Shown: in pieces, positions 1-64,000 of the stretch
How the letters are laid out: the number at the start of each line of letters is the position of its first letter
Numbering within the stretch: the first letter of the stretch is position 1
NCBI GenBank assembly: GCA_014904985.1
Contig: MU129065.1
Coordinates: 32,077 to 96,076, forward strand
From: Hydnum rufescens UP504
Lineage: Eukaryota; Basidiomycota; Agaricomycetes; Cantharellales; Hydnaceae
Reading direction: 5' to 3'
Length of the DNA stretch: 64,000 nt
The notes under the pieces: model-generated
Database searches by the model: none
Told to the model about the DNA's origin: nothing
What the model saw: the letters and a program-made list of their open reading frames with translations, nothing else
Translations under genes and position numbers: made by a program

Positions 1-1262
1 CTGGTATCATATTGGGGTCCAATGACTCACCCCCTCTATTTATGAACTTCACCCCAGCAGGGATCATGCTAGACTCTGATGATGATGCTACCCACACCTT
101 CCCTATTTACAAACTTCACCTCAACTGGAGAGTTAATTGTCTGGGGCACAGTTTCTTGTGTCTCTGTGCTTTTACTCTGTCTCAAGTAACAAGAATGGGA
201 GTTGGGCATCCAGGGAACTCGCTTTGTTGGGTTCCCTACACTCACTCTGCTTGCTTAAGAGTGGCCTGTGAGAACACTTATGAGACCCAGAAGACCCAGT
301 TCTAACAACGATTTCGATGCCTGTTTGAGCCCACAGAGTGTGGAGATTTTGCACTGATTGGTGTCGTGCTGAACTCCAATGATAGAATCACCCATGCTAT
401 CCCTATTTACGAACTTTACACTGATGGATATTGATCTGGACTCATGCCCACACCATCCTTATGTATGACGGCTTTGCATGCACTAGTGCCATTCTGACTC
501 TGCTGATGGTGTCACCCTCACCCTCACTATCTCTATCTATGAAGGTATTCTGTGGCTTGATATATGTTTTGGCTCTGCCAGTGGAACAATGACCTTCAAG
601 TGAGAGGAGAGTGTTGAGCTGGGACTCAAAATGTGTAATCTAGAAGGGCAACTTTTTCCCCTCATTCTCACTATCTCACAAGCACCCCTTTCCTCTGCAT
701 GGCTACTTACCTGTGATGTGAAAAATAATTGTAACAGCTCAACTGTTCATTATGTATCTGTCTTTACTTCAACATACACCTAATGAATTACTTGTTTAGA
801 CTGATGTGTTGGTGTTGAGTCATTTTTGCTTCTATAGTCAGCAGTTTCCTCACTGAACTGCAACCACACCATGACCAGCTGACTTTGAGACAGCAAACAT
901 GCACTGTTGCATTTGTTTTTCATACCTGCTTTGGAGAGGGCTTTTCAGTTGGCCTGCATTGCATTCTCAAATCTGCTTTCTTAATAAGCAGGGAGTTGAT
1001 TGCCTAGGAACATGCTCTGGTGTGTTCTCAGCTTTTACTCCATTACAAGTACAAGGAACAAAATGAGAGTTGATTGTCTGGGGCACACTTCTGCATTGCT
1101 CACTTTCACTCTATCTCAAGCACCAGGACTATGAGTTGATTGTCCAGAACATACTTTTTAGTGTTCTTTGCTTTCACTCCCCCTCAAGTAATAAGAACAC
1201 AGGTTGATTGTTCAGGGAACTTGCTTAGTCAGCCTCCCTACCCTTGCTCTGTTTTCCTAAGC
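1..1262. repeat. Gene-poor start with imperfect ~65-75 bp repeats
   Basis: I recognise no gene here. A phrase of the form 'gttgattgtctggggcac', followed by 'ctttcactctatctcaagta', recurs near 130, 985, 1065, 1130 and 1200, so at least four imperfect copies lie directly upstream of family gene A, three of them close together between about 985 and 1225. The remainder is CpG-poor and broken by stops in all frames. If the KDZ end seen at 3728 is real, this stretch lies inside that eroded element, whose left end is outside the window. Confidence 0.45.
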
Positions 1263-3478
1263 ATGGGAAACTCAAAAACTTACAAGAAACCTAGAGGCCC
1301 TGGGTCCAATACTCCAAAATCTCAACACATAGCCAACTCGTCAGAGCAGCTGCCCCTTCCACCCCATGTTAACTGTGCCATTGTCAAGCTAGAACTAAGG
1401 TCTCACCCTCACCAAGCTGCCTTCAAGGAGCATACTGGCCCCCCTCATGGCACAAAGCATCTAGATGAAGTTACACAACAAGGCATGAAAAGCCAAGCTT
1501 CTTGTCATCCTTCACCTCTGGTCCCTATTCCACTATCATCTCATGCTTCCAGTCTCCCACCACCCATGTTTTCTCGCACTCTCACACAAACTAAATCACC
1601 CTCCCCAATCATTGCAACATCTTCATCCCTGGCTCATTTTCCCATGGTCAATGACAGAGCTCTGGAGGATGAAATAAATGCCCCTGAGCATCCATTGTTT
1701 TTGTTGGATGATGGGTATGAGTCCAACAGTGATGATCCTGTGGCAGATCAAGACTATGCAGATGATCTTGTCGATGCATCTGCGGCAGATCAAGAGGATG
1801 TCAATAATCTCATTAATGGTGATAATGATGATGATGATGATGACCTGAATGAGGGGGTTGTGTCCTCCATGATGACAGGGGGTTGCTTCACCTGGGAACA
1901 AGTGCTAGAGGTCAAGGGTCTCACCAATGACCTGATGGTGGGTCTTAGGCATTGCGCAAAGGCCTGGGGATGTCCTCTTGATGCCATGATGTGGATTGTG
2001 AATTTGGTCATTGCCACTAAGGAGCAGCAGGCTGGTGGCAATGCATGGAATGCATACCAGAATGCATTTCCTGAAGATCCTGAGAAGGCAACTCATAAGT
2101 AATACATTATCTCTCTTCACTCCAGACATCTATTCTAACATTCACAGCCTTTCCAGGACCATGTCATGAATATGTGGCAGAGGTGATCAAGCCAACATAT
2201 CTTGCCCTCATTTCAGAACATGGGGGGTCACAATCTGAGGCATGGAAACGAAAGGTGAAGGAGCTGGTAGCAGAGCACATGAAACACAAAGTTGTGACTG
2301 CCCAGAAGATCTCATTGAATGCAGCTGAGTTAGGGAGCCAGATGAAGAGCCTGAACAAGAGATGGTCTGATGGTGTTAAATGGGGTGCCAAGCTCAATAT
2401 GCATATTATGTACATCATCATATCTGGGAATCCTGACATTGCTGCATCCAAACATAACACAATGGTGTGTGGGATGAGTGCCATGCAAAAATGGTGTAAA
2501 GTGGAATTACCAGTCCAAACATCGCTTCTACTGAAAATTCATTCATACATCATTGCCACAGAGGGGCTAATGGGAATACGGCCAACACAAGCCCCAAAGT
2601 GGATGCCCCCTGACATGCATGCCAAGCAGACCCCATGTACAGCTGAGCTCACACAGCTTTTTGAGGAATGTAGTGGAGCAACTGTTGGATCAAAGTTTCC
2701 TTGGGGCACAATCCCTGCATTCCTTATACAACATCACCTATGGATCAAAAACTGGCCTGTGACCTGAGAGTTTCCTGATATGCTTGGATTTACTGTCTCT
2801 TCTGTACAAATGGAGCCCTGGACCAACCTGTGGAACTGACTGTTCACTGCGGATGATAACAAATGTCTCACTGTGAAATGGCTTGAACCACTAGAAGATC
2901 AGGCTCTACAGCCAACAATGATGCTTGTCCATAATAGTGATGACTTGACATTATGTGTTGCAGATTGGGAGGGCAAGGTTGCTAAGAAGAAACCATCAGC
3001 TAAAGATGGGTCTGTTCCATCTGAGCAAGGTGGAACTTTGGGGGATCCAAATACAGATGATGGGGCTGATGGGACTACTAGGCCAAACCCCAAGAGGAGG
3101 AAAAATGAGGTCACAGATGGGAGTGGAACTAGAAGGGGGGCAAAGAGGAAGAAGGTGGTCTCAAATCCAATCATAGAAGATGAAGATGAGGGCCCTCAGG
3201 CCATGTCCACTCACTCAATAGGCCCAGCATTGTCATCTACCTCTACTCCACCATCCCCATTGCCCATGTTTGGAGTTGGCACTATGGGCCCCCCAATGGT
3301 TGATGTTGATGTGACCTTGGTGGCATCATCTACATATCATTCAACCTTTGAATTTATGCCTATGGACATAAATGACTTTCCAATGTCCAATGTTGACATT
3401 GATTTCTCACAGTTCCCAGGCCTGGATATTTTCGAGAATCAGGATCTACTACTGGGCACTCCTGCTGGGCTCTTATGA
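1263..3478 (+). pseudogene. KDZ-linked family gene A (uncharacterised, 'WNAY' family), decayed
   Basis: Function is unknown. The chosen start reads MGNSKTYKK, matching MPPKTYQA at the start of gene C. Order: a Ser/Pro/His-rich N-terminus, an acidic stretch (about 1660-1850, with a Asp run), a conserved block with GNAWNAYQNAF (about 2040), a short intron (about 2098-2156), AEVIKPTYLAL, EAWKRKVKEL, SKHNTMVCGMSAMQKW, then two basic nuclear-localisation-like clusters (PKRRK and RRGAKRKK, about 3090-3160) and an acidic, Met/Phe/Asp-rich tail. Gene C has the same block order, and B shares the central motifs. TGA stops at 2765 and 2837 interrupt a region that still aligns with C, so this copy is probably dead. 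The basic and acidic tail suggests a nuclear protein; that is inference. Confidence 0.6.
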
Positions 3479-3728
3479 GCATGTTGCTCTCTTTGTTAAG
3501 TACATGATTAGAGCAGCCTTAATAAATAATCATTAACTATGGCCTTATAATCCACACTGTAATTTAGAGATAAGGTATTGCTCTATGTAATATTGATTTT
3601 GGACAAATCACTAAGGTCAAATTTGATGATTGTCAATTGACATCAAAGAAAATTAGCCCTCATTAGGCCAGCAAAATGACCTCAAATGGTACTCCTTTTG
3701 AGGTCAGCCCAAGTGGCTGACCAAGGTG
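3479..3728. mobile_element. Right end of an eroded KDZ element (left end outside window)
   Basis: On the minus strand the sequence inward from 3728 reads CACCTTGGTCAGCCACTT, nearly the same as the right end of the inner element at 32039 (CACCTCAGTCAGCCACTT). The spacing also fits: family gene A stops 250 bp inside this end, and family gene C stops about 425 bp inside the inner element's right end. The right copy of an 8-bp duplication would be 3729-3736 (gatttaga); its partner is outside the window. Confidence 0.55.
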
Positions 3729-4368
3729 GATTTAGACAGGCTGGTAGGCTGATGATGGTTCAGATTTGGATGAGGCAATTGAGCTTCACCATGAACTCTG
3801 TTGGCGACCTGCTTCATGGCCAGACTGATTGAGGTCACTCAAAAGCCTAGCTACTGTGCCCCACATGCAATTTGAACAGGCTGGATCTTGATGAGGTCAT
3901 TGTGTTGCACCATGAAGTGTTCAGTTTGCAACCTGCTGCATATCCAGACCAACCAACATTGCTCAGCCAATGATCACTATCACAGCAGAGCAGAGCAAAG
4001 CCACCCAACAAGCAATTCAAGGTGACTAACTTCATTGCCACCACATCTTGCCTCATCTCTTTCTGGGACCCACTGAGTGGTTGGATGCATGTAAAACATA
4101 ATACTTCATTGTAATTTACCTTACTCTCCATGTGATGAAAAGTTTTGACTCAGCTACCCCCATATCTCAACAGGATCTGAGGACATAGAAGGAAATTTAA
4201 GAATGTCTATGCCCTGTTTTGATCTTCAGCTGAAGTGAATGTATTTGCCAAAGGATGGTCTGTGCTGAATGAGGTTGTCTGGGAATACGATTGCTAAGGT
4301 GTGCAGAATTAGAATTCACTGCATCATATGAAAGCTATAGTGGGTAAACCAAACACACCCATATTGAA
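3729..4368. other. Gene-free CpG-poor stretch
   Basis: I see no gene. It separates the eroded KDZ end from the DUF3712 relic. Short open frames on the minus strand (for example 3847-4131) show no recognisable motif. Confidence 0.4.
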
Positions 4369-5650
4369 TCACATTGCCATGAATACAAGGGACAATAGTG
4401 CTGTAATATTCACAGAGCCAGTAAGCTGGAACATCTCAGTCTTAGCCATTGTCATATCTGCAAGGAACTGCATGAAATTCATATACTTGTCACCATAGAC
4501 ATCAAATGGTATATATTTGAGCTCTAGGTGGATGATACATGCTGCAACATTGGTGGTGGCAGGAACAGGAGCTAGGCAATGCACTGCCCCTGGTACTGGA
4601 TCACCATCAGGTGGGGAGCACAAATGGGAGCCGGAAAGCTGCTGCTTGGATTGCTCCTATGCCATGTTCTGTGTGAAGGCAAGTGAAAGGCCATCAATTG
4701 CAATAAAGCTGATCACTTTGAGATCCAACAGAGCAGGCAGCTTCACATCAACACTGGTAAGGTGACAAATAAGTTGTGTTCAGGTTGGCTTCATGTAGGT
4801 TCAAACAAATATCAGAATGTCATGTATGAGAGGGACTTTGTCCCACACTTGAGCTACATAGGCCCATTGGTTCCACCAGCACTCATGAAGTCATCTGTGA
4901 GATGAGATGCCCACAAAAGGCAGGCAGATGGCTGAAGCAAGTGCCAACACAAATGCACCCACTGAGAGGACAGGACCAGTATATGCTGTCTGGTACTAAT
5001 TGTGAAATCCAATACTGCTGAGGACAATGCCTACTTGCAAGGGACTCATTGCTGTCATGTTTAACATGAGATGAACACCACCAGCAGGGATATTTTCAGG
5101 GAGGTTGAAAGAGTCAATAATAACACCATTCTGTAGCTTGCTTGTCCCTTTCAAAGTGACAGTCTTATAAAATGAGGTATTCCCAACCATGATTCCTATT
5201 AAAATCAGCAATGGTGACATCACAAGTCAGCATCTGGGTCTCAGAGACTTCCAGGGCTCTGAGTTGTATAACCTTCCTTTGCTCTCAAAGTCTCAAAGGC
5301 TTGGCTCTCTGTATACAATTCAGAATGGCCCATAGCATGCAGAGGGAGTATGAATGTACTACCAATGCACCCAAGTCTGGCACAGAGATTGTCCAGTTGA
5401 AAGATTGCTGCCTAAGTAGGACCTTGGTGAAATTGGTCAAATGCATGACATTGGTGGCCTTGAATGTGCTGCTCAGATTCTGCTTCACCCTGGTGTCTCC
5501 AGCTGCAGTGGATGATACAATTAGGAGAATAATCAAGAAAGAAAACACTCATCCAACAGATGTACCAAGGCTAATGTTTGGGATCACAATGGTGCCAATG
5601 GGAATGCCATTCCATGCCACTCAGAGTCCCAATGGAAATTAATTAGTGTC
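4369..5650 (-). pseudogene. DUF3712 / LEA-like membrane protein relic
   Basis: Read on the minus strand from about 5650, blocks in order are IPIGTIVIPNISLGTSVG, a hydrophobic stretch (FSFLIILLIV), SSTFKATNVMHLTNFTKVLL, QQSFNWTISVPDLGAL, then KTVTLKGTSKLQNGVIID and SFNLPENIPAGGVHLMLNMT with SPLQVGIVLSSIGFHN. This order (F-T-K-V-L-L, F-W-I-S, V-T-L-K-G, D-x-P-A-G-G-(I/V)-H-L, P-x-Q-V-G-I-x-L) is typical of the fungal DUF3712 family, usually found in LEA-like single-pass membrane proteins. Frame changes and stops occur between blocks, so it is not functional as read. The biochemical role of the family is not known to me. Confidence 0.65.
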
Positions 5651-6000
5651 TACTGGATACTGGAGTGTCAACTGAAATTGATGACATGTAGATCAATGCA
5701 GCACATACAGGAAAAAACAGGGTGAAATAACCCACAAGGGCCAGCAGAAGCAAGCACCAAGCTGCCCATCTGCTCCATCAGGTTCATAATTAACACGGTA
5801 TTAAGACCTGGCACCAATCTGTCAACAATCTTCTGCACACTAGGGTGCCATTCACCTCAAGTTCTCATGTCAATGTGACACCACCTGGTGGAAGACATGA
5901 AGCAAGCATGCCAAGCCTTGTGCTTGACTCTGATCACAAGAGAGAACTATTGCATCAAGTTTGAATAACAAACCTCAGGTCTTCTAGCCATTTGGTTGTA
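5650..6000 (-). pseudogene. Small second FunK1-like fragment
   Basis: The minus-strand phrase FSLVIRVKHKAWHACFM resembles FPLVIRVNHKSWPAHFTFF in the larger FunK1 relic next door (about 7850-7930). The DNA of 5890-5960 also resembles 7880-7960. It looks like a partial duplicate of the kinase N-terminal region. Confidence 0.4.
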
Positions 6001-6131
6001 GGTCTTGCTCTAGTTGGTACAAACAGTTAAGGATTCCAAAGGGAGAAGGTACACCATACATTTGTTCCTGAATGACATGTAGGCTACCAGTCTTTGGGGT
6101 TGTTCCCCCTCTGTGATGAAAATAATCCATG

Positions 6132-8640
6132 TCAATCCTTGCACAAAACTGCCTCAAAGGTATCCAACCAAGTAAACCCCTCATTGAGGAACTCTTTATA
6201 GCTTACCAAGCAACACTCCTTGGATGCAGACCAGCCAGAATCAAATTTATCTGCATTCACCTTTCTCCATAGAAGCCCCAGGCACTTGGCTACAAATCCA
6301 TATAATGTGTGAATTCGCAGTGGCAGGAATAGCATCCACTCACTGCCCAACTTGTGAATTATGATTTTGCTCCTAATATGACTCCAGAGAGAAGATTAAA
6401 AAGATATAAATTCTCCTGGTTACTGGCAGTGTACTTGGCAGATTGCTGAGGTCTACAGACTGTCCCCACCCAGGCCCCAGATTCAGGATCATCATTGGGA
6501 TCCTGGTAAATCGGATTTTTGGCCATCCATCAGGTCAGGAGATTGATTGACATGTATGGGAGGGTGCCCTGAAAGCAATGCCACTGTGACAAGTGAGTAG
6601 CTGAAGCAGGGCAGACATCCAACTCACAGAAATTGACTCTCCTGGATTCAATGGCTTCCAATCACCAACAGGTCCCTGTCCATCAGGTTCCTGTGGCATT
6701 TTTCACAAAGGTGCTTACAGTGTGGTCCTAATGTGTAAATTCTGTAAGGATACTTCATGACAATGCTGAAGGTGAGATATACCTCTGATTCATGGAACAC
6801 TTTGATGCCAGTGACCACCTCATCCACAGTCAATATATTCCCTTCACTGACATCATGATGTAAAGCCTTCAACTTTGTGAGCACATTGTAATGCCCTAGA
6901 CAGCTTGCTGATAAGAGCACAAACAGAGCAAGCATATTGAAATGTCCACATACCAATTGTTGCATGAAGAATACACCTGAGCAGCTTGTATGGCATCTGG
7001 CAATTGTCAAGTGGGTTTCTGATGGTCAAATAATATATGTGCATGTGGATTTGTAATTCAGGTGTTCATTGCATAACTCCTATCTGAAAGGGTCCCAAGG
7101 CATCATGCCAATCACAAAGAGTGAGTTGTTGCCAAGTTGTTGGGACCCCCTGATGGTACTAAAGTCAGACATATGTTCATTGAGATTCAGTTCATCTTAC
7201 CAAAGCCTCAGGATGCCAAATTCATCATAGATGGGGCATACATATCAGTCTTGATCTCAGCACCCCTCATGAGAGGCCATGAGTCTTTGTAGACTAGCCA
7301 AAAAGGAATTCCCCTATCACCCAAATTATTCAGGCACTTCAGATTCCCATAGTCAAAGACCACACAAGTGTCCACCAAGGCTTCTTTGGAGTTGGGGTGG
7401 GCATCATTTTGCAAGCCTATCTTCCCAGTTGTAGTTCCTGTGTTGCTTTTTGGAATAGACATATCCTTCATACAGCTGCCTTGGCCTTGGCAGGAGGGTG
7501 TTGCTGAGTTGTCAATGGTAGTGTGGGCCAGACTTGGTGTGCAGACTGTTTTTCAATGCAGGCAGATCTTTGAGGTTCTGAATTGTTTCCCTGGGGTGGG
7601 GGTGCTTCCGGGTGTTCCACTTCCACATTCTCCTTGTACAATACAACTGCAACTTGATTTGCACACCCTCATATACAAGTATGGCCTGAGAGTAGGGTAA
7701 CATCTCCAAACAGGCCATCCTGAGGGCCTGTTGAAAAAAAAAAAGCCACATACTTGGGCTTATTGCAACTGAAAACCATGTTCAGCATCTGGATGGATTC
7801 AGAGAACCGAGATTCATTACCATTCATCATAAGTTCTTGTGTCGATGCAAGGCCATCTCAGTGGAAGAATGTGAAGTGAGCAGGCCAAGACTTATGGTTG
7901 ACTCTGATTACAAGGGGGAATCATTGTGTCAAGGTCAAATAGAATGGCATGCAAGCATACATTGCTGCTTGTTTGATGAGATCCAGCCAATCCTTCTTTA
8001 CCTCTATTACAATGTTCATGTCCTGCCATCACACACCTTCATTGGCCACAAACTCAGTGCACCATGCAAGAATAAGATTGGGCTTGACAGCATGTGCACC
8101 TTCTATGGTTGCATGCTCTGCATACACAAATAGCCAGAACCATCATATACAGCCTTGGGAGCCTCTGCATTTTTTTAGCACATTATGCATGGCATTAATG
8201 GTTTTCAACATGGGTTCATAGTGCACCAGCTCACCCTCTGACAGCCAAATTGGGAGGTGCATCTTGATTTTGTTGACAGTCTCAGCCAATGCCTAGTTTG
8301 TTGAGACATGACACAGCACCAAGAACCAATCCAGTACATGCCAGAACAGAGCTTCAGCTTCTTCCCTCAGTTGTCCTTCCCATTTTGGGTGACACTGAGT
8401 ATGCCTCATTATAGTTCCCAATAGAAAGACTGTCAGATCATACATAGCCCCTGAGAGTTTGAATTGGAGTGCCTCTTGGAGATCCTTCTGAGACACAGGG
8501 GTGGAATGGTGGAAGGAGTGTTGAGGGGATCCAGCCCATGAGTAGTGATGAACCCACACTATGGTCACACCAGGTAGATTGACAAGCATCCAGACCAATA
8601 CCAAATAGGGGGGGGATGTGATATCCTAACTGTGTACTAA
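6132..8640 (-). pseudogene. FunK1-type protein kinase relic (copy 1)
   Basis: FunK1 kinases are a large fungal-specific family, mostly expanded in mushrooms. From the 5' end (8.6 kb) downward: KPNLILAWCTEF, a DMNIVIEVKKDWLDLIKQAA block, then LVIRVNHKSW and FFH-DGL, all diagnostic of the family's N-terminal half. Next is a region with FWLVYKDSWPL (about 7300), then the catalytic loop ALHHDVSEGNILTVDE (about 6850). The usual HRD is HHD here, an Arg-to-His change consistent with CpG decay. TGA stops at 7921 and 7858 fall where family members usually have Arg (R-F-x-L-V; H-R-G-G-L). No convincing D-F-D magnesium motif is seen. Frames are broken, so I call it dead. Confidence 0.7.
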
Positions 8641-9351
8641 GTTTAGGACATGCTACTGGTGTTCCCCAGTTTTAGTTCATTTCCTTCTCCCATTGTCTGG
8701 TGAGGAACTCAATGATGGCTTCACAACCATTGAAGAATGAGTCCTGGTTTTGCTGTGTTGACTCTAGTCATCTAGGAAGATTGGAGTGAGTGAGGGGTGT
8801 GTGATGGGCAAACCTTGAGCATAACCTGGTGCAATGTTCTTGTGAAGTGTCCCTTGACACTGCCCCTGGGACTGTCAGTATGATGATGAGAGCAATAAGG
8901 GTTCAGGGGATTATGGGGATGAAGAAAGCAAGCTGGGGGTGTCACAGTGGCTGACAGATATCAGATTGCTAGATGACACCCAAGCCTCATCAGTAAGGAT
9001 TGCAATACTCATCAGGAACAAAATTACCATGGGCCACCAAGTCAACTAGCAAGTTGACTAGTCCAAAGTTTATGATAGCTACATGGTTGTAAATATAAAG
9101 GCCACAAAATTGTCAGTTGTATAGTGTCCATAAGCAAAGGGTTTGAGCATGTGTGAGGCAAACCACAGATTGATGGGGTTGGGATCACTACCCATGATGC
9201 ATGAAGCACTATTGTATGTTCCTGGTGCCAAGAGATCATGCTGACATATAGAGTGGGGTACCAAGTAGGTGCTAATGGTTGACATTGCAGAGCATGAGGG
9301 GTCTTTTGGTGGCTTCCAAATGACACAGCCATAATGAACTTTTGAAGTGAC
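8641..9351. other. Left flank of the outer KDZ insertion, no clear gene
   Basis: A plus-strand acidic stretch near 8880-9030 (YDDESNKGSGDYGDEESK, then VSQWLTDIRLLDD) could be a relic exon, but it runs into stops. The right flank (38583 onward) would have been contiguous with this DNA before insertion. I could not establish one gene across the junction. Confidence 0.35.
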
Positions 9352-9359
9352 CATGCATT
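9352..9359. repeat. Left 8-bp target-site duplication CATGCATT (outer element)
   Basis: CATGCATT at 9352-9359 is repeated exactly at 38583-38590, directly outside the two inverted-repeat ends. An 8-bp duplication is the size reported for the Zisupton/KDZ superfamily. Confidence 0.85.
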
Positions 9360-9721
9360 CACCTCAGGCAATCAACCTGAGGCACCTAGTTAGCTAGGAT
9401 ATTCCCTATAGGCATATCTTAGCTAACTAGGTCTAATATATATGAGTTTACCTTGGATCACCATCCTTCCTTGCTTGAAAAATAGGGCTTGCTAGGCCAT
9501 ATTTTTTAGCCCTGGGTCCACATAGAAAAAGGTGGGGGTTCGGGGGCAGTAGCCCCAAGAAGCCCCAGGGTAGCTAGGTCGGGTCAGCCCAATTTAGCCC
9601 TGGGAAGCCATCAATTTTAGCTTGGGTAAGCTGAAATTAGCTTCAGGCAAGCTCTGCTAGCCCTTGGATAGCCCACATTGGAATCAAATCAGGTCAACAT
9701 GAACCTTGGCTCACTCGCACC
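9360..9721 (+). repeat. Left terminal inverted repeat of the outer element
   Basis: It matches the reverse complement of 38220-38582 along its length with few mismatches; weaker similarity runs on to about 9770. Inside it, 9384-9432 forms a near-perfect 49-bp palindrome centred on cctatagg, and 9362-9382 is a smaller hairpin (cctcagg...cctgagg). Several differences between the two repeats are C/T at CpG sites. Confidence 0.88.
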
Positions 9722-10105
9722 TGGGGGTAGATCACCTCCCCCTTAATTCTGCCTTCCCCTGTCCTTCCTAGGTGCCCCCACCCCAGTTAAGGAATCCTAC
9801 CATTTGGTTCACTGTACTAATATTTCTCTTATAAGTAACTAGCCTTGCTATGGGCACATATCTGGCCATGTTCATCTCTTTTTTTGTCCAGTGCATGAAT
9901 ATTGGACAGATACTGCTTTGCATTGAGATTCTTTTGATTGTGAGTCCATTATTATAAGGGATGGAGGTATCTAATGATTCTGAGGTAATATGAATTATTA
10001 TTTCGACACTAGGTACCTTGTGCCCTTCTAGAACCCCCCTCCCCTCCCCTCCTTGTGTATTTGGGAATAGCTGATGTCACTTCTTGCTGCTTGGTTTCAA
10101 CCATC

Positions 10106-13100
10106 ATGTCTGGTGATTCTGGTCAAGTAGACTCATCGGCAAGTAATAGTAAGAAGTGACCAAGAGCCCTGGTGAGCAGTGTCCAGGGATCTATTCATCC
10201 CTGGCTCATTACTTTTGCCTCCTAGGGTAGATCTCCACCTCAGACCCCTGAAGGTAGTGCTGCAGAGAATGAAACTGGCAAGGAAAGTACTTTTCTACAC
10301 CCTCTTTTCTTCATCTTTTTGAGAAGAAACAATTTTTTTTTGTTTTATAGCATACCTGCATGCCGCAAAAAATCTGAAGGACACAGAAAGCAGTTGAAAG
10401 CCAAGTGTACATTGATGCTGAGGCCTCTGAGGGACGAGGCAGAGGTGTGAAGGGCAAGGGAAAATCAACTGCTGCGAGGACTCTGTCGATTCAGAAGCAG
10501 GGGCATGGGTGCGACCATACACATGGACATGGGCATGGAAACTGCACCACCTGTTCAAATGATGATATGACCAACAACCTGCTGCTCTCTCATGAAACCT
10601 CTATTTCTTTGCGATGATGATAGGGCAGGATCTGTGAGTTTCTCATCAATTTTCATCTAGGCTCTACTTTAATATTCCATTATTGTATGCAGGACCCCCC
10701 CAGTCATGGTGTTGCCCAGCCCCCTACTAGTTGACACACTCCAGATCTTGATGCCCACCACATGCATGTTGCTTTTGGCAATTCAGTTGGCCAAACTAAT
10801 GACCAACTCCTTGCATATGAGACATATGATGGTGGCAAACCCCACAGTGATGAATGGTGTGGGTCACGGTTGCTCTACCTTCAAACTCTCCTCCAACATC
10901 TCCCGGATGTTGGTGTCACTGCATCACAACACGATTATCTTGGAAGCACTGTCTTCACCTCATCTCAAGACTGGTGACAAGCATTCAGTACAGATAGCAT
11001 TGGTGAGTTTTGTGTCAATGATGTAGGATTTGGCCCAGCATTTAAGGATTTTGCCAAGGATGGGTTTGGCGACCAACATGCTGCCAAAACCGCAATCGAA
11101 AACTACTCTGTCAAGGCTTTTGAGGACATGTGTTGGGTTGCCCAATCACTATCAATTAGGGATGCCCAGCACAAGGATGGATTGGTCTTCTGGGGGACCG
11201 GTGGTTCCATTACAAAGATCCCTGACATTGTTCGATCAGCCTTTGCCCATTGCCCCATAGACCAAAACCCTGGTCTTATTGATAAATGTCTCATTGACAT
11301 CATGAATATGGCTAAACGAACATATGAGTGAAATGGGAAACTGGTATGTTTCATCACATTCCCCCATAAAAAACAAAGATGAAGGATGTTCTATAGATTC
11401 CACCCCCATCCACCAGTCTCACCAATTCTGCATCTCTATCAATGGTGAGTCCTATTGTGCAGTTGGGCATTACATCATCCAGTTCTATCGAAACTGGGCT
11501 CCCACTCATACACACTTCCAGCTCCACTTCCCAACCTCCTCCAACCGCCCTAATTACACATCAGGATGTCGGGGTCAGTCAACCCCATATGATATCAGAT
11601 ATGAACTTACTGGGCAAGCTTACCCAAGCATCTCTTGCCAATTATGGGTGGCTTAATGACAACAATCCCCATGATGCTTTTGCTGGGATTGATGATGGCA
11701 ATAACTCTAGTGGGTCGGAATTCCAAGAATCTAATCTCAGATTCATGGATGATGAGGATTCCAACAACGTCAGTAATGAAGGAAGCAATGATGCTGGTGG
11801 GCATGGAAAGAAGGCCCAATGAATGCACTCTCAGGTAGTGAAGAAGCAAGTACAGTGTGCTGGATGTGCTAAGTCAGGTGGGAGCAATGGCATTGCTGTT
11901 GATGTCTCAGCGATCAAAGAACAACTCCGAAATTTACAAGCCCAAGACACCGACATTGACCCTGGCTTGCAAGATGACACCATCAACCATGATGAAAATC
12001 TCCAAGACGGACCTCTAAGTCTTGACCAAAAGAAAGTTTCTCAAGCTCTGTGCGGCCAATACATGATGGCAGTGAACTGGCTGGCAAAGGACTGGGGCAT
12101 AAGACGCACTCGGATTCTCATTGAAGGAGGTGCTGTGATGCCAGTCTTACCTACTCAGAGTGAGAATGCTTGGAATGCTTTCTTGCATACCCAATGGGAG
12201 AACTGACAGCCTGATGGTGTGGAACCAATGGTTTATAATGCCTATTTTTTGAAATCCAGTACTAACATGAACTACTTGTTTTAACAGAGACTTTGAAAGA
12301 TTGGAATACTCGAATGAAGGCAGAATATGCTGCTTTATTTGAGGGCCTAGATGACAATGAAGCTGCCGCCAAAAAGGAATCTCTCCATGCAGCTCTACAC
12401 AAGAAGTGAGGCATTCAGGGCTTTGAATGAGTTGAGGCTGGTTGGCAAGCCACAATAATGAAGCACCACACTGATGCAATAAAAAAGCAGGTACGCAAAG
12501 CTACGCATCGTTTCATATTCTATTACTACTGATATGCCCATCAGGCACTGCATTTACATACATTCTCCAATATCACTCTTGTCATGTTTCTTTTTAATGA
12601 AGATCTTGAAGACGGATTTGCAACAGAACAAAACTGTACCATTACTGGATCACCTGAATTAACAGGGGCTCTCAACCCTTTCAAGCATGACATTCTTAAC
12701 TCACTTTTTGAGGTTGTGTGAACCACAAAGTATATATCTTTATATTTCAGCATTCGACTAGAGACTGATATAACTTTAATCAAGCCATGCAAATAACCCT
12801 TCTGAGATGAACAGAACCATCCAGGATGTTGAGGAAAAAAGGTGCGAGGCATCAGCAAACCAGGACAAAGCCAATGCCACCTTAGCATCTTTCATGAAAC
12901 CCATATTAGGTATGTAGCATTCTTTGTTTCAATAATCAAGATTACTTTCTTTACCATTGTGCTATCTATAGAACCGTATGGTATTGGTACCAAGAAGACC
13001 AAAGCAGGCTCTGGGTGGGCATTTCCAGGGAAGCAATTGGGTCTTAAACTGCACGCAAAGAAATATACACTAGTGGGCTGGCCTGACAAATTACCCATTC

Positions 13101-13657
13101 CCATGCCCAACAGGTCAAAGTACTCAAGGGAGGACTTGTTGCCATTCATCAATAATTGTGCCTTTGGTTCAATGTCCCATATGCACCTTCGCAGATGGGA
13201 TACTTGTGAGTATCTTGAATCCTAGTATGCTGTACATCCATTGACATATAATATATTATCAGCTGGGAAACATGTGGGTGACTTCATAGATTACTCGCTG
13301 ATCGAAAATACTCAAGGCAATATCCTCCTTCAAGTCCACAATATCCAGAAATGGCTCCCCAAGAAATCAGGAGCACCCAGACAAGATCATAGGGTGAGCA
13401 GTTCAAGCAACGATTCTGATCCCCGACGATCATGTTCATACTCAAAATCTCACCAACAGGCACATACACATTCTTGCTCACGCTCTCAGCACCATGTCCA
13501 TCATAGCACCAATAGGCATTCTCGTTCTCATTCCTGCACCTATTCATATTCTCAATCCCACTCTCGACATCAATCTCATAGGCAATCACGCTCTCACTCT
13601 CATTCCCAAGGCTCCGGTGTGACCAGAGCTCCTCGTCAACAGTCACAACCACAATAA
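10106..13657 (+). pseudogene. KDZ-linked family gene B (multi-exon, decayed)
   Basis: Proposed start MSGDSGQVDSS at 10106, with several short introns (for example ending at about 10346 and 10692). Segments: a Gly/Arg/Lys-rich part (GRGRGVKGKGK, about 10435), a His/Cys patch (HGCDHTHGHGHGNC), GNSVGQTNDQLLAYETYDGG, an acidic stretch (about 11740-11800), and a family core with SENAWNAFLHTQWEN (about 12155), AAAKKESLHAALHKK and TEQNCTITGSPELTGALNPF (about 12620-12690). A later exon reads YTLVGWPDKLPIPMPN, followed by an Arg/Ser/His-rich tail. The core aligns in order with gene C (NPWNAYQASYEKD; SKQNALFTGSPVM). In-frame TGA stops at 10732, 10975 and 11820 suggest decay. No function is known to me. 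Confidence 0.5.
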
Positions 13658-13666
13658 AGGGGTGCC

Positions 13667-15163
13667 ATGATGAACAGCAGCCTGGTTTCAGGCAGTATGA
13701 ACCCATCCATTAAATCTTTCATGGTGCCAAGTCAGCAATCAAGTGCCTTATCCATCAATGCCAGTAGTACCACAGGAAGCTCTAGGATGTGCAGTTGGGA
13801 CATGAAGTCGACAACAGGTACTGCATCATCAAACTCAGGCCAGTCACATGCCATGCCTGGCTCCTCTCATGGTTTACCCTCAATTATTGAGGATGACAAG
13901 AGCAACTCATCCCATGCCCTAGATGATCGTGTCCCGCTGCTCCCACCACAATCTCAATTGCAATATTCATTAAGTCATTCACCACCTGTCCCTTCTCATT
14001 TGAAGAGATCTTCCCCATGGCCATCCTTATATCATTCGCAACATTTGTCTTCAAGGGCAAGGTATAGCAACAATCACGATTTCCCATCTGAGGGTGATGA
14101 GCTGCCCCAGACTGAAGATGAATACTGCCATCCAGTGAATTCAGAGGGTAGAGATCCATCATATTATGAGAAGGATGGTGCCAAAGTTTCTCAGTATGTT
14201 GAGGCTGAGGACACAGTTGCTCATGGGAGATCAGCCCCCCAGCCACCTCATCATAACTCTCACAAGCCAACTCATCATAACTCCCATGAGCCAACCCATC
14301 ATAACTCCTGTGAGCCAACTCATCATAACTCCCATGAGCTAACTTGTCATAACTCCTGTGAGCCAACTCATCATAACTCTCATGAGCTGTCTCATTTTGG
14401 CTCTCGCAGACTGCCTCATTTTGGCTCTCACAAACCACCTCGCTCTTGCTCTTGCTCACTGTCTCCTGGCTATCACCAACCACCTCCTTCTGGCTCTTGT
14501 GAATTGTCTCCTGGTTCTCATGAATTGCCTCCTGGTTCTCATGAACTGCCTCCTGGTTCTTGTGAACTGCCTCCTGGCTCTTGTGAACCATCTCGTTTTG
14601 TCTCTCACAAGTCGCCTTGTTACAGTTCTCATGAGCCTTCTCATGGGACTCATGCACCTTCCAGTTCTGGCACCCACAATTCCAGTAAAGTCCCTTTTTG
14701 CAGTCCTGAGAAACCATCTGGCTATGATCAGGGCGAGCCTTCTGACCATTATGATGGTGAGTGCTCTAGCCATGACCGCTGCAAGCTATCTTCCCTTCAC
14801 TCTCACAAACCCTCAGGCTCTGGCTATGCTCATAATCCTAGTGAATATGGACCGTCATATAATGAGCTTTCGAGCATTGATCCCTCTGGCCATGATCATG
14901 AATGCTCTACCCACAATCATCACCACCCTTCTAGCCATGACCACAAATGCAAACATCCTGACCGTGGCCATGATCCCAAACATTCCAACCACAACTGTGA
15001 CCACGACCATGAGTGTGAACACTCTGGCCATGAGTGTGAACATTCTGACCATGAGCATGAATGCTCTGACCGCCACCACAAGTGGGAACATCTTGATTGT
15101 GATCATGGACATTTTGACTGCACCCACGAACATTCTGACATTGACTGTGACCATTCTAACTGA
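13667..15163 (+). CDS. His/Ser-rich repeat protein with His-Asp-Cys-rich C-terminus, unknown
   Basis: This is an unbroken frame of 498 codons with no recognised fold. About 190 residues of mixed Ser-rich sequence come first. Then come 24-bp repeats encoding HHNSHEPT-like octapeptides (about 14250-14400), then 21-bp repeats encoding PPGSHEL-like heptapeptides (about 14500-14590). The last ~90 residues are very rich in His, Asp, Glu and Cys (HDHECEHSGHECEHSDHEHE type). Such a tail could bind divalent metal; that is inference. The minus strand is also open over the repeats because their units are multiples of three. I prefer plus because the frame stays open beyond the repeats, and its composition continues the Ser/His-rich tail of gene B, of which it may be a frameshifted extension. 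Confidence 0.45.
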   Translation: MMNSSLVSGSMNPSIKSFMVPSQQSSALSINASSTTGSSRMCSWDMKSTTGTASSNSGQSHAMPGSSHGLPSIIEDDKSNSSHALDDRVPLLPPQSQLQYSLSHSPPVPSHLKRSSPWPSLYHSQHLSSRARYSNNHDFPSEGDELPQTEDEYCHPVNSEGRDPSYYEKDGAKVSQYVEAEDTVAHGRSAPQPPHHNSHKPTHHNSHEPTHHNSCEPTHHNSHELTCHNSCEPTHHNSHELSHFGSRRLPHFGSHKPPRSCSCSLSPGYHQPPPSGSCELSPGSHELPPGSHELPPGSCELPPGSCEPSRFVSHKSPCYSSHEPSHGTHAPSSSGTHNSSKVPFCSPEKPSGYDQGEPSDHYDGECSSHDRCKLSSLHSHKPSGSGYAHNPSEYGPSYNELSSIDPSGHDHECSTHNHHHPSSHDHKCKHPDRGHDPKHSNHNCDHDHECEHSGHECEHSDHEHECSDRHHKWEHLDCDHGHFDCTHEHSDIDCDHSN

Positions 15164-15891
15164 AAGCGAACATCCTAGACAATTCTCATGAATGTGAGTG
15201 CCCCAGCCACAATTCTCATGGATGCTGATCATATATTCTTGTGAACACCCTAGCCATGATCTTTCTAAATCTTTGCATTGCAGGCCTTTCAATTGTAGAC
15301 TTGCCAAAACTACATGTAAATCATGTATCAACTTTCCCATTTCTTCCACTGTCTATAGATACCTCATTGTGCCATTGTATTTAGCATTCTACTGTACATA
15401 CTTTAATTATCTACCAAATTACAGCTGATTTTTGTTTGCCCGCCTGCCGAGAACCCAAAAACATGATGAATGTGTGAGTGTTGCTGTTCCCTGTCCCATG
15501 TTAGAAGGACATCGCCTGAGCAGTGGCTGTTGTGGAGAGCCATATGAGAATTACTTAGAAAAAACATGAGCAGTGAAGGACCCATAGCATTGGGCACAAT
15601 GAATCATGTATAAGAAGCAAAGCAATAATAATGCTACTAAGACTTTAGTGATGCAACAACTCCCAAGTCGAAAAACAAAAAAAATTCTTCACAGCAATCT
15701 TATGACCCAACCTGCCACCAAAATTTTAATGGCTTCTACATTTTTTTTGGTATCAGAGTGAAGTAAAAAGTATTGCTGTGGTAGGCAAGAAGAATCACTG
15801 ACTTGACTATTCAATTGAGCTGAGTCACGACTAGACTTAATTCAATTGAGCCATGCCATGGCAACAGTGATATACAAAGGAACAAAATATA
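15164..15891. other. Convergent intergenic region between gene B/His-rich ORF and KDZ-2
   Basis: I see no gene. It holds the 3' flanks of two convergent transcription units and some A/T runs near 15670-15760. Confidence 0.4.
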
Positions 15892-16378
15892 TTATTTGTC
15901 CTCAGAGGCATATGTAGAGTCATGAAAGATCAGTCTACTTTCACTACATTCCTCATCCTCATCTATCTTCTTGACTACCTCTGAGACAGCAACAGTTACA
16001 CCGCGATCCTCCATACAGTCCTCACTATCCAAATCAAGCTCATGTGCTGGTGTAGATAGAGAATGAATGGGAATGGCTTCCACTGGCACACTACTACTCG
16101 TTGCAAAATGGACAACAGATTGTAGGTCAGTAGGGTAAGGAAGTTGATGCAGTGAATAATCCCATGTTATTCCAAGTTGTTTAAAGACAGAGAATTTACA
16201 GGAAAGATGAAATTGGAGAGTCGAGTCTGTCTCTATAAGGAGATTAGTTGAAGCTTAAAAACATGTATTTAGCACGTACTTGTATCCTGAATTGTGGTCC
16301 AAAGGGCATGGTGTTCTTCTGCATACCAGATGTGCATATTTGTCACTTCATGCTTGATAATTTCAAGCTCAACTCGAC
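15892..16378 (-). pseudogene. KDZ-2 transposase, 3' part (cut off by the inner element)
   Basis: This is the C-terminal coding part of KDZ-2, whose remainder lies at 32040-36.3 kb. From 16378 downward it reads RVELEIIKHEV, IWYAEEHHALW, a short intron (about 16221-16268), then LQFHLSCKFSVFKQLGITWD and an acidic tail ending YASEDK at 15892. The same order (EL...K.E...W..EE, then a Leu-rich helix with TW, then an acidic tail) occurs in KDZ-1 and KDZ-3. After removal of 16379-32039 and one AACTCGAC, the frame runs ...LDSEGCRVELEIIKHEV without interruption. Confidence 0.85.
16371..16378. repeat. Left 8-bp target-site duplication AACTCGAC (inner element)
   Basis: AACTCGAC at 16371-16378 is repeated at 32040-32047, directly outside the inner element's ends. 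Both copies lie in the KDZ-2 coding region. Confidence 0.85.
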
Positions 16379-16420
16379 CAGGCTGGTCAGACAGTCTTAG
16401 GGGCCTTAAAAGGTATGTCA

Positions 16421-16620
16421 TTTTGATATCTGTATAGTGCCTGATAGGCTTGTATTATGTTTGATATCAAAAAGTGATCAAAAGAGTATTTGATAGCAAA
16501 AGAGTTGGGTTTGAGATCAATTTGAGATCAACTTTGGAACTTGTAGAATTCTGCAATGCTTTACTGTAGTGCAGACGAGACATTTTATTATGCAAAGCAT
16601 TTACATGGTTAAAGGAAATA
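16421..16620. other. Subterminal region of the inner element
   Basis: This is non-coding, with several 'tgatatcaaa'-type words. The same words occur in inverted orientation at 31880-31965 near the other end. They may be subterminal transposase-binding repeats; that is inference. Confidence 0.4.
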
Positions 16621-19600
16621 TTATTCTGAATCCAAATCTAGTTCTACAATTGCTTGGTCCACTGCAGCTATCAAACCAGCTTCCTCCAGCTCAAAGAACT
16701 CCTCCAGCTCACCACCCTCCAAGTCATCATCTGAACTTGCATCAAAATCATCAAGATTCCTTCTACTTTGAGAATTATGGTCCGGGCATGGTGGGGTTGT
16801 AGTGGCAACTAAAGATTCTTGTTCCAATTGCACTCGGACATTAGACCAAACACCATCATGTTGATGTAGCGCCAAAGGCATTCAAACCAAGTCCCAACTT
16901 GGAGCACCAGGAGCAATGGGCACTTGGACTATGTCCTTTTTCCAAGCTGTCATCCAGTCATACAGTTGGCGTGCCCACAGAAGCCCAAAATACGAGACAT
17001 CTTCATCCTTGGATCCCATGAAGAGGTCCATTGCAGCTGAATACTCTTCATGGAACCACGCCCGAAGGTTGGCATGCTCACCCTTGCACCTCTCAAGCTC
17101 CTGCTGGCAGCTGGCCACCTCCTGTGAGATCCAGATACCTTCTTTGACTGAGGGATCTGCCAACCAAGGGGGCACAACTCCATCTGGGAAATCCACAATA
17201 TCGCCTTGAGAATCTTCCCATATATCTTGATCCACATCCAGCTTGTACAGGCCATCCATTGTGAGCATTGGCGGAATGTATGCATCTCTCCGAATACCTC
17301 CCCTTCCCCTAAGTGCAACCAGTTCCTTTAGCCTTGCATTGTATTTCTTTACAGTGGCCTCAATCTCGCTGGATCGGTTTTTCACAGCTTTCTCAACATG
17401 GCCTTTGTCTTCTGGTCCAAGATGCAACTCAAGTTCATGTGGTCCAATGTGGCAAGCTCGAACTTCCTAGCCCTCAGCTTCTTCAGAAGTTGCTCACGAA
17501 GTGCATGGAGGTTCAGCTGAATATTGACCCATTTATCCTTCTTGAGCCTATTTAACTCAGATGCAGATGCATGGTCAGTTAGCCGCAGCTCATCAGTCTT
17601 CTTGTTGATCGTGGTCTCCAATCACCAGATGGCCTCCTTCAGCAGCCTGACTTTTTCCTGCCACTCCACCTGCACTTCATTGCTTTTGTGTCATCTTGGA
17701 CCAAATCATTCCCCTCAGCAATCAAATCCTTGAGATTCCCTTGCTGAGCCTCAAGGGTTGCCGTCAGAGATATGATCCGTTCCACAGCTCAGGCACCTTT
17801 CATCTGAGACTGGCATGAAACAGGTTGGCTGTGATATTCTCGTTGGGCTTTGAACTGCTCCATTAAGTAACTGGGAGAGCGGTCACCGAGCTTCATCTCT
17901 GCCTCTTCTAGGCGGTGCTGCAACTGATCAATTTGACCTTGGAGCCACTTTCCCATTCCCATGTGCTTCCCATCATCAATGTGCTCCACCTGGAGGTCAA
18001 GAATGAAGAGACGCGGGTGATAGCCTGTCACCCACAACCCAGGGATAAGCCTGTGAAGCTCACTCCAAAACTGCTCACACCCTTCGCCATCTGAGAGTCC
18101 CCAGAGCTCTGATTTGCGAGGATGATACCAGAGCTGGCATGCCCATTGATGACTGTATGCATGGAAAATCAAAACCCCCCACTCCAAGCGAGGCAGCCAT
18201 TCCGGCATGAATCTCCACTTTTTCAGAGTCTGGTCCATCTGACAGCCAATGTCATACAGGGCCCCAACTCTCCAGTGACTCAGTACATGCTTCAGGACAG
18301 TCTCCAACAGCACAAAGACATAGAACTGCTTCTCTCCTGCAGTCCACATGCTTGCAACAGCAAGTGGTATGTCATGACGGCACAGTAGAGCTATTACCCC
18401 AGTATCTTCAAAATACTGGGTTGACACCTTGATGTGATCTTCATCTGCAGCAATAAATGGCTGCTGACATGCATCATAGGTCGAGTTTGGTGCATGGAGG
18501 CCTGGTTCCACCGATATCATCCTCCAGGTGATCTGCATAATAATCGGTGCCCTCATTGGCTGTGTGTTTTGGTCCCATGCATGCTGGCCTTGCAGGATGA
18601 GTCTCCAGGATTTTCCTTTCCCAGGACTCCAAATAGTCCCTTGACAACACAATTGTCTTGGGTGAAGTGACTGGGGGATCGCATGCCCCTGTCTCTCCCT
18701 CATGACCATGTCGTCAGTCTTCATTGCGGATCCAGCTTAAGTTGGAAATTTGCATCAATGCAAACTATGAGCTGGACTCTACAAGTTTCATTGCAGTCAG
18801 AATGACTATTATCCCAGCTTGTCACAGATAATAGCCTACTCACGGCATATTACATGTGTCTGTATGATTTCCTCCAAAACAAAGTGGGCATCGCGACCTC
18901 AAGTATTCACTGGGGCAGGTATGGTCGGCAGGAATGAAATTTGAGCAGACGTCAGGAGGCAGATTGGCAGACACATGAGTGAGAATGGTGGCAGGAGCAT
19001 TAACTGAAGCATTTGCTAGGAGTTGAGTTTGCAAACAGCTTCAGATCGCTCTGAACATTGACATATCCCCACTCATGTACTGGTGTTCTCTCGTCCAACT
19101 CTGAGATCAACCCTCTCTTATCATCCTGCACAATTCGAGTAATCTCTGCCCTGACCAACCAAACAAGCACCTGATAGTGCACAAGTGCATTCGCAAAGCG
19201 TCGCCGAAATGAATCTCCTGTTGCAAACTCATACCCATGAGCTTTGAGGTACTTGACCAGAGTTGCGGCCCATGCTCTTTCATTGGGTGCCATATGAAGA
19301 AATAGGGAGGCCACAAATTCGAGCATGTCGAGACTGACTGCCAATGTGGGGAAAAGAGGTGCACATGGGAAGAAACCACACTTCGACAAGCTGGATGGCA
19401 GCCAGACGGCATGGACAGACCATCAGCACAACCTCTTCCAGTTGCTCCATGGAAATGCAGAGAACCCGAAGGGGTCGAGGTGCCCCACATCTACATACTG
19501 CAGGACTATGGGGCTCTTCTGCCGAGAGGTCTGAGAAGCACCCCCAAGCGACCTTCATGTAGGGATGGATAAGGCTGGGTAACACCTCTCTGTTCCATGT

Positions 19601-19941
19601 ATCTGCTTGAGCAAGTTTACGAAGTGCATGCTGAGATCATTTGTCCTTCATTACTTGTATTTTACTCTGGCTCGTTTCAGCTGCATATTGCACATCCACA
19701 TGATCCCAGCTGAAGTACTCGGAACCTGTAAGGGGAGGATCAGGAGGGAATCGAGGCGAGACCAATGTTTCGAGGGAGGGCAAAGGCAAATTGGCAATGT
19801 CTCAGGCAGATGCAGATATAGAAGGGGCCATCATGTGCCTAGGCCTTTTGGATGGAGGGGGCTCATGCTCACTACCTCGATTTGGAGGTAGTTTTTGTTT
19901 TTGGTGTGTTTGTTTCTCCCTCCTCTTCTTGGCAGCCACAG
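16621..19941 (-). pseudogene. KDZ-1 transposase with CxC2-like domain (frameshifted)
   Basis: This is the cut-and-paste transposase of the inner element. The N-terminus is basic (AAKKRREKQTHQKQK, about 19930). Next come WNREVLPSLIHPYM and the CxC2-like cluster (CRCGAPRPLRVLCISM, CPCRLAAIQLV), then APLFPTLAVSLDMLEFVASL and DSFRRRFANALVHYQVLV. The zinc-knuckle-like RCPLCFGG is near 18860. Catalytic candidates are Asp in CIDANFQLK (about 18740-18764), Asp in LYDIGCQ (about 18250) and Glu in DGEGCEQFW (about 18080). The HAYSHQWACQLWYHP block and C-terminal LYKLDVDQDIWED follow, ending in an acidic tail. A frameshift near 19385, TGA at 19637 and frame changes near 18500-18730 make this copy inactive as read. 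Introns were judged by eye. Confidence 0.85.
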
Positions 19942-20089
19942 ACTGCAGCCAACATTATGTGAAAGCAGAGCAAGAAACTCGGAAATGGTATTGATGAGGC
20001 CATACAATAGGAACGAATGATAGGCGAGGTGGCATGTGGGTGAGAAAAAACTTGACAATGGATGGATGGCCGATTCACGCAAGAGACTG

Positions 20090-21470
20090 CACTGCATGAC
20101 TGGCAAGAATAATGGTGACTGCAGGTGAAACTGCGGTGTGACACTACCTGATGCTTTGAGATGGTGACAGGGTAGTGAGAAAAAACTCGAAAAAAGAGCT
20201 GGTTCACGCAAGAGATGCACAGATAATGGCAACTGCAGATGAAACTGCAGTGTGACACTACCCGATGCTTTGAGGGAGGGTGACAGGATGATGTACAGGT
20301 GAGGTAACGCTTGAAAAAAGAGCTAGTTCACACAAGAGATGGCACAGATAGTGGCAACTGCAGACAGAACTGCAGTGTGACACTACCCAATGCTTTGAGA
20401 GAGGGTGATGAGATGATGTATGGGTGAGATAAAAAAGAGCTGGTTCACACAAGAGGTGGCACAGATAGTGGCGACTGCAGATGGAACTGTGGTGTGACAC
20501 TACCCGATGCTTTGAGAGAGGGTGATGAGATGGTGTATGGGCGAGATAACAGTCGAAAAAAAGAGCTGGTTCACTCAAGAGATGGCACAGATAGTGGTGA
20601 CTGCAGACAAAACTGTGGTGTGACACTACCCAATGCTTTGAGAGAGGGTGATGAGATGATGTATGGGTGAGATAAAAAAGAGCCGGTTCGCAGCAAGAGG
20701 TGGCACGGATAGTGGCGACTGTGGACAAAACTGTGGTGTGACACTACCTGATGCTTTGAGGGAGGGTGACGAGATGATGTATGGGCAAGATAACAGTTGA
20801 AAAAAAGAGCTGGTTCGCTCGAGAGATGGCACGGATAGTGGCAACTGCAGACAAAACCGCGGTGTGACACTACCCAATGCTTTGAGAGAGGGTGACGAGA
20901 TGATGTATGGGTGAGATATAAAAGAGCTGGTTCGCACAAGAAGTGGCATGGATAGTGGCAACTGCGGACAAAACCGCGGTGACACTACCCAGTGCCTTGA
21001 GAGAGGGCGATGAGGTGACGTGTGAGCGAGATAATGCTCAGAAAAAAGAGCTGGTTTGTGTAATAAATAGCATGGATAGTGGTGACTGCAGTTGAAACTG
21101 CAGTGTGACACTACCCGGTGCCTTGAGGAGGGTGATGAGGTGATGTGTGAGTGAGATAATGCTTGAACAAACAGAGGATCCATGCAAGAGATGGCACGGA
21201 TAGTGGTGACTGCAAAACTGTGGTGTGACACTACCCAGTGCCTTGAGAGAGGGCGACGAGGTGACGGGTGAGTGAGATAATGTTCAAAAACAACAGAGGA
21301 TCTGTGCAAGAACACAAATAGTGGTGACTGCAGTCAAAACTGCAGTGTGACACTACCCAGTGCCTTGAGTGAGATAACACTGGAAAAAAACAGGGGATCT
21401 GCACAAGAGAAGGCACAACTCAGTCAAAACTGTAGTGTGACACTACCCGGTGCCTTGAGAGAGAGCAGCA
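20090..21470. repeat. Satellite array, ~122-bp monomer with ~244-bp dimeric order
   Basis: About 12 copies carry gtgtgacactacc at 20136, 20250, 20374, 20492, 20618, 20736, 20862, about 20978, 21102, 21223, 21344 and 21435. From 20374 the spacing alternates near 118 and 126. Two monomer types alternate: one with 'gataacagtcgaaaaaaag', one with 'gagataaaaaag'. The array lies just upstream of KDZ-1. Long minus-strand frames through it (SVTPQF...PLSVP) are by-products of repetition. Confidence 0.9.
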
Positions 21471-21679
21471 ATGTCACATCGACATTACTATTAATAATAT
21501 TGCACATCGTGACAAATCTGTATGCTACATTTTTGTGCGGGAATGAGTGGAATGATAGCACCAGGACATCATGCAGGTGGGGAAGTGGCGAAGGTGGGAA
21601 AAGAAAGGCCATTAAAAGAAAGGGGGTACAGTAGAAAGGGGTGGAAAGAAGGGGCCATGGATTTGAAAAGGGCCGTAGC

Positions 21680-23814
21680 TCAAGGAATAAAATACTGTTG
21701 GGGTAGACAATGTATGCAGACACCATCAATCGTGCCCTTCACACTTGCATCACTGCCCCCATTGGACCAAACCAGAACCATGGGGTCCTGGTGTTTCTTC
21801 TGAAACTTCGGAAACCTCAATTGCATTGTTGCAGAAGCTAAATCAGTTGAGCTAGATTCAGCACTCGAAGCCACATTGGTGGCAGGTGATTTCCCCTCGC
21901 TCCATACATGCTTTGCAGTAGAGTCCTTTTCCACAGACTTGGTCACCTTCTGCTTCGAGTTCAACGTCTCGATTGGGCGAACACGGGGCGGCTCCTTTCT
22001 GTCATCCACAAGCTCCACTTGGGGAATGCCACTGGATTACTTGCCAAAGATGAAGGCCTTTGATACACCCCGGAGTGCAGCCATCCCATGTCTTGACAAA
22101 GGCACTCTCGGTCCTTAGGGTCTCTGGCGATGGCTGCCAATGACTTGGTAGAGTTGCCCCTCCTCGTCATCGTCAAAAACCACTTGATTTGATTGTCCTT
22201 GAGGCATTCAAACCCCCACAATCAAAGTTGTTTTTCTGAATTAGGCATACATTCCGACACCATGATTGGTATGTTGGGTTTGCCTTTGAGAATGGTTGAA
22301 TACGGATGTACACCAATGAATGACATTTTCGCATGTTCGACAGAATCAGAAGACACCTCAAGAACAAGGGCTGATAACTGGATGTGTTTTCGAGAATGAG
22401 AATTGAAACCAAAAGAGAGCGCAGTGCAGAACGTACTGAATATTGGCCCCAAACTGATACCAGTTGGACCTCAGCTATTATGCACCATCCTACCAGCATA
22501 CCTAATCCCTTCAAAAACAGCTTCTCTTTGCGGTCGATCCAATGGTTGGGTTGAAATCCACTGTCCATAAGGGGGACACCCATGCAAACGAAGAGATTGG
22601 ATAACTCGACCATCACGAGAAACAAGGGGCTAATGCGAAGCAGTGAATTTTGCACTGAGCCTGGGCTCATGGTAGATTCTCAGACTTCAAGGAGAGTACT
22701 GTATGGTAGAGTGTAGATGGCCTGAAGTCAAGAAAGAATTTTGAATCCGAACTGATCCAAAACAGAAAACCAGACTGAGCTAGGTTGATGAAATAATGTA
22801 CATACCATACAGCTCGCAAACAATTTTGGAATCCAATACACCCATTCTGCTCAAATTCTACTGAAGAAAAAGCTGTGGAAGCCATACCAGAATCCAGTCC
22901 ACCCACATAGGAACCAGAACCACCATCTCTGCTCATTGTAAAGAATGAAGCAGAAATCCTCAAATTAGGGGTCTCCTCAAGGTAAACACACATTACTGAA
23001 TATTCAATTTCCTCTTTTATTTAAAAAAAAGATAACAACAAAATTAGAATTGGTTGCTACAGTATATACTTGACTGTGGACTTCCAAATCCTCAGTGGAT
23101 AGTGGAGCGCAAAAAAACAACAGGTGAACATCCACCATTTGCCACTGACTTGCTCGTGACTGTTAATGTCTTGGGGTTTGCTGTTCCCTCGGACCTACAC
23201 TCAGACCCCAGCATGGAACAGTGGATGAAGCCACAAAACTGGAGAATGATCAATCGATGACAAAGGTGAAGCTGGGGGATAACTGCAAGTGTGGGAGGGG
23301 AAATACAGGTGATCACTTGTTCCATGGTCTCTGAATGGTGGGGCATCTGGGTCAGGGTGTTTCTTCGGCATCCGATTCCCATAGGGGGATGGGTGAGAGG
23401 TTGTCCTGGACGTCGAATGAAAAGTTCAAGAGGGAGTTGGGTATATGTTCATACTGAGTAGTCATAGAAAGCCTGGATGGCTACAGGGTCCTGTGGAGGC
23501 TTGAATGCTACAGGGCAGATTTAAGAATCATGTACACCCAAATATGTTCATGAGCACCTACAAGAAGTTGGTATCCACCCCTGCTTGCTTTGTTGAATGA
23601 TATCCAATGCCTCTTTCCAAAGAGCATAATACCTGCGCATGACCTCCCTGCCAGCATCCTCCTCCCAGTCAGCGATGTACACTTGTGGTTCATGAGCTTG
23701 TGAGAACTCAAAGTGTGTAGAAGGGACAGTGGACACGATACCAGAGAGGCTACTTCCCAAGGAATATGGTGATGAGTAGAGTCCAGGGACTTCTTCTGCA
23801 ATCATCTCGACCAT
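21680..23814 (-). pseudogene. Unknown minus-strand gene G of the inner element
   Basis: I do not recognise this gene. Read from the 5' end: an exon with YIADWEEDAGREVMRRYYAL, then KEALDIIQQSKQGW (about 23580-23690); a middle part with frames that change often (22.2-23.4 kb); then HPYSTILKGKPNIPIMVSEC, WFLTMTRRGNSTKSLAAIAR and ELVDDRKEPPRVRPIETLN (21.7-22.3 kb). Blocks of protein-like composition separated by short stop-rich gaps suggest a multi-exon gene, perhaps decayed. It is divergent from gene E, with about 400 bp between them. Confidence 0.35.
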
Positions 23815-26239
23815 AGAAGATCAAGAGACAGATGTCCCCATGATCTAACGTGGGTAGAACTTGTGCTTAGAGGCCGAAATGTGTCCCCTGCACTAAGAAT
23901 TGTAACATCGATGCTTGGCTGAGACCCTGACTTGTTACAATCCGTCGCCAGGGGGGTATCGGGAGACATGAAGATAACTGTCGCCGAATGGGATGCAGTA
24001 TGGTTTGAGGTGATGCTCTGAGTAAATGTTTGGTTGAATTGCAGCTGACAGAGGCCGGGTATACTCAGAAGAAGACCCTGATGGGGTGAGTGTAGGTTGA
24101 CAATTAGGGTGTGTGGTACAAAATGGCTCGAAAGGGTTGACACTTCAATCCAAATCGACATGATGCAATGTTTGACCAGAAGCAGAATTTGGTCGGAAGC
24201 AAAATAACTTACTGCTACTATGGAACCTACGTCAACCTCAGGTACCCATGCACAGCCTTCCACCCTTGCAGCAAATTGCAGCAAGCTCAGTCAGCTGTCT
24301 GGGCCTGACACAGTTCCATGTCAGCACTCTCAGGATGGGGCTCCAGATTCTGAGCCTGCTTCTGACCTCACTCTCCAGAGTGGGCAAAGTTGCACCTCTA
24401 ATCAAGAATATTCTGGATCAAGCCCTATGACCTGGTCCAAGGATGGAGATGCTGAGGCAGTGCCAGTCGATGCTGCTTGGAGTGATCTGTTTGACAATCG
24501 GGAGAAGCTCGAAATGTATTCAAGAAGCCGACAGTTGCTGTTGAAACATAAGTCATACCATTGGTTCTCAAGTTTTTTTTAAATTTGTTAGCTGAATATG
24601 AATCATTTGGTGGATGCAGCATCGGCATGCTGTTACTTGCAGAAGGAGTGGTCATTGGTGTTCACAAGTAGCCAAAGGCACTTCCAATATTTCGGTGTCT
24701 CCTCAACACTCCACCCCCCTGTTCATCAAGCAGGGGTCCTGGATTCAGGTGATTATACTCTCAGGCCAACATTATTGGATGCAAATGCCCCCTATCATGC
24801 ATTCATAACCTGTACTCAGTTGGACCCACCTTCCTATACCCTGTGATGAATGTGCAGAACAACGGAGTCAAGATGATTTTGCCTTACTATCAATCGTTAT
24901 TCACCAAATTTTTCTCATTGTGTTGTTGTGCTCTTGAACACTGGTCTTCTGTCACGAGGTACCTTAAAGTGCTGGATGTCCCCCTTCCCCCTACAAAACC
25001 AACTAGTCTTGGTCGCTCCACCTCACTCGAATTCATACCCGACTCCGTTTGGGCAAGTGGGGATGTTCACTTGAATGTACTCACGAGGTTTGCTTATGAC
25101 TGCCGAGGGTATGCTGAATACGTGATGCATCTTGCCATCGACCACATTGCCTGCACCTACAACCTGGACCTTCCTGTCTTTGGGATAGATGATCAACAAG
25201 TAGGGGCTGTATATCGCTTACCTCTTACTCCTGCAGATTGTCAAGCAGTAGATGATCTTGTGTGAATGGGTACACCAGTCTTTGGTGTCATGGAGTATCC
25301 ACATCGCAACCGTCGTGATACTGTGCCCAATTGTTGTCCTGACTCTCCCGAGGCAGCCACAGCTGCAGCAGCCGAATATTTTGCTGCAATGAAGAAGTGG
25401 GACGAGCAGAATGTCGATGTCACTGAGTATATCGTACACATCGAGGTTCCACTGGTTCATGTGCAGCACCCAGTCAATTGGTTCATCAGGCTGCATTTGG
25501 GATATCCTGGTGAACTTGATCACAATGATCGTCCTCTCTGTGAAGCTGCATCACACATTTTGCCTGCTGGCGAAATTTGCGAGACTGATGTGGTTGCTTT
25601 ATGGGACTTCCTTGGTTGTGGCCCATGGCCTGCTGCCCAGGCATACAAGGTGCCAAAGTTCTATTACAAATACGAATTCAGGGAGGTGATAAAAATCTAT
25701 GTCAATGAGGACGACGGTCCAATGGCTTCTTCATCGAAGGTGGTGGGTGATAACATGGAGGATCATTGTTTCAATATCTACAATGACATCATGGGGAACC
25801 CCTATGACGAGGATGACAATAATTGGGAGAATGAGGGGGACTACAATCTCAATCCTACTCCTCACTTGGATGCAAAACAGGAGGCTGAAGCAAAGGCCCT
25901 AGTACTCACCGCCAAAAGTGGAGATGGTACTGCAAAGTCTCAAATTACTAAAGTTCTTCAAGGTGCCCAGGGCAAGAAGAGGGGGAAATGGCACAATGGG
26001 AAGCCTCCCCAAACTGACTTTGAGACTGCAGTTATGCAATTGTGGAGATCCTCCGATGGCCCCTCAAAGGTGAAAAAAAAGCAGGCGAAAAAACTTGCCC
26101 AGGAGAGATGGTGTGCTGAGGCAGACACAGCAGCAGCCCCCCCAGATCAGAGTGCTGGAGGAGGCTCAAAGGCTTGAAGCAGAAAGACTGAAATGGGAAG
26201 CAGAAGAGCATGTGCACCTTCAACAGGGTGGACATGCCT

Positions 26240-26400
26240 CTGTTGCACCTGCTCCCTCTTCTGTTCCTGCCCTCCAGTTCCTGCTCCTCCAGTTCCTGCC
26301 CTCCAGTTCCTGCCCCTCCAGTTCCTGCCCTTCCTGCCCTCCAGTTCCTGCCCTCCAGTTCCTGCCCTCCGGTTCCTGCCCTTCCTGTTCCTTCTGCCCT
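26240..26400 (+). repeat. Minisatellite 'cctgccctccagtt' in gene E linker
   Basis: About ten imperfect 12-21 bp units of the type ttcctgccctccag encode PVPALQF-like peptides. It sits directly before the 18-bp RS-type array. Confidence 0.8.
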
Positions 26401-26559
26401 GCTTCTGTGCTGAATCCTGCTTGGCCACGCACTCCGACCCCGACCCCTACTTCTCTTGAGCCTGGTTCTCCTCGCACTCCCACGTATTCTCCTGTCACTC
26501 CAGTGAGTGACCCATTTCCACCTTGTGCACCATCTCCCCATCGTTTGTCCCCGCCTCCT

Positions 26560-26880
26560 CATCAAGCATGATCCCCTCATCATTCGCGATCCCCTCATCA
26601 TTCACGAACCCCTCATCATTTGCGATCCCCTCATCATGCATGATCCCCTCGTCATGCATGATCCCCTCATCGTGTATGATCCCCTCGTCGTGCACGATCC
26701 CCTCATCGTGCATGATCCCCTCGTCATGCACAATCCCCTCATCGTGCATGATCCCCTTGTCGTGCACAATCCCCTCGTCGTGCATGATCCCCTCGTCGTG
26801 CACAATCCCCTCGTCGTGCACAATCCCCTCGTCGTGCATGATCCCCTCATCGTGCATGATCCCCTTGTCATGTGCCATCT
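26560..26880 (+). repeat. 18-bp minisatellite encoding decayed RSPRRA-type repeats
   Basis: About 17 units of gatcccctcgtcgtgcat type. In the frame that continues gene E's coiled-coil exon the units read RSPHHS, RTPHHL, RSPHHA, SPRRAR, SPRHAQ and so on, with TGA where the unit's first CGA is expected. The other plus frames read HDPLVV- and MIPSSC-type repeats and are by-products. Confidence 0.7.
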
Positions 26881-28432
26881 CCTCTTCATCGTGTGCCATC
26901 TCCCCTCATGTGTCATTCCCTCCCTGCCATGCACCATTTTGCTGCTGGTCCCTGTCTCCCCCCAGCCATGCCTGGTCCCACCATCACTGGGCACCTTCTC
27001 CCTGCCCTGCTCCATCTTCTTTTTGTCAGTCCCCTCTCCTCCTCATCGAGCCTGGTCTCCTGCTCATCAAGGTCCGTCCTTCCACTCTGGCCACCCCAAA
27101 GGAAGGCCAAGATCACCCCTGGAGCCACCAAGGGGGCCACAAGCAGTGCAACAAGAACTGCCAAGGGGACAACCTGGGGAGTTGGGAAGGCAATGGGAGC
27201 CATCAAGCTCCCAAGTGTCCCAAGAGCTTGAGCGCCGGAGCCATGGCTGCTTCAGGGATGATCATGATGGGCAGATGCGGGATGGACCTTGGCAGAGTGC
27301 CTCGTCTTCAAAGGCACCAACCCATCAGCCCCTGCCACAGCCAGCATGGAGGCCATCCCTCTCTCCATCCCAAGAGTATGCACATCCAGGCCCATCCTCA
27401 CTGCATCGCCGCAGTCAGACACTGCCGCTGTCCTCTGGACTGCCGCCCAGTTGTCAGGATCCTCCATCACCACCCCAACCTGAGGCTACACCTCTCCTGA
27501 GTCACTTAGGGCCTGCACCAACACCGTTTCCTCAAGGCTCTGTGGCACCTATTGCCAGTGTTGCACCAAGTGTTTCAGATGTGAGCACACCGTGGCCTCC
27601 ACCAGAATGCCTGAGGCTAGCCCAATGGTATGCATTGGATATTGCAGGTGTCGATGGCCAAGAGGACCCCTTGACCTGGGTGCACCAGAACTCTCATCTG
27701 GGTGTGCTGGCAGCATGGAGGGTGAAACCCATTTGGAAGAAGGGCGCGATGTACCACATGTACCTCCTCTTCAAGGACGTGGCCAAATGAGATTCGTGTT
27801 GGAGTGTCTTGGCATCTTTGTGTGGTGGCAAGACACTTCTCCCTTTCCTGTACACGGATACACTGGTGAATTGTTTTGGAGTCACTGAAGTAAGGTACAT
27901 GCAGGAGGTGTACATCAATGCAATCTCAACTGCTGAGATCCAGGAGCTCCTGGCTGTTGGACCACACCCTTACATGACACCTGGTGATGCTATCCCTGAG
28001 ATGCTCAACTATATTTGGTATCCTGCATTACTCAACCCTTGTCCTGCTCCTCCCAAGCATGAGCAAACTCGTGCCATGATTAGTGTTGAGTTTGACACTG
28101 AATGGCTCAGCAGACGACTCCATCATGCATGAAAGGAAGACCCAGGCTCTGTGACAGTCAGTATGCGATGCATGGAGATGCAGATGATCATGCACAGGGC
28201 TCTGGCAAAGGGTACTGCTTTGGCTTTCTGTGAGAACATTTGGCCAGTGCCTGGGGGCACAATGATATCTGACATACGCCAGATCTCCAGATGGGCATAT
28301 GCTGATCTTGGAGGGAGCGAGGTTCATTCGAGCATGGAGAATTTTGGATGAACAAGGATCCGGCTGGCATGGCGTATTGTCTTGGAGTTAAATAGGGACC
28401 AGCCTCGATTCCACAAGTGGATTGATGAGTAG

Positions 28433-29199
28433 GTATATCTCTAGCCTTACTCTTGTTCATATGCTATTTGACCATCCCCTTCGCCACCAGCCCATTTCCC
28501 CACACTGCCAGCTCATTGCTGCCTTCCCTCTGCCATTTCCTGCATCCCGTCATTGCCTTCGACCTCCCGCATTTTCCTCTCTATCCTCCATTCCTTGACA
28601 TTAATATTATCATCTTACATATATCGCACATGTACTCATTCATACAATAATATATACATCCATCTGTACTGAAGAATCGTTTACTGGCAATGTCCGGGAA
28701 TATTGTTCACTCACACAACATTAACAGTCTCTGGTGGAGTCTGGTTTTGGACAGTGTGACCATACACTCCCTATTTCCTGCTCCACTGAAGACTTTCCAT
28801 CCACTACACTCCTTCTACTGGCTTTTGGTCATCTTCCAACAAACCTGCGAAGTCCCAGGGCTACACCTTCCACTCCTACCTCTTGCCAGCCTTTGGGGGT
28901 TCTTGGAGAGTCTGGTCAAAGACAGTGCACACTGCACCCCTATTGCCTGCTTTCCATCTGCTTTTTTTGGCATCTCATTCACTCCTGCTGCACTTGCTGT
29001 CTTCCAACTACCCTACACTTTCAATCCCTCAAAGCCTGGTTTAGGACAGCACAGTTTTTTGCGCTCTCCCTATTCCTACTTTGCACCATGTGATATCTTG
29101 CCATCCGTTCCCTCAATGTTGTAGCCTGAAGTTGTGAGGGTGCACTTTCTGTACCCCCACTTCTACTACTTTTTTTCATGAGCTGACTCCTAGCCTGAT
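28433..29199. other. Intergenic between genes E and C
   Basis: I see no gene with support. It contains C/T-rich stretches (about 28480-28600) that may be the promoter side of gene C. Confidence 0.35.
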
Positions 29200-31614
29200 A
29201 TGCCACCTAAGACATATCAAGCCTGAAAAAGGACCACAAGGCCTGCTGCCACCCCGGCAGGTTGAATGGCCCAGTCCTCTACAATAACCAATGACACCAC
29301 AGTCCCTTCAACGAGCAGTGAATCTGCTAGTGGGCCCCAGACAAGAGAGTCTTCTGACACAACTGGCTGAAGCTTCCAGCACCCCCATTACGCGCCCTGT
29401 CCCTCAGCATAATGAGTGGTTTATTGACATTCTGTTGTTGCGATCACACCAACAAATGGTTCAGCTTGCTCCACCTCGATCTAGAAACCATCCCAGTGTA
29501 CCTACAGTGCGTTTCCTATCCATTTTATTTCCTAGATTGCTTTAAATTGACTTCCACTACAGTCCATTCCTTATTCTTCGAATCCTGCTGGTCACTCCCC
29601 ATCTCCTGCTGGTTCTCCTGCTCCATTTCCTGGTCTTTCTCATGCTCAATCACCCCATATTCCTTGTGCTCAATCGCCCCATATTCCTTGTGCTCAATCA
29701 CCCCGTATTCCTCATGCTCAATCACCCCATATTCCTCGTGCTCAATCACCCCGTATTCCTCATGCTCAATCGCCCTGTATTCCTCACACTCAATCGCCCC
29801 ATATTCATCGTGCTCAATCTCACAATTGCTCTTGTGGTTGTCCTCACACTCAGTCTCCTGCTCAGTCCCCTGCTCAGGCCGCCACTTGGTCTCCCCAGCC
29901 CCCAAGTCATACCTCATCTCACACATTTGGCAATTCTCCATTTGTTGGGGATTTTGATCATGAGGTCGAGCCTTCTGGTCTATATCATCAGCATGAAAAT
30001 TCAGTCATTTTGGATCCACCAAATCCAAATGATGGGAATCCAGATGTTGAGGATGACGACTTGGTTGCTGAGGAGGGTGACACTGCACAAATCAAATCAC
30101 AGGGTGGACCATTTATGGACGAACAAGTCACTGAGATCAGAGGCATTGTTGAATCCATGAACCGTGAGCTTGAGCACAAGGCAAAAGAGTGGGACAGGCC
30201 TCTTGAGTCTGTGATGCGGATCAGGAACCTTGCAATAAGCATGAGAGAATGGCAAAGTGCTGGGAATCCATGGAATGCATATCAGGCCTCATATGAGAAG
30301 GACCCCAAGCCAGACCATCCCCATCACAAGGATGTGGAAAAAGTCATACAGCCAGCCTATCATGAGCTCATTGCTGCACATGGTGGTGAAGACTCCAATG
30401 CATGGAAAAAGAAATCGAAGGAGCTTGTGGATCAGCACAATGCCTCAAAGGCAGCCCAAGCTTTTGATATTGCCCTCTCACTGGCTGCGATGGGCAAAGT
30501 CATTAAGCAGACTACGAAACGCTGGAAGGATGACTTGAAATGGATGGCCACTATGAACATCCACAGGTTCTGTGGAATCGTCAGTGGCATTCCTGATGAG
30601 GTGGCTTCAAAACAGAATGCTCTATTCACTGGCTCACCAGTGATGAAGGACTGGCTAAATTTGTCTTTCCCAAAAGACAGTACATCATTGAAGATGATTC
30701 ATTCCCACATCCTGGTCTATCAGGGGCAACATCTTTTACGCCAAAATCAGAAGCAAAAGATTCCAAAGTCTATGCATCTGATGCAGAAGGAGATTTCGGA
30801 GGAGCTCAATAACCTTCTAACTCCTCTGATTGGTCAGGTACTGCGTATACCTTGGGCAAGTCTCCCCCGATTCCTTGTCAACAACAAGTTGAAGATTGAG
30901 AATTGGGTTACGGAATCCGAATTTCCAAGTCTCTTGTCCCTTGATGTCACTGTAGTCCAAATGGAGAGTTGGAAGAAACTTTGGCATACCTTTTTCCAGC
31001 CATCGGCCAATTCAACAAAGGTCTGAGTTACTCAGCTCAAGCATATCGCCCAGGAGAATAATGGGAGGCTTCCCAGTGACACTGTAATCATCTCTGATCA
31101 ATTCAATAACCCACTCCTGACTGTTGCTCAAGTGGATGGACCGGGGGAGCCAAAAGAGTCCAATGCCAACACTGCCAATGGGACTCCCATCGCAGGCGGT
31201 GCTTCTGGGCCCAGGAAGCGGGCCTCTCAAGGTGATGGCCACTCACAGAAGAAAAAGAGGATGGGCCCTAAGCATCCAATGTCTGCTGAATTCATCGATG
31301 AGCCCAGTGACGATGATGGCCCTGCAACAGATACTTTTGAAAATCCAGGTGGAGCAAGTTCCATTGGTGGTCAATCTAGTGGAACTACTTGGGGTGGTGC
31401 TGGGTCTTCTGTTGATGGTGTTGTCAATGATAAATTTAGTGGGAATGCTTCAAGTGGTGTCATCAATGGTCCAATGGACTGGGCCAGGGGATATGGTCAA
31501 AACCAGCAAGAATACAACCCACATGATGATCCCTTGATGGCATCCCTGTTTGGGAGGTACCCTGATTTGAACCTTGGCTTGAATCAAGGGTTTGATGATG
31601 GATTTCCTCTCTAA
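29200..31614 (+). pseudogene. KDZ-linked family gene C (best-preserved of three)
   Basis: Start MPPKTYQA at 29200. The first exon is basic (KRTTRPAATPAG) and carries TGA at 29224, 29263 and 29368, each readable as decayed CGA. A second long exon (from about 29570) has AQSPHIPH repeats, an acidic stretch (about 30015-30075) and the family core: AGNPWNAYQASYEKDPK, VEKVIQPAYHELIAAHGG, NAWKKKSKELVDQHN, TTKRWKDDLKWMATMNIHRF, SKQNALFTGSPVMKDWL, PWASLPRFLVNNKLKIENW. After one TGA at 31024 the frame continues with a basic cluster (GPRKRASQGDGHSQKKKR) and a Gly/Ser/Asp-rich tail ending GFPL at 31614. No catalytic motif is recognised. The layout (acidic N-part, helical core, nuclear signal, acidic tail) suggests a nuclear accessory protein; that is inference. 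Confidence 0.6.
29636..29830 (+). repeat. 24-bp repeat encoding AQSPHIPH octapeptides
   Basis: About eight units of ctcaatcaccccatattcct type lie within gene C. In the gene's frame they encode AQSPHIPH or AQSPRIPH. Some codon changes between units are C/T at CpG. Confidence 0.85.
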
Positions 31615-32039
31615 ATTCTTCCACCTGATCTCTGCTTGTGGATGTCTTGGATGTGTGCTTTGCATGCTTTTGCATGCTTCATGCACTTTGAGTACCTCTG
31701 CCTTCCCTTGGCCTTTTTTAAGACAAATGTTTTCCCTTCATTTGACATACTACACCTATTTCTTGGATTTAATTTCTTAATCTCTGAAGAACTCGACTTC
31801 TTGTTAATTGCTCTATGCATATATAACACATTAATTGACTTGATATCTGCTGCTGTACCATGAGAAACCTTAAAGGTTGTGAGTTTGATATCAAAATCCC
31901 CAAGGGCAGACTTATGGATTGACCTAAGGTCACCCTCCTGAAATTATTTGATATCAAAGGATTCTGATGCCTGCTAGGCTTTTGATTTGACACAGTTTGA
32001 CATACCTATTAAGGCCCCTCTAAGTGGCTGACTGAGGTG
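31615..32039. other. Right subterminal region of the inner element
   Basis: Non-coding DNA between gene C's stop and the element end. It has 'tttgatatcaaa' words matching the left subterminal region in reverse orientation, then the inverted repeat 31998-32039. Confidence 0.5.
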
Positions 32040-35000
32040 AACTCGACATCCTTCTGAATCCAGATACGCAATAATGGCTACATGCATATTTTCATCTGCC
32101 AGCCATTGGGGTGGTGGACAATCATCTCCTAGTCCCACCTCAAGAATATGCAAGCCTTTCCATATTATGCCATCAATGTCCAATGAGAACAACCCCTTGC
32201 AGTCGAGTTTTTCTGGTTGAATTGCACCATGCAGTGCTTCTTCCCAGGCATCCAGCATATGCTGGATTTCCTTATTGAGTTCGTTAAGGCAGCACAGGAC
32301 TGCCAGTTGTCGCTTCTTGTCTGATTGTGCCTTGTGAACCCAAGCTTTGTGATCTAGAGGCAATTTAGGAATCAGATCAAGTTTCATACACTTTAAGAGT
32401 TATGCTCACCAAGTATATGGCTTTGGTAGTCCTCGATACACTGCGTAATTGTGAATTTATGACCAACCAAGGCCGAAACTAGCTGTTGATAGTGAGCATG
32501 AGCACAAATTAGTGCATCATACCATTGGGAACTCTTGATCTTGTCCAAATCATGTCTCATCACCCTGTCTTGAAGTAGTAATTTGGCCTCCCACTTGGTA
32601 AGCTGTAATTCAACTTTCTCTAATGATGACCGCAATTGATCAAGGCGATCAAGGAGTTTGCCACAATGTAGAGACGAGGGATCATGAAGAACGGCAGTGG
32701 CTTGGCGATTTGTAATTGATGTGATCTGTCACCGAAGTGATGTTCGAGTCCAAACCAGATTCAGTATTCATTCAATTGCTTTTGCCCCAGCATCCTTTTC
32801 TGGGACTTGGATTAACTCGTGTCAGCAAATACAAGTTGAATAGGCACAGGAAATGCATGAGGTGGCTGAGCTTGCTGAGTAGACAATTGCTCTGCCCATG
32901 CTTCTTTGATTTCATTGAGTGGGATCTGCAAATGGTCGAGCACTGCTTCTGCTTCCTCTAGTTTGGCCATGGCATCTTCAAACTGGCACTTCTGCCAGCT
33001 CGCAAGTTTGAGAAGATTCTGCTTGTTGATATATGCTTGTTTGGTGTTGATTACGAATAAACGGCAATGAAACTGGTACAAGACAGGTAATCCCAGGGAT
33101 GTGAGAGGAGTGCAATGAACACTTACTCCAGAGATTCAACAAGTCGGAATAATCCCGTTGAGGAGATTCCATTCTCTCTCACATCCTTCACCATCCGTAC
33201 ATCCAAATTCCAGATTCTTATAAGGATGGTATGACAGCTGGCAAGGCCACTGATGGCCATATGCATGGAAAACCAGAGTTGCAAATTTGAGCCATGGGAG
33301 GCATTTCAGCAAAAGCTGCCACTACCACAGATCCCCAGTCAGCATAGGAAATAGAAAAATAGCCATAACATACACATTCCATTTCATGATGCATAGTGCA
33401 GATGACATCATAAAAAAACCCCATGGTGAATGACTCTGGAAGCTCTCCGAGGAGCTTCTGCATCATAGCAAGCATAAAGTACTGTTTTTCACCATTGGGA
33501 CCCATATTGATGAACCAGATTACATTGTCATGTTGACAGACCATGACAATGAGCCCTTTATCTGAATAGTCCTTAGATATTCTGATATGGTAGTCCTTAG
33601 CAGTGAGGTAAGAGTCCTTGCATTGATCGATAACATCATTCATGACTGCCATTCCTTTTTCATGAACATTCAGAGAGGGTTTCCTACCAGCCAACTTCAC
33701 AGCAGCCTTAGTCTCAGTATAGTAGTCGCTCATTGCAGATGTCTCCGACATTGACACAAACAGGTCCTGTGGGACTGGTGACCCAAAAGGGTAATCTTGC
33801 TCACCATGCCTATCTTGTTGCTGTTGGGTTGCACACCCATCACCTGAAACAAATGCACAGGGCCTAACTATGTATTAGAGACTTCATGGCATGGATATTG
33901 TAAAAGGACATACTGGCCATCCTTTGGATACTCAATTCCTCCAAAGCACGCAGGGCAGTGGTATTGGAGGTAGATGCTGGGGTGGGTATTGTCCATAGTT
34001 GGCTTGTGGTCCTCGGGATTTGTGTGATATGAACAAGTATATGGATTTGCTGCAAGGCTTTCCAAGGTGGGCACTGTTGATTTGAGAGACAACGACTTAA
34101 GTAGGGATGATTTGAGCAGAGACGAACAGAGTGGGGAGGAATTGAGTGATGACGAATCAAGTGGCAATGAATCAAGCAACAATGAATCAGGCAGCAATGA
34201 ATCAAGCAGTGATGAATCAAGTGGCGACGAATCAGGCAGCGATGAATCAGGCAGTGACAAATCAAGCAGTGACAAATCAAGTGGTGACAAATCAAGCAAT
34301 GACAAATCAAGTGGCGATGAATCAAGCAGTGACAAATCAAGTGGCGATGAATCAAGCAGTGACAAATCAAGTGGCGATGAATCAAGCAGCGACAAATCAA
34401 GTGGCGATGAATCAAGCAGTGACAAATCAAGTGGCGATGAATCAAGCAGTGACAAATCAAGTGGCGATGAATCAAGCAGTGACAAATCAAGTGGCGATGA
34501 ATCAAGCAGTGACAAATCAAGTGGCGATGAATCAAGCAGTGACAAATCAAGTGGCGACAAATCAAGTGGCGACAAATCAAGTGGCAACAAATCAAGTGGC
34601 AACAAATCAAGTGGCGACAAATCAAGTGGCGACAAATCAAGTGGCGACAAATCAAGTGGCGACAAATCAAGTGGCGACAAATCAAGTGGTGACAAATCAA
34701 GTGGCGACAAATCAAGTGGCAACAAATCAAGTGGTGATGAATCAAGTGGCAACAAATCAAGTGGCAACAAATCAAGTGGCAACAAATCAAGTGGCAACAA
34801 ATCAAGTGGCAACAAATCAAGCGGTGACAAGTCAAGTGGCAATGAATCAAGTGACGATGAATCAAGTGGTGACCATTCCAGGGATCATAATCCATACTCT
34901 TACTCCTGCTTTCTGGCCAATACAACTGCACTATTCACAACTTCCTCTGCAGAACTGACCAAGACCTCATACAATTGCAGTGCTCTCCCAAAGCAATGCC

Positions 35001-36282
35001 ATAGTGTATCCTAAGAAAAGCATGTAAATTGCAGTAGACCTTAGAAAATTAAAATGCACTACATACATCACCACCCAAGACATATCCTCACTTGTGCAAA
35101 AATATTTGTAAGGAGTCCATCCATCCCTGGATATCTGGTTGCTGTACCTGGAAGACCGTTGATGTGAAATCAAGAAGATCCAGATCGACTGTGAGTGTTG
35201 GATATACTGGGGCAGATGGGAAAAGACCGAGTTCGAGTAGAAGGAATGCTGCAGGGCAACAGTTGCAAACAGTTAAAGTCATCTCATGAATACCTACAAA
35301 AAAAAGACATGAGATAAGGGCATGAACTACGAATTTACGTGTCGACCCATACTTTTGACACAAATGCAAGTAATACTTAGTGTCCTGGCAGAACATTGAG
35401 CACTGCCATCACACACTGGTAAATGGACATCAAATGTGTCAGCAGCATCCCAATTTGTAGCTGCAACTTGTCTCAATAATGGGACAATAAGATGAGGAAT
35501 GAGTTCATTCCACCGCTGAGCTAGGGCTGCATGCGATGTTGACACACACAACTTGTGTTGCTTTACAGGTGCTGGAGCATTAGCCATGAATGGCTGATTT
35601 AGTCCGTCATCTTCGAATGTCATAATAGGGTCCCAGGAAGTAGAATTGGCATGGGGCAATGAAGAATCAGTGGGAGTGGGGTTGGCATTACTGAAGGGTG
35701 CCAAAACTGGATCCTTGGCCTGGTCTGACAACGAAGTCAGGTGGGGAGATAAACATGCAGCATCCTTGATCTGATATAGCCACGTCTCGCCAAAATTAAC
35801 ATCCCATTGTAGTTGACTGTGTCTTTCATGAAGCCTTGGTTTTCAAGGTAATATAGGTGGAATGCAGATTTTATCAGCTGGGATGGTATTGGGAGGGATT
35901 ATAGGATTGGGGGACTCAATAGGGATGCCCATTGTCTTGAAAAATGTTGAGCTGAAGCCAAGTCATTTGAGTTCCAAGTTCGCATTGATACCATTGGAGC
36001 GTCATGGATGTTTTTGGCTCTGACAAGAACGAGCTGTGTCTGTCAATGGAGGGGCCTCTTGCAGATAATCGGTAGACAGTGAGTGGCATGCATTACGAAC
36101 TAAGTCAGGAACCAATGGGTCATTAGACCCAGCACTCCCAAGGTCATGCCTTCTCTTTTGAGATCGATACAATGAAGGCTGCATTGCAGGATGGGATAGC
36201 AAGGCTGCGATAGCCTGAGTTTCCTGGTAGTGGGGGCAGTGTGTGGATTAGACAAGCCACTGGCTGAAGGTTGGATTGTCAA
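32040..36282 (-). pseudogene. KDZ-2 transposase, 5' and catalytic part (outer element)
   Basis: This is the outer element's transposase, interrupted at 32040 by the inner element. From the 5' end: a basic/disordered part (YRSQKRRHDLGSAG, about 36170) with TGA at 36002; ALAQRWNELIPHLIVPLL; a CxC2-like cluster (CSARTLSITCIC, then LTVCNCCPAAFLL); GLFPSAPVYPTLTVDLDLLDF; a long in-frame minisatellite (34.1-34.9 kb); YLQYHCPACFGG (about 33940); GDGCATQQQQ (first Asp candidate, about 33840); MVCQHDNVIWFINM; FFYDVICT (second Asp, about 33410); HAYGHQWPCQLSYHP; TDGEGCERE (Glu, about 33190); coiled-coil segments; and KGLFSLDIDGIIWKG (about 32190). TGA at 33136 lies in PTC-ISG, where related transposases have Arg. 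The start codon is uncertain. Confidence 0.83.
34144..34872. repeat. 15-bp coding minisatellite inside KDZ-2 (~48 copies)
   Basis: Units of tcaagtggcgacaaa type run unbroken. On the minus strand, in the KDZ-2 frame that leads into YLQYHCPACFGG, they encode DLSPL pentapeptides. Part of the array has a 30-bp higher order (gcgatgaatcaagcagtgac alternating). All six frames are open because 15 is a multiple of three and the unit has no stop; the plus-strand SSGDK frame is a by-product. Confidence 0.92.
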
Positions 36283-36939
36283 AGTGCAAGGGTTTGATAT
36301 GTGAAGGATATGGTTTCCATCCTCTGGAATACATGGGTGCTTGGCGATTTCCCTATGCTGACAAGATGACTTCTGTAGCTTTGATGAGGCAGCAGCAGCA
36401 GGTGGTAGTGTCTCGGATGTAGATGAATTTGAGATGGGGAGGTTATGGCTTCCATTATGTTGCGTGTGCAGATTCTTGTTGATGGGTACCCATTCGAAGG
36501 GAGTTCGAGCTTCCTACATGATGCCACTGGCCACCCCCTCATTGTGGATGACTGCTCATAGACATAGTTAAGGTTGATGCTGATACTCATGCACGTGAGT
36601 CCAACAATACAGAACTCAACTATGAGCAAAGCCAGTGCATTTCACAGCAGCTCTCGATAAGGTGGACTGAATGGGGTACAACCACCCATTGTAATAAGGA
36701 TGCTTGTGAATCAGTGACGCAGTGGGCAAAACAAGATCGCATGAAAATGAGAATGCGAGGCAGGTACAGAACACATGAGAAGACATAGAGGAATGCAAGA
36801 GAGATTTGAGCAGTATTTAGGTGCCAGAGCACCAAGGAGTTAAGAAAATGGTACGCAGACTGCGATTGATCAAGGCAATGAGGCAAACACAACATTGCAC
36901 AACTGATTCCGCTGGATTTTGCCCTCACCAAACAATGCA

Positions 36940-37900
36940 CTACTCATCATAGGAACCCGAGAGGATATCATGGATCTCTCCAACATCGACTCCACAACAC
37001 AGATATATCCCGGTGTACCCTAGAGACCTCATGACGAAGTGTGGATAACTCCAACCGCACAGAAGTGAGCTCAAGTCTTAATTGTTCCAGCGCCATTAGC
37101 ACCTATGTATCATAGAAATAGTGAAAAATGACTGATAGAAATTATCAATGATAAGAAATTCACACCTTAGACATGTTTGTGTCCATTTCCATCATAGCAG
37201 AAGGCAACGGTAATGGCATACTAGAGGTAAACCTGACCGCAGACTTGACAGGGGATGACGACTTCAGGGTTGGGTGGGATGGTAACGATGGCATGAAGGA
37301 CCGGGCAATGTGCCTCGAGGGGGAATCTATATGGCAATAAAGAGATCCTTGTTTAGTCGAAACTTCAAAATGACGATGACGAATGTATACATACTGGGTG
37401 TAGAAGGTCCCAGATCACACCTGGCTCCATCATGACTGCCATCACCTGTAGCCAACCTCCTGGCTTCTGATGGATTATCATCAGATGGTTGGTGAGCCTA
37501 GTTGGTGGGGGATTGATCATTGAACATGGCGAGTGTCATGCAATGGCACAAACCCAGACTGAGCGCATGAAATATTAGCAGATGTGAGAGGTGTAAAAAT
37601 AGTGGCAACATACATAAGAATCCGCATGGATTACTTTTACCACAGGCATAGAAGCCTTTTCCCTTATTCTTGCCCTTTGCAATTAAGCAGAACTTTGCTG
37701 TTGCATGAGCTTGAATCAGGATCAAGGTCTCAGAAAATCCGTGATAAGATACTTGCCAAGAACATCACAATGGCACAGCGGCTCATTGTTCATAAATTTG
37801 ACATTGTGCTTCGGTACCCAAGTTCCCATGGTCAGAAGGACTGTGTTGAGGGAAAAAGAACATACAACATTTCTAATTTTGCATCCACTTGAATGGATTT
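36940..37900 (-). CDS. GRF zinc-finger protein with C-terminal coiled coil
   Basis: Minus-strand exons show NNEPLCHC (about 37790), then CLIAKGKNKGKGFYACGKSN and PCGFL (about 37630-37700). This matches the GRF zinc-finger pattern (C-x-C, N-x-G-(R/K)-x-F-Y-x-C, C-G-F), a small nucleic-acid-binding fold found in topoisomerase III and nuclease/helicase tails. Downstream exons carry a Ser/Pro-rich linker and an intron ending at 37101. A coiled coil starting LMALEQLRLELTSVRLELST ends near 36940 at a TGA in RCWRDP-YPLGFL. It lies between KDZ-2 and the right inverted repeat, so it is cargo of the outer element. The junction near 37730 does not splice cleanly by eye; one frame error is possible. Confidence 0.55.
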
Positions 37901-38219
37901 CAAATGGAGGGGGTTCAGCAGGCAGCTCTAGAATAGTATACAGTGGCTGGAGTGAAAGTAATGGTTCATATTGCCTCAAAATGGGGCCTAGGTGATGGAC
38001 TCACAAGCAAGATGTAAAGCAAGATCAGCAAGATGTGTCCTAGGTTCAGGAACTCAACCAAAAAAACAACGAACATGGGGCAAGTGGTCCTATAGTGAGG
38101 CTAGTTATTCATAAACACGATATTAGTATAGCAAACCAGACAGTAGGATTCTTTTATTGCAAAGGAGCACCCAGACAGGTCAGGGAAGGTAAAGTTAGGG
38201 GGGGGGGTAATCCGCGCGT

Positions 38220-38582
38220 AGGTGCAAGTGAGCCAAGGTTTGCGTTGACCTGATTTGATTCCGATGTGGGCTATCCAAGGGCTAGCAGAGCTTGCCTGAA
38301 GCTAATTTCAGCTTACCCAAGCTAAAATTGGTGGCTTCCCAGGGCTAAATTGGGCTGGCCCAACCTAGCTACCCTGGGGCTTCTTGGGGGCTACTGCCCC
38401 TGAACCCCCACCTTTTTCTGTGTGGACCCAGGGCTAAAAAATATGGCCTGGCAAGCCTATTTTTCAAGCAAGGAAGGATGGTGATCCAAGGTAAACTCAT
38501 ATAGATTAGACCTAGTTAGCTAAGATATGCCTATAGGGAATATCCTAGCTAACTAGGTACCTTGGGTTGATTGCCTGAGGTG
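38220..38582 (-). repeat. Right terminal inverted repeat of the outer element
   Basis: Reverse complement of 9360-9721 with scattered substitutions. It holds the same 49-bp palindrome (about 38510-38558). Similarity fades beyond 38220 toward 38168. Confidence 0.88.
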
Positions 38583-38590
38583 CATGCATT
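38583..38590. repeat. Right 8-bp target-site duplication CATGCATT (outer element)
   Basis: Exact copy of 9352-9359, directly after the inverted-repeat end. Confidence 0.85.
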
Positions 38591-38705
38591 TGCATTGTGA
38601 CCAGTGATTCCTCTGACTTGTGACTTGTTACTGCATGCATGGGAGCCTGGAGGCAGGGCTGATAAAAATATGTCATTCTTCTCCAAGTTTCTTTGATTCC
38701 TCAAG

Positions 38706-39787
38706 ATGTCTGAGCCATTGCCACCTTGTGACTCCATTCCCCTCTTCTTGGTGCTGGGCAATCTAGCCAAGTGGCCCCTAGGTGTCTGGTACACACAACT
38801 AGTCAATCTAACACATGATGAGAGTCCTCCCTACACTGCCTTCAAGCTTGCTACAATCTTCCACTGGGAATGTTTTGAGAAATTCAAGCATGAAGGTTTA
38901 ATGTTGGTCTTTGAGCAAAACCCTCACTCAGTTGTGTACTTGCATATTGATCACATGTTGTTTGAGAATGACCCTTGGCATGCATCCAAGGAATCTTCTG
39001 TTAATCTTGTCCCCAAGTCTTCCAGGGGCTCTCCACAGGCAGTGAAAGATCAGGAGGATGCAGAGCATGAAGGCAGGGCAGCAGATTGGTGCCAACCACT
39101 CGATGGTGACATGATAAAAAGTACTTCATTGCTTCAAAACCAGGATCCTCCAAAAAGAACTCCTTGCTACAAAGCCTTGGCATGACACATTTTCAAGTGG
39201 TGGATACTTGTCCAAACCTTTTCAATGTCATCCTTGCCATGTATGCCATATCAATGCAGCAATGAGAATATCACTTGTGGACTGGGAACTGCTGGTGGCT
39301 CACTCAGTCAATCCAGGTTTTCACCTGAATGCAGTGGGGAGGGGAAGATGATGATGGGGAGATTCCTGAAGGACCCCTTGTCAATATGCATGAAAGGGAT
39401 CTTGTGGCAGACCAGCCCAAGATTCTCTTGACATATTGGAAGTTTGATGCAATAAGAGTCTGTGTTTCTTCTTTTACAGAATGGATCACTTTATCTCTGA
39501 TATTCAAGTAAATATTCATAGGAAAGAAATCTCAACCTATACACTGCCGAGCTGCATGCTCAGGCAGCAGAGGAGGCCCAGTGGGTGGCGGAAGAGGCCC
39601 AATGGGCAGCATAGGAGTCCCAGCATGCAGTGGAGGAGGCCCAGCAGGCAGCAGAGGAGTCCCAGCAGGCAGCAGAAGAAGTGGCTGCCCATGAGGCAGA
39701 AGGCCAACATGCAGCAGAAGCACAAATGGCTCTTGAGGTGGAAGGTTGGTGTGCAGCAGAGGTCCAGATTGCTAAACTGCAAGAATG
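38706..39787 (+). pseudogene. Unknown gene F with C-terminal Ala/Glu/Gln coiled coil
   Basis: I do not recognise this gene. An open segment begins MSEPLPPCDSIPLFLVLGNL and includes AKWPLGVWYTQLVNLTHDES and VYLHIDHMLFENDPWHASKE (38706-39010). Later a frame from about 39535 reads AELHAQAAEEAQWVAEEAQW, EEAQQAAEESQQAAEE and AAEVQIAKLQE, a likely coiled coil built on AAEEAQ-type heptads, with one TAG at about 39628. It begins about 120 bp outside the outer element and may have been disturbed by that insertion. Confidence 0.4.
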
Positions 39788-39789
39788 AC

Positions 39790-41530
39790 TCTGACTGCTT
39801 GCACCTGATAGTGCATGTACATTGTTAGAGGGACAAATCCCTACTACATGCAAACCCCATCTGAGGACAATTTTTCAAATAAATGAACCAATTTCCATGT
39901 CAATCTGGATGTCAATTCCCATGCCATCATTCATTTGAGAACAAGCCCAAATGCCATCTGTCTAAAACCCACAAATCCATGCCACTCCTTTACTTGCATA
40001 CAAGCCAATTTATTGTTCATCTGCAGCACTTCAACAGGCCACCCTAAATTCCACCTTTTTATGCCATACCTCAATGTGGCAATAGCAATTCAACTTGCTT
40101 GCTTTGTTTGACCTTCAATCAGTCTCCACTTCTGATACATGCTTCCTGTTGCCTCAAGGGCGACTCTGACAAATTGTGATTATGTAACACAATGGATTAC
40201 ACACCCAGGCCTTGATTCCGACTTGTGGATCTGTCACATGACAAATAGGGGCTAATGCAGTGCTCTCAAGGAGTAAATGCAGAATATCTCCCTCATTTTT
40301 GATCGGATCGACTCAGAAAAATGGTGCCTAGAAAGCTATGAATCACACCTTTCAGATGATACCAAACACGAGCCGAAGGAATTAAAACTACACTTCCCAG
40401 GTCAATGTTACTATGTGTTTTATATTTCCCTTCAGTATTTTTCGAATTTCTCCATCAGTTTTGATCCAATTCATTCATGACAAGCACACCTAGAAAGCTG
40501 TCAACAGCCCGCATCCAATGGTACTAAGGGAAAAACGATTTGATAAGAACTCGGCTCTCTACAATTTAACTCCCTCATGTCTCATTCCATTATTGCCTCC
40601 GCTTTTTTGATTATTAATGGCAATTATTCTCTTCCCCTCTTATATCTGACCAAGGGTACGTCTAGTACAACCAGTTCCACCATTCCCCAAGGGATTCTGT
40701 TCAGTAGGAGAGGAGGAATAGCTTGGTTAAGCCATATTCCCCTATTCTGAATTGATTTTGTAATATCTCCTTCAGTTTTGAAGCTTTTGACTTGATTTCT
40801 TTTTCATAATTTTTGCCTAAACACCACCTTTCTTCCGGTTACCATAGCATTTTTCTGTGAGGTATATTAAGTGCAGGAGATGCGAATTTCTATAGTTTTC
40901 CCCCTCCCCAGTTTTGAGGCACTGATGTATTGCCACTGGTTCCATGAATTCCACCAAGACTACTACACTTTGTCTAGGGCCTCAAGAGGAGAGCCTTAGG
41001 GTGTGGTTTTGTGACCCATATTCATTCTTTGTTCTATTGCTTGAGCCAGTGTTGCTTACAGCATTAGATTTCTATCCCAAAAGACCTTCATTCCTTCAAG
41101 CCTCAACATTCAGATTGATCCCATGGTCCCCTCTTTTCATTCTTGATTCCATATCATGGACTGTGGCTGGATTCCTCCCTCTGTTTCCCACTTACAATGT
41201 GAGGTATGACTTTGCTGCTTTTCTCATGGTACTGTCACTAACAACCCCACTGTTCTACCAATAACAATGCCACAGGTCCCCCTTTCAAATTGATATACCC
41301 ACTTCTGGGATGTGTATTTCTGGGATGCATGATCCTCTCCCCCCCCCATCATTCCACATGACAGGATCCATCTAACAACAGTACTTTTCTCTGCTTCCAT
41401 GTCCTTTATGTTCATAATCCTTAGAATTCACACAATCTATTCATTCCCATGGTGTAAAGTATGGCCTAGGCATATCAGTTCAGATGAGGACATGATATAT
41501 GATATATTAAGCCATCTAGCTTCTCATACA
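39790..41530. other. LTR-like remnant, otherwise no gene
   Basis: The part 40270-40790 repeats phrases of the type ttttgatcggatcgactc, then ctagaaagctatgaatcaca and gataccaaacac. Similar phrases (ttgatcggagaggtacgcc, cggaaagctacgattcatac), read on the minus strand, occur in the LTR-like insertion at 54234-55821. I infer a diverged relative of that repeat in plus orientation. The rest shows no supported gene. Confidence 0.4.
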
Positions 41531-41539
41531 CTTTAAATT

Positions 41540-43000
41540 ATCAAGGTAAAGAATCAATGTGTTTTACCTGCTGACTGAGCCTTGCACCATTACATGGGTC
41601 CTTGAAATCAATGATATTGTTGTGGCTGAGAATCTGCCAGAAACTTGTCCACAGTGGCATCATAGAAGAGTTGATTGGGGGCAATGATGGGTTCAGGCCC
41701 TTGACAAGCAATGGCTCATCTTGTCTAGATAGTTATCCAGAGCCACAATTGCATCACAAAGTTGAGTTGGAATCCATGGTGATAGTGAGTGCTTGCCATG
41801 GTGGAAGGGAAAAGGATTGTAGCCTGGTCCAGTTGGTGTTTAATTTGAGATCTGGAGGCACATCCAATTGCCAGGGTGGGTGGAGATCACTGGAAAAGAC
41901 AATCCAAACTGCCACTCACTGCAACAATTCAAGGTCATGTAAGTGAATATGAACAAATGGGCCAGGTCCATTCTTCAGTGTGGTTTCTTGGATTTGGTGC
42001 TGTCTTCACAGCCCCCAGATGTCTAGTCTTAAAAGGAGCAAACTGAGGAAGGAAAATAAGTCCTTATGTGGAAACCTCAACAGACTTGAAGTGCATCCTG
42101 TCAAAAGCATCCAGTCTGTTTCTGGATTGCAAACCAAGTTTGACTTGCCATCAGTGCATGATGACTTGTCATATCCTCTATTCTCTTTCCATATTCCAGC
42201 TCAGACTCAAATGGCCTGTCATTATCCCTTGCCACAGTGCATTGCTGATGCTCACCTCTCAATGTACCCATCCTCATCTTTGAAGAAGCTATAAAGCCAC
42301 ATTGACAGAACATTGAGGATAGTGGCTGTGAATAGAAGGTAAGAATGTACCAGTGCCAGTGACAACAAAAGCAAGAGTCCTCACTGTGAGGGCTCAGTCA
42401 TCAATATCATGCAGATCATTGATAAATGATCCATGGCTGTCATAGACATGCTTGGTTTGATGGAATGATCTGTCCTTGTTGAAAACACCACAGACAAGAT
42501 TGAATATTACCTTTATGATTGGGTAGTAACCAGGCTCATTGAGACCAGATGGGCACACCAGGAGAGTTTCTTAATGTATTGAATTAGTTCAAGTGAGGTG
42601 CAAAGGAAGGCACCTCTTGGTTCTCCTATCACTATCAGGGATCCTCATTGTCAAATGCAAGTGGACTAATGAGAGTTACTGCAGAGTTTGGTGACTGCCA
42701 CTTGCATAGTCTGAACTGTCACCACTATCAGCTCATCTTCTGGATCAGATCCTTCCTATTCTTGACCAGCTAGTCTGTTGTCACTGTCACCCTGCAGACC
42801 TGCTCTGTGAGGCATTATTGGGTGCCATGCGGGTCTGGATGAAAACTGTCACAGTGGGACAACAGCTTTGACATGGGCCCTTACATTCATCATCATGACA
42901 GAATGTTCCACCCATTGTTAAGCTGTTCCTCCTGCCATGGCAGGGATTGGGTGTACTGTGGGCCCTTATGCTCATCATCATCATGGATCATTCCACCCAA
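41540..43000 (-). pseudogene. FunK1-type protein kinase relic (copy 3, C-terminal half)
   Basis: On the minus strand: GWVH-EVSISNALW (about 42260, matching the family's HRD-x-S-x-x-N-I-L loop with the Arg codon lost), then MHFKSVEVSTRTYF, DLAHLFIFTYMTLN (the H-D-L-E region) and KHQLDQATILFPSTMAST. The same blocks in the same order occur in copy 2 (46.0-46.9 kb: THFMSVEVSAQGFLF, HQLDQAMILFPSIIEST), so the two arose by duplication. Frames are heavily broken. The N-terminal half is not seen here. Confidence 0.6.
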
Positions 43001-43168
43001 TGTACACTCAGTGTTGAAGTCTGGGACCCTGCCCACACCCTCTGGAGGGGTAGGTTAGGGAGTTGGTGAGTACAAGCTGTATATTTTCATTATGCAAAGC
43101 ACTAATTGCAGCATCACAGCATGTTTGGGCACTTGTTTTATGATCAGTCTGCTATGCTATAAGCAAGC

Positions 43169-43621
43169 ATGCTGATTCCAATCTCTTCCACCATACTGGA
43201 TTTGTTCTCAGGCCTGCAGGTGAAACTGTGGCTTCGATTTGCCAGTGTGAAGTCAGGTGCAACTGCTCCACCATCTGAGCAAGGCAAGTCTACTCATGGC
43301 AAGACTAGTCAAGGAAATTCCAACCTCAATCCTGAAGCAGCCAGGAGGGGGATTGGACACCTCAATTTCTCAGACCCTGCCTCAGCAATGACTGTCAAAA
43401 AGTGCTCCACAGATGAAAATGCCCAACCCAAAGAGGATGAGGCCTTGAGTGACACTCTTGCAATCTACAAGTCTGCAGAGCTTGAGCTCACAGACAGGAT
43501 GGCTGGCCATGATACTCTTCATCACCTCATATACAAAGACTCTTGGATTTCAGGCAATACAGTCAAGGTTGATCCATATCATGCCATGTGTGGTGAGTTC
43601 AGCATCTGGAAGCTTTGGTGA
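43169..43621 (+). CDS. Hypothetical ORF, unknown
   Basis: 150 codons with no recognised family. Composition is protein-like (PEAARRGIGHLNFSDPASAM; DSWISGNTVKVDPYHAMC). It lies between a FunK1 relic and the hairpin-ended element and may be an exon of a decayed gene. Confidence 0.25.
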   Translation: MLIPISSTILDLFSGLQVKLWLRFASVKSGATAPPSEQGKSTHGKTSQGNSNLNPEAARRGIGHLNFSDPASAMTVKKCSTDENAQPKEDEALSDTLAIYKSAELELTDRMAGHDTLHHLIYKDSWISGNTVKVDPYHAMCGEFSIWKLW

Positions 43622-43658
43622 GTTTCACTTGACTTTCAGCCCAGGGAACCAAGTTTTG

Positions 43659-44936
43659 ACCTCTTAGGCTGGCTTTCACTATGCAGGAAGGGACCTAAGA
43701 GGTCCAGCACTGATATCCAGCAGGTCCTGCAATCACCAGCACTCAGCTGCTATCAGGGCTTTCTTCTAGCACCTGCTGTCATACTGAGAGCCAGCTGCTC
43801 CAATCCATTCTATAGTAGCTGTTCTATCATCAGAAGAGCTCTTCATAGGCCCTGATCTGTGCCTGTGTGGCTGTGCTTACAGCAGCAGCTGCTACCCTCA
43901 GAGCTCCTATCACTTCTATAGCAGCTGATATAACATCCAAAGAGCTGCTCATAAGCTCTGCTGTGCCAATATGTGGCTGTGCTTCCAGCAGCTCCTATAA
44001 TGACCAATAATCAGCTGCTATATCAGCATGCAGCTGCTGACATTTAGTGCCAGCAACTCCTTTCCATTCCATAGCAGCTCCAATCTACTTCATAACTAGC
44101 TGATACACCTTAGGCTTGAGTGGATGTACTTGTAGTACAAAAAATCATGGTTGGGTGGGAGGGTGTTGAAGGTCCAGTGGTCTAAACTGCCAAAGTCCCA
44201 GGCCCTACAATGAGGTCACAGGTTCAAATCCTGCTGTTGGAACATTTCTGGTGACTAATCATACTTGCAGCAGCACATGTAAGGGTGATTAGTCAGTAGT
44301 CCCCAACCAGGGGTGGACATACACCCAGCCAATTCCAACCCCAACCCCTAACAGTCCCCAACCATCAACCATATTACTAGACATGGGGGTAGACATTCCC
44401 AACCTGTACCATGTCAACTCCAACCCTCAACATGTGGCTGCTGTGGGGGGGGGGGGATGTTCCCAACCTGTACCATGTCAACTCCAACCCCCAATCCAAC
44501 CCTAACCCTAACCCCCCAACAGTCCCCAACCCTCAACAAACAGCTGGTGTGGACCAAGCAGCTGCTGTGAAATGAGCAGCTCCTGAATGGAGAAATGAGC
44601 AACTCAAGATATCAATAATAGTAGCTGCTGTAAGAGGAGCTGCTCCTTGGGCCATTAACAGCAGCTACAGGAAGATGAGCAGCTCTGATTCTCTATGGCA
44701 TGGAGTTCCAGAGCAGCTCCAATACTGCCTTAAAGCAGCTGCAATAAACAGATTGTTGCACTGCAGGAGCTTCTATGCATGAAGCCAGGAGCTCCAATGG
44801 ACAATAAAATGAGACTCCATGAGCTACCCTAGGGTCAGACCCTGTGAGCAGCCTCTGTTGGCATTGTGGTTACTTAGCAGTCTGAGACCTCTTAGGTCCC
44901 TTCCTGCATAGTGGAAGCCAGCCTAAGAGGTCCAAA
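43659..44936. mobile_element. 1.28-kb element with hairpin inverted ends (MITE/SINE-like)
   Basis: The ~47-bp sequence gacctcttaggctggctttc ... cctaagaggtc (from 43659) returns in inverted form at about 44890-44936. Each end is itself a hairpin (gacctctta...taagaggtc). The interior is dense in agcagctgct-type words and poly-C/G runs. It has no coding capacity, so it would depend on another element. Confidence 0.7.
44165..44252 (+). ncRNA. tRNA-Leu-like head (Pol III A and B boxes), SINE-type
   Basis: ccagtggtctaaactgcc resembles the A-box region of class II tRNA-Leu (tggccgagtggtctaaggcg), and ggttcaaatcc at 44221 matches the B box (ggttcgaatcc with the CpG lost). Spacing of about 45 bp fits a long variable arm. 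The acceptor stem does not pair, so it is not a working tRNA; a tRNA-derived SINE head is the likeliest reading. Confidence 0.55.
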
Positions 44937-44939
44937 GTA

Positions 44940-46020
44940 GTGTCCCTATTGTGTGACTTTAAACAATATGGGTCTGATATGGGCACCAGGGCAACACAAC
45001 AACTGGGTGATAACTTGGACCTATTGAAGAGTGTGACTGAATGGAATTCTTTCAAAGATGGCACATCATGGAAGGGAAACCACACATGCTCATTTGCCAG
45101 TACTATTCAACAGTCAGTAATCCATTGAACAACCCTCCCACTTAATGTTAACCCTTCAGAATGCTGGACATGTTGCTACAAGAGCACATGTGTGACAACC
45201 AATTTGTGTAGGCTAATGAAGTGATGTGGATGCCATCAAGCCTGGTATATGCTGTCACCATTCTGCTCAATCATTTATTGCATTCCTATCTCTCCACTGT
45301 AGCATCTCATCCCAACTTATACTATCCACAATTGAACTTATGCTTTGGCATGGGCTTGGCACATTCCTCCTCTTGATGTGTCCTTTTCTTCCTGGCAGTC
45401 TTTGCACCATGATAAGTTTGTGTTTCCAGTTGAGCAGTAACAACTTCTCACTACTGGTTCACCATTCACCATTTGAGTTGGTTTGTGTGAGACACAGAAA
45501 ACTGTTGGGTCATTCATCTCTGACTAGTCCATTATAATGGGTTCCTGAGTCATTCACACATGTCAGTGGTTTCAAAAATTGATCTTTTGTCCTTCAGAAA
45601 TGGATAGTCTACTGTGCAACTGTGGTCCATTGTGTGACTGTCCTCCAAGTCCATCCAATATACCATCAAGCCCAAGTGAGATCCTTTGGTGGCATTCAGG
45701 AAATTGTTTGCAGATTGAAGCAAGTACCTCAACCCTTATGCCATTTATGTTGTCACAAGACAAAGACATGGTTCATATGGCTTGGTGCACCAGGCACCAG
45801 GCAAGCATCTAGACCTGATGAAATTCCCAGTGGCCTTCATGGTCATGGAAAATTGGCTCATCTCCACACATGACCAGTGAGATGAGTGTTAATAGGTCAA
45901 AAGGTACATGTACCTTACCCCACATGCCACTTGCACATTGTGAAGACTAGACCAATCACCCCCTGTACTATCCTTGTAACAGCAATGATTACCTTCTCTT
46001 TTGAGTGGCAACTTCAATGT
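44940..46020. other. No supported gene
   Basis: Short frames on both strands (for example 45572-45769) carry no motif I recognise. It is CpG-poor like the surrounding DNA. Confidence 0.35.
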
Positions 46021-48109
46021 CACTAGCCATTTCTGCCCTTGGCAGTTTCAACATCCCCAGTAATTTGTGCTTGATGTCTGGAATAAAAGCCAGAGTAAAT
46101 GCCAATTCCTGGTAACATGAAAATGGTCCTAAAATTGTCATATATTTTGGTCCTTGGAGGCAGACAGATTAATAGAGTGTGGCAGCATTGCCTCAACTGA
46201 TGTATAATTATTGACAAGATCTCTTTGAAGAAGATCAAGGTCAGTATAAATGCTGCTCTCATTTGGTAGCCCCCCAGCCAGTGCCTCGCAAATACTGGAG
46301 AAATGGGACTGGAAAGCATCATGATGGTGAGTGCTCTCTATGATGGAAGGGAAAAGGATCATGGCCTGGTCAAGTTGGTGTTGAATGGTTGGGAGCTCAG
46401 GAGGTGCAGCTAATTCCTGGGGTATGCAGAAATCATTGTAAAAGATGATCCAAATTGCCACCACCACCATGATTAAAGGTCATGCAAATGAATACAAATG
46501 AATGGGGTGGGTCCATTCTTTTGTATGGTTTCTTAGATTTGGCATTGTCTTTGCAGCCCCTCAAGTTCTAAAGTCTCAGAAGGTACAGTCTCAGAAGGCA
46601 CAGATTGAGGAACAAAAAGAAATCCTTGTGCAGAAACCTCAACAGACATGAAGTGCATTGTGCCCTATCACAAACATTCAGTGTTGCCAGAGAAGAAACT
46701 GAGTTTGACTTGCTGTCCATGTGTCATGACTCATCCTATCATCTATTCTCTGTGCATATTCCAGATCTGATAGCTTGCCACTATCTCTGTACCACAATAT
46801 ATTGCCAATACTAACATCCCAATGTACCCATCCCAATTTTCAAAGAAGTTGCAAAGCTGCATAGCCAGAATGTTGAGAATCACAGCTGTGAATATCAGGG
46901 GGAAAACTCAACAGTGACAATGTGAGCAAGAGCCCTCATCACATCACAAAGGTTTGGGACAGGATCGATTTTAACTCCATTTTCCTCAAAAATGATCTGG
47001 TAGTGTGTCTTGTGCAAGTACATCAAGTCCAGGTGTGGAACATGGACCCAGCTCATCTCATGAAGTCCTTTCAAGTCCTTTCAAGCCAGAGGCAACTTTA
47101 TTTTCAAGTCTATTGCTAGTCTCTTGCACAATTCAAACATGCCATCTTGAGTAGTGTTCAATCAGCACATGAGATCCTGAGTATTGTCTGGGACACCAGG
47201 CTCCATCAAGACATCTCCATGACAGATGGCAGCAAGGAAATGCCTTTGCATGAGCTTATCATCCTCATCTGCCTCTTTGTACAATTGCATGAGAATGACA
47301 CCTTCTCTCAGGTGATCATGGTCAATCCAGATGTCCTTTAGGACAACAGGGTCACCCTTCTCCTTTCCACCTTCATCAACTCTGATGGCTTCAAAAACAT
47401 GAGTCCCTCGACCTCGAAGTGGCTCCACACCAAACAACAAGATGATCTGTCTGGTATGGAACCTCCTCAGTTTATTGCTGTCATGGGGGTGAACCATAAT
47501 GATGAATTGTGTCAGATCTCCAGGTGGACATGTCATAGTAAGATCAAAGCCAAGGGATCTCCTGTTGGTGAATGCAAAGGCAGCAAACAACTTGATGAGT
47601 GCTTCTGGTGTGGAAGGAATAACTGTCTAGTATCTGAAAACACAAGTTTGGAAGTGCTCTGACCTTAGACCTTGATCAATGATCTGTTGGAGTGTTTAGG
47701 ACAACCTTATCTTGCTACTGCCCAAAGATATCAAGGAAACTCAGTTGAAATAACTCCATTCAACAAACAAAATAAAAAGTTTTCTACATGTCAAAAAATG
47801 TGCTTATGTAACCAAGATTTGTAATCAAAAACCCAGACTCAAAAGTATGACTAAGCAAAAGATATGACTCAGCCTGATTAGTCATCCAAATGTCCCACAA
47901 CTGCACCATTCCAAACATCACACAGACTTTGATGCAAAAAAGTACACAGACATCCAAAAATGCATATAAGGAATCAAGTTTTGTAGTTTTAGGTAGCTTT
48001 TAGATAAGACTCCCCTCAAAATAAAGTAGTTACAGATGAGAAATTCAAGTGGCCCAGTGACTGAAAGGCATACTCAGAGCAGCAATGAGAAGTTGTAGAT
48101 AGTTGTAGG

Positions 48110-50210
48110 ACCCTCAGTTATGGATGCCACAGTTCAGGTTTAAACCAATGGAACCTGGGTTTAAACCTGAACCTGACCTAGGTCTGGTTCCATTGGGGTC
48201 AGGTTTCATGTGGTTTTCCCACAGTCAGGTTCAGGTTTTGCCTCCTTCCTTAGTCAGGAAACCAGTCTGGAACCCAGTTTAAACCTGAGCCTCAAGTAGT
48301 AGGGGTGATCTGCTCTGGCCATATTGGTTTCTTATTTTACAGTATCTCATGAGCTCAAAATTCTAGTTCAGGGTCTAATGCTCTAAGCTAACATGGTTTC
48401 AAGTGATATACTTGATTCTGAACATGCCCCCAAAGGACTCTTCTCCAGCAAATGACACTGTCATATAGTGCCTTAGCCCCCCAACATTATTACTATATTT
48501 AGCACATCAGGGATATAGATATTGAATATTGCACCCTATTGTCTCACAGATGATAGGACAGAGATTCAGATGTTTTGCCCTATTGTCTCACAGATGATAG
48601 GATAGGGCAAAGATTCAGATATTGCACCCTATCATCTTGCAGATGATAGGGCAAAGATTCAGATATTCACCCTATCATCTCACAGACAATAGGGCAAAGA
48701 TTCAGGTATTCACCCTATCATCTTGCAGATGATAGGGCAAAGATTCAGATATTCATCCTATCATCTCAGACAATAGGGCAAAGATTCAGATATTCACCCT
48801 ATCATCTCACAGACAATAGGGCAAAAATTCAGATATTTCACCCCATTCATTTCTACTCTATTGTTTTACATATAATACCACAACATTTCTCTTTACTATG
48901 ACCATGTTCATGAACATTTTAAATTTGGAGGTACAGTCATGGACAGCCAAAGTCAACAATGTTGATTTGCTCCTGAAGTATTCATTGAAATCATCCAGAA
49001 ATCACCTCAACACCCTCACAAATGCTCTAAGCAGCCTCCTAGGTGCTTGGCTGCCATTAATTCTAAATTTTCTTAGCAATTATGAAAAAATTTTGGCCAG
49101 ACCTTAAAATCAAGCACTCAAGTTCAAAGTCATACCAAAATGTAGCTACTAACTAGGAGAATGTGATTCAGCAGAGAGTATGGCCCCACCTGCACCCAGA
49201 AAGACAGAAATTGATTGTTAGTTGGAGCAGACTCAATTTTGGAAACACCTGACTGGCTGCTGAACTTCTGAGACTATTGACTTATGGGTGAGGCCCAAAT
49301 AACTTCTTATTTTTGGCAGGTAAATGACCTGAATAACTCTGATGATTCAGACAATGAAGATTTTTCCTGGGATCCACATGCCCATTGCAACAATAATACT
49401 CTGCCTTATGTCACTAATTAAGATGTGCATCTTGATGGCCCTGATGACAATGATCTAGAACAGGAGGATATTTGCATAAATAGGGAACTAAAGTCTCTTT
49501 CTGCAGCTATTGATGCAGATGAGTGGCTGCCAAAAGGAGAGAGGTGGAAGTTGGAATCTCAGGGAGGTGTGCTGCTTCAAAATTTGTTTTTTTTTTTTCT
49601 TTCTCCTTTTTTGTATGGAGGCTTCAATTTATTTTATGTCAGGATGTCCAAAGACATATATCAATTCTCAACTAATTGTATCCTATATTCACTCATGATT
49701 ATTGTTTATATGTATATAGGTGTCATTTACCTCTCCAATGTAGTCCTAATACACATTCCAGTCACTCACACAGCCTCAGAAGCAATCTAACTTCTCTCAA
49801 AATTTGCTCAAAATTTTGGCCAACCTCAAATTAACCCTAGGAAAATTTTAAAGGTGTTTTTGGGTTCCTTGAGCCCCAAGGAGCCCAAATCTGTCAAGAT
49901 CTAAGCTTTAGAGTCACTGAATCAAGCTCCAGATACAATTGTTGACTTTGGCTGTCCACAACTGTAGTTCAACCTCCTACCCCACCTTCAAAATGTGGTC
50001 AGGGTTTGTGGCTCATCCTTACTTGGGGTTCTAGTTTAAACCAGGTTTAAACTGAAACCAAACTGCACCAGAACTGAACCTGGGGTCTGGTTATGGTTTT
50101 GCATTTATGTGAGATTTTGGAACCTGGTTAGGTTATGGTTTTGCCCAAATTGGTCAAAACCAAACCAAAACCAAACCATGGCAACCATACCCTCAGTGTA
50201 GGTGTTGCTA
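48110..50210. repeat. Possible inverted-repeat element with ggtttaaacc motifs
   Basis: Left: cagttatggatgccacagtt, then several caggtttaaacct-type words (48118-48290). Right, read on the minus strand: gggtatggttgccatggttt and further gtttaaacc words (50030-50200). The ends are imperfect inverted matches. It falls inside the insertion that splits FunK1 copy 2. No duplication was identified. Confidence 0.35.
48530..48845. repeat. ~43-bp minisatellite with hairpin units
   Basis: Seven to eight units of the type caccctatcatctcacagac followed by aatagggcaaagattcagat. Within each unit ccctatcatct and agatgataggg can pair. Units differ by C/T and small indels. Confidence 0.85.
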
Positions 50211-51625
50211 GACATCTAAGCCCTGAATCATATGATAATAAGTTCAAGCCCATAAAAGTTTTAAATCAAAAATAGCCTCTAAGTTTCAATTCAACAATTG
50301 TGATACAAGTAGTCCAGCTAGAGTCAGAAACATTACATCATATCTGAGTCATCCATATCATTCCTATAACTAGTAAGTCAATCAACTCATTGAGACTGAC
50401 CTGAGCCCCTCCCATACCTTTTCATTCCCAATCCCTATAACTTTAGCCAACATCTGGTGGTGTTAGTAATTTCTGCAGAGCTATAAAGCATCTTCTACAC
50501 CAGTTCCTAAGTAAAGTTCAGGGCATGAAATTACTTGCAAATACAAGCATACATACTGAGATAAAGTTGAACAGCTCACTGACAATGACTGAAGACCAAC
50601 AACAGAACCATACCCTGGTTGTGGTATTTTCGATTGTCATCCCATATGTTGCTCAATGACACAGATCATCTCTCATGATGTGTTGCATACTCCATATACA
50701 CTTCTGCACATCCTAGGGTGAATCATCAGTATCCCATAGCATCTCAAAATCCTAGAAGAATGCTTGTGTCATCTAATTCATCCATTCCATCCTCCCACTT
50801 GTATTCACATGAGAGAGCAATGTCCACCCATGATATAGCCATTTTATTGAACTTGTCCTTGAGCAACAGATAGCTATTGGGCCTGGTGGCATTGTACCTG
50901 GCAGCTGACATCAGTGCCCTTGATGGATTCTGGTCAAGATTCACTGAGCAATCCTTTGCAGGTAGCTTCAAGTTTGAGTTAGCAATTATTGCCTCAACAA
51001 TATTATCGAAGATGTGAGTCATCAGTTTAAACACTGGGCTTTCCCCACCAGATTGATCTGTAAGCTCTTTGTTAAAGGCTTTCCATTGACCTGAAGCAGA
51101 AAGGGTGCCATCAGGCATTGACTTGAGTGCATTCATAGTGGTATTGATATCAAAATCCAGTTGAGGTGGTGCTAAAACTCCATAAAGGTCTGAGAGTGAC
51201 TTGGGCACAGAGGAACCCAAGTCATGGAGAACATCCAATCAAGCTTCCTCAAGGACATCATTTTGGTAGGAGTGACTGGAATGGACCTTCTTTGCATGAA
51301 TGGGAGACTCATGGACAACTGGGCCTGCTGCCTTGGTTCAAGCCTGGGGTGCCTGATCAGGCTGGTCAGTCACTTTTGCCCATCATATTAGATATAATGC
51401 ACATTGCATTTATTATATCTAATTAGATGTATTTACTGTGGTCCCCCTGGGGGCCCCTGGGAGGTGTTTTGGAGGTGGGTATCCTACAGCCAGGGGCCCC
51501 TGGGGCCCCAAAATGGCCTTGGGACTGCCTCCAAAGACCGTGTTCTAATAATGGATATTTTCTAAGTTCACTGGCACAAGGGGAGGGGCCCCAATTATTA
51601 TTCAAAATTATGTAAGTATAAATCT

Positions 51626-54600
51626 CTATGAGTCAATACTGGAGTCCCAGTCACTACTTCCTGCATCAGAGGCCCCATCATCTGAGCACTGCTGACAGAT
51701 TAGATCTGAAGCAGCAAGGATATCCATATCTGCCAGAACAGGAGCAGGCTCCAGTTCTAGATCTTCATCATCATCAGAACTATCAACATCACTCTCAATG
51801 CCATTGGAATCTAGTTTCCTGGGCCTATCAGACTGCTGTGGTCTTGCATGGGCTGGAGCCTGTATCTGTTCTGCCAAAAGTCCTACACTGTGTGACAATG
51901 GGTGTCGAGCTGGCAATGATGGAGCCATGGCATCAGATATGACAAAAGCATCCAGTGATCGCCCCCAAGTCTGGCCAAGATTGCAAACAACTCAAAGACG
52001 TTCCAAGAGGAAGAATTTCATGTCTGAGTCTTAGATTCAAAGCTTTCATTAGAAGAATTGGCCAAACTAAGAAGAAAGATATCATACCTGTGGAAGAATT
52101 CAATAGAGTCATCATTGCAGCCAATTCCTCATTAAACCAATGTTCGAGAGAATGTCTTTCTCTCCAACAAAGCTTGAGTTCATCCTGACAGTTAGCAATG
52201 TCTTGGACAAGTTGTATTCCATTTCGAACCATTTCATCGCCCAGCCAAGGCGGAACATCACTGTCGAACTCATCATCAGCAAGACCGATGTCCTGCCAAA
52301 TGTCATTATCAACATCCAGGCTGAAGAGCCCTTTCATATCAATAGATGGCGGAATGAGAGCATTTCAAGGGATACCTTGACAACCATGAAGCTTCTTCAT
52401 ACTTTCTCGGCATTTATTGTACTCTGCAACAAGACCCTTGACGGATTGATAACGGCGCTTGATTGCTCTGCTGGTGTGCTGCAGGGTACTATGGTCTGTA
52501 ACACAATCAGATTTGCCAGTGAGCACAAGCAAATAGCGAAATAATAGATTATGAGTACACACCTACAGCCTTGATTCGAAAAGCACCAGTGAGATTATGA
52601 GTTTCGAAATTTTTCTTGCACACCCTTGCGATAATACAAGCTTTGAGGGCATGCATGTTCAGCTGATGTTCAAACCATGTGTGGTGTTTCATTTTTTGCA
52701 GTTGCTTGAATGAGACTGGATCACCAAGCTGCAATGTTGCTGTCATATCCTCATCTTGTTTTGATAAACATGAGATGACTTTCTCTTGCTCAGCAATTGC
52801 GGACATTATCTCGCCAATCTCATTCCTACTGGCAATGCTGTCCACCACTGGGGCAGCGACAAGCTGTTGCTGGAGAGCCCTGACCAAATCATGAGCCACA
52901 TTAATGTGTTGACGCACAGCAAGGATCTTCTCAACAGCGTGGAAACCCTTTTTCTTGGATTGTCATTCCAAAGGTTGGCTTTGATACACTCGTTGTTCTT
53001 CAAATTGTGCTTGAAGGTACTCGTCACTGTAAATAATTGCTGACCTCTTCTGCTGAGCAAGAAAAAGACATTCCATCATCGACTTCACACGTCTCTCCAA
53101 CCAGATTCCAGCCTGGGACAACTTAACATCATCTAGGTGTTCAATTTGGAGATCAAGGATGAACAACCGATGATGATATCCGGAAACACGCAGGTTGGGA
53201 ATAAGATGTCAAAGGTCACTCCACAGACGCTCACAACCCTCACCATCTGTCAGCCCCCAGACATCCCCCTTCTGAGGATGATACCACAGCTGGCACACCC
53301 ATTGATGACCATATGTGTGAAAAACACTGATGGCAAATATGATGTGTGGCATCCACTGTGGCAGAAGATCCCATTTGAGAGCACTGCGGTGGATCTGGCA
53401 GCCAATGTCATACAGGATACCAACTTGCCAATGCTCAGGAAGCTCAGCCATGACTGCATCGATAAGGGCGAAGGCATAGAACTGCTGTTCACCAGGAGTC
53501 CACATACTGGCATAGACAATCACACGATCATGTTGGCAGACCGCAGCTATCACTCCAGTGTCGGAGAAATGGTCCCCAGGTGTCTTTATTCTGTTTCCAT
53601 TGGCTGCCACAAAGGACTTGCCACAGGAATCAAGAGACGAATTGGGGACTCGTAGCCCTGGTTCTATTGCGTCTCCATGATCATCATGAGGTGCATACTC
53701 GCCTTTGTTAGATCGTCTTGGGGCTTTGGCATTATTGCCTTCATGTTGCATGGAGCGCGTGGCCTTGACTCTCACTTTCCAAGCTTCCAGGAAACTGTGG
53801 GGTACTTCGTGTGTTCCTGGTGCAATGATGCAAGGATCTTGGACACCAGATTGTTTCTTGTGGCCTGGACATCGGTCATAGTCCTTGTTTCAGCGCAAAG
53901 CAAAGCAAGCATCAATGCATATGAAGAGTTCAGGGCTACAAAGGGTGCTTCATAAGTAAGAGTTAAGAACTACATAGACATTACTTACAGCTTGCTTCCT
54001 GTGGTCTGACTGCCAGCTCCAGCACATAATGGGCATCGAGAATGAATATAATCAGATGGAGTAAGATGAGGATTACAAGGGGGTCCAGGTTTGGGACATC
54101 AGTACTTGGCAAGTTGCCATGAGAAACAGTGGGCACACTCTGAGAAGCAGTGGGCTTGCGAATAGTGAGGCCGTCGCTGCTCAGGGCACTGACATACAGC
54201 CGGTATAGAAGAAGGATTGGGAGCTCCGATGACTGTCAAATAAAACTCTGGTTCAGCCAGTGTGTAGATGGGAGACTGTATTTCTGTTTTTATTCAATGG
54301 GCTGGTTCGCTCTGATGGTTGATCACTCTCTAACAAGTTGTGTATGGTATTCAGTGATGGTAAGGCGATGGTATGGACTAGCTATAGTCAATGATATATT
54401 GTGGGATGCTTATGAAAGGCTTATACGTGTTGTATTGAACTGTTTACTGCTATTTGTGTGTACCTATTTGTGTCCTCCTGGTCAAAATGCGGATTCTAAA
54501 GAGGGTTCTGGACTAGTTTAAGCTTGATTCAGTGTGTCAATGTATTTCTTTCTTCTTCTGACTTGACTTTATTATTACTCACCTTTCCTTGGATGTCCAG

Positions 54601-57036
54601 CAACTCTAACCTTAGGTCCTGCAACTATCCTTGGCTTAGTATTTCATGTAGAGGGCTTCCAGTGACTTAGTCTTAACAACCTTGTATATGACTTAGCTCC
54701 AGATGGCTTTCAGATCAGTACTCTCTTCAGATGCAAGCAGATTTGTAGACAGTAGTATATTCCAGTAGTGAGAAGATGATGGGGGGATACAGGAAAATCT
54801 ACCAGCTTTTATACCTTTCTGAAGGTGGCTGTGTTTAAAGAATATGACTCACTCCTAGGTGAGTCATATGTGAGAACAATAGGGTTGTCAAGGAGGGTGA
54901 GTCATTCATGAAGTGGTTGCAAGATAGGTGAGTCATTCATGAACAGAACAAAAGGGTTGCTAAGAAGGTGTTATCTTTCATAAAGTGGTTGCAAGGAGGG
55001 TGAGTCATTCATAAACAGAACAAAAGGGTAGTCAAGGGAGTGTTATCTTTCTTATCTGTGAGGTTCTAGAAGTTATTTGTGGCAATGGAAGATGAAATCA
55101 AAGGATATTTCCGAGTTCTTGGAGATTAATTTGTTTGTAGTCCAGTGGTTAAGATGTTTTTGTTGCTGGTTGATAATGGGGACAAGTGCATGGGATGGGA
55201 TTCGATGCAGAAACAACAGTTTACATCCGTAATAGACGTTCTTTGTATCATTCAATGTGGATTTTTAACAGCTTTCTGGGCGCAGTGGTTCCGAGCAGAT
55301 CTGGTGTAAACTGACAGAGAAATTCGTTTTTTACTGATGGGTGTTGATTCTGATAGTAATATCGTTCTGTAGAGTTCAGTTTCAATCTGCTCTTCGCGTG
55401 CTTGGTATCGTTGGATGCGGATTTTTTATATCTTTCCAGGCGCGGTTGTTCTGAGAGGATTTAATGCGAACTGACGGAGAAATTCGTTTTTTACTGAAAA
55501 TCCCGAATTTTGACAGTAATACTGGTCTGGAGAGTGAATTTCTGGTCCGTTTGACTTGTGTTTGGTACCATTCGAAAGGTATGAATCGTAGCTTTCCGAG
55601 AGTTATATGGGCGTACCTCTCCGATCAAAACTGACGGAGTTATAGAACGAATTCGATTTCTGTGCATAGCCGTAATTGATTTCATAATAGGTCACATGAT
55701 CATTCCAATGGCTGGGATCAATGGATATTCGCATTTTCTGATACTGGATGTTTTTATCTTCCACACCGGTGTGTGATAGGGGTGATCACATCAATCTTTG
55801 GTAAAGGTATCACTTCAGACATGACAGCCTCTTGTTCGATGGGGTCTCAGGATAGGACTTCCTGACGGGCAATGCCTATTTGCTTGTCCATTTCAGCATT
55901 GACAACTCATATCAGAACTTGATACTGGTGCAGTGCAGTCCCAAATCTCCGATGGAACGAGTCTTTTGCATCGAATACATGTCCTCTCTTTGACAAGAAC
56001 ATTGTGAGAGCATCACACCATGCAGCTTCATTTGGAGTGAGATGGATGAATAGTGTCGCAGTGAATTCCAGCATTTCCAGGCTGATTGCAAGGGCCAGAT
56101 AAACAGGCAAGCAAGGAAATAATCCCTGCTTTACTAGTTGAACTGGAGCACTCACAGTTGTACATCGACACATGTGTAACTCAATGCTACCAAGACCTAT
56201 GGAAGTCTGTCTGTTAGTTAGAATCTAACCATGATATTAAGGCAAAACTACGTACAATCCATGTAAACAGTAGTAACCACCTTAAATACTGCAGGGCCAC
56301 CACATGAACACTCGACTGACACATGATCTATGTGAGATTGGCCCCACTTCGACCAGCGTATGTACTCCATATATGGACAAATTAAGGAGGGGATAATCTC
56401 ATGATCCCACCTCCATGCTGCGGCAGCCCGGCGACATGCATGATGAGACAGCACCTGCTCCACTGAGAAGTGATCTAAACCTCTGGCATATGTTGGATAT
56501 TGTACAGAAAACGGGTGTTCCACAGCTTCTGGCAATGGAGCCTCATGACGAGGGGTACTATCACCACCTACTGCAGTAGAAAACAGTGATGTGTGGCGTT
56601 CCTTGTCATGGAGATCGACAGATGACATGGCAGATGATACAGGTCGATGATAACGGGGTGCTGAGATTGCTGGTCGTGCAGGCCGGTTAACAGCCTTATG
56701 CACTGGCATGACGGTAACAAATGTGCCAGTCTCCTCGTCCAACTTCCACACAGAAGAAGTTGTGATCGGTGCTAGTTTCTTAGGGCCTTTACGACCTGTC
56801 AAACTTGAGGGCTCCTGTGGAAGAATTGTTTTGGGAGCCACTGATTTCTTTGAGATCCCACGATGGGCACGTCTGGGAGGTTTTGGACAAGTATCGGCCA
56901 CATCCTGGAACAAGGCCACACCTGCCTTGAAGGCATTTGTATATGTGGAGGAGGGGTCGGTCATACTGTTTTGTGGTGGACTGGACCCCCGTTTTCTCTT
57001 TCTCAAGCCACTGGTATTTGGGTCGTGGGTTGACAT
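51626..57036 (-). pseudogene. KDZ-3 transposase with CxC2-like domain (four TGA stops, LTR-like insertion)
   Basis: Start MSTHDPNTSGLRKRKRGS at 57036. Blocks: basic disordered N-terminus (KPPRRAHRGISKKS), WRWDHEIIPSLICPYM, CSCGGPAVFKVV and MCRCTTVSAPVQLV (CxC2-like), FLSKRGHVFDAKDSFHRRFG, [LTR-like insertion], TPSDYIHSRCPLC (about 54020), CIDACFALR (first Asp, about 53910), VCQHDRVIVYASMWTPGEQQ, ILYDIGCQIHRS (second Asp, about 53410), HTYGHQWVCQLWYHP, TDGEGCERLW (Glu, about 53235), coiled coils, KGLFSLDVDNDIWQD (about 52310) and an acidic tail ending DWDSSIDS. Only TGA stops interrupt it (55907, 53890, 53209, 51992). Otherwise the catalytic residues and order are complete, the best-preserved of the three transposases. 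Confidence 0.88.
54234..55821. mobile_element. LTR-like (solo LTR) insertion in KDZ-3, 1,588 bp
   Basis: Ends TGTC...GACA (canonical TG...CA) are flanked by TGAC at 54230-54233 and 55822-55825. Removing the insertion and one TGAC joins KDZ-3 codons as EQEAVIGAPNPSS without a frame change. The interior has no coding capacity and shows repeated modules (gagaaattcgttttttactg twice near 55320 and 55480; gtgagtcattcat several times near 54880-55010). A solo LTR is the likeliest reading; a non-autonomous element is possible. Confidence 0.75.
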
Positions 57037-57545
57037 ATTCTCACTAAGAGAAGATTGTGAGGTGAATTTCACTGAGGGCTGCATAGAGCAGAGATACGCA
57101 CAGGATAAAACAGTTGTGGAGATAATAGTTAACACTGTTACACCTCACTCGACCTGGGGCGCACAGACCAACAGAATGCAAGCCCACAGATGAGCACAAT
57201 GAGCTGTGAGTGTCAACGAAGTGTGCTGATGGGATGCACCAATGGGATATGCTACCAGAGAGCAATAAGGTGATATCCAATGGCACCTCCTGCTGATGGA
57301 AAGCCATGACATGAAGTGTAGCCCAATGTCTAGCTTGAAGTTGCAATGGAGCAAATGCCAAAACACGATGGAAGAACTGTGGGACCCAGAAAGTGATAGG
57401 ATGAGATTATGAGTCCTGCCAACAGATGGAGCTGTTCAACTCCTCGGATTCTGCCGATGAGGGGTACCAAACAAGTAATAATAACATTGTCGCAGAGAAC
57501 AAATGATGTAGGAACAAGCAATGTAGATAAAAAAAAACCCATATG

Positions 57546-58531
57546 TCAAGGCAGCTCAATGACCAGATGCCATTTCATATTGGATTTAATCCCAAAAGTC
57601 TCCAAGACTCCAAACTCTTCAGTGTACCCAAACCAATCCAAAAACCTGACCAGCTCATTGCAAAGAACCACATGTGAGGGAGAGAGTCTGGTCTTAAATG
57701 TTGCAGGCTTTCTTGACCAGAAGGCATGAAGCAGCATCATAAACCGTCGAATCCCGAGACTGATAGAGTTGTGGCCTTCATTCTGCTCTTGGAGGGTAAT
57801 ACACATCTCAAAATCGTCAGTGGTGAAGGAACATGTGGCCATTTTGTGTACATTACCAGGCAATAGTTGGGGGGAAGAGGGTGGAGGTCATGCTCAAGAA
57901 ATTGGGGCCCCATCTGTGCTGAGTTGATGTGAATACTGGGTGCAACGGTAAGTAAGGCATCCCGTTCCTCCAGTGACCGTGCTCGATCATACACCACAGA
58001 GGCATAATGCAAGTCCATAGCCTTGCACCCAATTCCAGCATAATCAACATTGGGGAGTGTGATAAACTCAACACCTAGATAATTTCGCGCCTTGGCTATT
58101 GCATGAATATTCTCCAAGGCACTTTGTGCCCATATCTGGTCCTTAAAATAGATGAACATCTTGTACACAATACGTCCTTGACTCTTTGACCATTTTTTGT
58201 TGGCACGAGAGTGACTTGTTGCAGCATCGACGAATTTCAAGCTCCTCATATAGGTGATGCAATCATAGACGAATTCTTCAGGCTCCGTCATATAGTGAGC
58301 ATCTGTCTTCAGCTCATCAACCTGCCATTTGTTGATGGCAACAACATACCACATCCCCAAAGCAGGGATGGAAGCCATGGCAGCAGGGAAACAGCAGGAA
58401 AGGCAACAGGAGCAGGAGGGATAACTGAAGAGGGGGGGCAATTGCAGTGGGGGGGGCAACTGCAGTGATGGGGGCAATGGGTGTGGGAGGGGCGACGGAT
58501 GCAGGAGGGGTAACCCAATGGGGGGAGGCAA
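57546..58531 (-). pseudogene. C-terminal part of the E-like locus, unknown
   Basis: The minus-strand frame reads GMWYVVAINKWQVDELKTDA, FVYDCITYMRSLKFVDAATS, GRIVYKMFIYFKDQIW, then GIGCKAMDLHYASVVYDRAR and HPLPPNYCLVMYTKWPHV. It occupies the same place relative to the E-like N-terminal part as the C-terminal half of gene E, and (V/M)Y-x-M-(F/Y)-(I/L)-x-F-K-D is shared. Homology to gene E's C-terminal half is therefore plausible but weak. Role unknown. Confidence 0.4.
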
Positions 58532-58629
58532 CTGCAGCAGTGAGGGCAGCTACAGCAGGTGGGGTGACTGGAGCAGGTGGGGCGACTGGAGCAGGAGGGG
58601 CAATGGGAACAAGGGGGACGACAGGAGCA

Positions 58630-59130
58630 GGAGGACAACAAGAGTGGGAGGGATGACGGGAGTGGGAGGGATGATGGGAGTGGGAGGAACAATGGGAGTG
58701 GGAGGAACAATGGGAGTGGGAGGAACAATGGGAGTGGGAGGAACAATGGGAGTGGGAGGAACAACAGGTGTGGGAGGAACAACGGGTGTGGGAGGAACAA
58801 TGGGAGCAGGAGGAACAATGGGTGTGGGAGGAACAATGGATGTGGGAGGAACAATGGGAGCAGGAGGAACAACAGGTGAGGGAGAAACAACGGGTGAGGG
58901 AGAAACAATGGGTGAGGGAGGAACAACGGGTGAGGGAGGAACAATGGGTGAGGGAGGAATGACAGGTGAGGGGGAAACGATGGGTGAGGGAGGAACGACA
59001 GGTGAGGGAGGAACGACAGGTGAGGGAGGAACGACAGGTGAGGAGGAACGATGGGTGAGGGAGGAATGACGGGAGCAAGAGGGGCAACAGGAGCAAGAGG
59101 GACGATGGGAGCAGGAGCGGGAGTGGGAGG
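58630..59130. repeat. 18-bp minisatellite (PPSPVV type) beside the Ulp1-like gene
   Basis: About 26 units of gtgggaggaacaatggga type encode PPTPIV or PPSPVV on the minus strand. One unit near 59045 lacks a G, shifting the frame that continues from the protease C-terminus. Confidence 0.88.
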
Positions 59131-59169
59131 GACAGTGGGAGTGGGAGGGACAGCAGGAGCACAAGGGAC

Positions 59170-60442
59170 AGCGGGAGCAGGAAGGGTGACAATAGGAAGC
59201 AGAGGCAGACTATCAACTGAGATGGAGCTGAACTTCATCTCCATTGCAGATTGCTCTCCAGCATCCACAGTGTTCAGACAGCTCCCATGACGAGAGGACT
59301 CAGCATCCAACCATGAATCCTCTCGTTGAACAGATGAGGGGGCAATGGAGGTCATGTCAGCAGGAATGTAATTGGACTCATTGGGGAGGATGAGAGCTGG
59401 AGGCCTGCAAGATGGAAAAATTGATTCCAATACAGAATCATGTTGACGGGGATAGTCAATGACCCCTTGAATTGTGTCAACTGTAAACTGAACCCTTGCC
59501 GCAACAACCTCAGTTGGGCAGAGAACCTTCCAAGGCTGAATCCCAGCACAGTTACGAAGGTTGGCCATAACCAAAACCCCACAGTCTATGACTCCTGTCT
59601 GCTGTGGAGACTAAGTAACCATGGTCAGAAAAGAACTAGTGACAAAAGATCTCACTCACAGTCTCCTCAGACCCAACAAAAGTCCATGCCTCAAGGTCAA
59701 AAGAACATGACTTGTGGGCAGCGAGGTCTGCCAAGTATTTGGCCACAATCATCTTAATAAATTCGAAGTTGGGAAGCCAAAATATTGAGTCCAGGTATGT
59801 GACAATGCATCTCTTGAAATCAATAGAGACAACTGCCCAGTGGTTCTGGGATCCGAGATGGATTGGCATGACAATTCACTCCATGTACATAAAGACGGGA
59901 TGACAAAGATTTTTGTGCCATGATGCCACTTTGGTGAAACCATCATGCAAGTGTGAGAAGAAAAAAGTGTTGAAGACATGGACAGTAGGGCAAGCAAACA
60001 TCTTCAGCACATCAATATACGAGTTGATGGCATCATCATTGACCTGACTGACTTGAAGCATACTGAGACCTTCAGGAGAAGGGAGGTGGTGAGGCCATGG
60101 CTTCTGCCCATACTTCCTGTTGGCAACATTCTGAATCTGAGCCAGGAAAAGGGTTGTTAAATTCAGCTGCACTGAAAAGTTTGAAAGCCACTTACACTCA
60201 TTAGGACTATCTGGGGCAGATCTGAATAAAGATGGCAGGCCGCGAGGTCCCCAAGAGCCAAAGTCGTGAGCAATGGATCCAGCGGAGGATTGACCTGTGC
60301 TGATTCTAGTGCACCAGGCACATTTGGATTCAGAAGTGGGAAAGTAGAGGGAGGAAAACTTCAAGCACAGAAGAAGGGGCCCAGACCCAAGAACTTTGCC
60401 ACCACTTTGTAGGACTTCATCATAAGTGGTATGAAAGGGCAT
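59170..60442 (-). pseudogene. Ulp1/C48-type cysteine protease of the third KDZ element
   Basis: Ulp1-like enzymes cleave SUMO-type conjugates; KDZ elements are reported to carry such proteases (established knowledge, from memory). Minus-strand exons: QVNDDAINSYIDVLKMFACP, VHVFNTFFFSHLHDGF, then LGSQNHWAVVSIDFKRCIVT (catalytic His, about 59840), YLDSIFW (catalytic Asp, about 59790), and after an intron QTGVIDCGVLVMANLRN (oxyanion Gln at 59599, catalytic Cys at 59581-59583). The H-D-Q-C set and spacing fit the family. The C-terminus is Pro/Val-rich and enters the minisatellite, where a 1-bp loss breaks the frame. The protease frame overlaps the end of the E-like ORF at 60361-60442, so fusion or read-through in the ancestor is possible. 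Confidence 0.7.
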
Positions 60443-61650
60443 TGGGGGGTTGCAGCCATCAAGGTTTCGAGAAGCGCCTGCTCTTCATAGCATAGCTTCC
60501 GTCCCCATCCCCTGGATTGGGAGTAGTCCCCTGGGTAGCCATGACTAGGGGCCGAGAACCAAGGGAAAGGATGTTCAACAGGGGGGACATACTCCACTGA
60601 TATGGGGAGGAAATTATCCCCAGGTGCGGGTGTGACATTTGTCGGGTTCTCCCAAGGTATCTTCGCGCAACCCACCCTGTCCCAAACTGTCTCCAACCAT
60701 GGTACAAAAACTGAGACAACAAACACAGGAACTCCATCTCGCTCTAATCCCCTGATGACCCCAAAGACACAAGAGTCCTCCATGTCATCCTCACAGAAGA
60801 CAGCACCAATAAGTTTGTTATCTACCCCAAAATGGGGACAAGGCATCCCGACTTCTTGCGAGAGGCAGGCAACAAACTTGCGCATCAACCATTGCGCATA
60901 TCCTCGACACAAGTAACCATACTGAAGGAATATCTCCACATCCACCATAATTCGCACTTTGGTGACATATGAGTATTTAAAATGATATTGGACATCACCG
61001 CCATGATGCTTGCACGATGGGAGAGGAACAGGGACATGGAGGCCGTTTCTCTGCATCTGGGAGTGCCACCCCCAGGCAAGGGTGCTTGCAGAATGGACAA
61101 AATTGGCCAGAGGATTCAAATATGACTCCTTCAGGTAAAAGCAAGCACCCTGAGGAACCAGGTCATCAGGTCCAGGCATATTTGGATCAGCTGGGTTGCG
61201 ATAAAGGTAAGGGAGGTAGGGGAGATGTTTATTCCACTTCTGAGGGAATCAAGTGAAATCAGAGGGGTGACTAAGCTGAGAGTGACTGTGGAGGGTGTAT
61301 CATTGGTTAAGGGTATCAGGGGACCATGGCCCATTGAGCACCATACTGCCTTCATATGAGGAAAAAGAAGGCTTGGGGTTTGACCAACCATCTGGGAGCT
61401 GATCGATGTACTGGAAGGACCGACGACTGTTGCTGTACGTCAAGCACCAGGGTTGTTGAAAAAAATGTGGCCATTCCGAATTGGAGACTAAGTACATATT
61501 AGCGATAGTGCAACAAGCACAGTAGGACAGAAACGTACTAATCTCGTCTGATATCTCGACTGAGGCAAGGGTGAGCAAGAAGAGGTCTGGATATTCTTTG
61601 ATTGGACAGTGGGTGGTCTTCAACAGCTGTCCTGAGCCCACCCACATCAA
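60361..61650 (-). pseudogene. E-like cargo protein, N-terminal part (third element)
   Basis: Minus-strand exons read PDLFLLTLASVEISDEI, SEWPHFFQQPWCLTYSNSRR, then one long frame from 61179 with GACFYLKESYLNPLANFVHS, YGYLCRGYAQWLMRKFV, CPHFGVDNKLIGAVFCEDD, RDGVPVFVVSVFVPWLETVW, HPFPWFSAPSHGYPGDYSQS and VVAKFLGLGPFF. Its blocks align in order with gene E of the inner element (CRGYAEYV, VFGIDDQQVGAVY, GTPVFGV, LGYPGELD, FLGCGPWP). Function unknown. Confidence 0.55.
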
Positions 61651-61699
61651 GGGTTCTGTGATATCTGCAGTTAAGGTACATAAGACAAGTCATGCGACG

Positions 61700-62340
61700 T
61701 GAGCTGACCCACGTATGCTCAGCAGAAGATTCTAACAACTCCCAGGTAACGAGGAGAGTAGATAAGGAAACCACATTCCATGTTGGAAGTGCCGAACTAA
61801 CAAGTTCTTGATCCTTGCAAGGATGATGCAACACTCCAGAGGGTATCACAGCATCCCCAGCAGGGGGGATCTTGAACCATTGAATCATTGCTACAGCCGA
61901 GTTGCTGACCCTCACGGGGATGATGCAACGCTCCAGAGGGCGTCGCAGCATCCTCAGCAGGGGGGTCATGTATATGGCTTGCGGAAAAAGATGACATAGA
62001 GGTCAGAAATCCCCGAGCACCAGATCCTGTGAATTTCACCTAGCCCATTTTGGGCCTGAATCCCATTTAGATTATGTTTAATCGGTAGAAAGGGGCCTCA
62101 AAATAGCGGTAAAAAACAATTAGTAGGATCCCAACCATACCTCCATCAGCAAGCAGAGATATGGAACTATATGGAACTACTAAGAGATTGCGACGGCAGT
62201 GTAACCTCGTTCCTCGCTTAAACAACAATTTTGGTTCAAAATCATGCAGGAATTCGGGGCTGGTTTAGGGATCGATAAAAATCATTGATGACTAAAGCAA
62301 GCACCAACACTCCCTTTCCCTTTCCTCAAATTTGCCATAA
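61700..62340. other. Intergenic, divergent promoter region
   Basis: It lies between the minus-strand E-like locus and the plus-strand HNH relic. Two similar ~90-bp units (about 61815-61865 and 61910-61965: gatgatgcaacactccagag and gatgatgcaacgctccagag, each followed by cgtcgcagcatcc-type sequence and caggggg) form a direct repeat. Confidence 0.45.
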
Positions 62341-63530
62341 TGGCTACCCTGATTTCCGATCTCGATCTGGCCTACAACCAGATCCTTAGTGCCAGTGGTC
62401 TCTTCATTGTCCAGGACAGTACAGCCAGTGGGCATGTGAAACCCACATCAGTGTTTGTGACAGCATTTCTTTGAGCAATGTTGGAGTGTGCCCCACCAGA
62501 AGGCCGCCAGTATGTCATCAATGTAATCAATATGACAAAAGGGGTCCCCAAGGCACTTCAGTCACTTGCTTCCTTCTGGTTTCATTGGTTCATTATACCT
62601 AGTGTGTAGCCTTGATAACCCATCAGCACATCAGTCAAGTCTTTTGACAACGGGAATAGTGAAGGCACGGGGCACAAGGACTCCGAGTCATTACAGTGCA
62701 GATACTCAAAACTTTGCGGCCCCTGTTGAGGTTGAGCCGGCATCCAGGACCAAAAAATTCGATGATGCTGTGAAATTGCTTGCTCATTCAATTTGTTCAA
62801 ATATGGGTAGCTGATACAGTGATACTAGGTCAAGGAATGGGAAGGCTATCATACATCCATTTACTGGGAAGTGTTGGAAGAATGTGAAACGGACGAACCT
62901 ATCACTCCAGTACAGATTGGTCATATCATCCCCCTCTCCATGAATTCACCAAAGAAAGTTAGTCCATGATCTGTGCCCTCTTGCAACTTCCATGTTAACT
63001 GGACCCTAGGCCACCGATCTTGGCCAGATGTGGGATGTTATTCAAAGCTATGGAGGACTTCAACCTGGCGAGCTCACAGGTGATTGGATTAATGAACCTT
63101 TTAATCACCTGGTATTCGGATACCTTGAGCACTTCACATTTGATACTTTCCGGTGGTCTCTCGTTCCAGATGTAAGCTTTGTCATGGTAGAGCTTATCCA
63201 ACTCTAACAATTTCATCTCAGCCCAAAAATAATCCACCCCTTCCACACCACTATGTAGTCAAAACATTCTCTGGGCGTCGCCCAATTTCAGGAACACCCA
63301 AGGAGGGAACTGCCGTTAAATTGTTGATCATCATAACGAAAATGACACTGAAGACCTGCCCAATCCTCGATTCTTGAGGCTTCACGTGGCAGTCGCCGGA
63401 GTAATCCATATGAGCAGCACCACAGAGTACGTCGAAAACTACCTACGAGATCTTCAAGACACACACATCTTTGCTTCCGATGGGACAACCTTGACTATGC
63501 AATTATTTATGGTTCACTCCCTGGCGAAGG
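62341..63530 (+). pseudogene. HNH_2-type endonuclease-like protein relic
   Basis: Start MATLISDLDLAYNQILSASG at 62341. A TGA at 62472 interrupts FVTAFL-AMLECAPPEGRQ, where Arg fits. After intron-like gaps come GHIIPLSMNSPKK (about 62917; His of the HNH motif), MWDVIQSYGGLQPGELTGDW, INEPFNHLVFGYLEHFTFDT (about 63030-63140), HYVVKTFSGRRPISG and NPRFLRLHVAVAGVIHMSST (about 63365-63430). This is the order of a common basidiomycete HNH_2 family of unknown role. The cysteine/arginine-rich part normally before the first His is not preserved. I consider the copy decayed. Confidence 0.6.
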
Positions 63531-64000
63531 TATGATATTGTTGGCCTTGGCTGTGATAAATAACTGTTCTGAAACATTTCTCATGCACACATGTAGCTCA
63601 TTATGGTGTAACACCATGATTTTTCCTTCATGCTTTGTTAGTTGTGATGATGTTGTACGTGCCATAAGCACATGAAAGAAATTTTATGTTACAATCCCTC
63701 TTCTGTTACTATGCATTATGCTGAAAAAATGGATGTAAACATGCCCTTGGAAAGCTCTGAGAAGCTCTAAGTGATTAATAGCAAGGGACTGTCAGCAACT
63801 TGATGCTCTGCAGCATATTTAAGGGTGATACCGCATCCAGTGTCATCATCAGACCAGGACCCCAGCACCTTGCCTGCAATAAACTGAGGAGATGAGCAGG
63901 AACCTGAAAAAACGTCAATCCCTTTGCTTGAAAGTTCTGTTTGTCTTTTCGGAAGGCAGTTGTAACTGGATATGGTTCAGCATGGTGGCGGTGGAGCACC
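63531..64000. other. Right edge, no assigned gene
   Basis: A minus-strand frame of 74 codons (63775-63999) includes FFQVPAHLLSLLQARCWGPG, which looks protein-like but matches no family I know. It is truncated by the window edge. Confidence 0.3.

Follow-up and report, generated by a model that had tools for sequence, protein, structure and literature searches.

The question raised by this locus is whether a KDZ transposon of 15.7 kb really lies inside the transposase gene of another KDZ transposon, as a preliminary description of the DNA had claimed, and how such an arrangement would have arisen. The DNA comes from Hydnum rufescens, which is described as an ectomycorrhizal mushroom of the order Cantharellales (PMC7550596). 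The stretch analysed, hereafter the window, is 64 kb long (C157:32077-96076), and comparisons were made against the genome of strain UP504 (63.2 Mb, 539 contigs). We conclude that the inserted element, E1, is almost certainly nested in the transposase gene of its host, KDZ-2, a reading that is well supported and amounts to ordinary transposon biology. The features that delimit E1, as placed by genome copies and family-wide ends, are as follows.

16379..32039: E1, the inserted KDZ transposon, 15,661 bp
16371..16378: left copy of the E1 target-site duplication, AACTCGAC
32040..32047: right copy of the E1 target-site duplication, AACTCGAC
16379..16420, plus strand: E1 left end, an imperfect terminal inverted repeat beginning CAGGCTGGTCAG
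31998..32039, minus strand: E1 right end, an imperfect terminal inverted repeat ending CTGACTGAGGTG

The octamers stand flush with both borders of E1, exactly where the preliminary description had put them. The octamer alone is little proof of insertion, because it occurs six times in the window (both strands counted) and an octamer was common to 7 of 200,000 random position pairs in a chance control; its placement is what matters. The inverted ends that had been described were also recovered, as arms of 35 nt (16386-16420 and 31998-32032) that are 83% complementary. Copies fetched from the rest of the genome share these borders: 36 of 37 left ends start with CAGGCTGGTCAGA, and 33 of 34 right ends close in AGGTG. 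A branch that is 71-80% identical contributed seven of the 37. The odd one out in both sets is on contig C120, which is more decayed, although its left end still reads CAGG in the same register. All four bases were seen at the position next outside the family's ends, on the left and right sides alike. The motif CACCTCAG begins the E1 right end and both ends of KDZ-2.

The gene into which E1 was inserted is represented in the window by three parts, the third being the likely last exon.

32040..33874, minus strand: KDZ-2 transposase gene, upstream part, given as an unspliced span, with a PF18758 match in 33221-33874
16269..16378, minus strand: KDZ-2 transposase frame, downstream (C-terminal) part, beginning VELEIIKHEVTNMHIWYAEEHHALW
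15895..16254, minus strand: likely last KDZ-2 transposase exon, with an acidic tail (by eye), matching an open frame of 120 residues in contig C5

The site of E1 was empty in all three close KDZ-2 copies of the same genome (contigs C5, C463 and C165), with the octamer present once in each. In these copies similarity to the window runs as far as 16378 and resumes at 32040, and the matches on the two sides share exactly 8 bp; the site is therefore empty in each of them. The octamer reads AACTCGAC in C5, whereas C463 and C165 have AACTCAAC, a CpG-type change. When the joined flanks were compared without gaps over 160 bp, C463 agreed at 152 and C165 at 151 positions. The same ungapped comparison gave 76/80 for the left flank of C5 and only 59/80 for the right, where a gapped alignment reached 92.5%.

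The reading frame tells the same story on the minus strand, where DENMHVAIIAYLDSEGCR runs to the junction (..LDSEGCR) and continues in one frame as VELEIIKHEVTNMHIWYAEEHHALW (RVELEIIKHEV..), which bears out the joined frame proposed in the preliminary description. The C5 copy reads through the junction without interruption (LDLEGCRVELEIIKCEV), while in C463 and C165 the frame is kept but the junction codon is TGA, C463 having a second stop upstream of the junction. The downstream part had further been proposed to supply the C-terminal motifs of the transposase, and this is supported by an alignment of the C5 junction stretch to the C-terminus of P0002, an E1-family Hydnum transposase (17/46 identical, E = 5e-8 in a single comparison). 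Motifs common to the two are P.WLAD, ELE..K.E..N and W..EE; by eye, a counterpart of the acidic tail at 15895-16254 ends the transposase frame of the E1 copy on contig C2. Duplication, inverted ends and restored frame had been counted as three independent signals. All three are present, but the restored frame is not fully independent, because the frame must by definition return once a true insertion is taken out along with one duplication.

KDZ-2 proved to be a complete transposon in its own right, so that the whole is a 29.2-kb nest, which is new from this analysis.

9360..38582: KDZ-2, the host transposon, 29,223 bp with its insert and 13,554 bp minus E1 and one octamer
9352..9359: left copy of the KDZ-2 target-site duplication, CATGCATT
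38583..38590: right copy of the KDZ-2 target-site duplication, CATGCATT
9360..9949, plus strand: KDZ-2 left terminal inverted repeat, about 590 bp, pairing with 37995-38582
37995..38582, minus strand: KDZ-2 right terminal inverted repeat

Before trimming, the inverted repeats covered 9353-9949 and 37995-38589 and were aligned by blastn at 84% over 605 columns. Among 40 matches to this type of end elsewhere in the genome, 37 started at 9356-9362 and 23 exactly at 9360 (40 of 95 candidates scored; 16 short internal matches and the window's own two left out). The close relatives of KDZ-2 on C5, C463 and C165 are 92-95% identical, and farther ones, such as those on C135, C104 and C53, 65-69%. The C165 copy also ends at 9360, where direct duplication is absent; we considered whether it was an allele of the window locus and rejected this, as its similarity to the window breaks off at 9360 and does not extend into the outer flank, making it a separate insertion. 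Its outer flanks (L115 1894-2600 and L119/L116) are mutually inverted, at 85% over 740 aligned columns, and may belong to a larger palindromic element or to a scaffold that folds back. A short repeat at 3628-3728 of the window is matched at 77-80% in two other copies, L032 (4561-4660) and L033 (1925-2024), and there the matches directly adjoin KDZ-2 DNA, as if a third transposon had cut in.

The contents of E1 are listed next.

16885..17466, minus strand: E1 transposase gene, C-terminal part
17792..18736, minus strand: KDZ domain PF18758 of the E1 transposase, from a profile match
19003..19422, minus strand: E1 transposase gene, N-terminal piece
20101..21373: tandem array with units of about 117-126 bp
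24753..26174, plus strand: cargo gene A, function unassigned, in pieces 24753-25262 and 25266-26174 with one stop codon between
29551..31611, plus strand: cargo gene B, function unassigned, within the NCBI model BS47DRAFT_1398070 (744 aa)

The KDZ domain of E1 is matched over positions 50-217 of the 217-position profile (E 1.9e-44, 152.4 bits, cut-off 26.6) and that of KDZ-2 over positions 3-132 (E 2.2e-16, 60.7 bits, same cut-off). The E1 transposase is broken: the copy on C2 has an open frame of 721 residues, in which PF18758 is matched from profile position 2, and in the window the corresponding stretch is broken up into shorter frames, with several small differences in length. At 53131-53931 of the window, on the minus strand, there is a third KDZ transposase domain (168.4 bits, profile 2-217, two TGA inside), around which no element ends were identified.

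Judged by their database relatives, cargo A and B are known almost only from Hydnum rufescens, a name borne by 12 of the 13 relatives of A and 40 of the 41 relatives of B at E <= 0.001. The cargo A and B pieces that were scanned had no Pfam match at E <= 0.01, and cargo B had no sequence relative in the PDB at E <= 0.1. The AlphaFold model of cargo B is poor (mean pLDDT 50.0, pTM 0.31), with confident helices at about residues 331-370, and none of its 75 Foldseek matches reached E <= 0.001. By eye only, a confidently helical stretch of cargo B (NPWNAYQ..AWKKK) looks HMG-box-like, a candidate reading that was set aside. We also considered a TET/JBP cargo and rejected it, since among 12 E1 open frames compared with Pfam 11 had no match and the twelfth was the KDZ domain. 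A six-frame search of the genome, which very divergent TET-like proteins would escape, gave no PF20515 or PF12851 match on C157. Genome-wide it returned two PF20515 matches, on C240 (over the cut-off) and C38 (under it), and one PF12851 match, at C5:56001 (under the cut-off).

E1 DNA forms a large family in this genome and KDZ-2 DNA a small one. With the left end of E1 as query, at least 21 other matches were 93-97% identical over essentially all of its 1122 bases (44 matches listed; 40 of 156 candidates scored). With the right end, at least 34 others stopped no more than nine bases from the right end in the window, and one was partial (42 matches listed; 40 of 143 candidates scored). The copy on C2 is colinear with the entire E1 at 90-96% identity, both cargo genes included. 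In the copy on C232 (L037), an inner stretch corresponding to 21.3-24.6 kb of the window is inverted, with an N gap within. Both ends of the family were found on 12 contigs. An exact 7-bp duplication flanks the ends on C113, 7 of 8 positions agree on C19 and 6 of 8 on C50, where the ends are 54 kb apart; the remaining nine, including the colinear copies on C2 and C232, have at most 4 of 8 matching. The ends stand in the right order within 26 kb on 8 of the 12, and a duplication was found in only C113 and C19. The end pairs on C50, C9, C83 and C120 are separated by more than 44 kb or stand in a wrong order and probably come from different elements; the duplications missing from E1 copies, or from KDZ-2 on C165, may have been lost to recombination or reflect assembly joins or ends of different elements. 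The duplication length of the E1 family is thus given mainly by the window (8), C113 (7) and C19 (7 of 8). The left flanks of the E1-family copies on C178 and C50 (L050 and L051) are 99.75% identical over 800 bp, as in a duplicated region or a second haplotype.

From the boundaries, the duplications, the empty sites of the same genome, the split frame and the KDZ domains observed in both elements, we infer a cut-and-paste mechanism and an order of events. KDZ-2 would have inserted earlier, with its own 8-bp duplication. E1, 15.7 kb long and one of many copies of a KDZ DNA transposon family in Hydnum rufescens, would then have been inserted by a KDZ transposase, supplied by E1 while intact or by a sister copy. 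Its target would have been the octamer in the C-terminal coding part of KDZ-2, so that 8 bp were duplicated and the transposase gene was split. The E1 transposase would have decayed later, largely by C-to-T change at CpG.

Two other explanations have to be weighed against this. Unrelated contig pieces may have been joined within repeats during assembly, mimicking a nested insertion; the E1 family is multi-copy, N gaps occur at other loci (L034 on C165 and L037 on C232), and the absence of duplications from most paired E1 copies means that misjoins may exist elsewhere. Here, however, an exact octamer flush with family-wide ends is hardly to be expected of a misjoin, the two host halves taken together fit three empty copies, overlapping there by exactly 8 bp, and the window is without any run of N, which together make a chimera very improbable. 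It could also be that KDZ transposases favour KDZ DNA and that the nest did not arise by chance. KDZ-transposase coding sequence was seen in 5 of 70 E1-family flanks of about 800 bp each (37 left and 33 right, the right flank on C120 excluded), an uncontrolled count, and in one of the five, the second copy on C86, it extends to the junction. Yet nesting by chance is expected because KDZ elements are so abundant in this genome (at least 154 domain matches, 150 of 584 candidates scored), the flanks have no common target motif by eye, and three close KDZ-2 copies are empty at the E1 site. We consider such targeting unlikely, and retain a nested insertion of E1 into KDZ-2.

The decay of E1 was measured against C2, picked as reference because it is a full-length copy, over 12,745 aligned sites (L035/L036), excluding the stretches around tandem repeats. 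E1 has T at 415 of the 1292 CpG cytosines of C2, compared with 42 of its 5207 other cytosines; there were 73 other changes, and the opposite direction accounted for 12/472. A comparison with C232 agrees: it covered 3667 sites, and 95 of the 101 C-to-T changes in them fell at CpG. Each of the four NCG contexts is affected, at 25-43%, TCG being lowest, and the observed/expected ratio of CpG is 0.68-0.74 in C2 and 0.26-0.32 in E1. On this substitution pattern, the likeliest cause would be cytosine methylation with deamination, or a RIP-like process. Rhizoctonia solani AG8 belongs to the same order as Hydnum. C-to-T hypermutation biased to CpG is described in that fungus (PMC4014442) and in repeats of Tricholoma matsutake (PMC6980582), which rules out the decay seen here as a first for Agaricomycotina, although PMC12730594 states that hypermutation was not detected in that group. 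Unlike in those two reports, as far as their descriptions go, the decay here comes from a comparison of two copies within a single transposon family.

Both E1 and KDZ-2 belong to the KDZ superfamily by their PF18758 domains, and both have a short target duplication, of 8 bp, in the window. The Kyakuja elements of Laccaria are described as having duplications of 7 bp and a TET/JBP gene but lacking terminal inverted repeats (Kojima 2025, PMC12730594). E1 resembles the Kyakuja of Agaricomycotina, as presented there, in its KDZ transposase, its 5'-CA..TG-3' termini and the extra genes it carries. In contrast to Kyakuja, however, E1 and KDZ-2 as they stand in the window show inverted repeats and duplications of 8 bp, and Pfam models detected no TET/JBP gene in E1; given the 8 bp and the inverted ends, they are not filed as Kyakuja. 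Target duplications of 8 bp are given for Zisupton and a Dileera family, and terminal inverted repeats for Zisupton (PMC12730594); E1 and KDZ-2 resemble the former two in duplication length and Zisupton in inverted repeats, a likeness drawn from published descriptions. Nested DNA transposons, for example Mutator-like elements (PMC3903597), follow the same principle, with the difference that host and guest here are of one superfamily.

The 2025 survey of TET-carrying transposons (PMC12730594) does not mention Hydnum or Cantharell- in its main text. No earlier report of the E1/KDZ-2 nest was found in the literature searched, which covered few subscription papers; a search for nested fungal KDZ transposases matched one paper, on a brown alga. 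Ends, duplications and empty sites are now given for two KDZ families of Hydnum rufescens, and the decay of CpG sites in KDZ elements that lack a TET cargo offers a testable contrast with fungi whose KDZ elements carry TET. Speculatively, E1 may stand for a KDZ lineage without TET/JBP, with two private cargo genes, that is being lost to a C-to-T process acting about 40 times more strongly at CpG than at other cytosines. If this were true, cargo A or B could provide an alternative factor for anti-silencing or DNA binding, and Hydnum rufescens would be a natural counterpart to the hosts of TET-carrying KDZ elements, in which the protection of such elements by TET against decay could be tested.
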